Virus record (IMG/VR): IMGVR_UViG_3300000553_000048
Coordinates: 1-56,581 of that record
Length of the DNA stretch: 56,581 bases
Source of the DNA: a virus
Strand: one strand, 5' to 3'
Shown here one piece after another: positions 1 through 56,581 of the stretch. Made by a program: the position numbers and the translations under genes. Each line of letters opens with the position of its first letter. Position 1 is the stretch's first letter. The notes beneath the pieces were generated by a model. That model ran no database searches. It had not been told where the DNA came from and saw nothing but the letters and a program-made list of their open reading frames with translations.

Positions 1-1
1 T

Positions 2-133
2 CAGCTTGCAGAATTGGTCGGCATTCCTCAGCGGCATATTTCAGAGATGGAAAACGGCAAACGCCCCATCGGCAAAGAGATGGCCAAGAGGGTTGGTAAG
101 GCATTACATACCGACTACAAGGTGTTCCTGTAG
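2..133 (+). CDS. C-terminal part of an XRE-family HTH antitoxin (partial at window edge)
   Basis: The open frame enters from the window edge and ends at TAG 131-133. It reads QLAELVGIPQRHISEMENG, followed by KRPIGKEMAKRVGKAL, then about 11 residues to the stop. This is the second half of an XRE helix-turn-helix domain, with the recognition helix around RHISEMENGKRPIG, as in HigA/HigB-linked antitoxins. The same family's N-terminal half appears at 1069-1215 in the chimeric ORF, so two members of this family are represented in the flank. The gene start and any partner toxin lie outside the window. Confidence 0.75.
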   Translation, partial: QLAELVGIPQRHISEMENGKRPIGKEMAKRVGKALHTDYKVFL

Positions 134-306
134 ATTCAGCAATACTTCCTTTTCGGTTCACGCTATCCAAGCTTACTTAACGGGAGTAAATAAATCAGGC
201 AGGCCGTCACGATCACCGTGGGGCGTGGGAATGGGAGGGGAAATACTTTTGTTTTGGCAATATTGGATGAATGCTATAAAATGAAAGGTGAAGAGGAGGA
301 GTTTAT
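134..306. other. Intergenic stretch, no gene seen
   Basis: No supported coding frame is seen here. A good ribosome binding site (GAGGAGG) lies just before the ATG at 307. A TATAAA-like box occurs near 273 but has no convincing -35 partner at standard spacing. Confidence 0.5.
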
Positions 307-540
307 ATGTTACTTGTTGATATCACAACAACACCAAAGAAGGCTTTTAACAGAGGGGTAGTAAAAGGACTTGCTGCTCCTGTTCTTTTATTTGCGCAAT
401 TCCAAGCGCAACCTTTGATTTTTCCTGCGCCTATTGATTTAAACGTGATCAATCCAAACAGCGGAATCGTTAATGATTTTTCAAAGGTTACGGGAGATCT
501 TTATAAATCTATAGGAAATAATGGCTCAAGGGAAAAGTAA
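307..540 (+). CDS. Small hypothetical protein, 77 aa, translationally coupled to the DUF2335 gene
   Basis: The ATG at 307 follows a strong GAGGAGG site. The product has a short hydrophobic stretch (GLAAPVLLFAQFQ, about residues 21-33) and a polar C-terminus. I do not recognise the family. Its last 20 bases overlap the start of the next gene at 521, the usual arrangement for coupled translation. It lies in the decayed flank left of the prophage and may be a remnant or a surviving cargo gene of the older element. Confidence 0.5.
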   Translation: MLLVDITTTPKKAFNRGVVKGLAAPVLLFAQFQAQPLIFPAPIDLNVINPNSGIVNDFSKVTGDLYKSIGNNGSREK

Positions 541-1048
541 ATCATACAAGGGTCAAGGTGGTGCGCCAACACCTCAGGTTTCTCCTTTCTTTCCATAACA
601 GCAAAATCATCAGCATCTACAAGCCCAACTGATCCAGACTAACATCCTTCCTCCTGAGGTTCTGGAGTATTTAAACAATATCGTCCCGGGAGCTGCAGAA
701 AAATTTCTTGAAAACGCCTACGAAGAATCGAGAGCAAGAAGAGCGAATGAGGAAAGAGCCCTTTCTGCAAATATTGAGGCCCAAAAAAGACAATTGGACA
801 TTACCGAACACCAAGGAAAAGCCGTTTTCCGAAGCGACACGCTCGGACAGTCTCTTGGGTTTGTGATATGCGCATTCTGTATTGGCGGATCAATATATCT
901 TGAAATATATGGGCATACAGTCGTTGCCTCCATTCTGGCCGCCATTCCGACAGCCGCTGTGATAAAGGCTTTTATTGTCACTCCCAGATTGTGGAGCTCA
1001 AAAAAAGAACCCGAAAAAGCTTCTCACCTCTCCCCTAAGCCTAAATAA
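521..1048 (+). pseudogene. DUF2335 membrane protein with an in-frame TAA near its N-terminus
   Basis: One frame runs from ATG 521 to TAA 1046-1048 and is broken only by TAA at 596-598, after 25 codons. Downstream, the sequence ILPPEVLEYLNNIVPGAAEKF and a two-helix hydrophobic C-terminus (about LGFVICAFCIGGS and TVVASILAAIPTAAV) fit the DUF2335 predicted membrane protein family. The codon before the stop is followed by CAG CAA, so a CAA-to-TAA change is the simplest explanation. The next in-frame ATG (794) would start inside the conserved part. The gene is probably inactive unless the stop is suppressed. It ends 20 bases before the chimeric ORF. Confidence 0.65.
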
Positions 1049-1068
1049 TCACTTGAGTAATCCAAATT

Positions 1069-1515
1069 ATGGATTATGACGAGAATGAACTTGTCGAGGT
1101 GCAGGACACCGACTGGTATAAAGAAACTGTTGTCAGCATCACTCCTGGCGAGAACCTTCGCGCCTTCCGAGAAAAGTTCGGTATGACCCAGGCGCAGATC
1201 GGGGAGAAGATCGGCGGAATACCATCGAGTACAGCAGCCGGGACTTTCCAGATTTTGGAGCACTTCTTTGATTTTTACACAAAGAGCCTCAACCTGGACG
1301 GCACGTTCTCGAAAGACAATCAGAGGGCAATCGCACACCAATATTTCCGTGAGTGCCACGCCCTGGCTGATATCGTTGCGGGAAATTTTCTTGCCGCTTT
1401 GTCTCTTGTCCGTACCCGTTGGGCCAGCCTGCCGGATAGCGGAAATAATCAGCATGAGAACTCTGTCGCGCTCTTAAAGCAGGCTTATCTCGATGCAGGA
1501 GGGATGATTGCGTAA
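1069..1515 (+). pseudogene. Chimeric ORF: XRE antitoxin N-terminus fused to endolysin C-terminus
   Basis: Residues 1 to about 50 are the first half of an XRE/HigA-like antitoxin (SITPGENLRAFREKFGMTQAQ), ending before the recognition helix. From GIPSSTAAG onward the protein matches the endolysin at 55876-56355 almost residue for residue (EHFFDFYTKSL to the C-terminus). The join lies in a short shared DNA stretch around 1217-1232 (gGGAATaCCATCGAGTAC). The endolysin part lacks the region with the catalytic Glu (E18 of the intact copy), and the HTH part lacks helix 3, so neither activity is expected. I infer a deletion that joined an early antitoxin gene to the endolysin of an older related prophage. 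No good ribosome binding site precedes ATG 1069. Confidence 0.75.
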
Positions 1516-1589
1516 GCTTCGATTATGAGCTGACGCGTTTCCTATCGATTAAGTTCTGTGGACAAATATGGACAAAAATTAAACAAAAA

Positions 1590-1615
1590 GGGCTTGAGAA
1601 TTAACTCTCAAGCCC
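1590..1615 (-). terminator. Hairpin terminator downstream of int, overlapping the att core
   Basis: A perfect 10-bp stem (1590-1599 with 1606-1615) has a 6-base loop. Read on the minus strand it is followed by a T-rich run (CTTTTTGTTTAATTTTTG), so it should stop transcripts coming from the integrase. Its right arm lies inside the att repeat. The matching place at the right end forms only an imperfect hairpin. Confidence 0.6.
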
Positions 1616-1672
1616 TTGATTTTATTGGTGCACCCGGAGGGATTCGGACCCCCGACACCCGGATTCGAAGTC
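1606..1672. other. attL: attL: 67-bp att core with the 3' part of tRNA-Arg
   Basis: This is identical to 56446-56512. It carries the tRNA 3' end including encoded CCA (TGG at 1626-1628), the T arm and the anticodon arm. After 1672 the tRNA sequence is lost: A at 1673 where the intact gene has C, and no D arm follows. This is the usual scar of a tRNA-targeting integrase. Confidence 0.92.
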
Positions 1673-1689
1673 AGGCGCTCACGTATCAG

Positions 1690-2757
1690 TTATTTAGTAT
1701 TTTTAGTATCTTCCGGTGTACCGTCCATGTCTCCATGTCTCCATACATTTCCATTTAGTAGCCTTCCTTGAGTGCGGATATACTCCCCTGCGAGGTGCTG
1801 ATACATCCCTGTAGTCGTCGGGGAGCTATGTCCCATTATTGACTGAAGGGCCGACAGATCCAGACCACTGACTGTAGCATTTGTGCCAAAACTATGACGC
1901 AGTAGATGGTGATAAACGTGCTTCTCTAATCCAACTTTTTTTGCTGCCCTGAGTAGGGCTTTTCTGATAGTCAGATACGGCCTTTTTGTTTCCGGATTGA
2001 CAGTGAGCCAGCCGGATACATCTTTCTTCTTAAGTAGCTCGGCCATAAGCCGGTCCGTGGTTATCGGCACGATCCGCTCCTTGCTTCCCTTGCCGACAAC
2101 GAAGATACAACCGTGTTCCAGCTCAACGTCTTTCCGGGTAAGGGTCATCGCCTCGTTTCGTCGTAGTCCCGCGTCCGCCATTAGCAAAAGGACAAGCCGG
2201 TATTCTGGTTCCATGGCTTCATAAATCTTCGTTATCTGCTCCTGGTTAAGAGGCCTGGGCTTTGGAGGGGATGACATTTTTTTTGAAAAACCAGAGATCC
2301 GGAACGACAGCTCTGAGCACATCTCATTATCCGCAGCCCAGCGGATCATTCCGGAAAAATAGGCCAGCTCCTTGTTTACCGTTCTCGCTTTCACTCCAGA
2401 GGATATCCTGGATGTCTTATAATCTTCTATCGACTGTCGGGTAATCTGGAAAGGGATATATTTGCTGAATGAGTCTCGTAAGGTGTTTTTCCATACTCTC
2501 TCAACGTCCTCGATGGTCTTGTCCGCCCTGTTCGCACGATAGAAGGATATCCATGATGGATAAATTTCCCCTATGGTCTTGGGCCGCGACGGAGAAGCAG
2601 GACGACGCTGACGCTCCATGATAGAGTCTTCCCACCCCAGCGCTTCTTTCTCGGAAGCGCAATTCACCGTCATTTGCTTTCTGGGATTCTGGTAACCACC
2701 AGGGCGGCAGTCGATTATCCAGTATCCTGGACGGGTAGGGTGAGGTCTTACGCTCAT
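1690..2757 (-). CDS. int: Tyrosine recombinase integrase
   Basis: This 355-residue protein catalyses site-specific integration and excision at the tRNA-Arg att core. The catalytic set is complete: R199 (GLRRNE), K223 (VGKGSKER), H284 and R287 (HHLLRH), H310 (IMGH) and Y319 (TGMYQHL). An N-terminal core-binding SAM-like domain covers about residues 60-160. Its stop codon lies 18 bp from the att core, so the gene reads toward attL. A TATAAT box on the minus strand lies about 25 bases upstream of the ATG, without a clear -35. The small AlpA-like protein at 14857 is a possible directionality partner. Confidence 0.95.
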   Translation of the reverse strand: MSVRPHPTRPGYWIIDCRPGGYQNPRKQMTVNCASEKEALGWEDSIMERQRRPASPSRPKTIGEIYPSWISFYRANRADKTIEDVERVWKNTLRDSFSKYIPFQITRQSIEDYKTSRISSGVKARTVNKELAYFSGMIRWAADNEMCSELSFRISGFSKKMSSPPKPRPLNQEQITKIYEAMEPEYRLVLLLMADAGLRRNEAMTLTRKDVELEHGCIFVVGKGSKERIVPITTDRLMAELLKKKDVSGWLTVNPETKRPYLTIRKALLRAAKKVGLEKHVYHHLLRHSFGTNATVSGLDLSALQSIMGHSSPTTTGMYQHLAGEYIRTQGRLLNGNVWRHGDMDGTPEDTKNTK

Positions 2758-2908
2758 ACTTGCATGTTATGTTGTGATGGTATATTATAACTTCAGGTAA
2801 TAATCAAGGGTCCGACCCCTTTCGGGGCCGGGTTTCAAAACTACCGGAGAAGCGTGAGTAATAATGCCATGATTTGCACTATCTGCTTGTAGTTTAACCG
2901 GATTTGAA

Positions 2909-2938
2909 TTGTCAGCTTAATCATATTAATCCTATGAT
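2909..2938 (+). promoter_or_regulatory. Candidate sigma70 promoter for the small RNA
   Basis: TTGTCA (2909-2914) and TATGAT (2933-2938) are separated by 18 bases; each has one mismatch to consensus. The predicted start is about 2945, just before the structured stretch. No ORF begins downstream before the terminator. Confidence 0.5.
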
Positions 2939-2944
2939 TGACGC

Positions 2945-3139
2945 TGGCAGGCCTGCCAACTTTAAAGGTTGGCTTTGAGGCTACGAAGAGCTTGGCCTGA
3001 TCAGTCAAGATTCTTGGCCTCTAACGGAGTGCTGGCCGGCACTCCGGGGATTACCTAAGGTCATCTGTTGGCGTGGCCAAAGGTTCCCAACTGAAACGGT
3101 ATTGTCTCCGGATGCCTACGGAGATGATACCGTTTTTTT
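2945..3139 (+). ncRNA. Candidate structured small RNA, about 195 nt
   Basis: The interval between int and the cargo lipoprotein has no ORF but holds several perfect hairpins. These are a GGCAGGCCTGCC palindrome (2946-2957), a GCCAAC/GTTGGC stem (2955-2973), and a 7-bp GGAGTGC/GCACTCC stem (3026-3045). The last element is a long terminator hairpin ending in seven T. Together with the promoter at 2909-2938 this forms a complete transcription unit. It does not look like 6S RNA, tmRNA or a common riboswitch. Function is unknown. Confidence 0.5.
3095..3139 (+). terminator. Rho-independent terminator
   Basis: Outer arms AACGGTAT (3095-3102) and ATACCGTT (3127-3134) and inner arms TCTCCG (3105-3110) and CGGAGA (3119-3124) form a long hairpin with a small internal loop, followed by T(7). 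It also lies directly after the stop of the minus-strand lipoprotein gene, but the T run favours the plus strand. Confidence 0.8.
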
Positions 3140-3143
3140 ATTT

Positions 3144-3833
3144 TTAAAACTTCTCCAGCAACTCTTTCTTTTTCTGCTGGTATTCTGTTTCTGTAATTAC
3201 GCCATCCTTCTTGAGGCTGTCGAGTTCTCTCAGTTTTTGGGACGGGGAAGAATCGACGCTGGATGGTTTGCTGGTGTCCGCTATAGCGGGAGTTGGTTTC
3301 CCTGAGAACTTTGCATATGCTACGAGTTTGCTTTCTGGATCGAGGGATGGTCTTTCGAGTATTACTCCGTTGATGTTACATTCTGTAGCTGCGCTGCCAA
3401 TCAATCCGCCTACAGCTCCTGCCAAGCCCCATGCCACAGACACATTATTCACCATGTCGGACGTAAAATACTTTGTTTCTCCTGGCGTGATCGTTACTGC
3501 GGCTTTAACTGTACAAAACTTATAGGGTTCCCCACCAGGTATCCAATGAAATTCATATGTACCGGGTAACACATCAACGGCAACGGATTCATCCTTGGCT
3601 AGATCTCCAATTTTGATGCCGTTCGCATATACACTCCCTACTTCCTCTATTCTCCATAACTTGTTGCTCAAACTGCTGTTTGTGTCTGAACTATGATAAA
3701 ACCTTCCGGTGCTCACATAGATGCGGCACCACCCTTTATCCAATGGTGTGAGGTTGGTATATTCCGTGTGGGATTGTGGGGCCGTTCCGCATCCGGCCAA
3801 AAGGAAGAAGACTAATAGTAGTAGGTTTCTCAT
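3144..3833 (-). CDS. Lipoprotein with C-terminal SHOCT domain (lysogenic cargo)
   Basis: This 229-residue protein has a lipoprotein signal peptide with lipobox LAGC (Cys about residue 15). A beta-rich middle domain (GSVYANGIKIGDL, PGTYEFHWIPG) resembles DUF2846-type lipoproteins. A SHOCT motif at the very C-terminus reads LRELDSLKKDGVITETEY. A hydrophobic glycine-rich stretch (VAWGLAGAVGGLIGSAA) lies near the middle. The gene is on the opposite strand from the lytic genes, between int and the repressor, so it is probably expressed in the lysogen. An envelope role such as superinfection exclusion is possible but inferred only from position and export signal. Confidence 0.7.
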   Translation of the reverse strand: MRNLLLLVFFLLAGCGTAPQSHTEYTNLTPLDKGWCRIYVSTGRFYHSSDTNSSLSNKLWRIEEVGSVYANGIKIGDLAKDESVAVDVLPGTYEFHWIPGGEPYKFCTVKAAVTITPGETKYFTSDMVNNVSVAWGLAGAVGGLIGSAATECNINGVILERPSLDPESKLVAYAKFSGKPTPAIADTSKPSSVDSSPSQKLRELDSLKKDGVITETEYQQKKKELLEKF

Positions 3834-3859
3834 GGGGTTCCTTTTTTGGGTCGGTTATG

Positions 3860-4318
3860 TTAACGGGATTTGTTCTTTCTTCTTGCGAGGAGGCTAAACC
3901 ATAGAACAACTACTATTGAGTAACTTGGAACGCAGATTGCTGACACAACTACAGCTATCCCTGTCTTTAATATTGGAAAATTTGACAAGTATCCCAATAT
4001 TACTACAACACAAAGGATTAACGTTGTGAGCCTAAACATGGCCTTTGCGATAAGGTAGGTTTCCTCCTCTTGGATATTGTCATCCATGTTATTCCCTATT
4101 GTCCCTATTCCAAGAACAGAGGCCAAAAGCAGAACGGAACCGATAGCCCAACTTTTTTGAAACAACGCTATAGCCCCGTACAAGAATAAAAGGGTAGAAA
4201 TCGGTTTCAGAACTAACCATTTCCATTTTTTTGCAAGCTCCATTTCTCTATTGTTTGTTTCAAGAAGTATCCGTTTCGGGGGGTCGTTTTTAAATCCCAC
4301 ACCATCAGCGATAGACAT
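3860..4318 (-). CDS. Small multi-pass inner-membrane protein (lysogenic cargo)
   Basis: This 152-residue protein has about four hydrophobic helices (STLLFLYGAIALF, AIGSVLLLASVLGIG, LTTLILCVVVILGYL, IAVVVSAICVPSYSIVVVLW) and a basic C-terminus (ARRKNKSR). It starts after a good AAGGAGA site. It lies 26 bases upstream of the lipoprotein gene on the same strand, so the two likely form a cargo operon. I do not recognise the family. Confidence 0.65.
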   Translation of the reverse strand: MSIADGVGFKNDPPKRILLETNNREMELAKKWKWLVLKPISTLLFLYGAIALFQKSWAIGSVLLLASVLGIGTIGNNMDDNIQEEETYLIAKAMFRLTTLILCVVVILGYLSNFPILKTGIAVVVSAICVPSYSIVVVLWFSLLARRKNKSR

Positions 4319-4330
4319 TCCCTTTCTCCT

Positions 4331-4690
4331 TTAAGGCCTCTCTTGAAATCGCGAACTGATTCGAGGAAAAAGCGGCCATTTTAAGCAGAGTTTAAGATAC
4401 AGTTTGGACCCGTGTCCAAAATTGGAGGCGGCTACTCCCTTCTTATCTACAACCAGATTTCTAATTACCATCAAGACGAGAATATGATTAGAAAAATTTA
4501 CCCCGAAAGTCCTGAATTTTCGACGGCCGAATTTTCGGCCGTCGAAGCCTTTGTTCCTTTTTTTGTTACTAAGCAGATTTATTCCGGAATTCTGAAAGAT
4601 AGTTCCGGAATAAAATGCTTTTCCTGAAAAAACCACAGCGTGGTATTCAGATGACCGCTCTCTTGGTCGATACTATCAACCGAAGTCCCA
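4331..4690. other. Non-coding stretch with strong inverted repeats
   Basis: I see no convincing gene here, although short frames exist on both strands. It holds a 13-bp perfect inverted repeat with a 2-base centre (4519-4531 and 4534-4546, core TTCGACGGCCGAA). Two copies of the palindromic TTCCGGAA box also occur (4582-4590 and 4603-4611 as TTCCGGAAT). These could be protein-binding sites or stem-loops at the junction between the repressor and cargo transcripts. Low GC outside the repeats suggests a foreign origin. Confidence 0.5.
4627..4644 (-). terminator. Terminator of the repressor transcript
   Basis: On the minus strand ACCAC-GCT-GTGGT is followed by a run of T (4627-4632 read as A on the plus strand). 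It lies about 50 bases after the repressor stop codon. The stem is short, so efficiency may be moderate. Confidence 0.5.
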
Positions 4691-4692
4691 AT

Positions 4693-5253
4693 TTATCCAT
4701 TCGATACTTTAGTCTCTTTTTTGTCAGTAATTACAATATCGTTAGAATCAATCAGTCTTTTTAATTGCTCGGTCAACTGAGAAATATTCTGATTTGACAA
4801 ATCTACTTTCTTGTTTAGTTCTTTTATTTCTTCCCTCATGACAGCATTCTCCTTTTCCCTTTTAATGGATGTATGAAACGCTATAATATTGGAGGCCAGC
4901 GCCGGGCCACATTCTGTCCCTGATTTCAGCACTTCTATTGTCATCGGAACAAGCCTGGAGTCAATCACAATGTCATCTGGTTGTTCCTCTTCGTTCTCTT
5001 GTAGTTCGTTTGTAGAAATTAATTCTACAAAAGGGCTTCCCTCTCCGGTTCTCAGGTAGTTTTCTGAAAGTTCTTTATTACACCTGTAGAGAATTTTTTC
5101 TAAGGCGTTCGTTCTGTTCCGCATTTTCCAAGCATTTAAAGTTCCCTCTTTAACAGAGAGATAATCAGCCACCTCTCTGTATGTGCGGAGTTTTTTTGCC
5201 TCCATGATTCTCTGTAGAATAATTTCTATGTTCATATAATTTATTATTGACAT
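4693..5253 (-). CDS. CI-type phage repressor with HTH domain and coiled-coil tail
   Basis: This 186-residue protein has an N-terminal phage CI repressor HTH domain (about residues 8-75; YREVADYLSVKEGTLNAWK and ENYLRTGEGSPF). The C-terminal half lacks the usual LexA-type S24 peptidase fold. It is a predicted coiled coil instead (about residues 130-175), so RecA-driven self-cleavage is not expected. It should keep the prophage silent from the divergent promoter region. ATG 5253 has no Shine-Dalgarno site, and a minus-strand TATAAT box (5262-5267) places the start point almost on the ATG, suggesting a leaderless mRNA. A second in-frame ATG lies at 5235. Confidence 0.8.
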   Translation of the reverse strand: MSIINYMNIEIILQRIMEAKKLRTYREVADYLSVKEGTLNAWKMRNRTNALEKILYRCNKELSENYLRTGEGSPFVELISTNELQENEEEQPDDIVIDSRLVPMTIEVLKSGTECGPALASNIIAFHTSIKREKENAVMREEIKELNKKVDLSNQNISQLTEQLKRLIDSNDIVITDKKETKVSNG

Positions 5254-5303
5254 GTTCTATGATTATAGAGTATTTTGTAGACAGTTAACGACACTTATCT
5301 ACA
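5247..5303. promoter_or_regulatory. Divergent lysogeny/lytic control region with operator-like repeats
   Basis: On the plus strand, TTGACA (5247-5252) and TATTTT (5271-5276) with an 18-base spacer form a PR-like promoter for the Cro-like gene. On the minus strand, TATAAT (5262-5267) is the -10 box for the repressor. TGTAGA (5276-5281) and TCTACA (5298-5303) form an inverted repeat beside a GTTAAC palindrome. A CTAT/ATAG repeat overlaps the -10 boxes (5257-5268). These are candidate operators; none is proven. Confidence 0.5.
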
Positions 5304-5323
5304 GGCGTACAACAACAATCAAC

Positions 5324-5545
5324 ATGAAGTCAAGAACAATGAATGAAATCTGCAGAAAAATGTGGGACCGCGACATGACCGTGTCGAAGTGGTCAGCTCT
5401 GAACGGATTCAATCCGCGCTACGTTCAGGCTGTAATTTCCGGGAAAAGAGGAGCCTGGGGGGCAGGAAAAGCAAAACTTATTTTTAAGGCCTTGGTTAAT
5501 CAAGGTCTTATGACCGCCGACGAGGCGAAGGCGAGGGTAAAATGA
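5324..5545 (+). CDS. Cro-like HTH protein (BcepMu gp16-like)
   Basis: This 73-residue protein has an HTH region (about residues 20-45; MTVSKWSALNGFNPRYVQAV then SGKRGAWG) that resembles BcepMu gp16-type phage regulators. ATG 5324 is preferred over the upstream frame start because it lies about 40 bases after the predicted PR start point. A second ATG at 5339 is possible. It is the first gene of the rightward early operon and overlaps the antirepressor by ATGA. Expected role: early lytic control, opposing the repressor. Confidence 0.7.
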   Translation: MKSRTMNEICRKMWDRDMTVSKWSALNGFNPRYVQAVISGKRGAWGAGKAKLIFKALVNQGLMTADEAKARVK

Positions 5546-6354
5546 ACGAATTGATCACAATCGGAACACAGGAAATTTCAGGTGAAGGAAAGCAAACAGT
5601 CAATGCGAGGGACATGCACTCTTTCCTTGAAGTTAAGAAGGATTTTTCTAACTGGATAAAGAAGCAAATTGAACGAGCTAGGTTGATCGAAGGGCGCGAC
5701 TTTATAAAGGTCGCCCAAAAAGGCGAGCTTTCAAAAACAGGCCAAATAACAATCGAATACTTTCTCACCCTTGAGGCAGGCAAGCACATCGCCATGCTTT
5801 CCGGCACCGAGAAAGGGTTTGAGGTTCGTGAGTATTTCATCGAATGCGAGAAAGCAGCAAAAACACCCATCCAACTTCCAGATTTCACCAACCCAGCCAT
5901 AGCGGCCCGCGCCTGGGCGGATGAGGTCGAGCAGAAGCAAGTGCTTCAACTCACCCTTCAGGAGCAGGCCCCGAAGGTCCAGTTTGCTGAAACCGTCCAG
6001 GCTTCCACCAAGGCAATTAAGATTGGCGATTTCGTCAAGCTCATCTCCAACAAGACCGGTTTCGTCATCGGTCGGAACAACTTCTTTGAGTGGCTACGCT
6101 TTGAGAAGATCATTGAGCGTCGGAGTATGCCCTTCCAGCGGTATATAGACAACGGCTGGTTCGAGGTGAAGGAAGCCACCTACGAGAACATCAATACGAA
6201 CGGCCCTCAAGTGTGCTTTACGACTCTTGTTACAGGATTCGGGCAGGTTGCGCTTTTGGAGCGTTTCAAAAAGTCCGAAACTTTCAAGAAGTTTTTGAAT
6301 AAGAGCGCCAGGGGGAACTCTCAGCGTCTTGTCGGTGTGGAGGCTACGGTCTGA
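5542..6354 (+). CDS. Phage antirepressor (AntA/AntB plus KilAC domains)
   Basis: This 270-residue protein has an N-terminal AntA/AntB domain (about residues 15-100; VNARDMHSFLEVKKDFSNWI, YFLTLEAGKHIAMLS). Its C-terminal KilAC domain covers about residues 135-250 (IKIGDFVKLISN, GRNNFFEWLRFEKI). Proteins of this layout bind or titrate phage repressors to promote induction. It is translationally coupled to the Cro-like gene (4-base overlap), and its last base is shared with the next gene's start. Confidence 0.88.
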   Translation: MNELITIGTQEISGEGKQTVNARDMHSFLEVKKDFSNWIKKQIERARLIEGRDFIKVAQKGELSKTGQITIEYFLTLEAGKHIAMLSGTEKGFEVREYFIECEKAAKTPIQLPDFTNPAIAARAWADEVEQKQVLQLTLQEQAPKVQFAETVQASTKAIKIGDFVKLISNKTGFVIGRNNFFEWLRFEKIIERRSMPFQRYIDNGWFEVKEATYENINTNGPQVCFTTLVTGFGQVALLERFKKSETFKKFLNKSARGNSQRLVGVEATV

Positions 6355-6599
6355 TGAACGTCATAACCGCCTATCAATGCGAACACTGCAGGACAAAAGT
6401 CTACGCGCATAGATCTTCAGCCAGAAGCCACGAATTACGTTGCTTCTGGAATCCGCGTCAAATGGCCTGTGCAAGCTGTGAGCACAGAGATGAAGAAATA
6501 AGATTTTGTACACGATTGGACCTTGACCTTTCTTCCAGGAAAAACCTGAAACACCACTGTATTTCCTGGGCTAAAAAGCAAGAAGAAATCGAGGCATAG
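6354..6599 (+). CDS. Small Cys-rich putative zinc-binding protein, 81 aa
   Basis: Two Cys pairs (CEHC near the N-terminus, CASC at about residues 39-42) together with His residues (SHELRC, EHRD, KHHC) suggest a zinc-binding fold. The gene starts directly at the antirepressor stop. Family and function are not recognised. Confidence 0.6.
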   Translation: MNVITAYQCEHCRTKVYAHRSSARSHELRCFWNPRQMACASCEHRDEEIRFCTRLDLDLSSRKNLKHHCISWAKKQEEIEA

Positions 6600-6603
6600 A
6601 GCC

Positions 6604-6825
6604 ATGACAGCCCAGACCGTAGAGACCCTGCTTGAACGAGTCAACCACCTATGCACTGTCGTAGAGATTTTAGTGCAGGAGAGGGAGGCACAGAAGTTCC
6701 GTTCTGCCGAGTTAGAGGCGCTGGCTGAGCAAGAGCAGTTGATTAAGGATAAGGGGTTAACGGGATTGGCGGCCGTTAAATATTTACAGGGACTCGAAAG
6801 AGAGAGACGAAGGAAGAAGGCATGA
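6604..6825 (+). CDS. Small helical hypothetical protein, 73 aa
   Basis: The product is predicted to be mostly alpha-helical and charged, with a short coiled coil (ETLLERVNHLCTVVEILVQE) and a very basic end (RERRRKKA). It overlaps the next small gene by ATGA. It is not recognised. Confidence 0.55.
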   Translation: MTAQTVETLLERVNHLCTVVEILVQEREAQKFRSAELEALAEQEQLIKDKGLTGLAAVKYLQGLERERRRKKA

Positions 6826-6962
6826 ATGATGGAACGTGGCTGGTCCTATTTTTCACCATAATTTTCTGTGCAGCCATTGGGTTCAGCTGTACGGCCTATA
6901 TTCATCATTCGCAGAATATGGTCCCTGCTTCTGCCACATCGTCCATTGGAGACCAGCCATGA
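6822..6962 (+). CDS. Single-span membrane microprotein, 46 aa
   Basis: The ATG at 6822 overlaps the previous stop. A single hydrophobic span (WLVLFFTIIFCAAIGFSC, about residues 6-23) is followed by a polar tail. The stop at 6960-6962 overlaps the next ATG at 6959. The chain of 4- to 8-base overlaps with its neighbours supports real coding. Confidence 0.55.
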   Translation: MNDGTWLVLFFTIIFCAAIGFSCTAYIHHSQNMVPASATSSIGDQP

Positions 6963-7075
6963 AAAATTACATCGGAAGATTCTGCGATACCGTTTGTCTG
7001 GTCTGGGATTTTGGCTGCTTTCTTCTATTCATAGCTGGCTGCTTTTTTCTGAAAGAGGAGATCAGCAATGATTGA
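6959..7075 (+). CDS. Single-span membrane microprotein, 38 aa
   Basis: The ATG at 6959 is coupled to the preceding stop. A hydrophobic Cys- and Phe-rich span reads FGCFLLFIAGCFF, followed by KEE. The end overlaps the next gene by 8 bases. Function is unknown. Confidence 0.5.
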   Translation: MKNYIGRFCDTVCLVWDFGCFLLFIAGCFFLKEEISND

Positions 7076-7181
7076 TTATGCAGGCCGCGACTTCGACAGA
7101 AGCGAAAAGAATGTCATTTACTTGATCCGCTCGGTCATCTGCATCGTCGCATTCTTGGTGTTCAAATATTTATCGAAATAA
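7068..7181 (+). CDS. Single-span membrane microprotein, 37 aa
   Basis: The ATG at 7068 is preceded by AAGAGGAG, a good binding site inside the previous gene. The product has a polar N-terminus (DYAGRDFDRSEK) and one membrane span (VIYLIRSVICIVAFLVFKYL). Function is unknown. Confidence 0.5.
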   Translation: MIDYAGRDFDRSEKNVIYLIRSVICIVAFLVFKYLSK

Positions 7182-7192
7182 TAGGGGGAATT

Positions 7193-7411
7193 ATGAAAAG
7201 CGCATTTATTCCATCATCATACGATGAGATAAAAGGAACAATCGGGACCGCAAACCCAGGGCGACCGTTTAACTTCCAGAACCACGCGGACCGGTCTTAT
7301 CTGAATACTCAGCAAAAGGAAAGCAACCCATGGGGTGACGTCTGGAATGTTTACGCCTACGGATGCGCGGCCTTGGTCACTCTGTTTTTGCTTGCTCCGA
7401 TTTTTATATAA
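7193..7411 (+). CDS. Tail-anchored membrane protein, 72 aa
   Basis: An AGGGGG site precedes ATG 7193. About 48 polar residues are followed by a C-terminal hydrophobic span (YGCAALVTLFLLAPIFI) that reaches the stop, so it looks tail-anchored. It is the fourth consecutive small membrane protein. Function is unknown. Confidence 0.55.
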   Translation: MKSAFIPSSYDEIKGTIGTANPGRPFNFQNHADRSYLNTQQKESNPWGDVWNVYAYGCAALVTLFLLAPIFI

Positions 7412-7592
7412 ATTTCCACACGCCGGAAACCGCGTCATTCCCTGGATGCGTTGCCGCCCGAAATAATGTCATAGACCCAAGGTTTCCGGATCGGGCGGAG
7501 ACCTCCTTCAGCCAGGTATTTTCTGGTTCTTTCAGAGCTCGAGCGGTCCGGGTCGAATCTGGGGAAGGCCGCTTTTATAAAAAGGAACAACA
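7412..7592. other. Non-coding gap with possible RNA pseudoknot
   Basis: No gene is supported here. Helix A pairs CCGGAAACC (7423-7431) with GGTTTCCGG (7481-7489), 9 bp perfect. Helix B pairs CCGCCCG (7454-7460) with CGGGCGG (7492-7498), 7 bp perfect. They interleave, which is the order of an H-type pseudoknot. A shorter CCTGG/CCAGG helix (7441-7445, 7512-7516) could compete. It might be a regulatory leader or a small RNA; chance pairing is not excluded. Confidence 0.35.
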
Positions 7593-7694
7593 ATGAACCA
7601 AATAGCACTTTTAGCCCTGTCACTCTGTGGCCTGGCTATCCTGGTGTCCGCTGCCTGGATTGTATGGGACGCATGGTGGAACGACAGGGATTAA
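7593..7694 (+). CDS. Single-span membrane microprotein, 33 aa
   Basis: An AAAGGAA site lies before ATG 7593. Nearly the whole protein is one hydrophobic helix (IALLALSLCGLAILVSAAW) ending in a Trp- and Asp-rich tail (DAWWNDRD). Function is unknown. Confidence 0.55.
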   Translation: MNQIALLALSLCGLAILVSAAWIVWDAWWNDRD

Positions 7695-7714
7695 CGAGAT
7701 AAAAACGGAGTCCT

Positions 7715-7810
7715 ATGTGCAGACTGAACCTGCCTCCTGTAAAAGAGCCAGACCCGAGCATGGGCGGTGGACTGGCAGTTTTTAACCCTCAAACACAAGG
7801 AAAAAAATGA
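7715..7810 (+). CDS. Microprotein, 31 aa, coupled to the Tad2-like gene
   Basis: The ATG at 7715 follows a weak CGGAG site. The short Pro- and Gly-rich product (NLPPVKEPDPSMGGGLAVF) ends in a 4-base ATGA overlap with the start of the next gene. It may be a real peptide or mainly a translation leader for the next gene. Confidence 0.45.
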   Translation: MCRLNLPPVKEPDPSMGGGLAVFNPQTQGKK

Positions 7811-8235
7811 AAACGTACATCGGCACAAAGGTTATCAAGGCAAAGCCAATGACCAGGGACAAAGCAGAAAAACTGCTTAGCCGCAACATTGGCGGCAAAG
7901 CAACCGGAGACGGTTACCTTGTCGAATATCCTGATAGTTATCAATCTTGGAGCCCCAAAGATGTGTTTGAAGAGGCGTACAGAGGATGTTCGGCCATGAC
8001 CTTCGGCACTGCTATTGAGGCCCTTCGTAAAGGTTTCAAGGTTGCTCGGTCCGGATGGAACGGAAAAGGGTTATGGCTTGAGCTGCAAGTCCCTGACGCA
8101 CACAGCAAGATGACACTCCCTTACATCTTCATGTCCTATCCTCAAGATGCCCAGAATACTCCCGGATGTCGGGTCCCTTGGCTTGCCTCTCAGACGGACA
8201 TGCTGGCAGAGGATTGGAATATCATCGCAGATTGA
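7807..8235 (+). CDS. Tad2-like (DUF2829) protein with extra N-terminal domain
   Basis: Residues about 64-142 match the DUF2829 family (MTFGTAIEALRKGFKVARSG, WNGKGLWLEL, TDMLAEDWNII). The Thoeris anti-defence protein Tad2, which binds and sequesters the cyclic ADP-ribose-type signal of Thoeris, belongs to this family. Residues 1-60 form a second domain often seen in phage proteins (GYLVEYPDSYQSWSPKDVFE). It sits in the early operon among small genes, where anti-defence genes are common. I infer an anti-Thoeris or related nucleotide-sponge role; binding is not shown by sequence alone. Confidence 0.75.
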   Translation: MKTYIGTKVIKAKPMTRDKAEKLLSRNIGGKATGDGYLVEYPDSYQSWSPKDVFEEAYRGCSAMTFGTAIEALRKGFKVARSGWNGKGLWLELQVPDAHSKMTLPYIFMSYPQDAQNTPGCRVPWLASQTDMLAEDWNIIAD

Positions 8236-8284
8236 TCAAGAATCACAGCAGTTAAACCACCAAACCTCAACAAAAGGAAAGAAA

Positions 8285-8641
8285 ATGATTCAACCAACCC
8301 TAGGACGGATAGTTTGGTTCACGCCAGCCCAAACCGACAACGCCTTACAACCGAGTGATACCGGAAAGTGTGCCGGTATAGTCACTCATGTATGGAATGA
8401 AAGACTCGTCAACCTGGCAGTCTTCGATATGCACGGCGTTTTGTTCCCTAAACCGAGCGTACCACTTTTGCAGGATGATGATGTTCCAGTTACCGGATCT
8501 CAGCATTGCGAATGGATGCCATACCAAAAGAACAAGGACGAAAATTCAAAGCTGTTGAGCGATATCGCTGCCGACGTTGCTAAGGACACAGCGCCTGAAA
8601 CTGTTGCACCGCAAGCGGCTCCAGGAGCACCGGCGGCTTAG
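8285..8641 (+). CDS. Phage hypothetical protein, 118 aa
   Basis: ATG 8285 follows AAAGGAAAG. The N-terminal half is a compact beta-rich domain (LGRIVWFTPAQ, GKCAGIVTHVW, VNLAVFDMHG) of a type often seen in phages as an uncharacterised protein. The end is an Ala- and Pro-rich tail (PQAAPGAPAA). No enzymatic motif is seen. Confidence 0.6.
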   Translation: MIQPTLGRIVWFTPAQTDNALQPSDTGKCAGIVTHVWNERLVNLAVFDMHGVLFPKPSVPLLQDDDVPVTGSQHCEWMPYQKNKDENSKLLSDIAADVAKDTAPETVAPQAAPGAPAA

Positions 8642-8674
8642 GCTTTTTAAAAATAAACGTCTGGTAAATCGATA

Positions 8675-8695
8675 GGCCCGGCTCGTAGCCGGGCC
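8675..8695 (+). promoter_or_regulatory. 9-bp GC-rich hairpin before the repeat-protein gene
   Basis: GGCCCGGCT (8675-8683) and AGCCGGGCC (8687-8695) form a perfect stem with a 3-base loop, followed by the AAGGAGG ribosome binding site. There is no T run, so it is not a classical terminator. It may block ribosome or RNA decay entry, or separate transcripts. Confidence 0.4.
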
Positions 8696-8710
8696 ATTAA
8701 GGAGGTAAAG

Positions 8711-9145
8711 GTGGAAAGCGAAAAAACAATAACTGCAAGATGGCTCGACAAGCACGACGCATGCAGAAATGGTGTGAACTGGTTTGTATCTAAGTTTCCG
8801 GACGGAGCGTTAATATCTGAGGTATTGGTCGGTCTCTCATGTGACAGTAAAGCAGATTCCGGGTGGTTTTCTTGGCTTATATCGAGAGCTAAACATACAG
8901 ATATTTCTTGGGTAACCAAGCTGCCGGAGTCCATCGGCGGTTCCCTGGATCTCAGCGGCTGCACTATCCCGGACGGCCTGAAGCTGCCGGAGTCCATCGG
9001 CGGTTCCCTGGATCTCAGCGGCTGCACTATCCCGGACGGCCTGAAGCTGCCGGAGTCCATCGGCGGTTCCCTGGATCTCAGCGGCTGCAAGAATAGAAAG
9101 AAGTTAAAAATTCCGACCAAATTCAAAGGAAAGGTACGTGAATGA
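8711..9145 (+). CDS. Leucine-rich-like repeat protein, 144 aa
   Basis: The GTG at 8711 follows a strong AAGGAGG. Residues 1-69 are a non-repeated N-terminus. Three 21-residue repeats (unit KLPESIGGSLDLSGCTIPDG plus one residue) follow, then a basic tail (RKKLKIPTKFKGKVRE). The pattern resembles the LPxxLxVGGSLDLSG type of short leucine-rich repeat. Such repeats form a solenoid and often bind proteins. The DNA repeats are identical, so the array expanded recently. Confidence 0.65.
   Translation: MESEKTITARWLDKHDACRNGVNWFVSKFPDGALISEVLVGLSCDSKADSGWFSWLISRAKHTDISWVTKLPESIGGSLDLSGCTIPDGLKLPESIGGSLDLSGCTIPDGLKLPESIGGSLDLSGCKNRKKLKIPTKFKGKVRE
8918..9091 (+). repeat. Three tandem 63-bp repeats
   Basis: Units begin at 8918, 8981 and 9044. 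The first two are identical at all 63 positions. The third matches until about 9091, then diverges into the gene's C-terminal tail. Unit length is 21 codons, so copy-number changes keep the frame. Confidence 0.9.
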
Positions 9146-9327
9146 AATGCAACAAGGCCAGAAAAATAAGAGAGCGGAAAAAGCGCAGGACCAACCTCAT
9201 AGCGTCACTGACGCCCAGCTACAGGAATCAGCAGCGCAAGGCATCGGTGCGGAGGTTCTTGGAGCAAATCAAGAGCCCGGCCAAAACGATGGGAGAATTA
9301 TTTTCCCTGCTGGAAATGAAGGGATGA
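9142..9327 (+). CDS. Small basic protein, 61 aa
   Basis: ATG 9142 overlaps the previous stop and has an AAAGGAAAGG site upstream. The product is strongly basic (KARKIRERKKRRTNL) and ends in a helical segment (VRRFLEQIKSPAKTMGELFS). Third codon positions are about 70% G or C by my count. The competing frame beginning at GTG 9138 has about 44% and reads as low-complexity polar sequence. The stop overlaps ATG 9324 by ATGA. I prefer this frame; both could be translated. Confidence 0.5.
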   Translation: MKCNKARKIRERKKRRTNLIASLTPSYRNQQRKASVRRFLEQIKSPAKTMGELFSLLEMKG

Positions 9328-9479
9328 CCTGGGCCGGTATGGCTGACCTCCTTGAAGCGGCTGCCAATACCATGAGGACAATCGGAACGAACAAGGGTTC
9401 CGAAACTGAGAAGATGGTAGAGGCCTGGGGAGACGTTGTCCGGGCTTACACAAAGATACGAAAGGTTTTTGAATTATGA
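9324..9479 (+). CDS. Small helical protein, 51 aa (or C-terminus of a 113-aa ORF from 9138)
   Basis: The ATG at 9324 is coupled to the preceding stop. The product (MTWAGMADLLEAAANTMRTI and onward) is helical and ends with KIRKVFEL. The same frame is open back to GTG 9138, so a 113-residue version is possible. It overlaps the nuclease gene by 4 bases. Confidence 0.5.
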   Translation: MTWAGMADLLEAAANTMRTIGTNKGSETEKMVEAWGDVVRAYTKIRKVFEL

Positions 9480-9796
9480 GCAACCCGGAAGAGATATTTG
9501 CCTTCCACGTGAGGGTTTCAAAATTGCCAGCGCCGGTCCGGGAATTCCGGTTTCATCCGGTCAGAAGGTTCAGGTTCGATTTTTGTTGGCCTGACAAGAA
9601 AATAGCCTGCGAAATCGACGGCGGCACCCACACCAACGGAAGGCATAATCGAGGAACAGGCTACGAAAAGGACTGCTATAAAATGGCCCTGGCTATCAGC
9701 GAGGGGTGGACCGTTTACCGGTTCACCTCGGGAATGGTAGAGGACGGGGTCGCTATTGATTTTATCAGGAAGCATTTCGCGAGGTTGGCGGCTTAA
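9476..9796 (+). CDS. PD-(D/E)XK-type endonuclease-like protein (Vsr/DUF559-like)
   Basis: This 106-residue protein has the core layout of a Vsr/DUF559-like nuclease: RRFRFDFCWPDKKIACEIDG supplies the Asp and Glu-x-Asp metal ligands. It is followed by a His-rich segment (GGTHTNGRHNRG) and the helix with KDCYKMALAISEGW. Possible roles are recombination, repair or host DNA attack. It overlaps its upstream neighbour by ATGA and lies just before the recombination block. Confidence 0.65.
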   Translation: MSNPEEIFAFHVRVSKLPAPVREFRFHPVRRFRFDFCWPDKKIACEIDGGTHTNGRHNRGTGYEKDCYKMALAISEGWTVYRFTSGMVEDGVAIDFIRKHFARLAA

Positions 9797-9827
9797 AAGA
9801 ACCATAAATACAAATAGGAGAATAAAA

Positions 9828-10208
9828 ATGCCAATAGGAATAACACTAGGGTCATTGCATGACGGAGCCGTAGGGGAGAAGTTTACTCGAGCTCTCCAAG
9901 ATGTCGTCATGAATTGCTGTGACCCGAACACAGATGCCACCACAAAACGGAAGCTGACAATTGAGCTAACGTTCACGCCGAACAAACAAGACAGGATGGA
10001 TTATGGGCTGGTTGCCAAAGTATCGACAAAGCTCGGATCAACGAAGCCGCTGCAGTCCACTGTCACCATGGCCTTCGATCATGAGACGGGAGAGATTGCG
10101 GCATACGAGCACGTTCCGGCTCAGCCTTCTCTCTTCGACACCTCAGCGCAGATCATGAAAAAACTGAGGGAGTCACCGGAAGCGATAGAGGGATTCAAGA
10201 ATCATTAA
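9828..10208 (+). CDS. Conserved early phage protein of the 'replication terminator'-annotated family
   Basis: ATG 9828 follows TAGGAG. The 126-residue product (LGSLHDGAVGEKFTRALQDV, NTDATTKRKLTIELTFTP, STKLGSTKPLQSTVTMAFD) resembles a clostridial-phage family often labelled replication terminator protein. That label has little experimental support, so I take it only as family recognition. As in those phages it lies next to the 10242 protein and the RecT block, suggesting a DNA metabolism role. Confidence 0.6.
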   Translation: MPIGITLGSLHDGAVGEKFTRALQDVVMNCCDPNTDATTKRKLTIELTFTPNKQDRMDYGLVAKVSTKLGSTKPLQSTVTMAFDHETGEIAAYEHVPAQPSLFDTSAQIMKKLRESPEAIEGFKNH

Positions 10209-10241
10209 CCGTTAAAATCATAACAAAAAAAAGGTGAGAAA

Positions 10242-10958
10242 ATGTTAGACGCAAGTTTCATTGAGAAGATTTCCGAGATGTCCAAACCGAACAGGTTTGA
10301 TTTGGGCGGTGTAGTTTTCCATGACAAGAAGATGTTCCGGACCGATCCACCATCGTGCTTGACGCTGAAGGTTGGCCAGCTTCAATCCATTGTGGATTAT
10401 CTCCAAACTGAGATGGAGAAGGATACCCACTATCTGATCCACATTGAGGGCCCGGAGTCTGTCGAGCTCATAAGTAGATTACATACAGATTACCGGACAA
10501 GAGAAAGAATCCTATCCGCTGAACCGAATGGGATCGGTTTCGTATTTGGCAGATATTACGACGTCGAGAACTTTGTCATAGCTTTGCAGGCCGATTTCGT
10601 CAGGGACGAAGCCGTAGAAAAGGTCCTGGCTTATGTCGGGAATATGAAGACTTCCACTGAAGTTTCCACGAGACAGGACGGATGCAGCCAATCAACGCAA
10701 GTTCGTACAGGCCTTGCTGAGGTAGCTTTAGCAACTGTTCCTAATCCCGTCATTCTCGCCCCTTTCCGGACCTTCATCGAGATTGAGCAGCCGTATAGCG
10801 AGTTTGTCCTTCGCCTGAATGCTGCACATCAATGTGCTTTGTTTGAGGCTGATGGTGGAGCGTGGAAGGTTTACGCGGTGAAGGCAATAAAGCTGTGGTT
10901 TTGGGCGGAACTTACCAAGATTGAGTTCGATTTGAGCAGAGTAACGATTCTGGCATAA
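10242..10958 (+). CDS. Conserved early phage protein, 238 aa (YfdQ/DUF2303-like?)
   Basis: ATG 10242 follows AAAAGGTGAG. Recognisable segments are LKVGQLQSIVDYLQ, FGRYYDVENFVIALQ, PNPVILAPFRTFIEIEQPYS and CALFEADGGAWKVYAV, all typical of a family found beside RecT-type modules and distantly like DUF2303/YfdQ. Its biochemical role is unknown. It shares an operon with the 9828 gene. Confidence 0.55.
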   Translation: MLDASFIEKISEMSKPNRFDLGGVVFHDKKMFRTDPPSCLTLKVGQLQSIVDYLQTEMEKDTHYLIHIEGPESVELISRLHTDYRTRERILSAEPNGIGFVFGRYYDVENFVIALQADFVRDEAVEKVLAYVGNMKTSTEVSTRQDGCSQSTQVRTGLAEVALATVPNPVILAPFRTFIEIEQPYSEFVLRLNAAHQCALFEADGGAWKVYAVKAIKLWFWAELTKIEFDLSRVTILA

Positions 10959-10964
10959 AAGAAA

Positions 10965-10996
10965 ACCGGCCAATCTGCGTCAACAGACTGACCGGT
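10965..10996 (+). promoter_or_regulatory. Stem-loop upstream of the ATPase gene
   Basis: ACCGG...TCTG and CAGA...CCGGT form a near-perfect hairpin (10965-10996) just after the previous stop. No T run follows, so it is more likely an RNA-stability or attenuation element than a full terminator. Confidence 0.35.
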
Positions 10997-11055
10997 CCAC
11001 GGAAGAGAAATAACCATAAACATCAACAATAATATCAAATTGCAGGAGGACCGCA

Positions 11056-13056
11056 ATGAAAAAACTTGAATTACTCGATCTGCACCTTGTCAACTTTATG
11101 GGTTGCAAGGAGTTTTCTCTGCACCCAAACGGTCAAGACCTATCGGTCTACGGGGCGAACGGAACAGGGAAGACCACCCTCTTTAATGCCTTATGCTTTC
11201 TTTTCTTTGGAAAAGATTCCAGTTTCAAAACCGACTTTGAAATCAAGACGCTCAATTCCGACGGCTCGGAGCAGCACAACCTGGAGCACACTGTCAAAGG
11301 CCTTTTTCGCTGGGAAGGCAACGTTATTGAACTGAAGAAGGTTTTTGCTGAAATCTGGACCAAAAAACGCGGGGCCGCAACCGCTGAATTCTCGGGACAC
11401 ACCACTGACCATTATATCGATTCGGTTCCTAAATCAAAAAAAGAATTCCAGGAATACGTCTCCACTATCGCCACTGAGGAAAATTTCAAGATCCTCACCA
11501 GCCCTTTCTATTTCGCGGAAAAGATGAAATGGACGGACCGCCGGTCTCTTCTTCTTGGCCTTTGTGGCAACGTAACGGACGCCGAGGTAATCGCCTCTGA
11601 TCCTGAACTTGCCCGACTGGCTGAGATCCTGAACGGAAGGACGTTTGATGATCACAAGAAGGTAATAGCTGCCCAGCGCCGGAAGATCAACGAGCAGCTG
11701 GACAAGATCCCGGTGCGGATCGACGAGGTGGTGAAGTCCATGCCGGACACTACCGGCATAAATCACCTGAAGGAAATAGAGCGCATTAATAAATGGGCGG
11801 AGGAGCAGGAAGAGATTGAAAAGGCAATCCATCTGCTGAGAAATGACGGGGCCATTATCGAACTGCGAAAGCAGCTTTCAGCCTGCCACACTGAAATTAC
11901 CAATCTCAAGAATGAAGTAACGGCCAAGTTTGGCGCATCTCAAAAGGTTACTCAGGACAAGGTCCTGGCTCTCCGCTCCAGCATAGACGGTATCGATGCG
12001 ACGATTTTGAATCACCGTGCGGAAATTGGCCGGCATAAAGAAGAGCAGCTGTTCCTTGAGAAGGTAATCGGCGGATTGCGGCAGGAATATAAAGAACTGG
12101 TCGAGGGTGACCGGCTCTTTAAAGAAAATCTCGCTGCCGGTTTGCTCTGCTGTACTGAATGTGGCCAGAATCTCCCGGTTGACAAGATTGAGGAAATAAC
12201 CGCTGCCCATAATGAGCATCTGTCTGTAGAGAAAGCCTCAAATATGGCTATAGGAAAGGCCAAGGCTGCGACCCTGAACGATATAGGTGCCAAGATTGCG
12301 GCTCTTGGCGAGAAGATTGTAGCCCTTGAGGAAGAGGAAATCCCTCTCTCTGCGGAAATGGCTCGGCTTGAAGCCTCCCTGCATGATCCGGATAACCATA
12401 TGCTTGGTTTGATGATGGATGCCTGTGAGCCGCTGGCCGCCGCCTTCCGGAAAAAAGAGTTGATCGATAAGCGCATCCATCTGGAAGAATCCGGTCAATC
12501 TGACAACTCTCAGGTGACGGAAAAGGAAAACCGTCTTGCCGAAATCAAGACAAGCCTTGCGGATTCTAAGGCAAAGATTGCCATGGTTGAATCCGCGGTA
12601 AAGGCCCAGGACAGAAAAGCAGAACTCGAAGCGGAACAGAAGAAAATGGCCGCTGAGTTTGAGAAGCTGGAAGCTGATCTCTTCCTGATGGACTCATTCA
12701 CCCGCTCCCAGGTGGATATGCTGGAAGGCCGGATTAACGGTATGTTTGGAATGGCACGCTTCGTCTTGTTCGAACAGAATATAAATGGAGGAATCCAGTC
12801 GTGCTGCAAAGTGACTTTTAACGGTGTCCCGTTCGAAACCAGTCTCAATAATGGCTCCAAGGTTAATACCGGCCTCGATATCATCAACACCATATCGAAA
12901 CATGAGGGCCTATCTCTTCCTGTAATTATCGACAACTCCGAAAGCGTCACCTCTCTAATCCCAATGGATGCCCAGGTTATCCGGCTGGTTGTCAGCGAGA
13001 AAGACGATTCGTTACGGGTTGAGGGCCATGAGGCTGAACTACAGAAAGCCGCATGA
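11056..13056 (+). CDS. SbcC/RecF-like AAA ATPase
   Basis: This 666-residue protein has Walker A GANGTGKT at residues 33-40 and long coiled coils (about 225-350 and 400-540). A central Cys motif (LCCTECGQNL, about residue 365) is placed like a Rad50 zinc hook. The C-terminal ABC-type segment (NGSKVNTGLDIINTI, LPVIIDNSES) supplies the second half of the ATPase site. Such phage proteins accompany RecT-type recombinases and may act with a nuclease to prepare DNA ends. The gene starts after AGGAGG and overlaps the next by ATGA. Confidence 0.85.
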   Translation: MKKLELLDLHLVNFMGCKEFSLHPNGQDLSVYGANGTGKTTLFNALCFLFFGKDSSFKTDFEIKTLNSDGSEQHNLEHTVKGLFRWEGNVIELKKVFAEIWTKKRGAATAEFSGHTTDHYIDSVPKSKKEFQEYVSTIATEENFKILTSPFYFAEKMKWTDRRSLLLGLCGNVTDAEVIASDPELARLAEILNGRTFDDHKKVIAAQRRKINEQLDKIPVRIDEVVKSMPDTTGINHLKEIERINKWAEEQEEIEKAIHLLRNDGAIIELRKQLSACHTEITNLKNEVTAKFGASQKVTQDKVLALRSSIDGIDATILNHRAEIGRHKEEQLFLEKVIGGLRQEYKELVEGDRLFKENLAAGLLCCTECGQNLPVDKIEEITAAHNEHLSVEKASNMAIGKAKAATLNDIGAKIAALGEKIVALEEEEIPLSAEMARLEASLHDPDNHMLGLMMDACEPLAAAFRKKELIDKRIHLEESGQSDNSQVTEKENRLAEIKTSLADSKAKIAMVESAVKAQDRKAELEAEQKKMAAEFEKLEADLFLMDSFTRSQVDMLEGRINGMFGMARFVLFEQNINGGIQSCCKVTFNGVPFETSLNNGSKVNTGLDIINTISKHEGLSLPVIIDNSESVTSLIPMDAQVIRLVVSEKDDSLRVEGHEAELQKAA

Positions 13057-13256
13057 GTGAAAAACAAAAGGCTTGGTACGGTCCTGGTGGGGCGCTCGTT
13101 ACCGGCAAAGAAATTGAGGGGATAACCCAAACACTCACCGAAAGCGGATCGAATTATTACGGGGCAGGTTTCCTTATTGCTGAGTCGATGTTTTACAAAA
13201 CAGCGGTCATCCTGTCCAAGGTTTTGAATCTTGAATTTCAAGGAGATGCACAATGA
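13053..13256 (+). CDS. Small hypothetical protein between the ATPase and RecT, 67 aa
   Basis: Coupled by overlaps at both ends (ATGA at 13053 and again at 13253). The N-terminus has GPGGALVTGKEIEGITQTL and the rest is helical (AGFLIAESMFYKTAVILS). Not recognised; its place suggests an accessory to the recombination module. Confidence 0.55.
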   Translation: MSEKQKAWYGPGGALVTGKEIEGITQTLTESGSNYYGAGFLIAESMFYKTAVILSKVLNLEFQGDAQ

Positions 13257-14119
13257 GCACACAAGAAACAGCAGTACAGCAAAGGAAGCAGACTCCTGGG
13301 CAGCTGATGCTCCAGGCCACCTCTACTCCATATTGTACAGAGAAAATTGAGAAGGTGCTGGGAAAAGGGAAAAACGCCGAGCTCTTTGTGGCATCCCTGA
13401 TGGAGATTTATACCGCCGATAGGTCTTTGCAAAACTACGATCCGAATCTTGTCATTGCAGAGTGCTTCAAGGCAGCGGTCCTGCAGCTGCCCCTGAATAA
13501 GAATCTGGGCTTTGCCTATATCGTTCCGTACAAAGGAAAGCCAACCTTTCAGCTTGGTTACAAGGGATACATACAACTTGCCATGCGGACCGGCCAGTAT
13601 CAGCGCCTCAATGATGGCATTGTCTACAAAGGTGCCAATGTGCAGGCTGACCAGTTATCCGGGGATGTCGTCATAAAAGACAACGAAATCAACGACACGC
13701 CAATCGGATACTTTGCATACTTCCGGCTCAATAATGGGTTCGAAAAATGTGTGTATCTGACCAAGGAAGCCGCCGAGGCCCACGGAAAGAAATTCAGTGC
13801 TGCATACAAGGCCGGGAAGGAAACTCCCTGGAAAACCAACTTTGACGAAATGGCCATAAAGACCTGCTGGCGCCGCCTTTTGTCAAAATATGGGATTATG
13901 TCAGTTGAAATGCAGGACGGACTTTCATCTGATGAGACAGAAACTCCTGCGCGAGATCAGCTCAAATGGGAGACTGAAGAGAACGCAAACCAGGACTTCA
14001 TCGACATGGAGACCGGCGAGGTGACGACTTCTACCGCACCAGACAGCGCGGGACCAGGGCAACCTGAATCGTCTGGTAATGCTGATTCTCCTTCTGTTGA
14101 TGACGATCCGGGGTATTGA
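13253..14119 (+). CDS. recT: RecT single-strand annealing recombinase
   Basis: This 288-residue protein matches the RecT family: LQNYDPNLVIAECFKAAVL, LPLNKNLGFAYIVPYKG, FQLGYKGYIQLAMRTGQY and the downstream helix KTNFDEMAIKTCWRRLLSKY. It anneals homologous single strands during phage recombination and repair. The last 60 residues are acidic and disordered. It lies between the SbcC-like ATPase and an MBL-fold protein, an arrangement found in other phages. Confidence 0.93.
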   Translation: MSTQETAVQQRKQTPGQLMLQATSTPYCTEKIEKVLGKGKNAELFVASLMEIYTADRSLQNYDPNLVIAECFKAAVLQLPLNKNLGFAYIVPYKGKPTFQLGYKGYIQLAMRTGQYQRLNDGIVYKGANVQADQLSGDVVIKDNEINDTPIGYFAYFRLNNGFEKCVYLTKEAAEAHGKKFSAAYKAGKETPWKTNFDEMAIKTCWRRLLSKYGIMSVEMQDGLSSDETETPARDQLKWETEENANQDFIDMETGEVTTSTAPDSAGPGQPESSGNADSPSVDDDPGY

Positions 14120-14121
14120 TT

Positions 14122-14853
14122 ATGGCCATTCAAATAAAATCCTTGGGTAGCGGTTCGGGAGGGAACTGCTACCGTCTTTCGGATGGGTTCACTCAAATCC
14201 TCCTAGAATGTGGCCTAACGGTAAAAAAGATCCGAAAAGGCTTGGACTTCCAGCTTTCCGGAATTGCTGCTTGCTTGGTTTCACACGGGCACGGAGACCA
14301 CAGTAAATCAGTCAAAGACCTGATAAAACTAGGAATTCCATGCTATATGTCCCCTGGTTGTTCAACCTCTCTTTGGCTGGATGGAGACAGTCGGTGCCAC
14401 TGGGTTTACCCTAGGCAAATATTCACAGTCGGGACTCTCACGGTTTACCCTTTTGAGACAGTCCATGATTCTGAAACTCATATGACCGGTGACACTCTAG
14501 GGTACTATATCAAGAGTCAAGCCACCGGGGAGTTTATCCTTTTTGTAACTGATACAGCATACATAAAACCCAAATTTAAGCGACTCGATTACATCATGTG
14601 CGAGTGCAACTATAGCGAGGACGCTATAGAACAGAGCCTAAAATCTGGCGGAATCTGCCAAGCTCAATATAAGCGGATCGTATCTACTCATTTCGGCCTG
14701 AATAATGTGGTGGAGTTCTTGAAGGCCAACGACCTTTCACATCTGAAGGAAATTTACCTACTGCACCTCAGCAACGGAAATTCCGACGAAGCCCTAATCC
14801 TAAAAACCATAAGGCAGTTTACCGGCGTTCCGGTTGTTTGCTGCGCGGAGTGA
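14122..14853 (+). CDS. MBL-fold metallo-hydrolase
   Basis: This 243-residue protein has the zinc motif SHGHGDHS and an N-terminal LGSGSGGNCYRL. Further metal ligands are expected at DTAYI and at HFGLNN. The family (YycJ-like, beta-lactamase fold) often accompanies RecT-type recombinases in phages. It probably acts as a nuclease or phosphodiesterase on DNA ends, but the substrate is unknown. ATG 14122 is chosen over an in-frame TTG at 14116. Confidence 0.85.
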   Translation: MAIQIKSLGSGSGGNCYRLSDGFTQILLECGLTVKKIRKGLDFQLSGIAACLVSHGHGDHSKSVKDLIKLGIPCYMSPGCSTSLWLDGDSRCHWVYPRQIFTVGTLTVYPFETVHDSETHMTGDTLGYYIKSQATGEFILFVTDTAYIKPKFKRLDYIMCECNYSEDAIEQSLKSGGICQAQYKRIVSTHFGLNNVVEFLKANDLSHLKEIYLLHLSNGNSDEALILKTIRQFTGVPVVCCAE

Positions 14854-14856
14854 AAA

Positions 14857-15060
14857 ATGAATGAAACAAAAATGAATCGGCAAAGAATTATCAGGAAACC
14901 GGAGTTACTCAACATTGTTGGTCTGAGCGACCCAACAATTTGGAGGATGGAGAAAGACGGGACTTTCCCTAAGCGTTTGCGCCTGGGAGGTAATTCCTGC
15001 GGTTGGTTGGAATCTGAAGTTATGGATTGGTTGGCCGAACGTGCTGAGGCAAGGGGGTAA
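14857..15060 (+). CDS. AlpA-family HTH protein (excisionase/regulator-like)
   Basis: This 67-residue protein has a winged-helix MerR/AlpA-like fold: RKPELLNIVGLSDPTIWRME, FPKRLRLGGNSCGWLESEV. AlpA-type proteins act as regulators or directionality factors for tyrosine recombinases. Here it could assist integrase in excision, although it lies 12 kb from int in the early operon. Confidence 0.75.
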   Translation: MNETKMNRQRIIRKPELLNIVGLSDPTIWRMEKDGTFPKRLRLGGNSCGWLESEVMDWLAERAEARG

Positions 15061-15062
15061 AG

Positions 15063-15242
15063 ATGATACAGGCTATGAATGCCGGATTTGTGGCCGGTGT
15101 GGCCCTCGGCATTCTGCGAGGCCTGCTTGATAAGAAGAACATGGAAGATTTCCTTGAGGCTGCCAAGAAGGACAAGGGAACGGTTATTAAACTGCAACAC
15201 GCCTTTGTCCTTGGAGCCGCACCTGATGGAGAACCGAACTGA
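15063..15242 (+). CDS. Small hypothetical protein, 59 aa
   Basis: ATG 15063 lies three bases after the previous stop, with AAGGGGG upstream. The product has a hydrophobic start (AGFVAGVALGILRGLL) and an amphipathic end. The stop shares a base with the next start (TGATG). Not recognised. Confidence 0.5.
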   Translation: MIQAMNAGFVAGVALGILRGLLDKKNMEDFLEAAKKDKGTVIKLQHAFVLGAAPDGEPN

Positions 15243-15607
15243 TGACGAAGCGAACACTTAGCAATCTTGGCCGGGAAATGAAAGAGGCATACGAAGCAGC
15301 TGGCCTTGATCCCGTAGCGGTACAGAAATCCCTGGAAGAAATACCAGGGGCCTGGGAAGAGAAGGAAATTCCAGACATACCAATGTTCAACCACTCACTG
15401 TCTTCTAACATCGAGGCACTGGGGTTTCAACGGGCATCTGAGGAAGCTATAACCGGCACCCTGGCTATCAAGTTCAAGTCGGGAGGCCTGTATCATTATG
15501 AGAATTTCCCGGACGATATGTATAGAGATTTGTGTGCAGCTGACTCTGTCGGGAAGTTCTTCCATATGCACGTCCGGGGTAAGTTCTCGGGCGAGAGGGT
15601 GGGGTGA
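15242..15607 (+). CDS. KTSC-domain protein
   Basis: This 121-residue protein ends in a KTSC domain (about residues 50-118; SSNIEALGF, LAIKFKSGGLYHYENFP, SVGKFFHMHVRGKF). The domain is small, common in phages and bacteria, and lacks a known biochemical activity; nucleic-acid binding has been proposed. The N-terminal 45 residues are an acidic helical extension. Confidence 0.75.
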   Translation: MTKRTLSNLGREMKEAYEAAGLDPVAVQKSLEEIPGAWEEKEIPDIPMFNHSLSSNIEALGFQRASEEAITGTLAIKFKSGGLYHYENFPDDMYRDLCAADSVGKFFHMHVRGKFSGERVG

Positions 15608-15611
15608 AGGG

Positions 15612-15965
15612 ATGATCGATTTAAAACAACATGAACTCCATATTTGGCAGCGTGAAAATTTCGGATCTCATGAAGATGATCTTTTAAAATGCGCGCTTGG
15701 AATGGCCGAAGAAGTTGGTGAAACATGCCACCATATTCTGAAAGGAGCTCAAAAAATCCGTGGAGGCGTGAACGGCATTAACAAGGAGCAGGTTGCTGAT
15801 GGTGTAGCGGATACACTGATATATGGTCTTCAAATCCTCTCAATTTTAGGACTGGATGCCGAACGAGAAATTTCCAAAGTTATCGATGAGGTTTTGAAAC
15901 GAAATTGGAATGAAGATCCATCAGGAAAAGTTTTTTCTGAACCAATTCAACATATTCAGGTTTGA
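15612..15965 (+). CDS. MazG-like nucleotide pyrophosphohydrolase-like protein
   Basis: This 117-residue all-helical protein has MazG-type metal-binding helices: GMAEEVGETCHHILKGA and VADGVADTLIYGLQIL (acidic residues spaced as E-x-x-E and D-x-x-x-D). MazG-like phage enzymes hydrolyse dNTPs or alarmones, adjusting host nucleotide pools. ATG 15612 is chosen because GAAGGG lies just upstream. Confidence 0.7.
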   Translation: MIDLKQHELHIWQRENFGSHEDDLLKCALGMAEEVGETCHHILKGAQKIRGGVNGINKEQVADGVADTLIYGLQILSILGLDAEREISKVIDEVLKRNWNEDPSGKVFSEPIQHIQV

Positions 15966-15975
15966 GGATTGAGAA

Positions 15976-16680
15976 ATGACAATTCCAACAAAAATAATAG
16001 AGATCCACTCCGAGGGAATTGGCACCCCGAACTACTACAAGACCGACACGGGCGTTTTCACGACTCAGCAGATGGCGGATTTCTTCAACCTGACCACAAA
16101 AGCGTTTATCCGATTTATCAGGATTCACGGCCATGAGCACCGTAACGCTTGCAAGGTCCGGTCGAGAAAAGCGGAGAAGAAGCAGCCCACCTTGCGAATA
16201 ATCGAGGAGTTGCCCAGGAAGAAGAACCGGCGATCTTTCCTTACCAATCAAGGTGTGATGTCACCAACCCGGATTTGTGCTCTGACTGGCATGCCGCTCG
16301 GGACGTTCTACTGGCGGACCCAGACTGAAGATATGACTAACCCTGATTTCTTTGCGCCTGGGCGGCGATGGAGGAGCAACGCTGAAGAAAAAGTAAAGTA
16401 CCTCAGTAAAGAGCAAAAGAAACGAGAACAGGAGAAAATAAGCAAAATAGCTCAACAGATTTCTATGTCTGGGAACTCTGGCATTGCGGCTATTGATCCT
16501 ATCCAGGTTAAGGTCTCAAGACCGGTAATAAGGGAGGTTGAAAAGAAGAAGCGGCCAAAACAGACGCTCGAGGAAAGGGACGCAGACTACCGTAAGGCAC
16601 TCAGGCAGGCTGTCTATGCCGGCAACACTATGGCTCTGGCTCCTGGTGGTGGGGTTAGTTTACGGGGGAGAGGAGAATGA
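15976..16680 (+). CDS. Hypothetical basic protein with HTH-like segments, 234 aa
   Basis: The N-terminal region (FTTQQMADFFNLTTKAFIRF) and a second one (MSPTRICALTGMPLGTFYWR) look like helix-turn-helix elements. Long Lys/Arg-rich stretches suggest nucleic-acid binding. The C-terminus has a charged helix (LEERDADYRKALRQAVYAG). I do not recognise the family. It sits among replication-associated genes. Confidence 0.55.
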   Translation: MTIPTKIIEIHSEGIGTPNYYKTDTGVFTTQQMADFFNLTTKAFIRFIRIHGHEHRNACKVRSRKAEKKQPTLRIIEELPRKKNRRSFLTNQGVMSPTRICALTGMPLGTFYWRTQTEDMTNPDFFAPGRRWRSNAEEKVKYLSKEQKKREQEKISKIAQQISMSGNSGIAAIDPIQVKVSRPVIREVEKKKRPKQTLEERDADYRKALRQAVYAGNTMALAPGGGVSLRGRGE

Positions 16681-16707
16681 TAAGGAAAATTATTTTAAAG
16701 GAAAACA

Positions 16708-17262
16708 ATGCAACCAGAACGATTTGACAAAATAACAGAAGAGCAGATTCAGGACATCAGAAGGACCTTACTCCTGAAAAGTAAAGAGTATGCAAGGCGA
16801 GGGGATCGGCTGAGCAATTTCAAGACGGCAGCCAGGTTTGACACGAAGATCGAAGAGACGCCGGAACGGGCCTTGTGGGGTATGTGGCGGAAACATTTGG
16901 TGTCGATCTTGGATATCATTGACGACCTGGACAACGATATCCTTCCTTCTGTGCCACTCCTGAACGAAAAATGCCGTGACGTTGTGAACTACGCTATCCT
17001 TTTAAAGGCGTTAATTTTGGAGCGGTATGATATGTTCGTTAATGATAAAATTATCAATAAGCAAGAAACGGACGCTAATATGTCGAAGGCTATAAATGAC
17101 ACCATGACCGTTGGTACCGGTATTTTGAAACACATCCCTGTGCGGGATTTTATGCAAGTTTGCGACGACGACGAAATAAAGGGATTCAAGCCGCATCCTT
17201 GTATTGATTCTCATGATTACGTGCCGGAATCACTAATGGCGTCACTGAATAACAAGAAATGA
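16708..17262 (+). CDS. DUF1599-like (nucleotide modification associated) protein
   Basis: This 184-residue protein matches the all-helical DUF1599/Nmad1-type family in its first 125 residues: LLLKSKEYARRGDRLSNFKT, TPERALWGMWRKHLVSI, CRDVVNYAILLKALILER. The family is linked to phage nucleotide metabolism and base modification. The C-terminal 60 residues are a separate, unassigned extension. It starts after AAAGGAAA and is coupled to the next gene by ATGA. Confidence 0.65.
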   Translation: MQPERFDKITEEQIQDIRRTLLLKSKEYARRGDRLSNFKTAARFDTKIEETPERALWGMWRKHLVSILDIIDDLDNDILPSVPLLNEKCRDVVNYAILLKALILERYDMFVNDKIINKQETDANMSKAINDTMTVGTGILKHIPVRDFMQVCDDDEIKGFKPHPCIDSHDYVPESLMASLNNKK

Positions 17263-17420
17263 GCGGAGATAGACAGGACGTCCCTTGCAAGATGCAGCGC
17301 GGGGAAAAGATGCCGGTTGGCTGGTGCGACCTGGTTCAATTTGCCGAGATTTGCGAGGGATGTCCGTACAATAAAGGGCGGGATGTCAGTTTGTATCAAA
17401 AGGAAATCTATGGAAAGTGA
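17259..17420 (+). CDS. Small Cys-rich protein, 53 aa
   Basis: The ATG at 17259 overlaps the previous stop. Four Cys (DVPCKM, GWCD and CEGCPY) could bind zinc. The stop at 17418-17420 lies 8 bases inside the next gene. It was missed if the next gene is extended upstream to 17317; the tight overlaps favour this layout. Confidence 0.55.
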   Translation: MSGDRQDVPCKMQRGEKMPVGWCDLVQFAEICEGCPYNKGRDVSLYQKEIYGK

Positions 17421-18252
17421 AACCTTTATAACGATTCCGAATTTCGAGAAATGGCAGCATTACAAAGATAGGTGTCCTCCGTGGATTAAACTTCATCGTG
17501 ACATCCTGAATGACTATAAATTTTCACGCTTGCAAGATGCTAGCAAGGCGCATCTTGTCTTGATTTGGTTGCTTGCAAGCCAGATGGAAAACCGAATTCC
17601 AAACGACCCCAAATGGATTGCTCAAAGAATAGGGTCAACGTCTAAGGTTGACGTTGAGGAACTTCAAACCATTGGATTTATTAAAATTGTGCAATCTGAT
17701 AGCAACGCGCTAGCAGATTGCAAGCAAGATGGTATTGGAGAGACAGAGGCAGAGGCATATAAACCAGACAGAGACAGAGACATAAAAGACTCTTGTGCCG
17801 AGCCGCTTACGCCCTCGACACCAGACGAGCCAGAATCGCCAATTTTGAAGTTTCCTGTCATCGGTAAAGAAAAAACCTTTTCCGTATATCGTTCTGATAT
17901 TGAGGAATGGAAAGAAACGTACCTGGGTGTCGATGTGCTCATGGAAGTAAAAAAATGCCGGCAGTGGAACGTAGACAACCCCACCAAACGCAAAACGATA
18001 AAGGGGATTCGTACTCACATTTCTTCGTGGCTGGGAAGGGCTCAGGATGGAAGTAGCAACAGAGGAAGGAGGCAACCGCCCAATACCCCACGAGTCAACT
18101 CCGTGCGGGACAAGCAGATAAGCGACAGAGACAAGATAGCAAGAATGTTAATTCAAACGAAGGAACAATCAGATGGAAAAGAGAATGACTGTCCAGTCGG
18201 TATTGCAGGTCCTGTGCCATCTGTCCCTCAGATACCCGGAAGCAGGATATAG
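17410..18252 (+). CDS. Phage replication initiation-type protein (winged-helix N-terminus)
   Basis: This 280-residue protein opens with a domain typical of phage replication initiators (WIKLHRDILNDYKFSRL, KAHLVLIWLLASQMENRIP, DPKWIAQRIG). A charged linker follows, and then a C-terminal DnaD/DnaT-like part (KKCRQWNVDNPTKRKTIKG, ISSWLGRAQDG). It should bind the origin and help load the host helicase. The start at ATG 17410 follows AAAAGGAAA. It overlaps the next gene by 80 bases. Confidence 0.75.
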   Translation: MESETFITIPNFEKWQHYKDRCPPWIKLHRDILNDYKFSRLQDASKAHLVLIWLLASQMENRIPNDPKWIAQRIGSTSKVDVEELQTIGFIKIVQSDSNALADCKQDGIGETEAEAYKPDRDRDIKDSCAEPLTPSTPDEPESPILKFPVIGKEKTFSVYRSDIEEWKETYLGVDVLMEVKKCRQWNVDNPTKRKTIKGIRTHISSWLGRAQDGSSNRGRRQPPNTPRVNSVRDKQISDRDKIARMLIQTKEQSDGKENDCPVGIAGPVPSVPQIPGSRI

Positions 18253-18652
18253 TCCCGAGCAGCTACTTGTCCTTGCTGAAGGTTTCTTTGAGGATCTTAC
18301 TGACGAGAATATCAGCCAGGAAGATTTTGAACTGTTTGTGAGAACTACCCGTAAAGTTTGTAAATTTTTTCCTAAAATGAGCGATATTTTAGACGTAAGA
18401 AAAAAAGAGAGAGAACGTGGTGAGACGGGGAAAGGAAGGAAAAAGGTTTCAGGACAACTCGAAGAGCGCACGGCGGACCTCACTCCCGAAGAAGTAGCAA
18501 GAAACCTGCGGCATATCGAAATTATCAAAAAGATGCTGGCTGGAGATTTATCGATGGATGACGCCGTAAACGAGCAGGACCGGATAAAATTCTATGCGCA
18601 GGGTGATTCGAATGTCATCCCTTTGTGCCAGAATACAGGCAAGGCTGCATGA
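18173..18652 (+). CDS. Putative helicase-loader-like replication protein, 159 aa
   Basis: The helical N-terminus (YSPEQLLVLAEGFFEDLTD, ISQEDFELFVRTTRKVCKF, FPKMSDILD) resembles small phage proteins that follow the initiator and act like lambda P or G39P in helicase loading. The middle is a charged linker. Assignment rests on position and the FP-x-x-SDIL segment, so it is tentative. The start is supported by AAGGA about 10 bases upstream. Confidence 0.5.
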   Translation: MEKRMTVQSVLQVLCHLSLRYPEAGYSPEQLLVLAEGFFEDLTDENISQEDFELFVRTTRKVCKFFPKMSDILDVRKKERERGETGKGRKKVSGQLEERTADLTPEEVARNLRHIEIIKKMLAGDLSMDDAVNEQDRIKFYAQGDSNVIPLCQNTGKAA

Positions 18653-18680
18653 AACCATCCATCCCGGTAGGTGGGGAAGG

Positions 18681-19013
18681 GTGAAGGTAAAATTTAACGA
18701 TACAGGTCAAAATACGAGGTTTTTGAAAATGGTTGGAAACATCAACGAATACGTAACCAGGCTGACCTGGGGTTTAGTCCGCCAGTGTCGTAGAAAGAAA
18801 AAATCGGACAGAGAAATAATAGATGAGATACTTAACAACTCTGAGTATTTGTCTGCTGTAGCGAGATTTGAAGAAGTTTACCCGTCCGAGAATGTGTGCT
18901 GGCCGGAATATATTCAAAAATATTGGGTTTGCACCCTGCATGAAAAGCAAAACCCCGAAACGGTAGGCGGTCGGTCCGGGGTTTCAGGTGAAGCAATGGT
19001 TAAAAAACCATGA
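18681..19013 (+). CDS. Hypothetical protein, 110 aa
   Basis: The GTG at 18681 is preceded by GGGGAAGG. An alternative ATG lies at 18729. The protein is helical with a basic patch (RQCRRKKKSDREIIDEILN). Not recognised. It lies between the replication genes and the putative late regulator. Confidence 0.5.
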   Translation: MKVKFNDTGQNTRFLKMVGNINEYVTRLTWGLVRQCRRKKKSDREIIDEILNNSEYLSAVARFEEVYPSENVCWPEYIQKYWVCTLHEKQNPETVGGRSGVSGEAMVKKP

Positions 19014-19056
19014 TACCGTTATTGAAAAAGTTTATCAATAAGTAAAAAGGAGAAAT

Positions 19057-19650
19057 ATGTTAGAAAGCGCCGCCGGAGAGAGAAAAATGTTCAAGTCAGT
19101 GAAACATGCTTTGCAGATCGCATACCTGATGGAATTCGTCCAGATGTACGCAAAAAGCTGCCTGGCTCACCTGATCGACAAGGCTATGGAAAAATACGGT
19201 ATAGAGCCAGAGGAAGAGTCAAGCGTGTTCTGGGAGAGGCTTGACCAGTCGGAGATAAAAGCTCAATGCGCCATGATCCGGAATGTTTGCCAGCGAGTAC
19301 TAACGCCTGACGAATACACGTATGTCATGGCGAAATATAGCCAGGAGCCGGGTGAAATTGACAAGGATGGCCTCCTTACCCTGGACGGGAAGATTCCGGC
19401 GAGGAATCGGTTCCAGGATTCAGTAGAAGGCGGCTTGCTCTGCGTGGAAAAGACAAATTGTGTCTGCCAGATGATTCAGCATGTTCTTGATTACGGGACG
19501 CCTTCAGAGCGAACGATTGCGCGGGAGAATGACGAGACTCTGTATAAGGTCAGGACTGACATCGGGCGGATCCGGAGAAGGGCGAAGGGATTGGAGTTTG
19601 ATATTGAACGGAAACTGGCGCCGTTGTTCCGGAAGGAAGGGGTGGTTTGA
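19057..19650 (+). CDS. Hypothetical protein in the position of a late-gene regulator, 197 aa
   Basis: The start follows AAAAAGGAG. The protein is mostly helical with four Cys (QCAMIRNVCQ, LLCVEKTNCVCQ) and a basic HTH-like C-terminus (GTPSERTIARENDETLYKV, IGRIRRRAKGLEFDIER). It is one of the last regulatory candidates before the late promoter at 21174, where lambda-like phages place their Q antiterminator. I have no family match; the Q role is inferred only from position. Confidence 0.4.
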   Translation: MLESAAGERKMFKSVKHALQIAYLMEFVQMYAKSCLAHLIDKAMEKYGIEPEEESSVFWERLDQSEIKAQCAMIRNVCQRVLTPDEYTYVMAKYSQEPGEIDKDGLLTLDGKIPARNRFQDSVEGGLLCVEKTNCVCQMIQHVLDYGTPSERTIARENDETLYKVRTDIGRIRRRAKGLEFDIERKLAPLFRKEGVV

Positions 19651-19653
19651 TAT

Positions 19654-19932
19654 ATGTATATTCAAGATGATGAAATTCTGCCATGGATTTCCGATACGGC
19701 AGAAGCGTTGAGCCTAAAGGAATTTCATACGTCCATAGGGCCTTGTCCGCACTGCCGCTATCCTGTCCGGTATCCTTTGGTGGCGCGGAAGAGCGATATC
19801 GACATACTCACTCAGATGATCAAGAGTGCTAATAGAGTGATGATAGACTGGGGAATAACTGGGTGCCTGCTGGCCGAGATAAAATCTCGTTGTTTTATCG
19901 AGATCGCGAAAGAGAAAGAAAGGAACAAGTAA
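19654..19932 (+). CDS. Small protein with a CPHC zinc motif, 92 aa
   Basis: It starts three bases after the previous stop. One CPHC pair (GPCPHCRYPVRYPL) could form half of a zinc site; the rest is helical. Function is unknown. A late-regulation partner of the upstream gene is possible. Confidence 0.5.
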   Translation: MYIQDDEILPWISDTAEALSLKEFHTSIGPCPHCRYPVRYPLVARKSDIDILTQMIKSANRVMIDWGITGCLLAEIKSRCFIEIAKEKERNK

Positions 19933-19945
19933 AAGGAGTACAGAA

Positions 19946-21142
19946 ATGAGACAGTTAATTACAACCGAGAAAAAGCCTATAAAACTGTGGCTGTACGATA
20001 TTGAGGAAGGCGCGTTAAAACAGGCGCAGAATATAGCCAACTTGCCTTTTATTTTTAAGCATATTGCGTTGATGCCGGATGCACACCAAGGATACGGAAT
20101 GCCTATCGGTGGTGTAATGGCTACACGGGGAGTTGTCGTCCCGAATGCGGTGGGAGTGGATATAGGCTGCGGTATGATTGCCGCCCGGTCATCAATTCTG
20201 AATATCGAAACAGAAACTCTGAAAATGATAATGGGTGGCTCGCGGGAGAACAAGGGCGGGATCCGGGGCCATGTGCCGGTGGGGTTTTCTCACCAATCAA
20301 AACTCCAAGACGAGAAACTGATGCCGAATATCAGGGATTTTGGGGATCACGGAGAAATGCCTATTGTTGGGGAAGAATACCAAGCTGCTCTAAAACAATT
20401 AGGGACTCTCGGTGGCGGCAATCATTTTATCGAAATCCAAAAAGGTAGCGATGGTTTTGTGTGGGTCATGATCCATTCCGGCTCTCGAAACCTTGGATAT
20501 AAAGTCGCTAATCATTACAATCACCTGGCAAACGAGTTGAACAGAAAGTGGTTTTCCGAAGTTCCAATGTCTCACGAATTGGCTTTCCTTCCTCTTGACT
20601 CCAAGGAAGGGCATTCCTACTTACAGGAGATGAGGTATTGCGTTGAGTTTGCTCTTGCTAGCCGAAAACTGATGATGGAGCGCGTACAACAGTGCATAGC
20701 TGAAGTGGTGGGCGAAGTGGAGTTTGATGAAAGTATCAATATTGCACATAACTATGCCGCCATGGAACATCATTTTGGGGAGAATGTCCTTGTGCATCGA
20801 AAAGGGGCTACAAAAGCCGGTATGGGACAATTGGGGATTATCCCTGGTAGCCAAGGATCAGCGAGTTACATAGTCCGTGGTCTTGGAAATCCGGAGAGTT
20901 TTATGTCGTGCTCTCATGGAGCGGGGAGGAAAATGGGAAGAAAACAGGCCCAACGAGAATTGTCTTTAAAGGTGGAAAAGCAACGCCTTGACGAAATGGG
21001 AGTGATTCACAGTATTCGCACACCCAAAGACCTGGATGAGGCCGCAGGGGCTTATAAGGACATCCATGCGGTTATGGAGAACCAAAAGGATTTAGTATCC
21101 ATCGAAATTGAGTTAAAGCCTTTGGCGGTGGTAAAGGGGTAA
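19946..21142 (+). CDS. rtcB: RtcB RNA ligase
   Basis: This 398-residue protein is the usual length for RtcB, which joins 2',3'-cyclic phosphate and 5'-OH RNA ends using GTP and Mn2+. Metal-binding motifs are intact: MPDAHQGYGMPIGGV, GVDIGCGMIAA, GGGNHFIEI, HSGSRNLG, HNYAAMEHHF. The guanylylated His is in SCSHGAGR (H324). It starts after AAAGGAG and is the last gene before the late promoter. In a phage it may repair tRNAs cut by anticodon nucleases. No archease or RtcA gene is next to it. Confidence 0.93.
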   Translation: MRQLITTEKKPIKLWLYDIEEGALKQAQNIANLPFIFKHIALMPDAHQGYGMPIGGVMATRGVVVPNAVGVDIGCGMIAARSSILNIETETLKMIMGGSRENKGGIRGHVPVGFSHQSKLQDEKLMPNIRDFGDHGEMPIVGEEYQAALKQLGTLGGGNHFIEIQKGSDGFVWVMIHSGSRNLGYKVANHYNHLANELNRKWFSEVPMSHELAFLPLDSKEGHSYLQEMRYCVEFALASRKLMMERVQQCIAEVVGEVEFDESINIAHNYAAMEHHFGENVLVHRKGATKAGMGQLGIIPGSQGSASYIVRGLGNPESFMSCSHGAGRKMGRKQAQRELSLKVEKQRLDEMGVIHSIRTPKDLDEAAGAYKDIHAVMENQKDLVSIEIELKPLAVVKG

Positions 21143-21173
21143 GTGTTGGGTAAAACTGTATAAGTTGCGCCAC

Positions 21174-21202
21174 TTGACACTTTCAATCAGTAGGGGTATG
21201 AT
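21174..21202 (+). promoter_or_regulatory. Strong late promoter (pR'-like)
   Basis: A perfect TTGACA (21174-21179) is followed after 17 bases by TATGAT (21197-21202). It is the best sigma70 match I found in the window and lies directly upstream of the whole late operon. The predicted start is near 21209. A TTCCC/GGGAA hairpin (21222-21235) lies in the early transcribed region. Confidence 0.8.
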
Positions 21203-21240
21203 TATGGTACATTTGAGATAATTCCCTAAAGGGAAAATTT

Positions 21241-21277
21241 AAGGGCCGGTAGATTAATTTCTATCGGCCCTTTTTTT
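21241..21277 (+). terminator. Leader terminator downstream of the late promoter
   Basis: AAGGGCCGGTAGA and TCTATCGGCCCTT form a stem of about 13 bp with a 6-base loop, followed by T(7). It would end transcripts about 65 nt after the late start point unless RNA polymerase is modified, exactly as in lambda-type late control. Confidence 0.85.
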
Positions 21278-21298
21278 ATTTAAACCGGGAGAAATGAA

Positions 21299-21745
21299 AT
21301 GGCCGTATCGATTGCTCTGGTAATCGCGGAAGACGGGTCGTTGTTTGCGAGCATCGACCAGAATGCTCCTGAGCCCAGTGACGACAGCAGCGCTTCTTCC
21401 GGCTCACCCTCTGACACTGCTGGCGGATCTGATGGTCCGTCCTCTGACGTCGCCGCGCAAGCTGGTGGTGGCGCCTCAAGTTCTGGTGGTGGAGACGATG
21501 ACGACTCTGCTGGAACCCAGACAGTTCCTATGCCGGACCTTGCTCACTTTATCACAGCGCTGAAGGTTGTCTACAACGAGGTTGTCAAGTCTATGCCTCC
21601 GTCGGGTGGCGAAGGCTCACAGCCTGCCGGAAGTGGTGATGGTAATGGCGGGACCTCTTCGGGTTCTGGTCCCGGGTCGTCTGATGATGATGAGGACTCC
21701 GCTATGCAGTCTGCCTATTCTGGCGGCTCTCAGTCTGGCAGCTGA
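21299..21745 (+). CDS. Acidic low-complexity protein, 148 aa
   Basis: The start follows CCGGGAGA. Apart from short hydrophobic segments at the N-terminus (VSIALVIAEDGSLFASI) and middle (DLAHFITALKVVYNEVV), the protein is Ser-, Gly- and Asp-rich (SSGGGDDDDS, SSDDDEDS). It must be largely disordered. It is the first late gene, just before the small terminase. Function is unknown. Confidence 0.6.
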   Translation: MAVSIALVIAEDGSLFASIDQNAPEPSDDSSASSGSPSDTAGGSDGPSSDVAAQAGGGASSSGGGDDDDSAGTQTVPMPDLAHFITALKVVYNEVVKSMPPSGGEGSQPAGSGDGNGGTSSGSGPGSSDDDEDSAMQSAYSGGSQSGS

Positions 21746-21753
21746 TATAGGTT

Positions 21754-22458
21754 ATGGCTAATAAAGGACTCTCTCGTAAACAGAAGGCGTTTGTCACAGA
21801 ATATCTTGTTGACCTTAACGCGACTCAAGCGGCTGTTCGAGCTGGGTATAGTGCAAAGACGGCTTTTACGATTGGATCTGAGAACCTTAGAAAACCATTA
21901 ATTCAGAGTGCCATTCAGGAAGCAATGGCAAAGCGCGAAGAGCGCACCGAGATCACGCAAGACCTCGTCCTGAAAGAATGGCTTGAGTTGTACCGTCTCG
22001 ACGTGAACGACTTGGTCGAATACCGGCGAAACAATTGCCGGTTCTGCTGGGGCATTGATCACGAGTATCAGTGGACGCCGAACGAATACAAACAGGCTTG
22101 CCTAAAGGCTGAGACAGAGAAGCAAAATCCTCCTTCTTCAGCCGGCGGAATTGATTTTAATCTGAACCGCACGGCAAACCCTGAATGTCCTGAATGCGGA
22201 GGCGAAGGGAAAGGCCGTATCATTGTCAAGGACACGCGAAACCTGCCGCCTGCAGCTCGAAAGATTTACAACGGTGTTCAGTTGAGCAAGGACGGTCTTA
22301 AGGTGCTGCTGCTCGATAGAGACAAGGCCCTGGATAATGTCGCCCGGCACCTGGGCATGTTCAAAGACAAACTTGAGATAACAGGGAAGGTCGAACTTCT
22401 GGAGGGTATGTCAATTGCCGAGCTCGAAGAACGATTCAACCGTCTCCCTAAAGTCTGA
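21754..22458 (+). CDS. terS: Terminase small subunit
   Basis: This 234-residue protein has the Terminase_2 HTH domain at the N-terminus (SRKQKAFVTEYLVDLNATQA, AVRAGYSAKTAFTIGSENL). It also has a zinc-ribbon-like insertion with CRFCWG and CPECGGEG. It recognises the packaging site and feeds DNA to the large subunit. The 3' end overlaps terL by 44 bases. Confidence 0.88.
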   Translation: MANKGLSRKQKAFVTEYLVDLNATQAAVRAGYSAKTAFTIGSENLRKPLIQSAIQEAMAKREERTEITQDLVLKEWLELYRLDVNDLVEYRRNNCRFCWGIDHEYQWTPNEYKQACLKAETEKQNPPSSAGGIDFNLNRTANPECPECGGEGKGRIIVKDTRNLPPAARKIYNGVQLSKDGLKVLLLDRDKALDNVARHLGMFKDKLEITGKVELLEGMSIAELEERFNRLPKV

Positions 22459-23929
22459 CGAACAGAGAAAGCGGGACCTGATTGAAAAAATTCTGATTCT
22501 TGAAGAGATTGAACGCCGTAAGCGTGAGAACTGGCTGGCGCAATACCATCCATACGCAAAACAGAAAGAATTCCATACTGCGGGTCTCAGATACAGAGAG
22601 CGTCTATTTCGTGCCGGTAATCAGCTTGGTAAGACTCTTGCTGGCGCCGCTGAAGTTGCAATGCACCTCACTGGCCGGTATCCGGATTGGTGGGAAGGTA
22701 AGCGATTTGATCATGCGACACGCGGAATGGCTGGGTCTGAGTCCGCCGAGCTTACCCGTAAAGGCGTTCAGCGGCTCTTGGTAGGCACCCCAGAAGACCG
22801 AAAGGCATGGGGTACTGGTTCGATCCCGAAAGACTGCCTTGTTGGCTGGTCGATGAAATCCGGAGTCGCCGACGCTATCGCATCGATCACCGTAAAGCAT
22901 ATGTCTGGCGGCAATAGTACATTGCAGTTTGCGTCGTATGATCAGGGTAGAACAAAATGGCAGGCTGATACCCTGGACTTCGTGTGGTTCGATGAGGAAC
23001 CGCCTCCGGATGTCTACAGTGAGGGTATAACCCGGACGAATACGTCAATGGGTCCGGTTATCCTTACCATGACGCCATTGTTCGGCATGTCTGAGGTTGT
23101 GCGACGCTTCATGTCTGATCCTACAGATGATCGTATCGATATCTGTATGACCATTGAGGACGCCGAGCATTACACGCCTGAAGAGAGGGCAAGAATTATT
23201 GCCAGCTATCCAGAGCATGAACGGGATGCACGAACGAAAGGCTACCCGTCACTTGGTTCTGGCCGGATATTCCCGATTACTGAATCACTGATATCTTGCG
23301 AGGCGTTTAAGATCCCAGATCATTGGGCTGAGATTGGAGGCCTTGACTTCGGTTACGACCATCCTACAGCCGCGGCACATTTGGCATGGGATCGTGACTC
23401 TGACATTGTTTATGTCGTCGCGGCCTACAAAAAGAAAGGATCTGATATCTCTATCCTTGGATTGTCGCCTACTGTTGCCCATGCAGCTGCCGTGAAGCCA
23501 TGGGGTAAAAACCTTCCGTGGGCGTGGCCGCATGACGGTTTGCAACACGACAAGGGATCTGGCGAAGAACTGGCCTTCCAGTACAGGAAACAGGGATTGA
23601 AGATGCTGCCGCAAAAGGCAACGCATCCGCCGCACGGTGACCAGATAGAAGGTCAAGGTGGAAATGGTGTTGAAGCTGGTCTTGCTGAGATGCTTGACCG
23701 GATGCAGACAGGACGCTGGAAGGTTTTCTCGCATTTGGTCGACTGGTTTGATGAGTTCAGGCTTTATCATCGCAAGGAAGGAAAGGTTGTTAAAGAGTTT
23801 GACGACCTTCTATCAGCATCTCGGTATGGCATGATGATGTTGAGGTTTGCAAAGTCAAAGAGAGACAGCGAGAGTTTCGATTTCGAGTCCGCTGTGTTCA
23901 CGCCAAGTGTTCGAGGTATGGGGTACTGA
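22415..23929 (+). CDS. terL: Terminase large subunit
   Basis: This 504-residue packaging motor has an ATPase domain with Walker A-like FRAGNQLGKT (about residues 65-74) and Walker B LDFVWFDEEPP. The C-terminal RNase H-like nuclease has GGLDFGYDHPTAAAHLAWD as first acidic motif. The start is a TTG at 22415, with GGAGGG (22401-22406) at ideal distance inside terS. No ATG or GTG occurs in frame before the conserved region. Confidence 0.92.
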   Translation: MPSSKNDSTVSLKSDEQRKRDLIEKILILEEIERRKRENWLAQYHPYAKQKEFHTAGLRYRERLFRAGNQLGKTLAGAAEVAMHLTGRYPDWWEGKRFDHATRGMAGSESAELTRKGVQRLLVGTPEDRKAWGTGSIPKDCLVGWSMKSGVADAIASITVKHMSGGNSTLQFASYDQGRTKWQADTLDFVWFDEEPPPDVYSEGITRTNTSMGPVILTMTPLFGMSEVVRRFMSDPTDDRIDICMTIEDAEHYTPEERARIIASYPEHERDARTKGYPSLGSGRIFPITESLISCEAFKIPDHWAEIGGLDFGYDHPTAAAHLAWDRDSDIVYVVAAYKKKGSDISILGLSPTVAHAAAVKPWGKNLPWAWPHDGLQHDKGSGEELAFQYRKQGLKMLPQKATHPPHGDQIEGQGGNGVEAGLAEMLDRMQTGRWKVFSHLVDWFDEFRLYHRKEGKVVKEFDDLLSASRYGMMMLRFAKSKRDSESFDFESAVFTPSVRGMGY

Positions 23930-23930
23930 T

Positions 23931-24080
23931 ATGACAACCATCATGGCTTCCGTTGCAGCTTTCTTCTTCGGCCTTGTTCTTGGCCCTGTTGTCCGTGACA
24001 TGCTGGTAGCTCGGGCAAAGCGGCAGATCGATAAAGAGTTCGACGAGGAGTTCTCCAAAAGAATCAAGAGGGACAAATGA
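23931..24080 (+). CDS. Small membrane-anchored protein, 49 aa
   Basis: ATG 23931 directly follows the terL stop. One membrane span (MASVAAFFFGLVLGPVVRDM) is followed by a highly charged helix (RQIDKEFDEEFSKRIKRDK). Its end overlaps the next gene by 4 bases. Function is unknown. Confidence 0.55.
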   Translation: MTTIMASVAAFFFGLVLGPVVRDMLVARAKRQIDKEFDEEFSKRIKRDK

Positions 24081-24307
24081 CAGATAAACAGCTGAAAGAA
24101 GAAGTCTCGGCCTGGCTGGCAGCCTATGTGAAAGAGCATTTTCCGGAAGGATTGCCCGAGAAGATCGAGGCTATCGTGCTTGCCATTGCCTTTGACTCCT
24201 TCCTCGATGGCGTCAGGTATGGCCAGGAGGTTGTTAAAACTGAAAGCGCAATCCTTCATCCCGAGAAGGGAATGAACCGGTCGGCTATCCAGCTGTCTAG
24301 GCGGTAA
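24077..24307 (+). CDS. Small helical hypothetical protein, 76 aa
   Basis: ATGA-coupled to the membrane peptide. All-helical (KEEVSAWLAAYVKEHFP, KIEAIVLAIAFDSFLDG). Not recognised. It lies between terminase and head genes. Confidence 0.55.
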   Translation: MTDKQLKEEVSAWLAAYVKEHFPEGLPEKIEAIVLAIAFDSFLDGVRYGQEVVKTESAILHPEKGMNRSAIQLSRR

Positions 24308-24355
24308 GAAACTCACAACTCAATATCACATTGATATCATACAGGTGGTAGAAAT

Positions 24356-24754
24356 ATGACAGGAACTCCGCAGAATTCACTCATCCCTTACGACGTATCA
24401 GAGCTTCAAGACGGATCCGCAATCGTCTACTCCTGGACGTTGACAAGCACAAACGACACAGCGATGCCTGCCAGGATGCCGGAATGGTCTGAGAGGTCGG
24501 TTCATATGTGGGGGACATGGGGTGGTGCCACTGCAATAATGGAAGGGTCAAACGACCTCACTGCTCCAAACCCGGTTGATTTTGAACAGCTGCATAACTT
24601 CCAAGGGACCGCTATTGCGCTGACAGCAAACGGAATATCTGCCATTTTGGAGTCTACCTATTACATCAGGCCGCGGTTGTCGGTTGATGGAACTGGCGCG
24701 TCTGTCACTGTCAACCTCCTACTTCTCCGAAACCAGCCAAGCAGGGTAGCATAA
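24356..24754 (+). CDS. Putative small structural protein, 132 aa
   Basis: It follows AGGTGG. The product is beta-rich (SAIVYSWTLTSTNDTAM, SVHMWGTWGGATAIMEGS, YYIRPRLSVDGTGASVTV), like small head-decoration proteins. No clear family. It shares its last base with the next start. Confidence 0.5.
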   Translation: MTGTPQNSLIPYDVSELQDGSAIVYSWTLTSTNDTAMPARMPEWSERSVHMWGTWGGATAIMEGSNDLTAPNPVDFEQLHNFQGTAIALTANGISAILESTYYIRPRLSVDGTGASVTVNLLLLRNQPSRVA

Positions 24755-25023
24755 TGACCGATTTTCTCGCCCAGCAGGAAAAACATAAACAGCTTGCCTC
24801 AAAGGTTGAGTTTCTGGAAAAGACAGTCGCGGATTTACAACGTGATGTCGACAGGCTGAGAGCCACAAAAGAAGCGTGTCAGTTTGCCGCTGACGCTGCG
24901 GAGAAAAGACGAGACGAACTTGTTGAGCATATCACCACTCTCAATGAAATACTTAAAAGACAGATGGCTATGCAGCTTATCGAGGTTGTTCCGAATACCG
25001 ATAAGGTAGAAGTGACAGTTTAA
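24754..25023 (+). CDS. Coiled-coil protein, 89 aa
   Basis: Almost the whole product is one coiled coil (KVEFLEKTVADLQRDVDRL, KRRDELVEHITTLNEIL) with a short C-terminal strand. It lies between head genes and just upstream of a terminator. It may be a structural accessory; unrecognised. Confidence 0.5.
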   Translation: MTDFLAQQEKHKQLASKVEFLEKTVADLQRDVDRLRATKEACQFAADAAEKRRDELVEHITTLNEILKRQMAMQLIEVVPNTDKVEVTV

Positions 25024-25058
25024 CCCAGCAGCAAGTTTCACCCGTTAAAACAAATTCA

Positions 25059-25103
25059 AACCCCGCGTTGGCCTTTATCGGCTGATGGCGGGGTTTTCTA
25101 TTT
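25059..25103 (+). terminator. Terminator before the portal gene
   Basis: AACCCCGC (25059-25066) pairs with GCGGGGTT (25088-25095), followed by TTCTATTTT. The loop is large (about 21 bases). It may reduce rather than block readthrough into the portal gene. Confidence 0.65.
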
Positions 25104-25115
25104 TCAGGGGAATCA

Positions 25116-27833
25116 ATGGATAAGTCATTCAGTATTGGCAAGTTCGACCAGTTCGACGACGATACAGGCGTTGACGAGCAAGGGAGTGATTTGCCCGACG
25201 AGATAAAAGAACTCGTTGAAACCCTGAGACTGAACCGCCTTGCACGTATTGACGCCCTGGGGAAGGAAGTAATCCGTAAACGCGAAGAGGCTATCACTGG
25301 CCGTCGTGAGTGCGGGATTGAAGAAGTTTGGCAGGAAGATGATGAATACTACCTCGGCATTGATGATGCCAACCGGACAAACTCAGCGTGGCTGAAAGGC
25401 GCTGGCGTCAATGGCGGAATCAGCCGTGAGACAAAGGCCGATAGTTCTCGCTGCTCTGCCTTCTTTAATATCACAGGGCAATTCTGCGACAGTGCGTCGT
25501 CCAGGATGGGCGATATTCTTCTGCCGGCCGGTGATTGGAATTTTACGATCAGGCCTACGCCGGTCGATGATGACAGCTCAGATATTCCTGGCAGTACGCC
25601 GAACAATCCAAACGAGCCGGTCGACCCGACACAAAGCGCTCCAACGGATGCCGCTGCTGCTCCTGCGCCAGCTGCTCAGCCAGCACCTGCACCCGAGGCA
25701 AACCCCGCTCAAGCGCCACCTCCTGGGCTGATCGGTTCCAGCGCTGCCACACCAGCCGCCGCCGGTCAATCTCCTGCCCCTCAGCAACCGGCTGCACCGC
25801 CGCCGCCCCCTCCTGAAGATCCAGCCAAGGCAAAGGTTGAAGCCATTGAAGCGACGACCGAGAAGGCCGAAACCCGCATCAAAGACTGGCTGGTTGCCTG
25901 CTCATATCATGCTGAGGTTCGCAAGACGATAGAGGATTGCGTACGTCTTGGTACTGGCGTCCTTAAAGGTCCAGTCCCGATTAAGACCAAGGCTTTGATG
26001 ATCAAGACCAATCCGCAGACCGGCGAGAAGGAAGTCACCTACGAAGAGCGTATTTCTCCCGGCTCAAAACGTATTGATCCTTGGGATTTTTACCCAGACC
26101 CTGCGTGTGGCGACAATATCCACAACGGCAACTATGTCATTGAGCATGACCTGATAACCGCCAAGCAGCTGCGCGAATTTAAGGGAATGCCGGGTTACCT
26201 GGACGAGATGATCGACAAGGTCCTCGATGAGGGACCGGGCATGAAGTTTATAACCGACGGCGAGCGGGATCCAGAAGGCGAGACGTCCGACGATGACCGG
26301 TTTGAGGTCTGGTACTTCTACGGCAATGTCGATATTGACGCGCTGCAGGCTTTCGATGCGGGTGAGCCTTCCGCTGTCTCTTCCGAAAAAGACGAGACTG
26401 TTCCTGCGATTGTAACGATCGTCAACGACACTCCTATCAAAGCGTTTTTGAATCCTCTCGATACCGGCGGATTTCCATATGACATGATACCATGGCAGGC
26501 GATGTCTGGCAGCCCTTACGGTCAAGGGATCTCACGCAAGGGCCGTGTGCCTCAAGACATGCTGAACGCTTCTGCCCGTGCGCTGATGGATAACGGCGGT
26601 CTTTCGTCTGGCCCTATGCTGATCATCCGGCCGTCTGCAATCCGGCCGGCGGATGGAGACTGGACGCTGAAGAGTCGTAAGGTCTGGATTTCAACCGAGC
26701 AAGCAGATACCCGGTCTGTTGGGGACGCTATCATGGCGGTTAACATCCCGAGCGTTCAACAGGAGCTGGCTGCGAATATCCAGTTATCCTACAAGATGAT
26801 GGAAGACGCCACGTCCATGGCGTATCTCATGCAAGGCCAGCAAGGCTCTGCACCTGATACAGTCGGCGGCATGGAGCTTCTTAATCGCAATGCAAGTGCA
26901 GTCCTGCGTCGGATGGCCCGGACCTTCGATGAGCGTATCACCGAGCCGCATATCAAACGCTATTACGCGTGGCTTCTTCAATACGGAGAGGATGACGAAA
27001 AGGCCGACCTGGTCATTGAGGCCGTCGGATCGTCTGCCCTGGTAGAGCGTGAGATTCAGGCTATGGAGACGCAACAGCTTCTTCAGGCGTCGGGCAATCC
27101 GATTTACGGTCTGGATCCGAAAAAAACCATGACGGAGCTCCTGAAAATCAAAAGGATGTCTCCGGACAAGTTTCAATACTCTGAGGCGGATATCGAGAAG
27201 CAGCAGCATGCACAACCGGCTGTCGCTCCGAATGTCCAGGTGGCCCAGATCAACGCCCAGTCGGCGCAGGCTATCGCGCAGGCGAAAATTGAATCTGACG
27301 AGAAGATTGCCCAGTTGGAAGCCGAGGTTGCTCATTTCAGATCCCAAATTACGGCCGCCACCGCAACGCATGGAATAAACGTCAAGCAGTCCTTGGATGC
27401 TGAGGCGCAAAGAGCCGTCCAGCAGCGCGACACCGCCGACTATCAACAGAAGATGCAAGAGATGCAGCTGAATGAACGGCTGCAGATCCTTCTCTACGCG
27501 AACACGCACAATATCACCCTGGAAAAATTAAAGGCCCAGCTGGCTATGAAGTCCCAGGAGTTGGGAGTTCAGAAGGAGTTGAGTTTCGCCTCAATGAACC
27601 TCGACGCCCAGCATCACACTGAAGATATCCAACTGGACGCTCAGCAGCATCAGGACAACCTGGAACTGGAAGCAACAAAGCATGCCTCCGCATTGGCCCA
27701 GGATTCAGAGAAGCATTTCTCCGCGCTCAGGCAAGACACTCACAAGCATATGACCCAACTGGAAGATGACAAGGTTCTGGCCTCCGTGCCGGTATCCGGT
27801 CGGGCGCCGAATGGGCAGGCGTTTGGACGATAA
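25116..27833 (+). CDS. Portal protein (large, with Pro/Ala-rich insert and long C-terminal helix)
   Basis: This 905-residue head-tail connector has an N-terminal portal region (REAITGRRECGIEEVWQED, SRMGDILLPAGDWNFTIRP) and a core with YDMIPWQAMSGSPYGQGISR. An unusual disordered Pro/Ala insert covers about residues 161-240 (PPPPPPEDPAKAKV). From about residue 700 there is a very long Gln- and His-rich helical region (VAQINAQSAQAIAQAKI, HHTEDIQLDAQQHQDNLEL), resembling the barrel of podovirus portals. It starts after CAGGGGAATC. Confidence 0.85.
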   Translation: MDKSFSIGKFDQFDDDTGVDEQGSDLPDEIKELVETLRLNRLARIDALGKEVIRKREEAITGRRECGIEEVWQEDDEYYLGIDDANRTNSAWLKGAGVNGGISRETKADSSRCSAFFNITGQFCDSASSRMGDILLPAGDWNFTIRPTPVDDDSSDIPGSTPNNPNEPVDPTQSAPTDAAAAPAPAAQPAPAPEANPAQAPPPGLIGSSAATPAAAGQSPAPQQPAAPPPPPPEDPAKAKVEAIEATTEKAETRIKDWLVACSYHAEVRKTIEDCVRLGTGVLKGPVPIKTKALMIKTNPQTGEKEVTYEERISPGSKRIDPWDFYPDPACGDNIHNGNYVIEHDLITAKQLREFKGMPGYLDEMIDKVLDEGPGMKFITDGERDPEGETSDDDRFEVWYFYGNVDIDALQAFDAGEPSAVSSEKDETVPAIVTIVNDTPIKAFLNPLDTGGFPYDMIPWQAMSGSPYGQGISRKGRVPQDMLNASARALMDNGGLSSGPMLIIRPSAIRPADGDWTLKSRKVWISTEQADTRSVGDAIMAVNIPSVQQELAANIQLSYKMMEDATSMAYLMQGQQGSAPDTVGGMELLNRNASAVLRRMARTFDERITEPHIKRYYAWLLQYGEDDEKADLVIEAVGSSALVEREIQAMETQQLLQASGNPIYGLDPKKTMTELLKIKRMSPDKFQYSEADIEKQQHAQPAVAPNVQVAQINAQSAQAIAQAKIESDEKIAQLEAEVAHFRSQITAATATHGINVKQSLDAEAQRAVQQRDTADYQQKMQEMQLNERLQILLYANTHNITLEKLKAQLAMKSQELGVQKELSFASMNLDAQHHTEDIQLDAQQHQDNLELEATKHASALAQDSEKHFSALRQDTHKHMTQLEDDKVLASVPVSGRAPNGQAFGR

Positions 27834-27838
27834 AAGCA

Positions 27839-28069
27839 ATGCTGATAATTCAAGGTCCACCAGAATTCTCCCTCTCAGCGATAGAGCGGGATTCCCCTTT
27901 ATGGCTGAAGATTTCCGCCCATTTGAAAGACCGTCTCGCGTCCTTGCGTGAGAAGAACGACGGATGGCTCGGGCCGGATGAAACAGCCAGGGTCAGGGGC
28001 AAGATCGAATTTATAAAAGAGCTTTTACAGGCCGAGTCACCACTCGACTTAACCAGATACGACCAATAG
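27839..28069 (+). CDS. Small phage protein after the portal, 76 aa
   Basis: A short helical protein (LWLKISAHLKDRLASLREKN, ARVRGKIEFIKELLQAES) of a kind commonly seen between portal and scaffold in short-tailed phages. The start codon lacks a clear binding site and is five bases after the portal stop, so coupling is likely. Confidence 0.6.
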   Translation: MLIIQGPPEFSLSAIERDSPLWLKISAHLKDRLASLREKNDGWLGPDETARVRGKIEFIKELLQAESPLDLTRYDQ

Positions 28070-28100
28070 GCCGCATCGCGCACAACAAGGAGTAAGCAAC

Positions 28101-28976
28101 ATGGACGCATTAGAGCAGGCAAGGCATGACGAGGACATAGCGATTGAAGAGGCGGCTTTTGACGCAGGTTTCAACGGTGAGGAAGTAGCGGCAGTCATTC
28201 CCGACGGTAACACGCCGGATGCAGCCCAGCAGAACGCCAACCAGGAAACCGCAGAGCAGGAAGCAGCACGTATAGCCAAAGCGCAGGCCGATGCGGCTGT
28301 AGCTCTGGCGGCTGAACAAGATAAGCCGATGTCCCGGGCCGAGGTTCAGCAGCTTGCTGAATCATTGGCAGCAGCAGCAGCGTCTAAGGTCCACGACAAG
28401 GCTTTTGGCAAGATTGGAGAGTTACAGCAGCGCATCGAGCAGATGAAGGCTGTAGGGGCAAGAATCAGCCCAACAGCTAAAACCCGTCTGGCTGCGGATT
28501 TCCCCGAACTTGCAGAAATGCTTTTCGACGGAGCCGACGACGTAACAGCTGATACCACCATCAAGCCAGCAGCACAGCAACAGCACACCCTGTCAACTGA
28601 CGATATCAGGAAGGCTGTCGAGGCTGAGACCACTCAGAAGCTCGAACGGCGGCTCCTGACTCGGGATCATAGCGACTGGGAGCAGGTTGTCGTCACTCCC
28701 GAGTTTAAGGGATGGATGGCAAAACTTCCTCCCCAGGAGCAGCAAGCCTTGAATACCACATGGAATGCTGACCTGGTCTCTAGAAAGCTGACCGAGTTCA
28801 AGAAGTTCAGGGTCACCCAAAGCGACGCCTTTAAGGCCAAGCAGGCCAAGAAGATGGAGCTCAAGAAACGGCTGGAAGGCGCATTGACGCCGAAGGGAGT
28901 CTCCAAAGCAGTCGGATTGACGCCTAGCCATTTAACAGACGAAGAAGCCGCGATGGAAAAAGCATTCAGCGGCTAA
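28101..28976 (+). CDS. Putative scaffolding protein
   Basis: This 291-residue acidic, Ala- and Gln-rich helical protein (ANQETAEQEAARIAKAQ, SRAEVQQLAESLAAAAASK) has a basic C-terminal helix region (KAKQAKKMELKKRLEGAL). Composition, length and place directly before the major capsid gene fit a scaffolding protein. It starts after AAGGAGTAAG. Confidence 0.75.
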   Translation: MDALEQARHDEDIAIEEAAFDAGFNGEEVAAVIPDGNTPDAAQQNANQETAEQEAARIAKAQADAAVALAAEQDKPMSRAEVQQLAESLAAAAASKVHDKAFGKIGELQQRIEQMKAVGARISPTAKTRLAADFPELAEMLFDGADDVTADTTIKPAAQQQHTLSTDDIRKAVEAETTQKLERRLLTRDHSDWEQVVVTPEFKGWMAKLPPQEQQALNTTWNADLVSRKLTEFKKFRVTQSDAFKAKQAKKMELKKRLEGALTPKGVSKAVGLTPSHLTDEEAAMEKAFSG

Positions 28977-28993
28977 AATTATAGGAGTACACC

Positions 28994-30067
28994 ATGGCCT
29001 TACAATCGATGCAGACCCCGGCCGCGCGGATCGGGAAAATGAAGGGCGAAATCCTCAAGCATGCGATTCCCCGCGAAGTGCTGGGTCTTGTCGCTGAGAC
29101 AAAGCCCATGCCGAAAAATCAGTCAGACACCGTAGTTTTCCGTCGGTGGTTGCCGCTGAACGGCACGGCAGCAAGCCCCAATACGTTCTTCCCGACCGTC
29201 AACTCTGGCGTTGATCGGGCACAGGCAGTTGCACAACAGTATCTGACGTCTGAGGGTATCACGCCCAACGCCGAAGCGCTGACTCCCCAGGATATCACCG
29301 TCACCCTTAACGAGTATGCCGTTCTCTTTGGTTACACCAAGCGGACCGCAGACCTGTACGAGGATGATGTCCCGGGCGCGATGAAACTGCAGACCGGCGA
29401 ACGTCTTGCTCTTGTCCGCGAGATGGTTCGCTATGGCGTGTTGAAAGCAGGCACCAACCATTTCTACGGCGGCAACGGCACTACTCGGGCAACCGTCAAC
29501 GGCAAGTTGACCATTAAACTCATGCGGAAAATGGTCAAGGCCCTGGATCTTCAGCACACTGACAAGGTGGTTGAGATCCTGAAGCCTTCCACTCAGTTCG
29601 GAACTTCACCGATTGAGGCCAGTTTCTTCGTGTTCATCCACACCGACCTGAAGCCGGACGTTCGGGATATTCCCGGATTTGTCCCGACTTCCAAATATGG
29701 AAGCATGAAGCCTGTCTCTCCGTATGAGTTCGGGTCGGTTGAGGAGTTCCGGATTATCGCCAGCCCTGAGCTTGTTTGCATTCAGGATTCCGGCGCCGCC
29801 GTCGGAGCGCTCGGATACATCTCCACATCCGGCTCTTACATCGATACCTACCAGGTTGTCGTGTGTGGTCGGAACGCATGGGGTGATATCGCTCTGCGCG
29901 GCTCCAAGTCCATTGAGGTCTACGACCTTAAGCCGGGCCAGATCGACAAGCAGGACCCGACCGGACAGCGCGGATACTGCGGAGCTTCCACCTACTTCGC
30001 AGCCGTACTCCTGAATCCTATGTGGTGTGCAATCGCTGAAGTCGGCGCATCTGTACTTCAGGATTAA
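28994..30067 (+). CDS. Major capsid protein (N4-gp56 family)
   Basis: This 357-residue protein matches the N4-gp56-type HK97-fold capsid family: VVFRRWLPLNGTAASPNTFF, ITVTLNEYAVLFGYTKRTAD, FFVFIHTDLKPDVRDIPGF, FRIIASPELVCIQDSGAAV. It forms the icosahedral head. Preceded by AGGAG. Codon use is strongly G/C-ending, as expected for a highly expressed gene. Confidence 0.9.
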   Translation: MALQSMQTPAARIGKMKGEILKHAIPREVLGLVAETKPMPKNQSDTVVFRRWLPLNGTAASPNTFFPTVNSGVDRAQAVAQQYLTSEGITPNAEALTPQDITVTLNEYAVLFGYTKRTADLYEDDVPGAMKLQTGERLALVREMVRYGVLKAGTNHFYGGNGTTRATVNGKLTIKLMRKMVKALDLQHTDKVVEILKPSTQFGTSPIEASFFVFIHTDLKPDVRDIPGFVPTSKYGSMKPVSPYEFGSVEEFRIIASPELVCIQDSGAAVGALGYISTSGSYIDTYQVVVCGRNAWGDIALRGSKSIEVYDLKPGQIDKQDPTGQRGYCGASTYFAAVLLNPMWCAIAEVGASVLQD

Positions 30068-30071
30068 TCAA

Positions 30072-30097
30072 TAGAGGGGTCTTGACCGGCCCCTCTT
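30072..30097 (+). promoter_or_regulatory. Hairpin after the capsid gene
   Basis: AGAGGGG and CCCCTCT form a 7-bp stem just after the capsid stop, without a T run. It probably stabilises the capsid mRNA end or acts as a weak terminator. Confidence 0.45.
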
Positions 30098-30116
30098 GCA
30101 AAGGAGTAATGTTATT

Positions 30117-30659
30117 ATGGAAACGCTTGAAAGAAATACGAATATGATTTCTGACAGGATCACCGCAAACGCCATTATAAACGCGGTGAAAGGCCTGTAC
30201 GACAGGACATCTTGTCAGACTCTCGGCGCTGCCACCTTGGCTATTTCCGCCGCTTCCTCTCCGTTGGCTAAAATTTCAGCTGCCTGTTTGGCCGCTGTGC
30301 AGGGAAAAATGATTCAGATAGCGGCTGGAAACCTTCCCGCTCTTGTCGGATCGATAAACGCAAATGCCGCAAACCCTTGGTACACATCGGGGGCTTGGAA
30401 CGTCTATTCATGGTTTATCGATAAGTACGGAAACATCACAACCCTGATGGGTTACGAGGCCGGGACCGTCGGCGGCGTCATCTTCCCAAAGATCCCAGAG
30501 AAACAGGCGTGGATTGGATTTGTGCTCCTGAACACTCAGGGTTCTCAGACCTTCGTTGGCGGCACGACAGCGCTTGATAGTGCGACGGTGCTGACGACTG
30601 CCAACACCCAGTATATCAGCCCTCCCTGCAGCTGCTTCGACCCGACCGCATTGTTCTAA
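30117..30659 (+). CDS. Putative head-associated structural protein, 180 aa
   Basis: AAAGGAG lies upstream of ATG 30117, which is preferred to the in-frame TTG at 30096. The Ala-, Thr- and Gly-rich product ends in a beta-rich part (GFVLLNTQGSQTFVGGTTAL). Its C-terminal pattern recalls that of the next protein (GYALLRVGTDYTAGTPFVF), suggesting distant paralogues. Likely head decoration or accessory. Confidence 0.55.
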   Translation: METLERNTNMISDRITANAIINAVKGLYDRTSCQTLGAATLAISAASSPLAKISAACLAAVQGKMIQIAAGNLPALVGSINANAANPWYTSGAWNVYSWFIDKYGNITTLMGYEAGTVGGVIFPKIPEKQAWIGFVLLNTQGSQTFVGGTTALDSATVLTTANTQYISPPCSCFDPTALF

Positions 30660-30711
30660 AATCAAGAAAAGGGGTTTTTCTTTATCCCTTTCACACAAGG
30701 AGCACAACACA

Positions 30712-31245
30712 ATGAATGCTATTGATATGACAGGCGTCAACATGGCGCTCGGTAACTGCGGTATCGCTGCAGGCACCACTACCACACTGACCTGCACTAC
30801 TGCAATCCCGGTTGCGATAGACGGGAAGGTCCAAACCATGCCGACCATTACAAATGTGCAGCCGGCCGCCACCGATTACAATACCGGCATTGCACCGAAA
30901 GGCATCATGCCTGGTTTTGGTACTGTAATTGTATTTGGTACCACAAGCGCCAACTCCTCGACACTGCAGTATTGTCTCGGTGAGACTGTGCCTGTCCCTC
31001 TTAATGCTGCCGCCTTCACACCCGGTCCGTTCGTTGATATCCCTGAATTTCCGGAAATCCTCGACGGTTTTGTGCCGATTGGTTATGCCCTGCTTCGTGT
31101 GGGAACTGACTATACGGCAGGCACCCCGTTTGTCTTCGGAACCAGCGGCACAACCGCAACCGGCGGTCACACCACAGCGGCAACCTCATTTACCATCACC
31201 TATCAGCCTATCTGTACACTGCCGAACCGTCCGCAGATCGTATAA
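30712..31245 (+). CDS. Putative head-decoration protein, 177 aa
   Basis: Begins after AAGGAGCAC. A Thr- and Gly-rich beta protein (NCGIAAGTTTTLTCTTAIPV, GYALLRVGTDYTAGTPFVF, ATSFTITYQPICTL). It sits directly behind the capsid gene and is followed by a terminator, a typical place for decoration proteins. Confidence 0.55.
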   Translation: MNAIDMTGVNMALGNCGIAAGTTTTLTCTTAIPVAIDGKVQTMPTITNVQPAATDYNTGIAPKGIMPGFGTVIVFGTTSANSSTLQYCLGETVPVPLNAAAFTPGPFVDIPEFPEILDGFVPIGYALLRVGTDYTAGTPFVFGTSGTTATGGHTTAATSFTITYQPICTLPNRPQIV

Positions 31246-31270
31246 GACTGATTCAATAAGCACCTATTCA

Positions 31271-31309
31271 AAAAGGCTCTTCCTTCACGGGAAGGGCCTT
31301 TTCTTTTTT
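31271..31309 (+). terminator. Terminator after the head genes
   Basis: AAAAGGC-TCTTCC pairs with GGAAGG-GCCTTTT, followed by TTCTTTTTT. A strong hairpin that should limit tail-gene expression relative to capsid genes. Confidence 0.85.
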
Positions 31310-31323
31310 ACGGAGAAAACACC

Positions 31324-31797
31324 ATGGCAGAGCAACAACGCAGAAAACCAGTTGAGACCAGTGATCTTGCACTCGGCAATCCTTCCGACAAGATCCTCAG
31401 TGATGGCACCATTAAGGCCGACGGTCAGTATGTTGACGCACTCGATGCCCCGCTTATTGATACCCACCTTGAAGCCTTGGCTTTCATGGAAGAGGTTATC
31501 GCTGTCCAGGTGCATGAAAGCACGGACGAGAACGCAGAGAATCCAATCAGCGTCGGCGTAAACGGAGTCTTCGCCTACTTTTTCCGCGGTCAGCCCACCC
31601 TTGCAAAACGAAAGTTTGTGGACGGGCTCTGTGTGAAAAACGCATCTGTCACCACCCCTGAGTATCTGAATCCCAAAGGCGAACGTGCCTTTAAGATCGT
31701 CCAGAAGTCAGCCTTTAAGTATCCGTTCGCCGTCCTTCGCGACGACAACCCGAAAGGAAAAGAATGGCTTACCCGCCGTCTTGCTGAGGCAATCTAA
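31324..31797 (+). CDS. Putative structural/completion protein, 157 aa
   Basis: Start preceded by CGGAGAA. Mixed alpha/beta protein with NPISVGVNGVFAYFFRGQPT and FKIVQKSAFKYPFAVLRDDN. It is located between capsid and tail-adaptor genes. No firm family; a head-completion role is likely from position. Confidence 0.5.
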   Translation: MAEQQRRKPVETSDLALGNPSDKILSDGTIKADGQYVDALDAPLIDTHLEALAFMEEVIAVQVHESTDENAENPISVGVNGVFAYFFRGQPTLAKRKFVDGLCVKNASVTTPEYLNPKGERAFKIVQKSAFKYPFAVLRDDNPKGKEWLTRRLAEAI

Positions 31798-31809
31798 GGA
31801 GCGCGCTGA

Positions 31810-32499
31810 ATGAATTATCTTTCTCTATGCCAGACCGTCGGGCAGCTTGCCGGAATTCCCGGCTGTGTGCCTGGCGTCTATCCGACCACCACGATAGGAG
31901 TAACAGGGGAGTTTGCGCGTATCTGCTCCTGGGTGAATATCGCATGGAGTGAGATACAGCGCCACCGGGAAGACTGGAACTGGCTTAGAAATCCTGTCCA
32001 GTTCAACACCGTCGCAGAGACGCAGAGATATAGTCCGGCAACAGTTGGAGCCACCAATTACTCAATATGGAAGATGGATTCTTTCCGTATTTATCTGCAG
32101 GCGGCCGGGATTGAAACTCAGGTCCCGCTTGAGGATTCCGACTACGAGGCTTTCTACAACTACTTCCTGCTTGGCGCCAGAACTGTGACGTATGCCTTCC
32201 CTACAGTCATTTGCATGGACCCGCAAGACAATCTCTGCCTTGGGCTTCCCCCGAATGACGTCTATGTGGTGAACGGTGAGTACTTCCAGAATCCGCAAGT
32301 GTTCGCTCTGGATGCTGACATTCCCTTGTGCGCTGCCCGGTTTCATCAATCTATCGTCTATCGGGCAATGATGAAATACGGCGCCTATGAGGCAGCAGGG
32401 GAAGTAATCGCGGAGTATCAGACGCTTTATAACGAGATCATCAACAAGATGGAGTTCGCGCAAACGCCTAATATTGAAATGGGCGGTTCTCTTATATGA
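31810..32499 (+). CDS. Head-tail adaptor protein
   Basis: This 229-residue protein has the helical pattern of podovirus adaptor/head-completion proteins: LCQTVGQLAGIPG at the N-terminus, ICSWVNIAWSEIQRHREDW, NWLRNPVQFNT and a C-terminal helix (ARFHQSIVYRAMMKYGAYEA). It should bind the portal ring and carry the nozzle. Overlaps the next gene by ATGA. Confidence 0.75.
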   Translation: MNYLSLCQTVGQLAGIPGCVPGVYPTTTIGVTGEFARICSWVNIAWSEIQRHREDWNWLRNPVQFNTVAETQRYSPATVGATNYSIWKMDSFRIYLQAAGIETQVPLEDSDYEAFYNYFLLGARTVTYAFPTVICMDPQDNLCLGLPPNDVYVVNGEYFQNPQVFALDADIPLCAARFHQSIVYRAMMKYGAYEAAGEVIAEYQTLYNEIINKMEFAQTPNIEMGGSLI

Positions 32500-34844
32500 G
32501 CAGGTCTGCGCAAGTAAGACAGGCAAAAGTGTCAGTGCCAAAGGTGCAGTTTGACGCTGTGCTTTGTACTGGCGGCCTGGATCTGGTAACGCCTACGATC
32601 AGCCTGAAAAATGGCTTTGTCCGCGAAGGGATAAACTTTGAATGCGGCGTCACCGGCGGATACTCCCGGATAGTCGGGTATGAGCGTTTCGACGGTCATA
32701 CGTCTCCTACCACTGGATCTCTGACCGGGCAGATTCTCGGTGTCACTATCGTTCTGAATGTTCCCGTTGTGGGCGCCACAGTAACGGGTGGAACGAGCGG
32801 CGCAACCGCGACAATCTCGTACCTGAACGGGCTTGAGGTTGGCGTGGCAGAGATTACCGGCACGTTTGTCCTGGGCGACGTGTTGACATCTGGCGGCGTG
32901 TCTGTCGGCGTGGTGAATAATCTCGTCGCCGGACCGAACAGTCCGCTTGAACAGGCAATCTTTCAAAACTCCTGCGCCACGATATACCGGAACGCTATTT
33001 CTGCCGTCCCTGGTTCCGGGAGTATTCTGGGTGTCTTCTGTTACCTCGGGACGGTTTACGCCTTCAGGAATAACTCAGCAGGCACGGCGGCGTGTCTTTA
33101 TAAGTCGTCGGCTACCGGCTGGGTGCTGGTCCCGTACTTCCAGTCTGTAAGTTTTACCGCTGGCTCCTTGCAGCCGGTCGCTGGCGATACTCTTGTTCAG
33201 GGAAGCGTTTCCGCTACCATCATGCGCGTCGCCTGGTGCGGCGGCGTTTGGGCAGGCTCGGCCTTTGGTCAATTTATCATCACCAATCTGTCCGGCGGCA
33301 ACTTCTCGGCTGGTAACGCAACCACGACGGGTCTTTCGTCTGGCACCGGCTCAGGCTATAAAATGCCAGCCGTGTCTATGCCCATCGGGACCACGCAGAT
33401 TCCGCTGGTCGCTGGATCCGGCACAATCCTTGCCGGCGGAAACGTCTCCTTCTCCGGTGACCCGAATATTTACTCGGTTATTAACGGGATTACCGGACCG
33501 GGCAACGGGCAACTTGGCCCCGGAACAATTACAATAGCCAACGGCCTCCTTCAGGCTTCTGTCGCAAATGCAGCCGTTACCCTTGTCCAGACAATCGCCT
33601 TCACTCTTTCTGGACCGCAGACGCAAATCGGCATGCTGCCCGGCGGCAAGTTTGAGTTTGCAGACACCAACTTCTTTGGCCAGGCGGTCACGGAACGGAT
33701 TTATGGAGTCGATGGCGTCAACCCGGCCTTTGAGTTTGACGGAACAACACTGGTCCCGATATTCACAGGGGCAGCCCCTGAGACACCAAGCCACTTGTGC
33801 GTCCACCGGGAATACCTGTTTCTCTCGATTCAGTCGTCCTATTTCTGGTCGGCTCCCGGTGCGCCTTACGATTTCACAGCCATTGATGGAGGTGGTGAGG
33901 CTGCAGTCGGGCAGGTAATCACGGCTATGGTCTCAATGCCTGGCGCCGTGACATATCAGGGCACGATATTCACCCTCGGCATCTTTAGCCGGTTCAACAC
34001 CTACATTCTGTATGGAGCCTCGAATGCAACATGGTCGATGGTCAGCTACAACACCGGCAACGGAGCAAACGCCTTCACGGCCCGGAATATGGCCCAGACT
34101 TTTGCCTTTGATGATGCTGGCGTTATTGTCATTCAGTCGGCCATTCAGTACGGCAACTTCAGCCAGGATTCAATCACCAGCAATATTTTACCGTTCATCT
34201 ATGCGAATCTGAATCTCGCTACATATGCGGCCCTGAATAGAGACAAGAGCCAATACAGGATTTTCTTTTCCAACGGATACGGCCTGTATATCACAGTGGT
34301 CAATGGCAAGACGGTTGGCTGCATGCCGGTCTATTTCCCGGACGTCGTTCAGTGTTGCTACGAAGGCAGGACCCCGAGTGGTCGGGAAGTGACCTATTTC
34401 GGGACATCGAACGGTTTTGTCATGCAGCTGGATAAAGGGACCTCGTTTGACGGTGCCAATATCAATTATCAGCTGGTCATGAACTACACCTCGGAAAAAT
34501 CTCCGCAGGTTGTGAAGCGGTTCAGAAGGGCATCCGTCGAGATAATGACGCAATCTGCTTCGTATGTTGACCTGCAGGTCGGCTACTCGCTCGGATATTC
34601 CTCGCAGGAATACATGCAGGCCTCGACAACTGATTACACGATGTACCTTTCGAACTCCAACTGGGACGCCTTCACCTGGGACAACTTCTTCTATGACACG
34701 ACCGGCAACTCTCCGTTCCGGGTTGATATGGAGGGGACGGCGGAAAATGTGGCCATGGCCTTCTCTGGATCCTCGGCTTACGTCCCGGCGTTTACAATCA
34801 ACTCCATTATGATTCATTTTACGCCCCGACGGGTGATGAGGTAA
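32496..34844 (+). CDS. Tail nozzle / stabilisation-like protein
   Basis: This 782-residue beta-rich protein begins with TISLKNGFVREGINFECGV and contains repeated Gly/Thr-rich blocks (VVGATVTGGTSGATATISYL). The later half is propeller-like (LCVHREYLFLSIQSSYFWS, QTFAFDDAGVIVIQSAIQY). Size, position after the adaptor and composition fit the tail hub or nozzle that closes the podovirus tail. Confidence 0.75.
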   Translation: MSRSAQVRQAKVSVPKVQFDAVLCTGGLDLVTPTISLKNGFVREGINFECGVTGGYSRIVGYERFDGHTSPTTGSLTGQILGVTIVLNVPVVGATVTGGTSGATATISYLNGLEVGVAEITGTFVLGDVLTSGGVSVGVVNNLVAGPNSPLEQAIFQNSCATIYRNAISAVPGSGSILGVFCYLGTVYAFRNNSAGTAACLYKSSATGWVLVPYFQSVSFTAGSLQPVAGDTLVQGSVSATIMRVAWCGGVWAGSAFGQFIITNLSGGNFSAGNATTTGLSSGTGSGYKMPAVSMPIGTTQIPLVAGSGTILAGGNVSFSGDPNIYSVINGITGPGNGQLGPGTITIANGLLQASVANAAVTLVQTIAFTLSGPQTQIGMLPGGKFEFADTNFFGQAVTERIYGVDGVNPAFEFDGTTLVPIFTGAAPETPSHLCVHREYLFLSIQSSYFWSAPGAPYDFTAIDGGGEAAVGQVITAMVSMPGAVTYQGTIFTLGIFSRFNTYILYGASNATWSMVSYNTGNGANAFTARNMAQTFAFDDAGVIVIQSAIQYGNFSQDSITSNILPFIYANLNLATYAALNRDKSQYRIFFSNGYGLYITVVNGKTVGCMPVYFPDVVQCCYEGRTPSGREVTYFGTSNGFVMQLDKGTSFDGANINYQLVMNYTSEKSPQVVKRFRRASVEIMTQSASYVDLQVGYSLGYSSQEYMQASTTDYTMYLSNSNWDAFTWDNFFYDTTGNSPFRVDMEGTAENVAMAFSGSSAYVPAFTINSIMIHFTPRRVMR

Positions 34845-34845
34845 T

Positions 34846-35796
34846 ATGTCAAGTCCTGCAGCCACCGTTCTAACCCCGGCATCGATAACGACTGACCCGA
34901 ATTCCGCGGCTTCTGTCGCGACGGATCCGACCACGTCGACAGACCCGACGGCGGCCGGGGCGGTTTCGTCCACTACGGCTTTTCCGGGGGAAGATGCGCC
35001 GGCCAATGCAACTACCATCCCGACCAACGCGACGCAGGCCGGGACCTCAGCGACGAATGACGCGGCGTCTGCCAATCAATTTAGCAGCCTTATAAGTTCG
35101 GCTACGCCTCCGACCAACACGGCAACCACTCCTTCAAGCGCTTCGACAGTGGCAGGGCAGCTTAACTCTCTCTTGAGTTCTTCCTCTCCATATATTCAGA
35201 GCGCAAGGGCTTCCGGCACCCAGACCGCCAATGACCGCGGCTTGATCAATTCCAGCATCGACGCGGGTGCTGCCGAGACGGCGGCTATCAGTGCGGCAAC
35301 CCCGATTGCAGCGCAAGACGCGTCAACCAACGCGGCCCTGCAGTTGTCTGCACAGAATGCCAACCAGACCGAAACGGAAACCCAGTATGCGGCTCAGGTT
35401 CAGACAGCTGCCTCTGCCCAGGCTCTTTACAATTCGGCGACACTTCAGGAACAGGAAGGCGGTATCACTCAGCAGACAGCGGCTCAGGCTCAGGCTGCTA
35501 CGGCGGCGCTCCAAACACAGCTTACCCAGATGGGCGTGAATGTCTCCCTTGATCAGATCAATGCGGCCAGCCAGAGCGCTTATATCAATGCCGTCTCTCC
35601 GGTGATGACCGCCTATCAATCGGCATACGAAGCTATCCAGACTCAGCCAGACGCTCAGATGGACGCGGCGGCGAAGGCTACGGCCCTCGCTGGACTGCAG
35701 GCCACCTATCAGGCTCAGTTGACATCAATCAGCAATGTCTACGGCTACACGGTTGATTGGGGCGATACCGGCGCGGCAACGGCAGCGTCAGACTGA
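34846..35796 (+). CDS. Ala/Ser/Thr/Gln-rich virion protein (ejection-protein candidate), 316 aa
   Basis: The N-terminal 100 residues are disordered Ser/Thr/Pro/Asp repeats (ATDPTTSTDPTAAGAV). The remainder is an extended Ala/Gln helix (QTAAQAQAATAALQTQL). Such proteins in this position are usually internal virion or ejection proteins. The stop shares a base with the next start (TGATG). Confidence 0.55.
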   Translation: MSSPAATVLTPASITTDPNSAASVATDPTTSTDPTAAGAVSSTTAFPGEDAPANATTIPTNATQAGTSATNDAASANQFSSLISSATPPTNTATTPSSASTVAGQLNSLLSSSSPYIQSARASGTQTANDRGLINSSIDAGAAETAAISAATPIAAQDASTNAALQLSAQNANQTETETQYAAQVQTAASAQALYNSATLQEQEGGITQQTAAQAQAATAALQTQLTQMGVNVSLDQINAASQSAYINAVSPVMTAYQSAYEAIQTQPDAQMDAAAKATALAGLQATYQAQLTSISNVYGYTVDWGDTGAATAASD

Positions 35797-36248
35797 TGAA
35801 AAGGTGCACGATGGAAGACATTATGATCGTCAGCAACGTCCTGGACCACGATTCTGTGTTTATCCCGGTCAATGGCCGAGAGTGCAAAGAGCCGGGGGTA
35901 AGCGCGTATGCGGCTTTGAATCGTCCAGACATTCATGTGCTGATGCCGAACAATGGGACCGTTCATATCTTCGTTCCCTATAATGAGAATATCATGCACG
36001 TTCATATCGCCGTGCTTCCTGAGTTTCGCGGAAAGCTGGCGATAAAGACGTTGAAGGACTCCTTCACCTGGATCTTTGAGAATACCGGCGCAATCAAGAT
36101 TATCGGCTTTGAGGCTGCAAAAAATAAAGCGGCAATCCGTTTCATCGGAATGTTGGGCGTACAGAAAGAGGGCGTCTTGAAAAACTGCGACGGCCAGGGT
36201 GGCGACATGGTTGTTTATGGACATTGCAAACCTGAAAAAGAGGATTGA
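35796..36248 (+). CDS. GNAT-like N-acetyltransferase
   Basis: This 150-residue protein shows the GNAT core: MHVHIAVLPEFRGKLAIKTL (strand 4 and the start of the acetyl-CoA-binding helix), FENTGAIKIIGFEAAKNKAA and a final strand (MVVYGHCKPE). The canonical Q/RxxGxG/A loop is degenerate, so activity is uncertain. An in-frame ATG at 35811 is an alternative start. It is the first of three enzymes inside the structural operon. Confidence 0.65.
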   Translation: MKRCTMEDIMIVSNVLDHDSVFIPVNGRECKEPGVSAYAALNRPDIHVLMPNNGTVHIFVPYNENIMHVHIAVLPEFRGKLAIKTLKDSFTWIFENTGAIKIIGFEAAKNKAAIRFIGMLGVQKEGVLKNCDGQGGDMVVYGHCKPEKED

Positions 36249-36617
36249 ATGCAGACTCACGTATTCACGGATAAAGACTTTGCCTTATTCAAGGACACCG
36301 TTGAAAAATGGATAATTGACTTTGGAATAACTGGCTGGGGTGTTGAGATTCGCCATGAGCAGATAGGGGATAAGAGTATCGCTCAAGTTTCCACCAATCC
36401 AGTTAGTCGTAACGCTTTTTTTCGGTTAACCCTGCAAGTTGAATCAGACTATGCGCTTGAGAGGGATCCCGTTAAACTTGCTATCCATGAGGTTTTGCAT
36501 CTTCTCCTTGCCGACTTCGCGTGGACTATATCCACTTCTGGGGGTGAGTATTCCGATATATCGATGGGTCACGAACATTCCATTATCCATCGGCTGATAA
36601 AGTTGATCAAACCATGA
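36249..36617 (+). CDS. Small zincin-type metallopeptidase-like protein
   Basis: This 122-residue protein carries a HExxH motif (H80-E81-V-L-H84 in LAIHEVLHLLLADF) and a later GHEHSIIH that can give the third ligand. It is small for a peptidase and has no signal peptide, so it acts in the cytoplasm or in the virion. It begins directly after the GNAT stop and overlaps the radical SAM gene by ATGA. Target unknown; virion-protein maturation is a possibility. Confidence 0.7.
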   Translation: MQTHVFTDKDFALFKDTVEKWIIDFGITGWGVEIRHEQIGDKSIAQVSTNPVSRNAFFRLTLQVESDYALERDPVKLAIHEVLHLLLADFAWTISTSGGEYSDISMGHEHSIIHRLIKLIKP

Positions 36618-37576
36618 AAGTAGCCTTCACCTATTTCCCGCTGGCAATCAACTGGAATCACGGCGCTGCTGTGCTCTCTCAGCTTTGCAAGAACGCAGTC
36701 ATTGAAACTGAGCTATTCCCTTTGTATCCCGGCTTCACCGGGGAAGGATTTGACTATGTGTGTGTCAGCTTTGTCACCGTCCACGATTACCGGGCCGCTC
36801 AAGACATCTGCCGAGGTATTACCGTTCCTAAAGGAGCTGGCGGCGTATATGCCAGGAAGGGCGGAATCATCGAAGGGTTCAACAATGTCTGCCGCGGAGA
36901 GGGCGAACGTATTGTTGATTTTTTCCTCGAAGGTGACACGTCCGTCTTTGATAATGTCCTGCTTGACACGGATATAAACCCGCTTCCGGATTACACCGGC
37001 GTGACGGGATACGAGTTTGGCCGCGGGATACCATTTCTTGCAGGAAAAAAACTCATTCCGTACTCGCATAGTCGGGGATGTCCTCATCATTGCAGCTTCT
37101 GCGAGGTCAAAAACCTTCCGCAGGCCGTCAGGGTAAAGACCAACATCCGGGCCGACCTTTCCGAGCTATCAAAAAGATATCATCCGGATCTTTGGTATTT
37201 CACGGACGAGACCTTGCCGTATTACACAAAGGAATGGCGGGAACAATTACGGGGAAATTCTATCCCGTTTCTTTCTTTCATCCGGGCGGACATTAACCCG
37301 GCTCACTTGATCATGTTGATTGCCAACGGCTTGCATACGTGCGCCATGGGGATCGAGTCAGGGGATGAACAATACCGGAATACGATTTTGAATAAAGGCG
37401 TCACGGACAGACAGATATACCGGACAGTTGAGATGCTGGACCGTTACGGAGTCAACCGGATCATGCTGTATATGCGGCATACTCCCGGCGAGACCGACGC
37501 GCACAGAGACAAGACATTTGAGATGGTAGACCGTCTCGGGGGTTACCCGATGATTTTCGAATACGAGAGGCTTTGA
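36614..37576 (+). CDS. Radical SAM enzyme
   Basis: This 320-residue protein has the iron-sulfur motif CPHHCSFC (C156, C160, C163; CxxxCxxC). Downstream radical-SAM core segments follow: LWYFTDETLPYYT, NGLHTCAMGIESGDEQYR, YGVNRIMLYMRHTPGET. The N-terminal 150 residues look like a degenerate B12-binding Rossmann domain (FDYVCVSFVTVHDYRAAQD, GGVYARKGG), as in B12-type radical SAM proteins. No precursor peptide is evident beside it. Reading within tail/ejection genes suggests modification of a virion protein or a host target early in infection. Confidence 0.88.
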   Translation: MKVAFTYFPLAINWNHGAAVLSQLCKNAVIETELFPLYPGFTGEGFDYVCVSFVTVHDYRAAQDICRGITVPKGAGGVYARKGGIIEGFNNVCRGEGERIVDFFLEGDTSVFDNVLLDTDINPLPDYTGVTGYEFGRGIPFLAGKKLIPYSHSRGCPHHCSFCEVKNLPQAVRVKTNIRADLSELSKRYHPDLWYFTDETLPYYTKEWREQLRGNSIPFLSFIRADINPAHLIMLIANGLHTCAMGIESGDEQYRNTILNKGVTDRQIYRTVEMLDRYGVNRIMLYMRHTPGETDAHRDKTFEMVDRLGGYPMIFEYERL

Positions 37577-37577
37577 T

Positions 37578-38483
37578 ATGGGATGGACAGCAGCGGCAGC
37601 GATAGGGGAAGGTTTGGCTGCGATTGGTGCAGGAGCGGCAACGGCGGCAGGTGCTATAGGTATCACCGGTGCCGCAGCTGAGATAGTGGGCGACGTTGCA
37701 ATGGGTGCTGTAGTCGGCGCGGTAGTAGGCGGGGTAAAGTCAGCGGTCACCGGCGGCAATATCATGCAAGGGATTGAAAGCGGCGGTCTGATTGGAGGCG
37801 TTACCGCTGGCATAGGTGGAGGGGTGAGTGCTGCGAGTGCTGCTATTGGTGGTACAGCGGGGGCTACTGGCTCCGCAACATTGACAGCGGAAGGCCTGGA
37901 TAGTTCGACGGCAAGCACCCTTCAAAACACCATCGACGCCCCGGTAAACTTGGGGTCAGTTACTGACACAGGGATTTCAAATCCTGCCACAACAACCATA
38001 GGCGGAAGCGATTTCACCTCAGCCTCGACAGATGCGGCGAACTCCGGAAACTCCGGGCTTATAGCAAATCTGAATTCCCCAATAGGCACAGACACAACTT
38101 CCCCCATGGCAACATCAGGTGGCGCGGTTAATTCTCCAAATTCTGGCGGCTCTTCAAGCGCTGGCGGTATCAACCTTGGCCAGTCGATGGGCTCAGCAGC
38201 GGTCCAGGGAGCATTCGGGCTTGTGACCGGGCTTGCAAAGGGAGTTGCGGCAGCAGACGCCACACAGACACAAAATAAATGGAATGCCGCCCAGAAGGTT
38301 GTGACGCCTACAGGTGTTGCACCGGCACAGGCAAACATCCAGGGAAAGAATTACGTCGATACGGCTCAGCTTGACGCTACGGCTGCAAACCCTGAACTTA
38401 TGGGATCTGTTTACAAGAACCTCAACACAGCCCCCACAACGTCGCCCACAGGAACCATAGCATCTCCAGGAGCAGCATCATGA
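37578..38483 (+). CDS. Gly/Ala-rich internal virion protein, 301 aa
   Basis: The N-terminal 100 residues are small-residue hydrophobic helices (GLAAIGAGAATAAGAIGI, VAMGAVVGAVVGGVKSAV, GGVTAGIGGGVSAASAAIG) suited to membrane insertion. Then comes a Ser/Thr/Asn-rich disordered middle and a short C-terminal helix. It resembles podovirus ejection proteins such as T7 gp14 in character, not in sequence. Overlaps its neighbour by ATGA. Confidence 0.6.
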   Translation: MGWTAAAAIGEGLAAIGAGAATAAGAIGITGAAAEIVGDVAMGAVVGAVVGGVKSAVTGGNIMQGIESGGLIGGVTAGIGGGVSAASAAIGGTAGATGSATLTAEGLDSSTASTLQNTIDAPVNLGSVTDTGISNPATTTIGGSDFTSASTDAANSGNSGLIANLNSPIGTDTTSPMATSGGAVNSPNSGGSSSAGGINLGQSMGSAAVQGAFGLVTGLAKGVAAADATQTQNKWNAAQKVVTPTGVAPAQANIQGKNYVDTAQLDATAANPELMGSVYKNLNTAPTTSPTGTIASPGAAS

Positions 38484-39235
38484 GCGGATTAATAGGAAGT
38501 GTAAGCGGTAATCCTCAGAACGTCGGGCTCGGCGGTCCTTTGCCGTCCACGCCTGGCGCTCCAGCCCAAGCGCCACCCATGCCAGTTTCGAAAGGCGGTG
38601 GAGTGGTCCCGGCTGGCGGTCTTCCTCCTTCGCCTGCCCCGGCAGCAACAGGGCAGCAGGCTCCTACTCCGGCGCGGCAGCCTCTTCCTCCTGTCCATCC
38701 GAGCCAGCAGGGAATGAAGCAGGACCTTATGATGTACGTCAGCAAGGGGCTTGATATTATCTCTTCCCCTCAGACCAGAGCAAGTATTGTCACGATGTTA
38801 AAACACGGAGACCCTGTATCTGCCCTGGCGAACACGTTGCTTATTATTGTGCAGAAATTGGATTGCGCGTCCAGGGCAAAGGGGGTTGAGATTGCCGATG
38901 CCGTGAAGCTGTACGGAGCCCATGACCTTCTCGCGGAACTGCTCAAGGTGATGAGTGCGGCAGGTATCGCGCATCTTACCCCTGATCAACAGAATCTGGC
39001 TTTCAGTGTCATGGTTCAGGATTACATCAAGGCTGAGGTCGCGGCTGGCAGAATCAACCCGGCCAAGCTCCAACAGCAGAGCGAGGCGGCTGCAGCCCAG
39101 GTAAGCCCAAAGATGCGGCAGCAAGCACAGGAATCGGCACAAAGGATTCAGGCTACAGCTGTAGCATATCAGAAAGGTCTCAGTCGGCAGCAACCAAGCC
39201 AACAACCGGGAGCGCAACAAGGAGCACAGCAATAA
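38480..39235 (+). CDS. Internal virion protein with Pro-rich N-terminus, 251 aa
   Basis: Residues 1-75 are Pro/Gly/Ala-rich and disordered. The rest is a helical domain (QDLMMYVSKGLDIISSPQT, GDPVSALANTLLIIVQKLD, LTPDQQNLAFSVMVQDYI), and the end is Gln-rich (QQPSQQPGAQQGAQQ). Likely a second ejection protein; coupled to its neighbours at both ends. Confidence 0.55.
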   Translation: MSGLIGSVSGNPQNVGLGGPLPSTPGAPAQAPPMPVSKGGGVVPAGGLPPSPAPAATGQQAPTPARQPLPPVHPSQQGMKQDLMMYVSKGLDIISSPQTRASIVTMLKHGDPVSALANTLLIIVQKLDCASRAKGVEIADAVKLYGAHDLLAELLKVMSAAGIAHLTPDQQNLAFSVMVQDYIKAEVAAGRINPAKLQQQSEAAAAQVSPKMRQQAQESAQRIQATAVAYQKGLSRQQPSQQPGAQQGAQQ

Positions 39236-40584
39236 TGGGACTACTCACGCAGGCATTGGCCGGTGCGGCTGAAGGTGGCGCTTCGGCTGAAGGGGCGGCA
39301 ATCACCACCCAGAACCAGCAAAACTTTCAGATGATGCTGGAAAATTCCAGGAATCAGGCACAGCAAAACCTTGTTCAGCTTTCATCTACCTTGCAGGCGC
39401 AGAATGCGTCGGCTCTGTCGGCCCAGAATGCTCAGCAGAATCTGAGCGCGCAGACAGTAGGCGTTGACAATAATGGCATCCCCATTACGCGGTCTGATTA
39501 CAGCAATATGACAGCGGACCAGAAAGGGGATGTTCAGAGCCCGCAGGCGTATGGAGCGCAGACCAATCTTGACTATACTCCTATCGGTATGAAGTCAGAC
39601 GGGTCTCCTCTCTTGCCTTCTGACCTGACTCCGGACGGGCCTCCCTCTGGCTCGATTCTCAATATCCAAATGCAGCAGGCCATGAATGCGGCGAATATCC
39701 AACATCTGAATTCTGAGACGTTCAAGAATATTCAGACCGGAAACTGGATGGATAATCGATACAGCGGTGGCTGGAAGGGCCAGTCTGCGGAGCAGATGCG
39801 CGCGGCTGGCATGTCTGAAATTGAGATTGCAAAGGCACTCCAACAGCAACAGAGTGGAGGAGGGGCAAATGGCGGCAGGCCGACGTCAGAGCAGATAAAA
39901 AGCGTCAACGATCTCAGGGACCAGGCTGACACCGCTATTTCAGCGGGACAGATTCAGAAGGGTAAAGATATCCTCGCTGAACGTAACCAGATGGCCGCTC
40001 AAATCGGGATGCCGTCCCTTGAATATGTCCAGGATACTCCGGCGACCACGAAGAATAAGGGACTTATTGACAGTACCCAGGTCCCGGATAAACCGGAAAC
40101 CGGCCATATCAGGCTTATGCAGAATCAGCCTGGACAGAACAACAGCAATCTTAATCAGTCTCAGCGGCAAGTTGAAAGCGGGAATAAAGATTTTTCTGTA
40201 AATGGGCAGCCGGTTACCTCGTCACAGGGCGCCAGGTATGCGATGCAGGTTATGCCGAATACTGCTGCTAATCCCGGATTTGGCGTCCGCCCGGCAGATC
40301 CGAAGATTCTTGCTTCTGGTAACCAGCAGGCTATTTCCGCTGAATACAACAGGGTCGGGCAGGATTACATGAACGCTCTTCTCCAAAAATATAACGGGAA
40401 TCTTCCTGTCGCTCTTGCCGCTTACAATCAGGGTCCAGGCGCAACCGATACGTGGCTGAATAATTCCAAGGGGGATTTGAATAAATTGCCTCCCGAAACG
40501 CAGACCTATCTTGTGAAAGTATTGGGGATGATGAATCAAAGCAAGTCTTCATCCGCAAACTCATCTTCGCCGAACCAAGGATAA
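39235..40584 (+). CDS. Virion-associated lytic transglycosylase (SLT domain)
   Basis: This 449-residue protein has a Gln-rich N-terminal 300 residues. An SLT domain lies at about residues 305-430: catalytic Glu314 in RQVESGN, then GARYAMQVMPNTAANPGFG and GNLPVALAAYNQGPG. It would locally open peptidoglycan as DNA enters, like the transglycosylase domain of T7 gp16. It directly precedes the giant polyvalent gene. Confidence 0.88.
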   Translation: MGLLTQALAGAAEGGASAEGAAITTQNQQNFQMMLENSRNQAQQNLVQLSSTLQAQNASALSAQNAQQNLSAQTVGVDNNGIPITRSDYSNMTADQKGDVQSPQAYGAQTNLDYTPIGMKSDGSPLLPSDLTPDGPPSGSILNIQMQQAMNAANIQHLNSETFKNIQTGNWMDNRYSGGWKGQSAEQMRAAGMSEIEIAKALQQQQSGGGANGGRPTSEQIKSVNDLRDQADTAISAGQIQKGKDILAERNQMAAQIGMPSLEYVQDTPATTKNKGLIDSTQVPDKPETGHIRLMQNQPGQNNSNLNQSQRQVESGNKDFSVNGQPVTSSQGARYAMQVMPNTAANPGFGVRPADPKILASGNQQAISAEYNRVGQDYMNALLQKYNGNLPVALAAYNQGPGATDTWLNNSKGDLNKLPPETQTYLVKVLGMMNQSKSSSANSSSPNQG

Positions 40585-40585
40585 T

Positions 40586-43500
40586 ATGGATCTTAACGCT
40601 GCATTTGGATCTCAGCCAAGCCCGTTCACCCCTCCTGCTTCTTCTGCGGGACAGCAGGACCAGGGGAAATCTGCGTCAATTGACCTTAATGCAGCTTTTG
40701 GTTCCCAGCCGGACCCTCTCGGAGGAAATAAAACTAATAGTCCCTCTGGTCCTCCCGGTCCCGTCGACCCGTCTTCTGATGACGTGAAGTATACCGGCGC
40801 TCCTGACCCTGGCATGACAGACCAAAATCAAGACAACCATTATTACAACGAATACGTTCAGAAGCCTGTTTCTTCATTTATTGGTTCTCTGGCAAAGTTG
40901 TATGAGATGTTGGGAGTCATGCCGACCGCTGCCGCAGTGGACAAGCTGACCGGCAACAATCAGGCAGTAGATACGGCAGGCCAAGCCTACGATACTGCTG
41001 CTCAATTCAAGGAAGATCAGCGTCCAGGCTCTGACGTCGGAGCACCCGGCCGTTTTGTCCGTGGGGTTGAAGATGTGGCACCTCTGGCGCTCCTGGGTCC
41101 GGAAGGATTTATTGCAGACGCCGCGGCTGAGGGTGGAGGCGATTCTCTCCGGTCCGGGCATGACCTTACGACCGCTGAATTGCAAATGGTGAAGGATGCG
41201 GGTTTTGCCGCCCTGTTCTCCAATGTTCCTATGGCTGCAAATTCCCTACTCGGATCCGTCGTGAAAGGTGCAGCTGTCAATACAGGTCTTTCTATTGCTG
41301 ATCAATATGCGCAGAAACTTCTGCTTAATTCCCGGGGGTACGGACAAGAGGCGTCTCAAATCAACCCGCTTTCCGCTGAAAATCTCGGTACCGGCGTGGG
41401 AATGGGCGTTATCTTCGGCGGTCACCAGTTTCTTGGAATGCAGAATGCAGCGAAAAGTCTTTCGAGTGAAATCAATACCTCAATCGACAACGGCGACATT
41501 ACGCATGACCAGGGCGTCCAGACCGTCCAGCAATCCGGATTACCCAGAGTTCTGCAACGGCCTATTATCGATTCCATTCTTCAGAAAAAGATTCTCGATG
41601 CCGGTAATATTGATGATGCCATAAGCGCGGCCAACGATGTGACAAATGCCGCTCCTGGCCCCGGCCCTGTTTTTACGGATGAGGAAAAAGCCGGGCACCT
41701 GGCGGAAGCTGCCCAGCGTCTTGATTTTCTGGAAAACAATCCTTCCCCGGATACCGACAACGAGCTCCAATTCCTTCGGATGAATTCCGAGAATCATGAC
41801 GCGCTCGTAGACAGATATAACCCTCAGCCTTCCGTGGCCGCTGAGTCGTTGCCTTGGATCTCTCAGGCAAACACCACGCCTCTTGATCTCTCTGGCGGCG
41901 ATATTGGTATTATTCACTCGCCGGTATCCAGTGACACCCCTTTCACTATGCGAAGACCGGACGATGTTTATTCTCCATACTCTCCGGACCTGGCGCAACA
42001 GCTGAACACGAAACTGATAGCTGACACTCCCTGGATTCACAAGACCGGCATGGAACAGGTTGACCCGGATACTGCGGCATGGTTGCAGCATCGGGTGAAT
42101 GCTCTTGATTATGCGCAGAAGCAGAACGAGCAACAGGCCCAATCTCCGGATGCCCAGACCCGCCTTGTCGCCTCTGTCCAGCGCGTAAACCTGCTTAATC
42201 AGATGTCTGACCTTCTCGTCAAGCAGTACCATGAAGGCCAGATGAACGGCTGGATCAACGATACCGCCGGGCAGAATATCACCGACAACAGCGGCCAAGA
42301 TCTGGGGTGGGTTCAAAAATCCAAACCTTTTGACGATCTCTCCGGGCGGCGAGACGGTGAGGGATGGGCTAATTTTCTAAGACGTCGCCAGACCGGCACT
42401 ATCCTTCCTGATGATCTTGAGTCGAAACTGAACCTTCTTCAGCAGCAAATGAAAGAAGGGGAGACCGGCTCCAGGTGGCAGAACGAAGACTTTGTTGACG
42501 CAAACGGCCAGACCGTGCCGGGTGATTGGGATGGCGTCAAGTCAACGAATCCCGACTGGTTAAAATCCGGCGTCTTGAAAGATGCCGGTAAGGATGGCAT
42601 CAACACTGTTATCGATAAGTCTCGGGCTGGCCTTCCGCTCACCGGCAAGCAAGCAGATGTATGGGCTGCGGTCAAGCAGGCCGCTGACGATGCTTACAAT
42701 AGCGACCCGCATATTGCAGCCGCAAACGAAGCTCAGCGGCTTCATGAGTCCGGTATCGATATCCACGCCCCTGAATCAATCCCTGTCGGCAATCTTTCTG
42801 AAGGCGACCAGGTTGTTGTTCAGGGCAAGGATGGTATGCCGGATCTTGTCACGCATAAGGGCTATGATGACCAGGGGCAGGCTATCCTGCAGGATGGTGT
42901 TACGATTCACGCTGACCCTTGGGATATGGTCGACTCGATGGGGGTAAAGCCTGCCGGCGTAAGTGTTAATGAAACGCCGGATGGTGAGACAAAACCTGTC
43001 TTGAGTCTCACGGATGAGACGCAAGCGTCCGAATATGGTAAGGCTAATACCGTATTTACTCAAGATGCTGCCGACAAAGCGAGAGCTCTGCTTCGGTCAA
43101 AATTAGGACAGCTCAACAGCGGCATCGATCCCGAATTAATGCAGGCCGGTATTACCATAGCCGGGTACCACGTAGAAGCTGGCGCCCGAAAATTCACCGA
43201 CTACGCCAAGGCTATGGTGGGAGATTTCGGAGAGAAGATAAAACCTTTCCTTCGTTCATTTTATGAGGCCGTCCGTCATTATCCTGGTATGGAAGATGCG
43301 GGATTGAGCGACCCTAAAGAAATAGAGGGTACCGACCTTGCTTCTATATCTCAAGGTCAATATAATGAATTGACACCACAGCAAAACCAAGACGGAGGTT
43401 TCTCAAATGCTGACATCAATAACACCGGAAATCTGGCACGAGATCGGGGCGACTCAGCAGTTGCGGACACGCTGGGCCAAGATGGCCTTCGTAATGGGAG

Positions 43501-46500
43501 CGGACCAGATGAACGCCTTGATCGACAAGGAATATCAGGAGATGATGGCCAGGGGTATATCTCACGAAGTGGCCTACGCATATCTGGACGTGAAGCCTCT
43601 GCTCTTGGAGAACGTAGCAATCTCTCGATACATCGTGCAGACGGACAATCACTCCCTGCGGAGCGCGTTGCCGGAAGTAGTCACAACGACGGAGGCGACC
43701 CGGTTGGCCTCTCGGGAAAATCCCTTCCTTACGAGGCAGCAGTTAAGCCAGCTACAGGGATTGCTGGCGGCCGACTTGGATTAACAGAAAAGATACTCCA
43801 ACAGAAAAAAGCCAATACTGGTAAGGTTGAAGGAAATAGCCTTGCCGATATCGCAAAAAACCTTCCTCTCTTACATCCTCACCAGCAAGAAGACGTTAAG
43901 TTTGCAGAAAATCGCTTTGCAAACCCTGACGGTCACGGTGTCATGTTTACCAACGGCACAGGCACAGGAAAGACCTTCTCTGCCCTCGGAATAATGAAGC
44001 GCATGGAGATGAAAGGGAAAGGTGAAATCCTTGTCCTTGTTCCGAACGATACCATTGCAAATGATTGGATTAAGGCAGGGAACCACTTTGACCTTGGGAT
44101 TACACGACTGAAGAACACAAAAGACAATGGCGAAAAAGGCGTCAGCCTGACTACATACGCAAACTTTGGATCGAACGACTCTCTCGCCTATCGCAAATGG
44201 GATCTTGTTGTTGCCGATGAAGCTCAACTTTTGGGAAGTAATGCGTCAGGCGATGCCACAAAGGCGCTCACCACCTTTAGGGCAATTACAATGCACCCGG
44301 AAGGTGCTTATGCGCGGCATACAATGCTGCACAGCGAGGAAATAGGACAACTCTCCTCTCTTGTGCGAGAAAAAGAAGCTGCCAAGGCAACTTTTCAGCA
44401 GTCTACTGATCCGGCTGAAAAATCAGTTGCCGAGAAGACAATAGCCAGGCTTGATCCTGCAATCAAAGAATTATCTTTTTCTCTCAGAGAAAAGCAATCT
44501 CAGGTCAAGCAAGAGGTCAAAGACGCCCAGCCTGACGGCAGATCGAAAGCCGTATTCCTTTCAGCAACTCCGTTTGCCTACGAAAAGAGTACCGACCTCG
44601 GGAATGGATACTTATTTCACTATCCGGTTGAGACGAATTCTGGCGGATATAACAGCGGATCCCCTCGCGATAGGTTTATGATGGAGCATTTCGGATACCG
44701 CATGAGATATAACAAACTCACTGCGCCCGAGGCAGAAGTCGACAGTGGGTTGATGCAACGTCAGTTCAATTCGTACCTAAAAAAACAAGGAGTATTGTCC
44801 GGTAGAATGCTGGATGTTCCTTTCGATTATGACCGGAAATTCTCCCTGATAGATTCATCTATCGGCAGACTGATAGATGACGGTATGGAGTTCTTGAACG
44901 AGAACCCTAAGTATCACGCGCTGAGCGCGATTCTGCATGACAAGTTTGATTACCTAAAGCGCCGGTTCCTTCTCGAGGCAATCAAGGCCGACCGAATCGC
45001 ACCTGAAATTCAGTTGCATCTTAACGCTGGTCGAAAGGTTGTGGTCTTCCATGACTACATCAAGGGTGGTGGCTTCAACCCCTTTGACTTCAGTGACCAT
45101 AGGTTTAACAGCGAGAGCGTTAATTATGAAGACGGTGACGGAGAGAAACAAAGCGTGCAGATTGGGCATCTTGTCCATGATTTTGGAGTAGAGCGCCCCG
45201 ACCTTGTCGGCCTGCCGATTGCAAACCTGCCAACACCGCTTGAATCAATGAGGAGGGCCTTTCCGGGTTTGCTTGAGGTGAACGGCCAGACGGTTTCAAA
45301 GCAACAAGTTCGCAACAATATAGCCACATTCAACGACGACATGAGCGGACCACAGGTGATGATGGTCCAGTCCGATAAGGAAGCCGGGTGGTCAGGGCAC
45401 GACACCACCGGCAAGTTTCAGAGGGTCCTGTTTAATCTCGGACTCCCGACCAGGCCGACCAGGGCCATACAGCAGGAAGGCCGGATATATCGAGACGGGC
45501 AGGCGTCTGACGCTCTTATCCGTTACGTGAACACCGGGACCAACTGGGAACGATGGGCCTTCGCCTCTACTATCGCGCATCGGGCGTCTACGGCTGAGAA
45601 TCTGGCTATGGGTGAAACGGCAAGGGCTCTCAAGGATGCCTTTATCGAGGGCTTTGAAGATTCAGGGTCTTTTCCCCCTGGTTATCCTGGCGAAGGTACA
45701 GGAGGTAAGGAACGTGACGCTGCGGCCAATGCTGCCCTGTCCGACTGGGACCGTGCAATCTCTCTCTATTTTTCTCAGCAGAAAAGAAATTCCCGGAACA
45801 AATCGGCAGAAGGGAAAGACTATTTTGCTACGCCTGAGCCTCTGGGAATGAAAATGGTTGAGTGGGCAAACCTGCGCGGCAGCGAGAAAGCACTTGAGCC
45901 TTCAGCTGGACATGGGGCTATTGCGCGATGGTTTCCGGAAAATACCGAAAATACCGTCGTCGAGCCGTCTCTTGAATTGGCCAGCCGTTTGGCTATGGTC
46001 ACAGATGCAAAACTGGTTAACGCCCCGTTTGAAAATCTCAATATCGTCAACAAGTTTGATGGCATTGTGATGAACCCCCCGTTCGGAACTGCTGGTAAGA
46101 CAGCTATGGATCATATCGAGAAGGCTGCGGGGCATCTGCGGGACGGAGGCCGTATCGTTGCCCTGATTCCGGCTGGTCCTTCTATGGATAAGCGGGTGGA
46201 TAATTTCCTTTATGGTACGGACGCAAAAGGGAAAATGATCAACCCAGATCTTCACCTTATTTCTTCGTATGATCTGCCGAGCTCTGTGTTTGAACGTGCC
46301 GGCACAAAGGTTTCCTGCCGTGTCTTGGTAATCGATAAACAATCTGATCCTGATATCGCGCAACGTCTCCAACAGACCGCCCCGAGGGATTACACCGGAC
46401 TTTCGATAAAAGAGTTCTTTGACCGGATTGAGAATAGCCAGGTCCCGGACCGGATCTCTCCGGTTGCAAATGAGCCATTACCGGAACAGCCAAAAGTCTA

Positions 46501-49500
46501 CACTCCGGACGAACTTATTCCGCCGGGAGAGAAGGGCGCGCTTCCATCTTCAAACCATGACATTGTCGAACATACGACGATGAAAGGGAAGGTTCTTACA
46601 GGAATTGTCCGGACGGATTTAACGAAAGATCAGGCGAAGGAAATCGACCCTTACACATTCAAGAAGGATGGAGGGTTCTTTATCCGAGAAAAGTACCTTG
46701 ATAATCCTGAAACGAAATACTCGATCGGCGATAATGCACCCGTCGAAACCCACACGCCAGAATCCTTTCACCAGGCAGCCACCGACGCCCTGAACGCTGA
46801 GCATGGCGGCCTCGGTCAGTTGATGCGGCATATCAATGTCATTCACGATGCTGATATTTCGGATGAGGTTAGGAAAGGGCAAGAAGGTATTCAAGGTTTC
46901 GTCCACGACGGCAAAGCCAACATCGTAGCCGATAATATCCCCAAGGATTGGACAGACCAGCAGATGACCGGTCTGATCAAGCACGAAGTCGCCGACCATA
47001 TTCTCAACCTTGGCCACGCGGACGCCGAGTATCAGAGTATTGAACGTTCGATGGATCTTATGCGCCGGGCTGGAAATCCAGTTGTCGTTGAGGCGTACAG
47101 TAGGGTCCCAGAGGGGACCAGGCCACAAGACGTCAACCGGGAGGCGATTGCTTACCTCATCCAGCATGCGCCCGAGCAGTCTATCGTGCAACGATTCGTT
47201 ACATGGTTCCGGGGAAAACTCCGTGCCCTGTCTCAGGCTATTCCGGGCTTTGATCGCCTGCGGGTTGCCACCTGGGCAAATAGGCTCACTCCTGACGACC
47301 TGATCGGGATGGCACATGATGCTTTAGTCCGGGCTCCTGCGGTCCTGGATAGAAAAGCCCTTGCCAATCAGCAGACCGGCAATATAGGATTAGGTAAAGG
47401 AGAAAATAACCATGGCAATGACACCGGAAGAGAACGAGGCCAATATCCAGGAAATCCTGCGGACCTGTCCAGGGATGACCAGGGAAAAGATAGCGGAGTG
47501 GGACAAGTCGGGCAAACCGATGACCAAAGAAACCTTGCAGCAGCACAGGGAAGCGGGAGTGAAGCGCCCGGTTCGTCCAAGTTTACAGGATGGTTTGGTA
47601 AGTCAGCACTAACTGACGAATCTGGAAACCCTCTTATCTATACTCATAAATCCAAGACTTTCGGGATGGATGACAATCCTGACTCTTGGATTTTCAATCC
47701 TGATAAATCTGGTCAACAGACCGGCTCTCCTATGTCTGGGATTGGGAGTTTTTTCGCAAGAAAAGAATCTCGTCCCATGGAACCGAATGTAAAATCCAGC
47801 GAATCAAAAGACTTCTATCTCCGTCTTGAGCATCCTTTGGAGATGTCCTCTGCCGACTTACCGCGATTTAATAACGTGGAAGAGGCAAAGGCCTGGGCCA
47901 AAAGGCAGCATGATCTTAACGGATACGACGGAGTCATGTTCACCGACCATGACGATGTGGTTATCTTTCACCATAATCAGGCGAAGTCTGCGGACTTCAA
48001 TAACGGTGAATATTCCAGGACCAACAACGACACTCGATATTCCATAGCAGACGGCAAGGGATTCCGGAAGGACGATGAAGACGAAAAGCCTGTTGCCGGT
48101 CCGGATGATATTCGAAAGCCCCTGACACAGCGTATCAACGACGCCAGCTCTCGGCTTGGTCAGTTTACCGATAAATCCCGGTATATGCAGGAGGATATCA
48201 AGCCAGCTGTCAAGGAAGCTGTCACCGGGCTGAAACTGGTATATCAAGGATTACAGAGCCTGGTTCATCCGACAGGCGTCAGTGAGGCTGCGGCAAAGGC
48301 AGGTAGCGCCCTGAATGCCGCTATGGGGGCGAGGAATCGCGGCGGCGATGTCTTCCGGGCGAATCTCGACAAGGCATATTCGGACCAGAAGGAATACACG
48401 TCAAAACTGGCAAAGATCATGGACCTGTCGACAACGTCGTCGGGGCTCCTGGCCGACAACCTTTTTAATAAGATGGACGTCCAGGGTCAGCACGATTTCA
48501 TTACCCGGATGGAGAAGGGCCAGCAGCAGCCGACAAAGCAGATGCAGGATATTGCGGATGTCATTCGTAAGATGTTCGACGCCAAGGTTAAGCAGGTCCA
48601 GGACCTGGGGACCGGGGCTTTGCAGAGCGTGATTGAAAACTATTTTCCGCACATCTGGGAAGATAAACTGAACGATCACCAGATACAGACGACTCTTTCA
48701 AAGACCAAGCTTGAGGGATCTAAGGCCTTCACTAAACAGAGGGTATTTGAAGATATTCAAGCTGGTCTTGATGCCGGGTTTAAACTGGTTTCCGACAATC
48801 CGCTCGACCTTGTTTTCCTGAAAATGCACGAAATGGATAAGTACCTGGTCGCGCATTCCGCCCTGCAGGAGATGTCAAAGTATGGCGTCGTGCGGATGAT
48901 TAAGGCGGGTGCTGATGTCCCAAAAGGTTTCAAAGTAATCGACGGGCCTTTCGGAGTCGTCACCAAGAAGGACGGATCCGCTTACCGGTATGCAGCGACT
49001 GACGATGTCCATCAGGTGTTTCATAATTACCTGTCTCAGAGCTGGTATAACAATAAGTATTTCGGCACAGCGTACACGGCATACATGGGAGCGGCAAACC
49101 GGCTTAATATGTTCCAGCTTGGCGTCGGTTCAATGTTCCATGTCGGCTTTGTCACCAATGACGCCGTTGTCGAGAATTGCGCTCTTGGGTTGAAGTCATT
49201 CACTGAGGGGAAGTTCACCAAATCAGCCAAGTATTTCATGGAGGCTCCGACGGCGCCAATAAAAAACTGGCGACTTGGCGGTAAGATCCTCGATGCGTGG
49301 GAAGGGCAAGGGCAATTCATGCCGGCCGTAATCAAAATGCTCGAACTGTCTGGGGCAAAGAATGGCCTAGATAATCGGTTCCGGATTGATTCAACGCAAA
49401 AGATGCAACAGGCCTTTGCAAATGGGAAACTCCTAAAGGGAATCTTTCATGCTCCGGCGGCGATCGTTGCCCAGATGACCAGACCGATAATGGAAGGGCT

Positions 49501-50677
49501 TGTTCCTCGTATGAAGTTTGCCGCATTCGCCGAGATGGCAAACCATTGGATGGAGACAAACCCGAACGCGACGCACGAAGAACTGCAGCAACAGGCTCAG
49601 CAGATTTGGAATAGGATTGACTCCCGGCTCGGGCAGGTCAATTATGATCGGCTCTATATCAATAATTCTGCCAAAAGCGTGATACAGGCCCTTGTCCGTG
49701 CTCCTGGGTGGACTGGTGGCACCATGCTTGAAGTTGGTGGTGCTGTTACCGATACCGGAAGTGCTGTGCTTGGTCTCCTGAAAGGGAATAAGCCGGTGAT
49801 GACTGACCGTATGGCTTACACGGCATCTCTATTACTCTGTAACGCCATTGCGACCGGGTTGCTCACCTATCTTTTCACTGGCGAAGCTCCGCACGGGAAA
49901 GACTTCATTGCTTTCCGGACCGGCGGTGTGGACGAATACGGAAATCCGGAACGCTGGACGCTGCCGACATACGCAAAAGACATCTACGCCTACTCTCAGC
50001 ATCCATTTGATACGTTGCTAAATAAGACTCACCCGATAATCTCAATGGGAAAGGATCTTATAAAAAACAGCGACTATTACGGGGTGGAGATCTGGCACCA
50101 GGACGACAACCCGCTTACCCAGTTGGCGCAGGCCAGCGGATATGTTGCCAAACAGTTTGTTCCCTTCTGGATGCGTGGCGCTGCCAAGTCGGCAGAGCGT
50201 GGTGACAGCCTTGCAGCTATGGCGGCTCCCCTTGTTGGCATCATGCCAGCCACAGGCGAACTGACCAAGACGGCGGCCCAGTCTGACATGAGCAACATCT
50301 ACAAGCAAACTGCGGCATTTGATAAAACCAGGACGCAAGCACAGTTTGACAAGTCAAACTTGCGGCGTGACATCATCCGCAAGCTGCGAATGGGCGACGT
50401 ATCGGGGAATGGTGATATCAGCCAGGCTTTGGCTGCCGGGACGCTGTCGCAGAAGGATGTGGTCGGTATCCGTAGAGACAGTATGGTAACTCCTGGCGAA
50501 ACTCAGTTCAACCGGCTGTCCTTGCCCCAAGCAATAACGGTTTACGAAGACGCGACGGACGAAGAAAAGGCAAAGTTCAAGCCTATCCTGATCCGCAAGG
50601 GGCAGTCTATCATGGCTATTCCTGTCAGTGAACGCGGCAACATTCAGCAACGGTACAACCAGGCTATCAGCCAGTAA
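40586..50677 (+). CDS. Giant phage polyvalent protein: helicase, DNA methyltransferase, zincin, ART-like, large C-terminal region
   Basis: One unbroken 3363-codon ORF. Two short repeats (DLNAAFGSQP) open it. A superfamily 2 helicase follows at about residues 1080-1700 (GTGTGKT 1124-1130, DEAQ 1211-1214, SATPF about 1326, QQEGRIYRDGQ from 1629). An adenine-type methyltransferase lies at about 1745-1930 (EPSAGHG 1771-1777, NPPFG 1830-1834). A zincin-like motif HEVADH starts at 2133. An ADP-ribosyltransferase-like domain lies at about 2330-2480 (KFTGWFGKSALTDESG, YDGVMFTDHDDVVIF). The C-terminal 850 residues are mixed helical with one hydrophobic segment (LLLCNAIATGLLTYLF). Polyvalent proteins are thought to be ejected with the DNA to protect it and attack the host. 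Two extra genes are nested in its linkers. Confidence 0.9.
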   Translation: MDLNAAFGSQPSPFTPPASSAGQQDQGKSASIDLNAAFGSQPDPLGGNKTNSPSGPPGPVDPSSDDVKYTGAPDPGMTDQNQDNHYYNEYVQKPVSSFIGSLAKLYEMLGVMPTAAAVDKLTGNNQAVDTAGQAYDTAAQFKEDQRPGSDVGAPGRFVRGVEDVAPLALLGPEGFIADAAAEGGGDSLRSGHDLTTAELQMVKDAGFAALFSNVPMAANSLLGSVVKGAAVNTGLSIADQYAQKLLLNSRGYGQEASQINPLSAENLGTGVGMGVIFGGHQFLGMQNAAKSLSSEINTSIDNGDITHDQGVQTVQQSGLPRVLQRPIIDSILQKKILDAGNIDDAISAANDVTNAAPGPGPVFTDEEKAGHLAEAAQRLDFLENNPSPDTDNELQFLRMNSENHDALVDRYNPQPSVAAESLPWISQANTTPLDLSGGDIGIIHSPVSSDTPFTMRRPDDVYSPYSPDLAQQLNTKLIADTPWIHKTGMEQVDPDTAAWLQHRVNALDYAQKQNEQQAQSPDAQTRLVASVQRVNLLNQMSDLLVKQYHEGQMNGWINDTAGQNITDNSGQDLGWVQKSKPFDDLSGRRDGEGWANFLRRRQTGTILPDDLESKLNLLQQQMKEGETGSRWQNEDFVDANGQTVPGDWDGVKSTNPDWLKSGVLKDAGKDGINTVIDKSRAGLPLTGKQADVWAAVKQAADDAYNSDPHIAAANEAQRLHESGIDIHAPESIPVGNLSEGDQVVVQGKDGMPDLVTHKGYDDQGQAILQDGVTIHADPWDMVDSMGVKPAGVSVNETPDGETKPVLSLTDETQASEYGKANTVFTQDAADKARALLRSKLGQLNSGIDPELMQAGITIAGYHVEAGARKFTDYAKAMVGDFGEKIKPFLRSFYEAVRHYPGMEDAGLSDPKEIEGTDLASISQGQYNELTPQQNQDGGFSNADINNTGNLARDRGDSAVADTLGQDGLRNGSGPDERLDRQGISGDDGQGYISRSGLRISGREASALGERSNLSIHRADGQSLPAERVAGSSHNDGGDPVGLSGKSLPYEAAVKPATGIAGGRLGLTEKILQQKKANTGKVEGNSLADIAKNLPLLHPHQQEDVKFAENRFANPDGHGVMFTNGTGTGKTFSALGIMKRMEMKGKGEILVLVPNDTIANDWIKAGNHFDLGITRLKNTKDNGEKGVSLTTYANFGSNDSLAYRKWDLVVADEAQLLGSNASGDATKALTTFRAITMHPEGAYARHTMLHSEEIGQLSSLVREKEAAKATFQQSTDPAEKSVAEKTIARLDPAIKELSFSLREKQSQVKQEVKDAQPDGRSKAVFLSATPFAYEKSTDLGNGYLFHYPVETNSGGYNSGSPRDRFMMEHFGYRMRYNKLTAPEAEVDSGLMQRQFNSYLKKQGVLSGRMLDVPFDYDRKFSLIDSSIGRLIDDGMEFLNENPKYHALSAILHDKFDYLKRRFLLEAIKADRIAPEIQLHLNAGRKVVVFHDYIKGGGFNPFDFSDHRFNSESVNYEDGDGEKQSVQIGHLVHDFGVERPDLVGLPIANLPTPLESMRRAFPGLLEVNGQTVSKQQVRNNIATFNDDMSGPQVMMVQSDKEAGWSGHDTTGKFQRVLFNLGLPTRPTRAIQQEGRIYRDGQASDALIRYVNTGTNWERWAFASTIAHRASTAENLAMGETARALKDAFIEGFEDSGSFPPGYPGEGTGGKERDAAANAALSDWDRAISLYFSQQKRNSRNKSAEGKDYFATPEPLGMKMVEWANLRGSEKALEPSAGHGAIARWFPENTENTVVEPSLELASRLAMVTDAKLVNAPFENLNIVNKFDGIVMNPPFGTAGKTAMDHIEKAAGHLRDGGRIVALIPAGPSMDKRVDNFLYGTDAKGKMINPDLHLISSYDLPSSVFERAGTKVSCRVLVIDKQSDPDIAQRLQQTAPRDYTGLSIKEFFDRIENSQVPDRISPVANEPLPEQPKVYTPDELIPPGEKGALPSSNHDIVEHTTMKGKVLTGIVRTDLTKDQAKEIDPYTFKKDGGFFIREKYLDNPETKYSIGDNAPVETHTPESFHQAATDALNAEHGGLGQLMRHINVIHDADISDEVRKGQEGIQGFVHDGKANIVADNIPKDWTDQQMTGLIKHEVADHILNLGHADAEYQSIERSMDLMRRAGNPVVVEAYSRVPEGTRPQDVNREAIAYLIQHAPEQSIVQRFVTWFRGKLRALSQAIPGFDRLRVATWANRLTPDDLIGMAHDALVRAPAVLDRKALANQQTGNIGLGKGENNHGNDTGRERGQYPGNPADLSRDDQGKDSGVGQVGQTDDQRNLAAAQGSGSEAPGSSKFTGWFGKSALTDESGNPLIYTHKSKTFGMDDNPDSWIFNPDKSGQQTGSPMSGIGSFFARKESRPMEPNVKSSESKDFYLRLEHPLEMSSADLPRFNNVEEAKAWAKRQHDLNGYDGVMFTDHDDVVIFHHNQAKSADFNNGEYSRTNNDTRYSIADGKGFRKDDEDEKPVAGPDDIRKPLTQRINDASSRLGQFTDKSRYMQEDIKPAVKEAVTGLKLVYQGLQSLVHPTGVSEAAAKAGSALNAAMGARNRGGDVFRANLDKAYSDQKEYTSKLAKIMDLSTTSSGLLADNLFNKMDVQGQHDFITRMEKGQQQPTKQMQDIADVIRKMFDAKVKQVQDLGTGALQSVIENYFPHIWEDKLNDHQIQTTLSKTKLEGSKAFTKQRVFEDIQAGLDAGFKLVSDNPLDLVFLKMHEMDKYLVAHSALQEMSKYGVVRMIKAGADVPKGFKVIDGPFGVVTKKDGSAYRYAATDDVHQVFHNYLSQSWYNNKYFGTAYTAYMGAANRLNMFQLGVGSMFHVGFVTNDAVVENCALGLKSFTEGKFTKSAKYFMEAPTAPIKNWRLGGKILDAWEGQGQFMPAVIKMLELSGAKNGLDNRFRIDSTQKMQQAFANGKLLKGIFHAPAAIVAQMTRPIMEGLVPRMKFAAFAEMANHWMETNPNATHEELQQQAQQIWNRIDSRLGQVNYDRLYINNSAKSVIQALVRAPGWTGGTMLEVGGAVTDTGSAVLGLLKGNKPVMTDRMAYTASLLLCNAIATGLLTYLFTGEAPHGKDFIAFRTGGVDEYGNPERWTLPTYAKDIYAYSQHPFDTLLNKTHPIISMGKDLIKNSDYYGVEIWHQDDNPLTQLAQASGYVAKQFVPFWMRGAAKSAERGDSLAAMAAPLVGIMPATGELTKTAAQSDMSNIYKQTAAFDKTRTQAQFDKSNLRRDIIRKLRMGDVSGNGDISQALAAGTLSQKDVVGIRRDSMVTPGETQFNRLSLPQAITVYEDATDEEKAKFKPILIRKGQSIMAIPVSERGNIQQRYNQAISQ
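43407..43784 (+). CDS. Nested gene A inside the polyvalent gene (+1 frame), 125 aa
   Basis: ATG 43407 is preceded by GGAGG with an 8-base spacing. The product looks like a folded helical protein (TPEIWHEIGATQQLRTRWAK, GADQMNALIDKEYQEMMAR, SHEVAYAYLDVKPLLLENV, TRQQLSQLQGLLAADLD). Codons end mostly in G or C, as in ordinary genes of this phage. In the same stretch the giant protein (residues 941-1067) is an unstructured Gly/Asp/Arg/Ser-rich linker. I take this frame as a real gene and the giant frame here as overprinted linker. Function unknown. Confidence 0.72.
   Translation: MLTSITPEIWHEIGATQQLRTRWAKMAFVMGADQMNALIDKEYQEMMARGISHEVAYAYLDVKPLLLENVAISRYIVQTDNHSLRSALPEVVTTTEATRLASRENPFLTRQQLSQLQGLLAADLD
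47412..47612 (+). CDS. Nested gene B inside the polyvalent gene (+1 frame), 66 aa
   Basis: ATG 47412 follows AAAGGAG at good distance. The product is helical and charged (MTPEENEANIQEILRTCPGM, TREKIAEWDKSGKPMTKETL, QQHREAGVKRPVRP). The giant protein over this stretch (about residues 2276-2342) reads as Gly/Asn/Asp/Gln-rich linker between the zincin and ART-like domains. The last 15 or so codons overlap the start of the ART-like domain and may be a run-on tail. Function unknown. Confidence 0.65.
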   Translation: MAMTPEENEANIQEILRTCPGMTREKIAEWDKSGKPMTKETLQQHREAGVKRPVRPSLQDGLVSQH

Positions 50678-50703
50678 GTAAAATTACAGTTCATTTTTTT
50701 ATC

Positions 50704-50752
50704 AAGCCCCGCATACTTTGGGATTTCCCTTAGCATGACGGGGCTTTTTTTA
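50704..50752 (+). terminator. Terminator after the polyvalent gene
   Basis: AAGCCCCG (50704-50711) pairs with CGGGGCTT (50739-50746), followed by T(6) or more. The loop is 27 bases. It separates ejection genes from fibre genes. Confidence 0.8.
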
Positions 50753-50762
50753 TTGGAGAACT

Positions 50763-52892
50763 ATGTCATCAAATCCTTTTTATACCCATTCTGACGGGGT
50801 CCCGGCATTCAACTCGGCAGGGTCGTCTCAGCTTGTGAGGGCGGAGTTTGATTCTGTCGCTGCAGGTTTTACAGCGGTGGAGGCGGCAATTGTCGGTATT
50901 CAGAATCAGGCATTTACCACGTCTCCCACAGTGCCGACTCCTCCCCAGTTCGACAACTCCCAGAAGGCAGCGGATACAGCCTTTGTCCAGTCGTCAAAGG
51001 GATTCCAGGTTCCGAGTATCATCAGTCCGACGACCACAACCACGCTGACAGTCGCACAGTTGGGCAGTCTGGTGGAATTTACCGGGACGGCTCCATATAC
51101 CGTCACGCTTCCAGCTATGACGGCCTCGATGAATGGATCTGGCTTCATGTTCCAGAATACAACCTCTGGCGTCATAACCCTCTCGACGTCCGGGACGGAC
51201 CGCCTCTTGTCTTCTGGTGGGGTTCAGGTCCAGACGATCACCTTCAACCCTGGCGATACGCTGACCGTCTACGCAAACGGTGCAGGGGCGTGGATTATGG
51301 GCGGTTCGGCGATTGCTGCCCTGGCTCCTCAGCAGCAGTCCTTGACGTCCTCTGTGGCTTCAAACGCGCTGACAATCGGGCTGAATCCGACGACCTTGCT
51401 TTTTCGGAATGCAAACCTGACCCTTGGTACACCAACATCGATCTCCCTTAACTCGGCGCTGAGTATCGTAGCTCCTTCCGGCGCGTCCTTCGGGGCAACT
51501 GGGGGCCAGCAATGTCAAGTCGCAATCCTGGCCCTGAATAATGCCGGGTCGGTGTCGCTTGGCCTGGTGAACACAGCCGGGATGCTGGACCTTGATGAGA
51601 CAACGCTTGTCAGCACGACAGCCATAAGCGCCGGGTCTACGGCCAATAACGTCATTTATTCGGCGGCAGCGCTTACGAATGTTCCGTTCCGCGTAGTTGG
51701 ATACTTCCTTGCAACAGAAGCAACGGCAGGCCAGTGGTCGTCTCTTCCTTCCACCCTGCAAGGGATTGGCGGTGAGGCCACAATATTCGGACTGGGCGGT
51801 GTCTTCACCCCTCCTATTGCTTGTCAGCAAAATCTTTATGCATCGGCATCAGCGGGTGGAACATCGGATGCAATAACGGCGGCTTTCAATCCGTCCTTCA
51901 GCGCTACCACTTTCCTGGCCGGGAATGTTCAGGTATCCGTAAGGGCGTCCCTTGCGAATCTGACAACTACCCCGACGTTTTACGCTGGGTATGGAAGCCC
52001 CGTTACTATCGTCAAAGGCAATGGCCTTCCTCTTGCTCCTGGGGACATCGCTGGGGCTGGGCATTGGATTGATTTGAATTGGGATGCGACTTTAGGAAAA
52101 TGGATTCTGTTGAATCCAGCAACTGGCGTAGGTGTTCCAAACCAGATCCAGTCCGTGACAGCAACAGTCGCCGGCAATGCTTTGACTGTCGGTTTGCAGC
52201 CCTGCGCCTTATCGTTCCGGAATGCAACCCTGACAAACGGCGTTGCTGCCAATTACTCAATAGCCTCGGCCTTGAGTCTTACCGTTCCCACTGGTGCAAC
52301 CTTCGGATCAAGCAGCGGAACGCAATGCCAAATTGCAATCCTGGCCCTGAATAACGTCGGAACAATCAGCCTGGGCGTAGTTAATATGTCTGGCGGTGTC
52401 AATCTCGACGAGACAACCCTTGTCAGCACGACGGCCATAAGCGGAACGGCCTGCGCCAATAACGTCATTTATTCAGCTACGGCGCTTACGAACGTACCGT
52501 TCCGTGTCGTCGGGTATTTGACCGCTACAGAGACAACGGCAGGAATCTGGGCAACTGCTCCGACCCTTGTCCAGGGAGAAGGCGGTGTCGCTATGACCTC
52601 CATGCAGTCGCTTGGGAACGGGCAGCAAACTTGGCAAACGGTGACGAGGGTTTCGGGTACCACTTACTACAACACCACCAGTAGGCCCATACTAATTGAG
52701 ATATCTGGTCAGACTTCATTGACTTCAGCTCAATTGTACCTGTCCGTTAACGGTGTTGTGGTAATTAATCTACTGTGGGTAAGTATAACAGGGAACATTC
52801 CGGGGGTACTTACCGCAATTGTCCCTCCTGGGGGGACGTATGTTTTTAATGCTGTAAATATGGGGACGATGTCCGCTGTAGAACTCAGATAA
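50763..52892 (+). CDS. Tail fibre/appendage protein with internal duplication
   Basis: This 709-residue beta-rich Thr/Ala/Ser/Val protein starts with YTHSDGVPAFNSAGSS, like phage fibre N-termini that attach to the tail. Two homologous modules, about residues 192-340 and 459-612, share CQVAILALNNAG / CQIAILALNNVG and LDETTLVSTTAIS and NVPFRVVGY. The C-terminus (SGTTYYNTTSRPILIEISG) is a typical receptor-side beta domain. It probably recognises the host surface. It starts after TTGGAGAAC. Confidence 0.75.
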   Translation: MSSNPFYTHSDGVPAFNSAGSSQLVRAEFDSVAAGFTAVEAAIVGIQNQAFTTSPTVPTPPQFDNSQKAADTAFVQSSKGFQVPSIISPTTTTTLTVAQLGSLVEFTGTAPYTVTLPAMTASMNGSGFMFQNTTSGVITLSTSGTDRLLSSGGVQVQTITFNPGDTLTVYANGAGAWIMGGSAIAALAPQQQSLTSSVASNALTIGLNPTTLLFRNANLTLGTPTSISLNSALSIVAPSGASFGATGGQQCQVAILALNNAGSVSLGLVNTAGMLDLDETTLVSTTAISAGSTANNVIYSAAALTNVPFRVVGYFLATEATAGQWSSLPSTLQGIGGEATIFGLGGVFTPPIACQQNLYASASAGGTSDAITAAFNPSFSATTFLAGNVQVSVRASLANLTTTPTFYAGYGSPVTIVKGNGLPLAPGDIAGAGHWIDLNWDATLGKWILLNPATGVGVPNQIQSVTATVAGNALTVGLQPCALSFRNATLTNGVAANYSIASALSLTVPTGATFGSSSGTQCQIAILALNNVGTISLGVVNMSGGVNLDETTLVSTTAISGTACANNVIYSATALTNVPFRVVGYLTATETTAGIWATAPTLVQGEGGVAMTSMQSLGNGQQTWQTVTRVSGTTYYNTTSRPILIEISGQTSLTSAQLYLSVNGVVVINLLWVSITGNIPGVLTAIVPPGGTYVFNAVNMGTMSAVELR

Positions 52893-52903
52893 AGGACAAA
52901 AAA

Positions 52904-53440
52904 ATGGAATACTTAGACCAGTACTATACCGATCAAAATGGCGGATTGCATTTTCTTTCCGCCCAGGATCAAGCCAATGCAATAACCAAAGGGCTTCTTC
53001 TTCCTGATCCTTCCTGGACGGCGATAACGGAGGCAGCAGCTGCTTTGATACAAAATCCACCTCTCACTTTATCTCAGGCGCAAGCCGCGCAAATCGCAAC
53101 TCTTCAGGCCTCCTACAATGCCGCAACCCTTGCCCCTGTGTCGATGACAACAGCAGCGGGTCACACAGACACATACGCCCAGGACGCCCAGAGCAAGCAA
53201 TACCTTCTTGATGCTCTGGCGGCAGGGGCAAAAAATCAAACATGGCCGTTAAATATCTGGCTGAATTCAGCAGGCCAGCCGGTCACACCTTTTATTTACG
53301 CAGACTTACAAACACTTTCCACAGCGATGGAGGCGGCAGAGATTCCTGCGTATCAGGATCTTCTCGCCAAGGTAGCGGCGGTTATGGCGGCAGTTCAGGC
53401 TGGGGCAACCGTGGCGGCGGTTCAGGCTATCGTATTCTAA
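52904..53440 (+). CDS. Fibre-associated protein with DUF4376-like domain, 178 aa
   Basis: The N-terminus (DQYYTDQNGGLHFLSAQD) is followed by a DUF4376-like helical region (LTLSQAQAAQIATLQASYNA, PVSMTTAAGHTDTYAQD, PFIYADLQTLSTAMEA). Such proteins follow tail fibre genes and act as fibre assembly factors or fibre parts. Begins after AAAGGAC. Confidence 0.65.
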   Translation: MEYLDQYYTDQNGGLHFLSAQDQANAITKGLLLPDPSWTAITEAAAALIQNPPLTLSQAQAAQIATLQASYNAATLAPVSMTTAAGHTDTYAQDAQSKQYLLDALAAGAKNQTWPLNIWLNSAGQPVTPFIYADLQTLSTAMEAAEIPAYQDLLAKVAAVMAAVQAGATVAAVQAIVF

Positions 53441-53470
53441 GGTTTTAAAACAAACATCAGGAGTAAAGAA

Positions 53471-53713
53471 ATGAGAACAATGAGGGCAAAGATGAGGGTT
53501 GTGAATGTAGATCGTCAAGCGACCTGCGAGGTTTTACGTTTTTCAGCTGTAGGGAGTGTGTTCCCTTATCCTGAAGACGGAAGCGATGAAAACAATTCCT
53601 TCGCCAAATGGACACCGTGCGCTGACCTGAATATGACGGTCACAAACCCTGATCTCTTCGGGAAAATTCAGATAGGAGAAGAATATTACCTCGACTTTAC
53701 CAAAGCAGAGTAA
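53471..53713 (+). CDS. Small phage protein, 80 aa
   Basis: Starts after AGGAGTAAAG. A compact beta protein (MRAKMRVVNVDRQATCEVL, GKIQIGEEYYLDFTKAE) of a type frequent near phage tail or lysis genes. No known activity. Confidence 0.6.
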   Translation: MRTMRAKMRVVNVDRQATCEVLRFSAVGSVFPYPEDGSDENNSFAKWTPCADLNMTVTNPDLFGKIQIGEEYYLDFTKAE

Positions 53714-53757
53714 GCACTCAAAATAATGATGTAAAAAATTAAAGGGAGACTAGAAAA

Positions 53758-54288
53758 ATGAAAAAGTTAAGTTCTGTATTGATGATGGTGTTGATCGTGG
53801 GCGGTTTTTTCTTCGCGTGGGGTTGCACCTCCCAACAGGTAACTTCCCTTAACGCGGATCTCGCAAAAATTCCTACTCCCGCAGAGGTGGCGGCTGAAAT
53901 ATGCCCCCCCACTCAGGCCGCGCTTGGTATCTTGTCTGCTCCGGGCGTATTGGCCGATCCGAAATTAATTGCAGACCTGAGTATAGCGAATGTGGCCGTT
54001 AACGCTGTCTGCTCAGCTGGATCTTCCGTCGCGGTGAACGATCTGCACGCTATGGCAGTGAACGGTATTCCGGCCCTTCAGAAGATTGTAGCGGTGGCAC
54101 CCGTGAGCGCCCAGGTGAAACAAGATACGAGCGTAGGTCTCGCTGTTGCGCAAGCGGTTCTCTCTCAGGTGATTGCGGCCAATACCACCCCGGCCCCGGC
54201 AGCTGTGACCGCGCCTGTTACTTCCCCCGTCGCTCCGGTCGTCACCCCGCCTGCCGCCGGAACGCCCGTGGCTGTTCCGGCCAGCTAA
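53758..54288 (+). CDS. Late lipoprotein (outer-spanin candidate), 176 aa
   Basis: Signal peptide with lipobox WGC (Cys about residue 23; SVLMMVLIVGGFFFAWGC). The mature part is Ala/Val-rich with a Pro-rich C-terminus (AVTAPVTSPVAPVVTPP). It is placed first in the lysis region. An outer-membrane lipoprotein could serve as the o-spanin, but no i-spanin partner overlaps it, so the role is uncertain. Confidence 0.6.
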   Translation: MKKLSSVLMMVLIVGGFFFAWGCTSQQVTSLNADLAKIPTPAEVAAEICPPTQAALGILSAPGVLADPKLIADLSIANVAVNAVCSAGSSVAVNDLHAMAVNGIPALQKIVAVAPVSAQVKQDTSVGLAVAQAVLSQVIAANTTPAPAAVTAPVTSPVAPVVTPPAAGTPVAVPAS

Positions 54289-54349
54289 TTCAATAACCAC
54301 CATCAATCCATGGCCGGGTAAAATCCGGCTATTTATAATGGAGAACATT

Positions 54350-54808
54350 ATGAGCTTTTTAAAAGCAATGCAGTACGGCCAGGTCATAGAGAATCCGGCC
54401 ACATACAAGAACCTGCAGAACTCCATCAACCTCTTGGTTGCCCTGCTCAGTATTGGGGGACAAGTTCTGCACTCTTATGGTTTTACCGTCAACCTGTCAG
54501 AAGCGCATGCGGTCACGATAGCAACCGCATTGGCGGTCTCCTTTTGTGCTCTCAACGCCCTTTTTACGGTGATTACATCTGACGATATGGGTATCAAAAT
54601 TCGTGCCGCGCAACCGTCTCCCTCTCAGGTAATGGCGGAACAGCTTCCCCGGCTTATCAAGGCCCTTGAACTGATGCTTGCACAGCCTCCTGCTTTCCCG
54701 GCTCCTGTAACTGAAGTGAAGGTTGCTGTTCAGACCGCGCCGGACGTTGCCGCCCAAAAGGCTCAGGATCCAGCAGCGGCTGCTGCAACGGGAGGAGGTG
54801 CTGCGTGA
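54350..54808 (+). CDS. Holin-like membrane protein, 152 aa
   Basis: ATG 54350 has GGAG just upstream; an in-frame ATG at 54338 lacks a site. Two hydrophobic segments (INLLVALLSIGGQVLHSYGF, VTIATALAVSFCALNALFTV) lie in the first 90 residues, with an Ala/Gln/Pro-rich cytoplasmic tail. It would fit a two-span holin, though longer than most. Overlaps the lipase by 4 bases. Confidence 0.55.
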   Translation: MSFLKAMQYGQVIENPATYKNLQNSINLLVALLSIGGQVLHSYGFTVNLSEAHAVTIATALAVSFCALNALFTVITSDDMGIKIRAAQPSPSQVMAEQLPRLIKALELMLAQPPAFPAPVTEVKVAVQTAPDVAAQKAQDPAAAAATGGGAA

Positions 54809-55407
54809 CGGTTAAAGATTTCGCGAAAATAGCAGATGCCGCCTATACAGCGGTCCCGACAATCGGGGACCCGAACAGCGCGTCCAGGGCGATTGTCACC
54901 AGAGACGATGCTGACGCATCAGCAATCGTCTCGTTCCCCGGCAGCGACAACGTAGCCTGCTGGCTGGCGGATCTGGACGCAGAGGTATCAGATCATCCTG
55001 GACTTGGGTTGATACACAAGGGTTTCTGGTCTGCATGGGTTGCGATAAAAGAGCAGGTCTATCGAGCCATAGAAGGATGTAGGACTGTGACGTGGGTTGG
55101 TCATTCTCTTGGGGCTGCCCTGGCGATTCTGGCCGGGTCTGACTATGCGGAGATATTCAAAAAGACGACCATCTACGGCTTCGAACCTCCTCGGGTTTCT
55201 GCTGATGGAGCGATCGAGAGACTTATTTCGACGCTTAAGGTGGATATTTCCTTGTACCAGAACGGAAACGATGTGGTCCCTGATGTCCCTCGCATCCTGC
55301 AGAACTGGCAGCACCCGGCGCCATTAATCAAAATTGGAAAGCCGTTTCTACCATTCGCCAATATCAACGACCATGAAATGAGCCGAGTTATAAAAGCACT
55401 CGCATAA
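54805..55407 (+). CDS. Class 3 lipase in the lysis cassette
   Basis: This 200-residue alpha/beta hydrolase has GHSLG with nucleophile Ser101, Asp156 in GNDVVPD and His190 in INDHEMSR, a complete catalytic triad. The N-terminal oxyanion region is IVSFPGSDNVACWLADLDA. It has no signal peptide. GTG 54805 overlaps the holin-like gene. Placed between holin-like and endolysin genes, it may break down membrane phospholipids at lysis; the substrate is inferred. Confidence 0.8.
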   Translation: MTVKDFAKIADAAYTAVPTIGDPNSASRAIVTRDDADASAIVSFPGSDNVACWLADLDAEVSDHPGLGLIHKGFWSAWVAIKEQVYRAIEGCRTVTWVGHSLGAALAILAGSDYAEIFKKTTIYGFEPPRVSADGAIERLISTLKVDISLYQNGNDVVPDVPRILQNWQHPAPLIKIGKPFLPFANINDHEMSRVIKALA

Positions 55408-55431
55408 CAAATCACCAAAAAGGACGCAACC

Positions 55432-55749
55432 GTGACACCTGATCAGATTACTCAGCTTTTGGCTGCATTAGAGAAAATCTCTCAACACGCCCCGCAGGAA
55501 TCACAACCTGTAATCGCGCTGTTGCTTGTTATAGCGTCCATCATGTCTCTCATGTGGAGAGACCTTAAGGGAAGCATCAAAGAAACGCGAACAGAGTGGC
55601 AGACTGCTCTTGCCGCTCACAAAGCGGAAAATGATAAGGACCTCGCCGACCACAAAGCGGATAACGAAAAAGACTATGATCTTCTCTGGGAAGACCGGCG
55701 GCGTTGCCAGGATGAATGCTGTCCTCCTCGAGTCAAGAAAGGAGATTGA
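55432..55749 (+). CDS. Membrane-anchored coiled-coil protein (i-spanin or holin candidate), 105 aa
   Basis: GTG 55432 follows AAAAGGACG. One membrane span (VIALLLVIASIMSLMW) near the N-terminus is followed by a long charged coiled coil (HKAENDKDLADHKADNEKD) and a CC pair near the end. This layout resembles Rz-type inner spanins, and also some class III holins. Pairing with the lipoprotein at 53758 is possible. Confidence 0.55.
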   Translation: MTPDQITQLLAALEKISQHAPQESQPVIALLLVIASIMSLMWRDLKGSIKETRTEWQTALAAHKAENDKDLADHKADNEKDYDLLWEDRRRCQDECCPPRVKKGD

Positions 55750-55751
55750 TC

Positions 55752-55838
55752 ATGCCCGTGAAAGTCTGCCCCGAATGCGGTCATCGTTATACGCAGGGAT
55801 CGCATTGTCCTGTTTGTGGGTACCCGTGCGAAGATTGA
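55752..55838 (+). CDS. Zinc-ribbon microprotein, 28 aa
   Basis: GGAG precedes ATG 55752. The peptide has two CxxC pairs (VCPECGHRYT and HCPVCGYPC), enough for one structural zinc. It lies two bases after the upstream stop. Its role in the lysis cassette is unknown. Confidence 0.55.
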   Translation: MPVKVCPECGHRYTQGSHCPVCGYPCED

Positions 55839-55854
55839 TCTTTTACAAGAGAAT

Positions 55855-55870
55855 GTAGCCAGGAGGCTAC
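55855..55870 (+). promoter_or_regulatory. Hairpin that sequesters the endolysin ribosome binding site
   Basis: GTAGCC (55855-55860) and GGCTAC (55865-55870) form a perfect 6-bp stem with loop AGGA. The AGGAGG Shine-Dalgarno site is split between loop and stem. It could delay or limit endolysin translation. Confidence 0.55.
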
Positions 55871-55875
55871 GAAAT

Positions 55876-56355
55876 ATGATCTATTCAACAAACGAACTGG
55901 CCTTTATGAAGGCAATTACAGTCAGTGAATTGACCCAGGCCGTTATCGACGGCTCGGACGAGGGGTTTAATGTACTCGTAGGTTCAACACCTACCCACAT
56001 TAATACGTTCCCGAATTATGATGACCACCCGCGCATCCTGGTTCATTTTGACAACGGAATCCCATCGAGTACCGCTGCCGGGGCCTTCCAGATTTTGGAG
56101 CACTTCTTTGATTTTTACACAAAGAGCCTCGACCTGGACGGCACGTTTTCGAAAGACAATCAGAGGGCTATTGCGCACCAATATTTTCGTGAGTGCCACG
56201 CCCTGGCTGATATCGCGGCGGGAAATTTTCTTGCCGCTTTGTCTCTTGTCCGGACACGTTGGGCCAGCCTGCCGGATAGTGGAAATAACCAGCATGAGAA
56301 CTCTGTCGCGCTCTTAAAACAGGCTTATCTTGATGCGGGGGGAACGATAGCGTGA
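55876..56355 (+). CDS. Endolysin, lambda R-like lytic transglycosylase (GH104 type)
   Basis: This 159-residue protein matches lambda R in length and pattern: catalytic Glu18 in TVSELTQ (aligned with lambda E19), GFNVLVGSTP, YDDHPRILVHF, SSTAAGAFQIL, RTRWASLPDSGNNQHENS. It cuts peptidoglycan by the transglycosylase reaction. It has no signal peptide, so it needs the holin. ATG 55876 with AGGAGG is preferred to the longer frame from 55816. A 3' copy remains in the left flank. Confidence 0.9.
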   Translation: MIYSTNELAFMKAITVSELTQAVIDGSDEGFNVLVGSTPTHINTFPNYDDHPRILVHFDNGIPSSTAAGAFQILEHFFDFYTKSLDLDGTFSKDNQRAIAHQYFRECHALADIAAGNFLAALSLVRTRWASLPDSGNNQHENSVALLKQAYLDAGGTIA

Positions 56356-56445
56356 TATCCGAATACCTACCGATAAGATTCCTGTCAGTTAGTTTGTATG
56401 GAGACTTATGGAGACTTTCAGAAATTCAAGGGTTAGAGATTTCGT

Positions 56446-56512
56446 TCTCAAGCCCTTGATTTTATTGGTGCACCCGGAGGGATTCGGACCCCCGACACCC
56501 GGATTCGAAGTC
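56446..56512. other. attR: attR: 67-bp att core restoring the tRNA-Arg 3' part
   Basis: Identical to attL. The phage copy rebuilds the T arm, anticodon arm and CCA end of the tRNA gene, so integration does not destroy the tRNA. Divergence from attL begins at 56513. Confidence 0.92.
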
Positions 56513-56542
56513 CGGTGCTCTATCCAGCTGAGCTACGGGTGC
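56466..56542 (-). tRNA. tRNA-Arg (anticodon TCG)
   Basis: A 77-nt gene with encoded CCA. The acceptor stem GCACCCG (5' end at 56542) pairs with CGGGTGC near the 3' end. The D arm has AGCTCAGCTGGATAGAG, the anticodon stem is CCGGA/TCCGG with loop CTTCGAA, and the T loop is GTTCGAATC. Anticodon TCG reads CGA (arginine). The 5' third is host sequence and the rest comes from the phage. Confidence 0.95.
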
Positions 56543-56581
56543 GTATGCTGTCAGCATTTTTATGAAGCAATGAATATACAC

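Follow-up and report, generated by a model that had tools for sequence, protein, structure and literature searches.

A radical SAM (rSAM) enzyme and a GNAT-fold protein encoded in the late operon of a short-tailed, integrase-encoding phage are best explained as a mobile two-gene pair that occupies the “gene 14 slot” and that would act on the injection machinery during assembly, a reading to which a probability of about one half is assigned. The slot lies after the genes for the hub and needle and ahead of those for the ejection proteins, and is held by gp14 in P22 and by gp13 in T7. The two genes are homologous, neighbouring (with a small zincin-like gene between them in the phage studied here), and keep one order and one slot across three phages; a pair of these phages has nothing else detectable in common in the late operons. 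That they form a real functional unit is highly probable. The term “window” is used below for the whole stretch of DNA that was analysed, which is an entire viral record of 56,581 bases.

Gene order in the late operon

The virion genes of the window include those for a P22-type capsid protein (phrog_1357), an SU10-type adaptor and an HMO-2011-like portal. The gene that anchors the slot (34846..35796, on the + strand, as are all of the genes described in this section) lies directly after a gp10-like gene, as gp26 does in P22, and has homologues at 56 loci (iterative HMM) with the conserved motif TVAGQ..SLL..SSP...AR..G..TAN.RGL.NSSI; the label “needle” is given to it from its position only. It is followed by the gene for a GNAT-fold protein of the P22 gp14 (DUF2824) type (35796..36248; 150 aa), which is the first gene of the conserved pair, by an accessory gene for a zincin-like protein (36249..36617; 122 aa), which lies at the junction between the members of the pair, and by the gene for the rSAM enzyme (36614..37576; 320 aa; PF04055, 8.7e-12). 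The next gene (37578..38483) encodes a Gly/Ala-rich protein with a glycine-zipper stretch, which matches no Pfam or PHROG profile and is assigned as a small ejection protein from its composition and its position, which is that of P22 gp7 and T7 gp14; its equivalents come after the slot in the relatives as well. A second ejection-type protein (38480..39235), also assigned from position, is 45.7% identical to its equivalent in L001, and an internal virion protein with an SLT transglycosylase domain (39235..40584; PF01464, 8.1e-10; phrog_19855, 2.1e-25) completes the series.

The junctions between these genes are tight. The needle-like gene and the GNAT gene overlap by 1 nt (TGATG), the stop codon of the GNAT gene abuts the start codon of the zincin-like gene (TGAATG), the zincin-like and rSAM genes overlap in ATGA, and the rSAM gene, which ends at 37576, is followed by the first ejection-type gene at 37578. 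The sequence-only reading that preceded the present analysis had described three tightly coupled enzyme genes among the structural genes, and the open reading frames and their abutting or overlapping junctions are confirmed here, as is their placement between the needle-position gene and the ejection-type genes.

Downstream in the same late operon (40586-50677) lies the gene for a 3363-aa polyvalent-type protein that matches a helicase (ResIII) and, weakly, ART-PolyVal, Strawberry-notch helicase C and methyltransferase domains, and that has a counterpart of 38-45% identity in the L003/L179 contig. The polyvalent or packaged phage enzymes described by Iyer et al. 2017 (PMC5512222) include protein-modifying GNATs and zincins which are made with the late genes and possibly injected; the window resembles these systems in its late-operon GNAT and zincin-like genes and in its 3363-aa polyvalent-type protein, and differs from them in that the GNAT, zincin-like and rSAM proteins are separate small proteins. 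The main text of that paper does not mention radical SAM.

The GNAT and the gene 14 slot

In P22, the hub gene (gp10) is followed by the genes for the needle (gp26), gp14 and the ejection proteins gp7, gp20 and gp16, with a 1-base overlap between the genes for gp26 and gp14 (PMC4837284). The GNAT of the window resembles P22 gp14 (DUF2824, “head assembly protein”) in its Pfam family, in its similar length, in its place in the slot between gp26 and gp7 and in the 1-nt overlap of its gene with the needle gene. It scores 28.3 bits against DUF2824 (PF11039), above the cut-off of 25, and its homologues in L165 (24.3) and L001 (18.3) score below this cut-off. It also matches phrog_651 (“head morphogenesis”), and profile comparison with P22 gp14 using hhalign gives a probability of 82 and an E-value of 1.1e-5, with a similarity of 24% identity that is confined to about 70 residues. 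An AF2 model built from 21 slot GNATs (pLDDT 88.4, pTM 0.82) has GNATs as its best matches among solved structures (Foldseek, TM 0.65-0.73, E 6.5e-8), and its fold matches in BFVD include proteins named “Internal virion protein A”. T7 gp13, which is internal virion protein A (PF11090), occupies an analogous position ahead of the ejection proteins gp14-gp16, but it belongs to a different Pfam family and gives no significant profile match to the GNAT (hhalign probability 1.4), so that the likeness to T7 lies in position and in the names of these fold-library matches.

The GNAT sits between the needle gene and the first ejection-protein gene in the window and in L001, and occupies the same place in L165, where the needle is not recognised. 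As far as profile and position indicate, a GNAT alone at this site is ordinary, and is the expected occupant of the P22 gp14 slot. P22 differs from the window in having neither an rSAM gene nor a zincin gene beside gene 14.

Relatives of the phage were gathered via their capsid and hub proteins, and the slot was read between the needle gene and the Gly/Ala-rich ejection-type gene. Most relatives carry one GNAT in the slot, usually one that is unrelated to the GNAT of the window; among the 41 slot proteins scanned, 15 match Acetyltransf_1 and 21 match phrog_1249. Five slot proteins, including those of L028, L080 and L082, match the cupin-like family phrog_12032. The cupin gene of L080 is followed within the slot by a separate Asp/Asn beta-hydroxylase gene (L080:17420-18299), and in L082 the cupin and the hydroxylase are fused (L082:19547-20461). 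In some relatives the slot holds a short, unassigned protein, and a few slots are empty. Comparison of these neighbourhoods shows that the contents of the slot have been swapped between relatives, and since both GNAT with rSAM and cupin with hydroxylase are seen there, occupancy by two enzymes probably arose at least twice.

The radical SAM enzyme

The rSAM protein scores 46 bits against PF04055 (cut-off 29.5), and its CxxxCxxC motif (C156/C160/C163) is intact and is conserved in three of three homologues; the motifs G[IV]ESGDE and PGET are kept as well. The radical SAM core is preceded by a Rossmann-like N-terminal part of about 145 residues which contains the motif GEGE. Most of its best NCBIfam matches, among them PhpK, BzaD, HpnJ and RiPP methyltransferases, fall in families of B12-binding rSAMs or close to them, and no family is matched at its own cut-off; the top score is 40 bits against a cut-off of 600, below the level of a characterised equivalog. 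The alignment to TIGR04013 covers residues 49-171, the B12-binding profile PF02310 is matched in the L165 protein only, at 13.3 bits, below curated significance, and the nearest solved structure by sequence is AprD4. An AF2 model from the three-sequence alignment is poor, with a pLDDT of 42; the order of secondary-structure elements would be compatible with a partial TIM-barrel.

The enzyme shares with the B12-binding (class B) rSAMs (PhpK, TIGR04013, HpnJ, the RiPP C-methyltransferases and AprD4) the three conserved motifs and the Rossmann-like N-terminal part with GEGE, and it differs from them in its length of merely 320 aa, in meeting no curated cut-off, in its location in a phage late operon and in its link to a GNAT. 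Its N-terminal part weakly resembles a shortened B12-binding Rossmann domain, and the odds that the enzyme binds B12 are judged to be even. Methylation is common among the reactions of the families that lie nearest to it. The idea of a commonplace rSAM of auxiliary metabolism, for example QueE or NrdG, was considered and rejected, since no significant match to these families is found.

Synonymous sites are saturated across the homologues of the rSAM gene, while dN is 0.26-0.43, which means that the genes are under selection; these substitution rates show strong purifying selection on the rSAM. The conservation of both the rSAM and the GNAT is not a matter of chance, because both have been kept at saturated synonymous divergence.

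Co-occurrence of the GNAT and rSAM genes

At the sensitivity reached, two homologues of the rSAM were found in 2.9 million viral contigs, one in L001/L003 with 70% identity and one in L165/L178 with 54%. All three rSAM-bearing contigs also carry the GNAT, which lies directly 5' of the rSAM gene in L001 and L165, where in each case the end of the GNAT gene, with its stop codon, shares 10 nt with the beginning of the rSAM gene (AAGCCATGCGC[A/G]TAGC) and ejection-type genes follow directly downstream. The sequence-only reading had linked all three enzymes, and a search for their co-occurrence in other phages bears it out for the GNAT and the rSAM, which are together in three of three rSAM contigs, and not for the zincin, which is absent from the other two. 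The three instances of the pair all lie on incomplete or unclassified viral contigs.

The two other phages stand in different relations to the window. L003 belongs to the same phage group, with a capsid protein that is 73% identical; the 70% identity of its rSAM is close to this value, and its remaining late proteins are mostly 35-55% identical. L178 is a phage with P22-type structural genes, and when it is compared with 17 late proteins of the window only the GNAT (39.7%, 1.8e-28) and the rSAM (53.5%, 6.6e-115) find a match; the two genes thus behave like a mobile module, passed from one structural operon to another that is unrelated to it. Conversely, the relatives L011, L012 and L019 have capsid proteins that are 72-75% identical to that of the window, yet their GNAT is a different one (12-15% identical) and their records, which are partial, contain no rSAM; given such close capsids, the difference in the GNAT implies that the two genes came in, or were exchanged, together. 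The rSAM accompanies the DUF2824-like GNAT subfamily only, and not the other GNATs found in the slot. The presence of both genes in all three contigs, one of which has unrelated structural genes, is what supports a two-enzyme unit.

The suggestion that an rSAM is unusual in a phage structural operon holds up: the PF04055 cut-off is exceeded in 2 of 49 related viral records, both of which bear the pair, and in none of the 47 others. No homologue of the window's rSAM was found among 50,697 phage records at E 1e-5 or in two scans of species genomes, and when the signature GGVYARKGG was searched for as a DNA pattern, the sole hits were the two contigs already known. Matches on plasmids are distant, and the best of them lies outside any phage operon. 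This rarity is in part a limit of method, since the searches for related loci rely on short exact peptide patterns. Searches of the open-licence literature on radical SAM with phage virions, podoviruses or phage-encoded cobalamin gave no description of an rSAM enzyme encoded among the structural genes of a phage; an rSAM protein adjoins queuosine genes in alphaproteobacterial phages (PMC10783043).

The zincin-like gene

The zincin-like protein carries HEVLH at residues 80-84 and matches no family in Pfam, PHROG or NCBIfam, and hence no peptidase profile. Its nearest relative in phage records (MW202879) is 27% identical and keeps HExLH and a downstream EH, the third ligand being assigned by eye; its gene lies next to an endolysin gene. 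The distant relative at L173:4968-5324, in a Manatee Spring phage, has genes for a holin and an M15 endolysin as neighbours, and suggests that small phage proteins with HExLH make up a family that is not yet curated.

The gene is missing from both of the other loci that bear the pair (L001 and L165), and an HMM built from the two sequences recovers nothing from 2.2 Mb of related sequence beyond its own two seeds, those of the window and of MW202879. It sits exactly at the GNAT-rSAM junction that overlaps in L001 and L165, and is best read as an optional gene that was probably inserted later, in this phage alone. Its third-position GC is somewhat below that of the adjacent genes and hints weakly at a recent arrival; roughly one in ten late-gene windows is equally low.

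Possible function of the pair and alternative explanations

The three-gene cassette is rejected, given the absence of the zincin from the other loci that bear the pair. The earlier proposal that all three enzymes form a single pathway of post-translational modification and trimming draws on their tight coupling in the window, and could appeal to the trimming of the P22 ejection protein gp7 by a host protease, which is OpdA according to a note in the P22 record (Conlin et al. 1992, as cited in PMC8402733). Such a pathway is not supported, because the zincin fails to co-occur with the GNAT and the rSAM in the two other pair loci and in the related sequence searched, and its somewhat low third-position GC, with the reservation given above, points the same way; this proposal is considered very improbable. 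By analogy, the zincin could itself trim an ejection protein in this phage, and may stand in for OpdA, the protease by which the host cuts P22 gp7.

A different alternative retains the pair and places its target elsewhere. The two genes could be moron-like cargo in the late operon, host-directed or metabolic, which makes or modifies a small molecule, a lipid, an envelope component or a host protein and leaves the virion proteins untouched. The three phages have no virion sequence in common; the families that best match the rSAM act on small molecules, lipids and peptides; and rSAM genes of the B12 type occur in metabolic clusters of other phages, as in Streptomyces phage SF3, where one lies beside thymidylate kinase and NUDIX genes. 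Cargo of this kind is a real possibility, with the odds somewhat against it, since the pair keeps to one slot in all three phages, whereas the location of a moron usually varies, and since the rSAM is in translational overlap with a GNAT of the gp14 type, a type to which head morphogenesis is ascribed in the annotation of the P22 relative. The GNAT, for its part, might lack catalytic activity and serve assembly as a structural or chaperone-like factor, with the rSAM an independent enzyme of unrelated late role that is merely co-inherited. Its acyl-CoA loop (Q/RxxGxG/A) is degenerate, reading RGK-[LVE]-AI, with the Arg retained and both later glycine positions changed, and the substitution of cupins for GNATs in the slot suggests a binding role rather than a catalytic one. 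Against this alternative, the rSAM occurs only with the DUF2824-like subfamily and has moved jointly with its GNAT between unrelated operons; it is considered somewhat unlikely.

The preferred reading, a mobile pair in the gene 14 slot that would act late in infection on a part of the injection machinery or on some other target of the GNAT, would work as follows. The two proteins would be made during virion assembly; the GNAT would keep a gp14-like role and act on ejection or head proteins, and the rSAM would add a radical modification of the B12-rSAM type, such as methylation, to the target of the GNAT. Action in virion assembly is slightly favoured over action on the host. The foremost candidate for the target would be an ejection protein that has to assemble into a trans-envelope channel, and this assignment is tentative. 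Apart from the GNAT and the rSAM, no protein sequence is common to the window, L001/L003 and L165/L178. This is the strongest argument against one virion substrate conserved in all of them, except in the case that the target is recognised by its structure or through the GNAT; a search for a candidate substrate likewise found no six-residue peptide outside the rSAM that is common to all three phages. The degenerate loop of the GNAT also counts against the preferred reading, and no experiment was found that demonstrates enzymatic activity for gp14-type GNATs. The fullest form of the proposal, in which a cobalamin-type rSAM and a partner acyltransferase modify an ejection protein during assembly and have spread as a two-gene module, with cupin and hydroxylase as a second, independent version, is rather doubtful. 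We know of no modification of a virion protein by enzymes of this kind.

The role of proteins of the P22 gp14 and T7 gp13 type is poorly understood. A lineage in which a gp14-type protein is coupled to an oxygen-sensitive radical enzyme, and in which both move between unrelated capsids, would mean that the slot may act by chemistry and not solely as a chaperone. With the parallel of the cupin and hydroxylase, chemical modification of an ejection protein before packaging becomes a directly testable question.

Other features of the window

A segment of about 465 bases occurs near both ends of the window (1215-1680 and 56055-56520) with about 87% identity between the copies, one of which lies within an open reading frame (55816-56355) and the other of which adjoins the integrase gene (1690-2757, - strand). 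A protein with a Lipase_3 domain (Pfam, 1e-14) is encoded near the right end (54805-55407), and an RtcB-type RNA ligase (phrog_1075, 2.6e-116) is encoded at 19946-21142. In the early region (8918-9073), a 30-base word occurs three times (8918, 8981 and 9044) at a spacing of 63 bases, forming a short tandem repeat.

Follow-up and report, generated by a model that had tools for sequence, protein, structure and literature searches.

An open reading frame nested in a giant polyvalent phage gene

The window, that is, the whole stretch of DNA analysed here, is the 56.6-kb virus record IMGVR_UViG_3300000553_000048 (positions 1 to 56,581). It encodes an integrase, RecT, the large terminase, a portal-like protein, the major head protein and tail-fibre genes, and hence probably represents a temperate tailed phage. 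One of its open reading frames (ORFs) encodes a giant protein of 3363 amino acids in which Pfam and PHROG recognize several effector domains, an SNF2-type helicase and a DNA methylase among them. The PHROG matches of this protein (phrog_10691, E = 7e-159 and 1e-187, as well as the DarB-like phrog_10089) are giant phage proteins, the DarB-like antirestriction family among them. By these matches and by the order of its domains, the giant belongs with the polyvalent DarB-like SNF2-ATPase/DNA methylase proteins described previously (PMC5512222). The features of this region, in window coordinates, are the following:

40586–50677, plus strand: giant polyvalent ORF, 3363 aa, containing the nested gene (ORF list; PHROG matches)
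43061–43363, plus strand: helical domain of the giant, predicted to be folded, immediately 5′ of the overlap (AF2 pLDDT ~95; PHROG matches, giant residues about 805–994)
43370–43723, plus strand: giant-frame linker across the nested gene, stop-free and predicted to be disordered (AF2 pLDDT <50, without secondary structure; 0 stops against 226 expected, 134 loci)
43394–43398, plus strand: putative Shine-Dalgarno (SD) motif GGAGG, 8 bases 5′ of the ATG (sequence; family-wide SD enrichment)
43407–43784, plus strand: nested gene, ATG to TAA, 125 codons, +1 relative to the giant ORF (tblastn, HMM, substitution pattern, AF2)
43871–45619, plus strand: SNF2/ResIII-type helicase region of the giant (Pfam ResIII, E = 9e-9; SNF2-rel_dom, E = 3e-6; Helicase_C_4, E = 2e-4, weak)
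46049–46162, plus strand: DNA methyltransferase region of the giant, forming a helicase–methylase dyad (Pfam MTS, E = 6e-4; PHROG DNA methyltransferase, E = 2e-20)
47690–48010, plus strand: possible ADP-ribosyltransferase (ART-PolyVal) domain of the giant (Pfam E = 2e-4, under the curated cut-off)

A preliminary description of this DNA had reported a 125-codon ORF in the +1 frame of the giant, a GGAGG site 8 bases ahead of its ATG, codons ending mostly in G or C, and a host frame that over the same interval amounts to a Gly/Asp/Ser/Arg linker. All of this holds. The spacing between the GGAGG and the ATG is exactly 8 bases, GC content at small-frame codon positions 1, 2 and 3 is 0.56, 0.39 and 0.73, and the giant frame is rich in the four named residues and predicted to be disordered. 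The helicase region of the giant begins about 90 bases 3′ of the nested gene.

The length of such an ORF by itself proves nothing, because the same giant contains +1 ORFs of 118, 121 and 105 codons (41268–41624, 42582–42947 and 48315–48632) for which no homolog was found in any locus, against 137 matches for the nested ORF; these neighbours are rejected as chance ORFs. Antisense ORFs over the helicase do have matches, which we read as mirror images of giant-frame conservation. What places the nested ORF far above chance is the combination of its conservation, its start-site signals and its pattern of substitutions.

Conservation and distribution of the small gene

A tblastn search of 50,697 phage records with the 125-aa product retrieved eight records from six distinct phages, namely, Klebsiella phage ZX1, Serratia phage Parlo, Pseudomonas phage Skulduggery, Ruegeria phage 45A6 and two Vibrio phages, at 35–39% identity (E ≤ 7e-11). 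In all six, the match lies in the +1 frame within an annotated giant coding sequence (CDS) and is itself unannotated; the same is true of a homolog carried by a Comamonas plasmid. A search of the phage collection with the downstream helicase segment returned the identical eight records. A scan of IMG/VR with the single small ORF of the window gave no match; the short exact peptide patterns used there miss relatives at 35% identity.

Relatives were gathered on a larger scale through the downstream helicase: an alignment of seven sequences (A1) contained no stretch that was conserved enough, and a helicase profile (A2) was used in its place. It yielded 80 loci from IMG/VR and 64 from genomes and, importantly, fetching by helicase places no selection on the presence of the small gene; 13 further loci were gathered through the small gene itself. 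The small-gene HMM matched 159 of the 166 fetched loci, and in each of these 159 the small CDS is wholly contained in another, always in the +1 frame, and the giant frame is open throughout. The small gene is present in every locus in which the helicase gene is N-terminally extended (158 of 158) and in none of the seven that lack the extension. The latter, six Flavobacteriia-type genomes and one Thiotrichales bin (L114, L115, L118 and L121–L124), have a helicase gene that starts at the helicase itself; they reside in other mobile-element contexts, some with ParB-like and DNA methylase genes upstream.

Members of the small family occur in phages and prophages of Pseudomonadota, Bacillota, Bacteroidota, Verrucomicrobiota and Campylobacterota. 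Genome surveys beyond the Negativicutes produced few matches, and weak, partial profile matches at two loci (L178 and L184) are taken as chance. Some loci depart from the common arrangement. In Pseudomonas thermotolerans (L150, about 5687–5947), a deletion has removed the middle of the small gene and left the giant frame open, which we read as a decaying prophage or a loss of the small gene. In Acinetobacter prophages (L109, L110, L112, L130 and L131), the polyvalent gene is apparently split into several shorter genes, and the small gene continues to overlap the N-terminal portion of the helicase–methylase gene of 1233–1276 aa.

Start-site signals and selection in the overlap

The nested gene has a start codon and a ribosome-binding site of its own across the family. 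The start is ATG in 132 of 134 unique copies, 109 of which begin exactly at the first column of the profile, and the products are 118–150 aa long. An SD match of at least 5 nt precedes 57% of the copies and 6% of control ATGs downstream; for matches of at least 4 nt, the figures are 87% and 27%. A promoter scan around the nested gene found no promoter-like site, and we infer that translation would initiate internally on the mRNA of the giant.

Substitutions in the overlap follow the small frame: across 41 disjoint pairs, small-frame codon positions 1, 2 and 3 carry 979, 814 and 1617 substitutions (here and in the stop counts below, related sequences are treated as separate; the contrast is very large). 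This periodicity indicates that protein-level selection acts on the small gene, beyond any exerted through the containing frame. In the adjoining helicase, giant-frame codon positions 1, 2 and 3 carry 2054, 1545 and 4134 substitutions, and the wobble position is the most variable by far. Position 2 of the small frame coincides with the wobble position of the giant, which is therefore the least variable position within the overlap. The containing frame is nonetheless truly read through: synonymous shuffling of the small gene in 134 loci predicts 226 giant-frame stops, and none is observed, whereas the third frame contains 1445 stops against 1360 expected in the same test. Over the overlap, the giant frame is thus visibly selected only for staying open.

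The preliminary description would have been refuted by the lack of any homolog together with conservation confined to the giant frame; instead, more than 150 homologs were found, and the selection that can be seen acts on the small frame, not on the giant frame. Its central proposal, an intact small gene that the giant traverses in a different frame, has good support on both counts.

Predicted structures of the two products

The two frames also differ in predicted fold. For the small protein, AF2 returned an all-helical model with a mean pLDDT of 96.0 and a pTM of 0.88 (100 relatives), and the median net charge of the product is −4; the small product is predicted to be a compact, mildly acidic, soluble, all-helical protein. 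The overlap portion of the giant reached a pLDDT of about 35–47, between a helical domain and a helicase that both score about 95.

Scanning 105 members against Pfam, PHROG, NCBIfam and PADLOC revealed no consistent family, only scattered weak matches of one or two members. Structure searches with the small protein yielded no significant match (Foldseek against PDB, best E = 3.3; against BFVD, best E = 1.2; VIA, Z ≤ 3.5), the Foldseek and VIA hits being unrelated helical proteins. The family is absent from these libraries, presumably because overlapped ORFs are discarded by gene callers.

Frameshift fusions are known in phages, and ribosomes slipping from the giant into the +1 frame would produce a truncated giant that ends in the small domain; in many loci, the +1 frame is indeed stop-free over some codons 5′ of the ATG. 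Entry by this path is, however, excluded in about 58 of the 134 copies, in which an in-frame stop lies 0–10 codons upstream of the ATG. Furthermore, the ATG and SD are conserved at a fixed column and both free-standing copies described below retain the ATG-start form, all of which makes frameshifting highly improbable. That the ORF arose by chance, or is a shadow of giant-frame conservation, can be dismissed for practical purposes: although the giant has other +1 ORFs of similar length, these lack the homologs that the nested ORF has, and the small-frame periodicity of substitutions refutes both ideas; the overlap protein of the giant is, in addition, predicted to be unfolded. From its sequence and those of its relatives, the interval 43407–43784 almost certainly constitutes a true nested gene, one that on this comparative evidence is real, widespread and unannotated.

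Free-standing copies and evolutionary history

Two free-standing copies of the small gene were identified, both in genomes from a search of the class Negativicutes. Neither has a giant partner, and the small protein can thus apparently persist without the giant. One (L179; G440:C10:1-12000, positions 1461–3134) encodes a protein of 557 aa that carries the small-gene domain N-terminally and is located directly upstream of a type I restriction-modification (R-M) operon, hsdR-hsdS-hsdM. The C-terminal part of this fusion has no Pfam match, no relatives of the fusion were found in IMG/VR, and its family holds a single genome. The other (L180; G699:C13:4000-16000, about 4576–4935, minus strand) encodes 136 aa and lies about 540 bp upstream of, and on the same strand as, a gene called cas9-like from its sequence only; similar sequence is apparently repeated on either side of this copy.

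On the tree, both free-standing copies fall among overprinted Negativicutes copies, the 136-aa one with strong support, and are hence more likely to be escapees than ancestors. No pre-fusion ancestor was found, nor any relative in which the giant is split at the site of the nested gene. Distances between small proteins correlate with those between helicases (Mantel r = 0.55, 0 of 500 permutations), indicating that the two have been inherited together. In 98 of 134 loci (p = 7e-13), codon usage is nearer to that of the flanking giant in the small frame than in the giant frame, although in the window itself the two frames are not clearly different. Codon usage and fold together suggest that the linker is the younger frame.

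The proposal that the nested ORF was once a separate gene therefore has a mixed standing. It gains from the contrast between a folded, conserved protein and a disordered linker, from the codon usage, and from the absence of the small gene where the N-terminal extension is lacking; the position of the free-standing copies inside the overprinted clade and the lack of a relative with a split giant weigh against it.

A possible partner of DarB-like giants

The explanation that we favour, and consider probable as a whole, combines a nested gene, internal initiation, a disordered linker and a partner role. Ribosomes would initiate at the nested SD and ATG on the mRNA of the giant, and the giant would read the same bases as a disordered linker joining the upstream helical domain to the SNF2-helicase/DNA-methyltransferase part. 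Taken by itself, the suggestion of a dedicated partnership between the small protein and the helicase–methyltransferase giant is tentative, and we would put it somewhat short of an even chance; the argument for it is co-occurrence, which would follow from physical nesting in any case, neither fold nor family searches supported a biochemical role, and the two free-standing copies do without a giant. While the phage assembles in the producing cell, the small protein might keep the giant inactive or ready for loading, much as Hdf and DarA act for DarB in phage P1; alternatively, it could work with the giant on incoming DNA against restriction. Unlike the small gene, Hdf and DarA of P1 are separate genes that are not known to overlap.

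The P1 system offers the model for this analogy. DarB, a protein of the P1 head, protects DNA from type I restriction, and the SNF2–methylase dyad has been described; the paper in question mentions no nested gene, the word “overlapping” being absent and “reading frame” being used in another sense only (PMC5512222). Hdf and DarA, internal head proteins that accompany the injected DarB-type antirestriction protein, are required for packaging the other Dar proteins (PMC12810830), and a DarB-like giant has been detected in the virions of phage JC1 (PMC9144972).

The same observations can be arranged differently. The small protein could act freely in counter-defence (against type I R-M or CRISPR, for example) and be encoded within the giant without binding it. 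Both free-standing relatives adjoin defence genes (hsdR-hsdS-hsdM and the cas9-like gene, respectively), the protein is small, acidic and all-helical, and the containing giant is itself DarB-like. The two cases, however, differ in context and both come from Negativicutes, searches by fold and by family matched no known inhibitor, and in the sets searched the small gene never occurs in giant-less phages; we regard such a factor as unlikely. With respect to origin, classical overprinting would have the small gene born de novo within a pre-existing linker of the giant, in keeping with the lack of any free-standing copy outside the overprinted clade, the nesting of both known ones within the Negativicutes copies, and the lack of a related family in library scans. 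Against this, it is the small frame that is folded and conserved and the giant frame that is disordered and unconstrained, the small frame resembles the flanks more closely in its codons (in the majority of loci, if not clearly in the window), and helicase genes without the extension lack the small gene, which leaves de novo birth rather unlikely. A broader reading, which we consider doubtful, is that this unseen family, hidden from annotation by its alternative frame within giant phage genes, serves generally as a counter-defence factor or as a control subunit of helicase–methyltransferase anti-restriction giants, that the giants were assembled by reading through an older gene, and that bacteria captured the small gene at least twice beside defence loci.

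Comparison with known nested genes

The nested genes of large dsDNA phages tend to be short, confined to one lineage or devoted to lysis at the membrane. In phiX174, gene E is nested inside gene D. Like E in D and the Rz1-in-Rz spanins, the small gene is complete, has its own start and occupies another frame of a larger phage gene. However, Rz1 and E are membrane-linked lysis proteins, whereas the product here is predicted to be soluble and all-helical and is encoded within a giant anti-defence gene; moreover, it is the containing frame, rather than the nested one, that is disordered and unconstrained. Phage JC1, for which an embedded Rz1 has been described, is also a carrier of a DarB-like giant (PMC9144972). 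The locus offers a clear natural example of two frames under different demands: a folded protein constrains one, whereas the other needs only to stay open. It also illustrates how giant polyvalent genes may join modules across a resident gene, and it draws attention to a putative, unstudied partner of DarB-like anti-restriction proteins.

Elsewhere, the window encodes an RtcB RNA ligase (19946–21142; Pfam E = 2.5e-109) and, 3′ of a tail-fibre gene, a class 3 lipase domain (54805–55407; Pfam E = 1e-14).

Follow-up and report, generated by a model that had tools for sequence, protein, structure and literature searches.

A reading frame of 66 codons that lies one frame off within a ~10-kb viral gene raises the question of whether it is a gene in its own right or an accident of the codons around it. 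Here we address this question for a stretch of viral DNA of 56,581 nucleotides from an IMG/VR virus record (the window), in which one giant gene contains two nested frames, termed gene A and gene B. Our preferred answer is that gene B is probably a genuine small nested gene that is translated. The features involved are the following.

40586..50677, + strand: gene for the giant polyvalent protein (3,363 aa), the host frame of the nested genes
43394..43398, + strand: Shine-Dalgarno (SD) sequence GGAGG of gene A
43407..43784, + strand: gene A, a nested ORF of 125 aa in the +1 frame, conserved in ~147 giants
47396..47402, + strand: SD sequence AAAGGAG of gene B, spaced 9 nt from the ATG (SD score 6)
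47411..47584, + strand: linker encoded in the giant frame by gene B's DNA, rich in G, N, D, Q and S
47412..47612, + strand: gene B, a nested ORF (P0003) of 66 aa with an ATG start, in frame +1 relative to the giant
47418, + strand: alternative ATG start of gene B
47585..48010, + strand: ART-like domain of the giant (ART-PolyVal, E 1.4e-4, below the cut-off, and alignment)

The host gene is of the DarB-like / PLxRFG type, and its product was recognized as a polyvalent protein by matches to SNF2/ResIII, MTS and ART-PolyVal and to PHROG 10691 (E 0). It contains a SNF2 helicase and N6-methylase module, a zincin-like region, an ART-like domain and C-terminal domains, and shares the SNF2-adenine methylase module and the zincin-like and ART-like domains with the polyvalent proteins of phages and conjugative elements. 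The Pfam ART-PolyVal match extends over ~47690-48010 and lies under the curated cut-off, while the start of the domain is marked by the motif WFGxSxxxDxxGNPL, common to the window giant and that of locus L050. The zincin-like region, upstream of gene B, contains HEVADH in place of the canonical HExxH; it is matched by no Pfam model and can be aligned to L039 and L050. Searches of viral contigs and of 399 genomes from a single order found no close relatives of the zincin-ART stretch.

Gene B is a complete ORF within a longer ORF, in another frame of the same strand, and has its own initiation signals (AAAGGAG, a spacing of 9 nt and ATG), as described in the initial annotation of this DNA. Its DNA read in the giant frame encodes HGNDTGRERGQYPGNPADLSRDDQGKDSGVGQVGQTDDQRNLAAAQGSGSEAPGSSKFTGWFGKSA, a low-complexity, hydrophilic linker, in agreement with the low complexity reported there. 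The location given for gene B, between the zincin-like and ART-like domains, holds in part: the linker is there, downstream of the region with the HEVADH motif, but the last ~9 giant residues over gene B already form the start of the ART-like domain. This conserved start, FTGWFGKSALTDESGNPL, shares DNA with the final codons of gene B, which is thus not entirely within the linker.

The best evidence that such nested frames can be genes comes from gene A, which is almost certainly real. Searching with the SNF2-methylase module, we obtained 80 loci from viruses and 69 from bacteria (designated by L numbers), and among 156 module-bearing loci examined gene A is present within the giant in 140, in the +1 frame in every case (140/140). 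An iterated profile added seven more, all in +1 (L112, L135, L139, L142, L149, L150 and L157, of which L112 had already been counted at E<1e-3). Gene A lies directly before the SNF2 domain, encodes 120-140 aa across L003-L157, and is carried by giants of phages and prophages from several bacterial phyla. A tblastn search also detected it in six distinct phage isolates (hosts Pseudomonas, Serratia, Klebsiella, Vibrio and Ruegeria), always within the giant and always in +1. The start codon is ATG in 138/140 cases, and 130/140 have an SD sequence of 4 nt or more. Across gene A the giant frame has no stops in 128/128 non-redundant cases, as against 5.5 giant-frame stops expected when the gene A codons are re-drawn. 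Pairwise identity over gene A is 31% in its own frame vs 20% in the giant frame, and codon position 2 of gene A is the most conserved position. Judged from these patterns of conservation, gene A is under selection in its own frame, and both frames are constrained. AlphaFold predicts an all-helical product (pLDDT 95, pTM 0.87), for which no significant PDB or BFVD matches were found, and no Pfam or PHROG family matches gene A. The SNF2-methylase module also occurs as a stand-alone protein of ~850 aa (L110, L113, L118/L141, L119 and L124); these stand-alone modules (Flavobacteria-type and a few other genomes) lack gene A.

Beyond gene A, nested +1 genes are very probably a general feature of these giants, located in their inter-domain linkers. 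We surveyed 145 non-identical giants for SD-led ORFs of at least 50 aa, with synonymous shuffles as the control. Protein-like ORFs in +1 numbered 161 vs 2.4 expected (an excess of ~70 fold), the +2 frame gave 38 vs 32 expected (no excess), and 136 other long genes from the same loci contained 4 such ORFs, three of them in an apparent piece of a broken giant. An SD sequence precedes the first ATG in 39/74 of the protein-like +1 ORFs vs 185/1139 of the others (p 6e-12). Most protein-like nested +1 ORFs lie upstream of gene A and few downstream, on gene B's side; the SNF2-methylase zone (112k codons) has none. The placement at domain boundaries proposed in the initial annotation is thereby upheld, as is its view that the two nested frames are more than coincidence, gene A being certainly and gene B probably a nested gene. 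Apart from gene A, the nested ORFs form small families, with homologues nearly all in the +1 frame of giants.

Several of these ORFs are distinctive. HNH endonuclease ORFs are present in +1 at L041:6678-7217 and L130:1636-2280 (PHROG 3377/374; E 1e-54 for PHROG 3377), the first within an intact giant, the frame of which is open through 179/179 codons, and the second within an upstream ORF at a locus where the giant appears broken. At L054:5262-5417 another nested +1 gene, of 51-52 aa, ends just before gene A to form a tandem pair; it also occurs in L055, L057, L058, L064, L067 and L086. DarB-like giants that lack gene A, those of L167 (Pseudomonas phage USP_25, ORF at giant nt 4262) and L165 (Pseudoalteromonas phage Y7, ORF at giant nt 4340), have an SD-led ORF in +1, 98-117 aa long, at a comparable position; the two ORFs, compared by eye, are perhaps related to each other. 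Unrelated nested +1 ORFs lie 3.7-3.8 kb past gene A at L047:13758, L090:13716 and L051:13746. Gene B is located 3.63 kb past gene A, near this distance, and the position ~3.7 kb past gene A is perhaps a variable slot for small genes.

The first alternative for gene B is that its +1 ORF arose by chance in a linker of low complexity, where the codon bias of the giant keeps +1 open and purine-rich codons (GGA, GAA, AAT) imitate an SD sequence and charged codons; we regard this as unlikely. The ORF alone does speak for chance. In 1,000 synonymous shuffles of the window giant, which preserve the protein and the codon usage (regional codon biases are not preserved), +1 ORFs of at least 60 aa numbered 10.9 vs 12 observed, and the gene B stretch was open in +1 in 60% of the shuffles. 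With ORFs of such size as frequent as expected, gene B as an ORF per se is ordinary. The open sense frames of the giant amount to 12 ORFs in +1 and 0 in +2; since +1 is the only sense frame that is naturally open, the relative frame shared by genes A and B, offered in the initial annotation as an argument against chance, is without weight. A survey for SD-led +1 ORFs against shuffled controls had been proposed as a further test. With the composition criterion dropped, our survey gave no excess in the zones other than the gene A slot (104 vs 93 upstream, 41 vs 43 in the module and 58 vs 56 downstream), so the argument fails on its literal criterion and chance gains a point; with composition included, the excess is ~50-70 fold.

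It is this combination of signals and composition that chance explains poorly. An ATG with a 6-nt SD sequence anywhere in the window giant has P ~0.10 in the synonymous shuffles. When protein-like codon content is required as well, 1 case is observed vs 0.001 expected (1,000 shuffles of this giant), and with the amino acids of the linker kept, just 0.5% of shuffles reach the composition of gene B while remaining open. By codon log-odds gene B ranks in the top 0.9% of +1 shadow segments (gene A in the top 0.6%), and five further +1 ORFs of the window score -0.16 to -1.0. The log-odds of gene B itself, 0.05 to -0.01 by table, is borderline (with a second table 5% of open +1 stretches equal it), which counts on the side of chance. 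Re-drawing the codons of gene B while holding its protein fixed leaves the giant frame open in only 1.1% of cases. In the post-methylase zone of the 145 giants, 8 protein-like ORFs with an SD of at least 4 nt were found vs 0.16 expected, and at SD of at least 6 nt there were 2 vs <0.04, gene B being one of the two, in counts made with bin tables that score gene B slightly lower. Chance is further favored by the lack of a gene B homologue in the slot, and disfavored by gene A, which makes the nested class demonstrably real.

The distribution of gene B bears on a second alternative, in which gene B, once a captured small gene, is now a relic: the initiation signal is kept, the product has no function and the DNA serves as linker. 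Gene B is a singleton in its slot: among ~150 giants no relative occurs there, and no B-like ORF is present in the equivalent linkers of L039, L050, L027 and L010. In viral contigs, phages and plasmids no close relatives were found except for a weak match to Milano_056, a stand-alone gene of an Agrobacterium phage (tblastn E 0.3; phmmer E 0.005 of 41k ORFs). The profile match is also weak (12.7 bits, E 0.28 of 41k ORFs), with 0/5,000 shuffles scoring as high. The similarity runs from the second ATG of gene B; the Milano_056 family has the same TPEE..PG(I/M)T..IAE..L..GVK pattern, with the alignment beginning at the start codon, and identity to Milano is 42% over aligned columns. Members of that family are stand-alone proteins of ~64 aa, whereas gene B is nested and lacks the Milano C-terminal part. 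The similarity is under the usual significance, and Milano_056 as a relative of gene B is thus suggestive, not significant. A weak match to PHROG 28291 (E 0.028) was not used as support, and the single Cys of the gene B product was counted against gene B, as was the overlap of its final codons with the ART-like start.

The singleton distribution would suit a relic, as would the fact that gene B has, in place of the C-terminal half of Milano_056, sequence in common with the ART-like start. However, the SD, start and frame of gene B are intact, and nested frames in giants can last over deep time, as gene A illustrates; we consider a relic rather improbable, a little more so than chance. Single-sequence AlphaFold modelling of gene B gives three helices (pLDDT 84 over residues 11-30), so the product may be a roughly three-helix protein, HTH-like in outline; a structure search found no significant matches.

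The third alternative, entry into the +1 frame by programmed frameshifting to give a truncated giant with a gene B tail, would account for the constancy of +1 across all nested cases but is highly improbable given the ATG and SD frequencies of gene A (138/140 and 130/140) and the enrichment of SD sequences before other nested ORFs.

Taking gene B as a genuine nested gene, ribosomes would initiate at its own SD on the giant mRNA and produce the 66-aa protein, while for ribosomes translating the giant, one frame off, these bases would encode a disordered spacer, a linker that would tolerate nearly any hydrophilic sequence provided that no stop arises. We infer that gene B is translated by such internal initiation and that it works with the giant or early in infection, perhaps as a small protein with a regulatory or accessory role alongside the injected giant. 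More broadly, the SNF2-methylase polyvalent giants would have a two-layer organization, in which linkers carry small +1 genes and gene A is nearly universal. Gene B would have been captured from a free-standing small gene at the zincin-like/ART-like junction, with its own C-terminus lost into the ART-like start.

The initial annotation further suggested that polyvalent giants arose through read-through of intergenic small genes. We give this idea slightly less than even weight; it fits the linkers (which read as a normal protein one frame off, with stops absent), the nested HNH endonucleases and the weak Milano_056 relative of gene B. Instead of read-through of pre-existing small genes, an existing linker may have been overprinted, since for gene A no intact stand-alone homologue was found among the loci searched. 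Under read-through assembly, domain genes would have been joined through one-off reading of the small genes between them, the linkers would be living small genes that are swapped between slots (HNH endonucleases included), each mRNA would yield an injected giant together with small partners made by internal initiation, and gene B would be a recent capture; this full model we hold only tentatively, at just under even confidence.

The giants are extremely depleted in cysteine, with 0.053% vs 0.53% in other long genes, and gene A is also low (0.148%); the window giant has 3 Cys in 3,363 aa. The N4-like virion RNA polymerase is cysteine-free, a property linked to passage through the tail (PMC3715699), and by this precedent the Cys-poor gene A product may travel with the Cys-poor giant. 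Three neighbors of the giant gene in the window (39235-40584, 37578-38483 and 34846-35796) encode no Cys and are candidate injected virion proteins. In the Dar system of P1, the small gene ulx lies beside darB, and in PHB04 a Ulx-like gene lies between the methylase and helicase genes; Ulx is listed as an aid to DarB localisation (PMC9024508). This placement and role suggest, by analogy, a similar type of role for gene A. P1 ulx is a separate gene whereas gene A is nested, and the identification of gene A as P1 Ulx was rejected on sequence (best E of the gene A profile 5.7).

Like known overprinted and overlapping viral genes, the frames described here are small complete alternative-frame ORFs with their own SD and start, set where the longer frame is disordered. 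Unlike them, a whole class of giants carries several nested genes, always in +1 and always in linkers, and the gene A family spans several bacterial phyla while being unannotated in the records examined. Overlapping or alternative-frame genes are not mentioned in Iyer et al. 2017 (PMC5512222), as judged by a text search, nor are linkers treated there as dual-coding; no literature on overlapping genes in polyvalent/DarB giants was found in a search largely confined to papers outside subscription journals. Gene callers drop ORFs nested in longer ones, and gene A and dozens of small genes have therefore stayed outside Pfam and PHROGs. If the proposed organization is correct, both frames would be coding in the disordered linkers of these giant phage proteins that are injected. 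The linkers would then offer a concrete model for the assembly of multi-domain giants, new small partners in anti-defence or packaging and, with one nested gene traceable through ~147 giants, one of the clearest systems for dual-frame selection.
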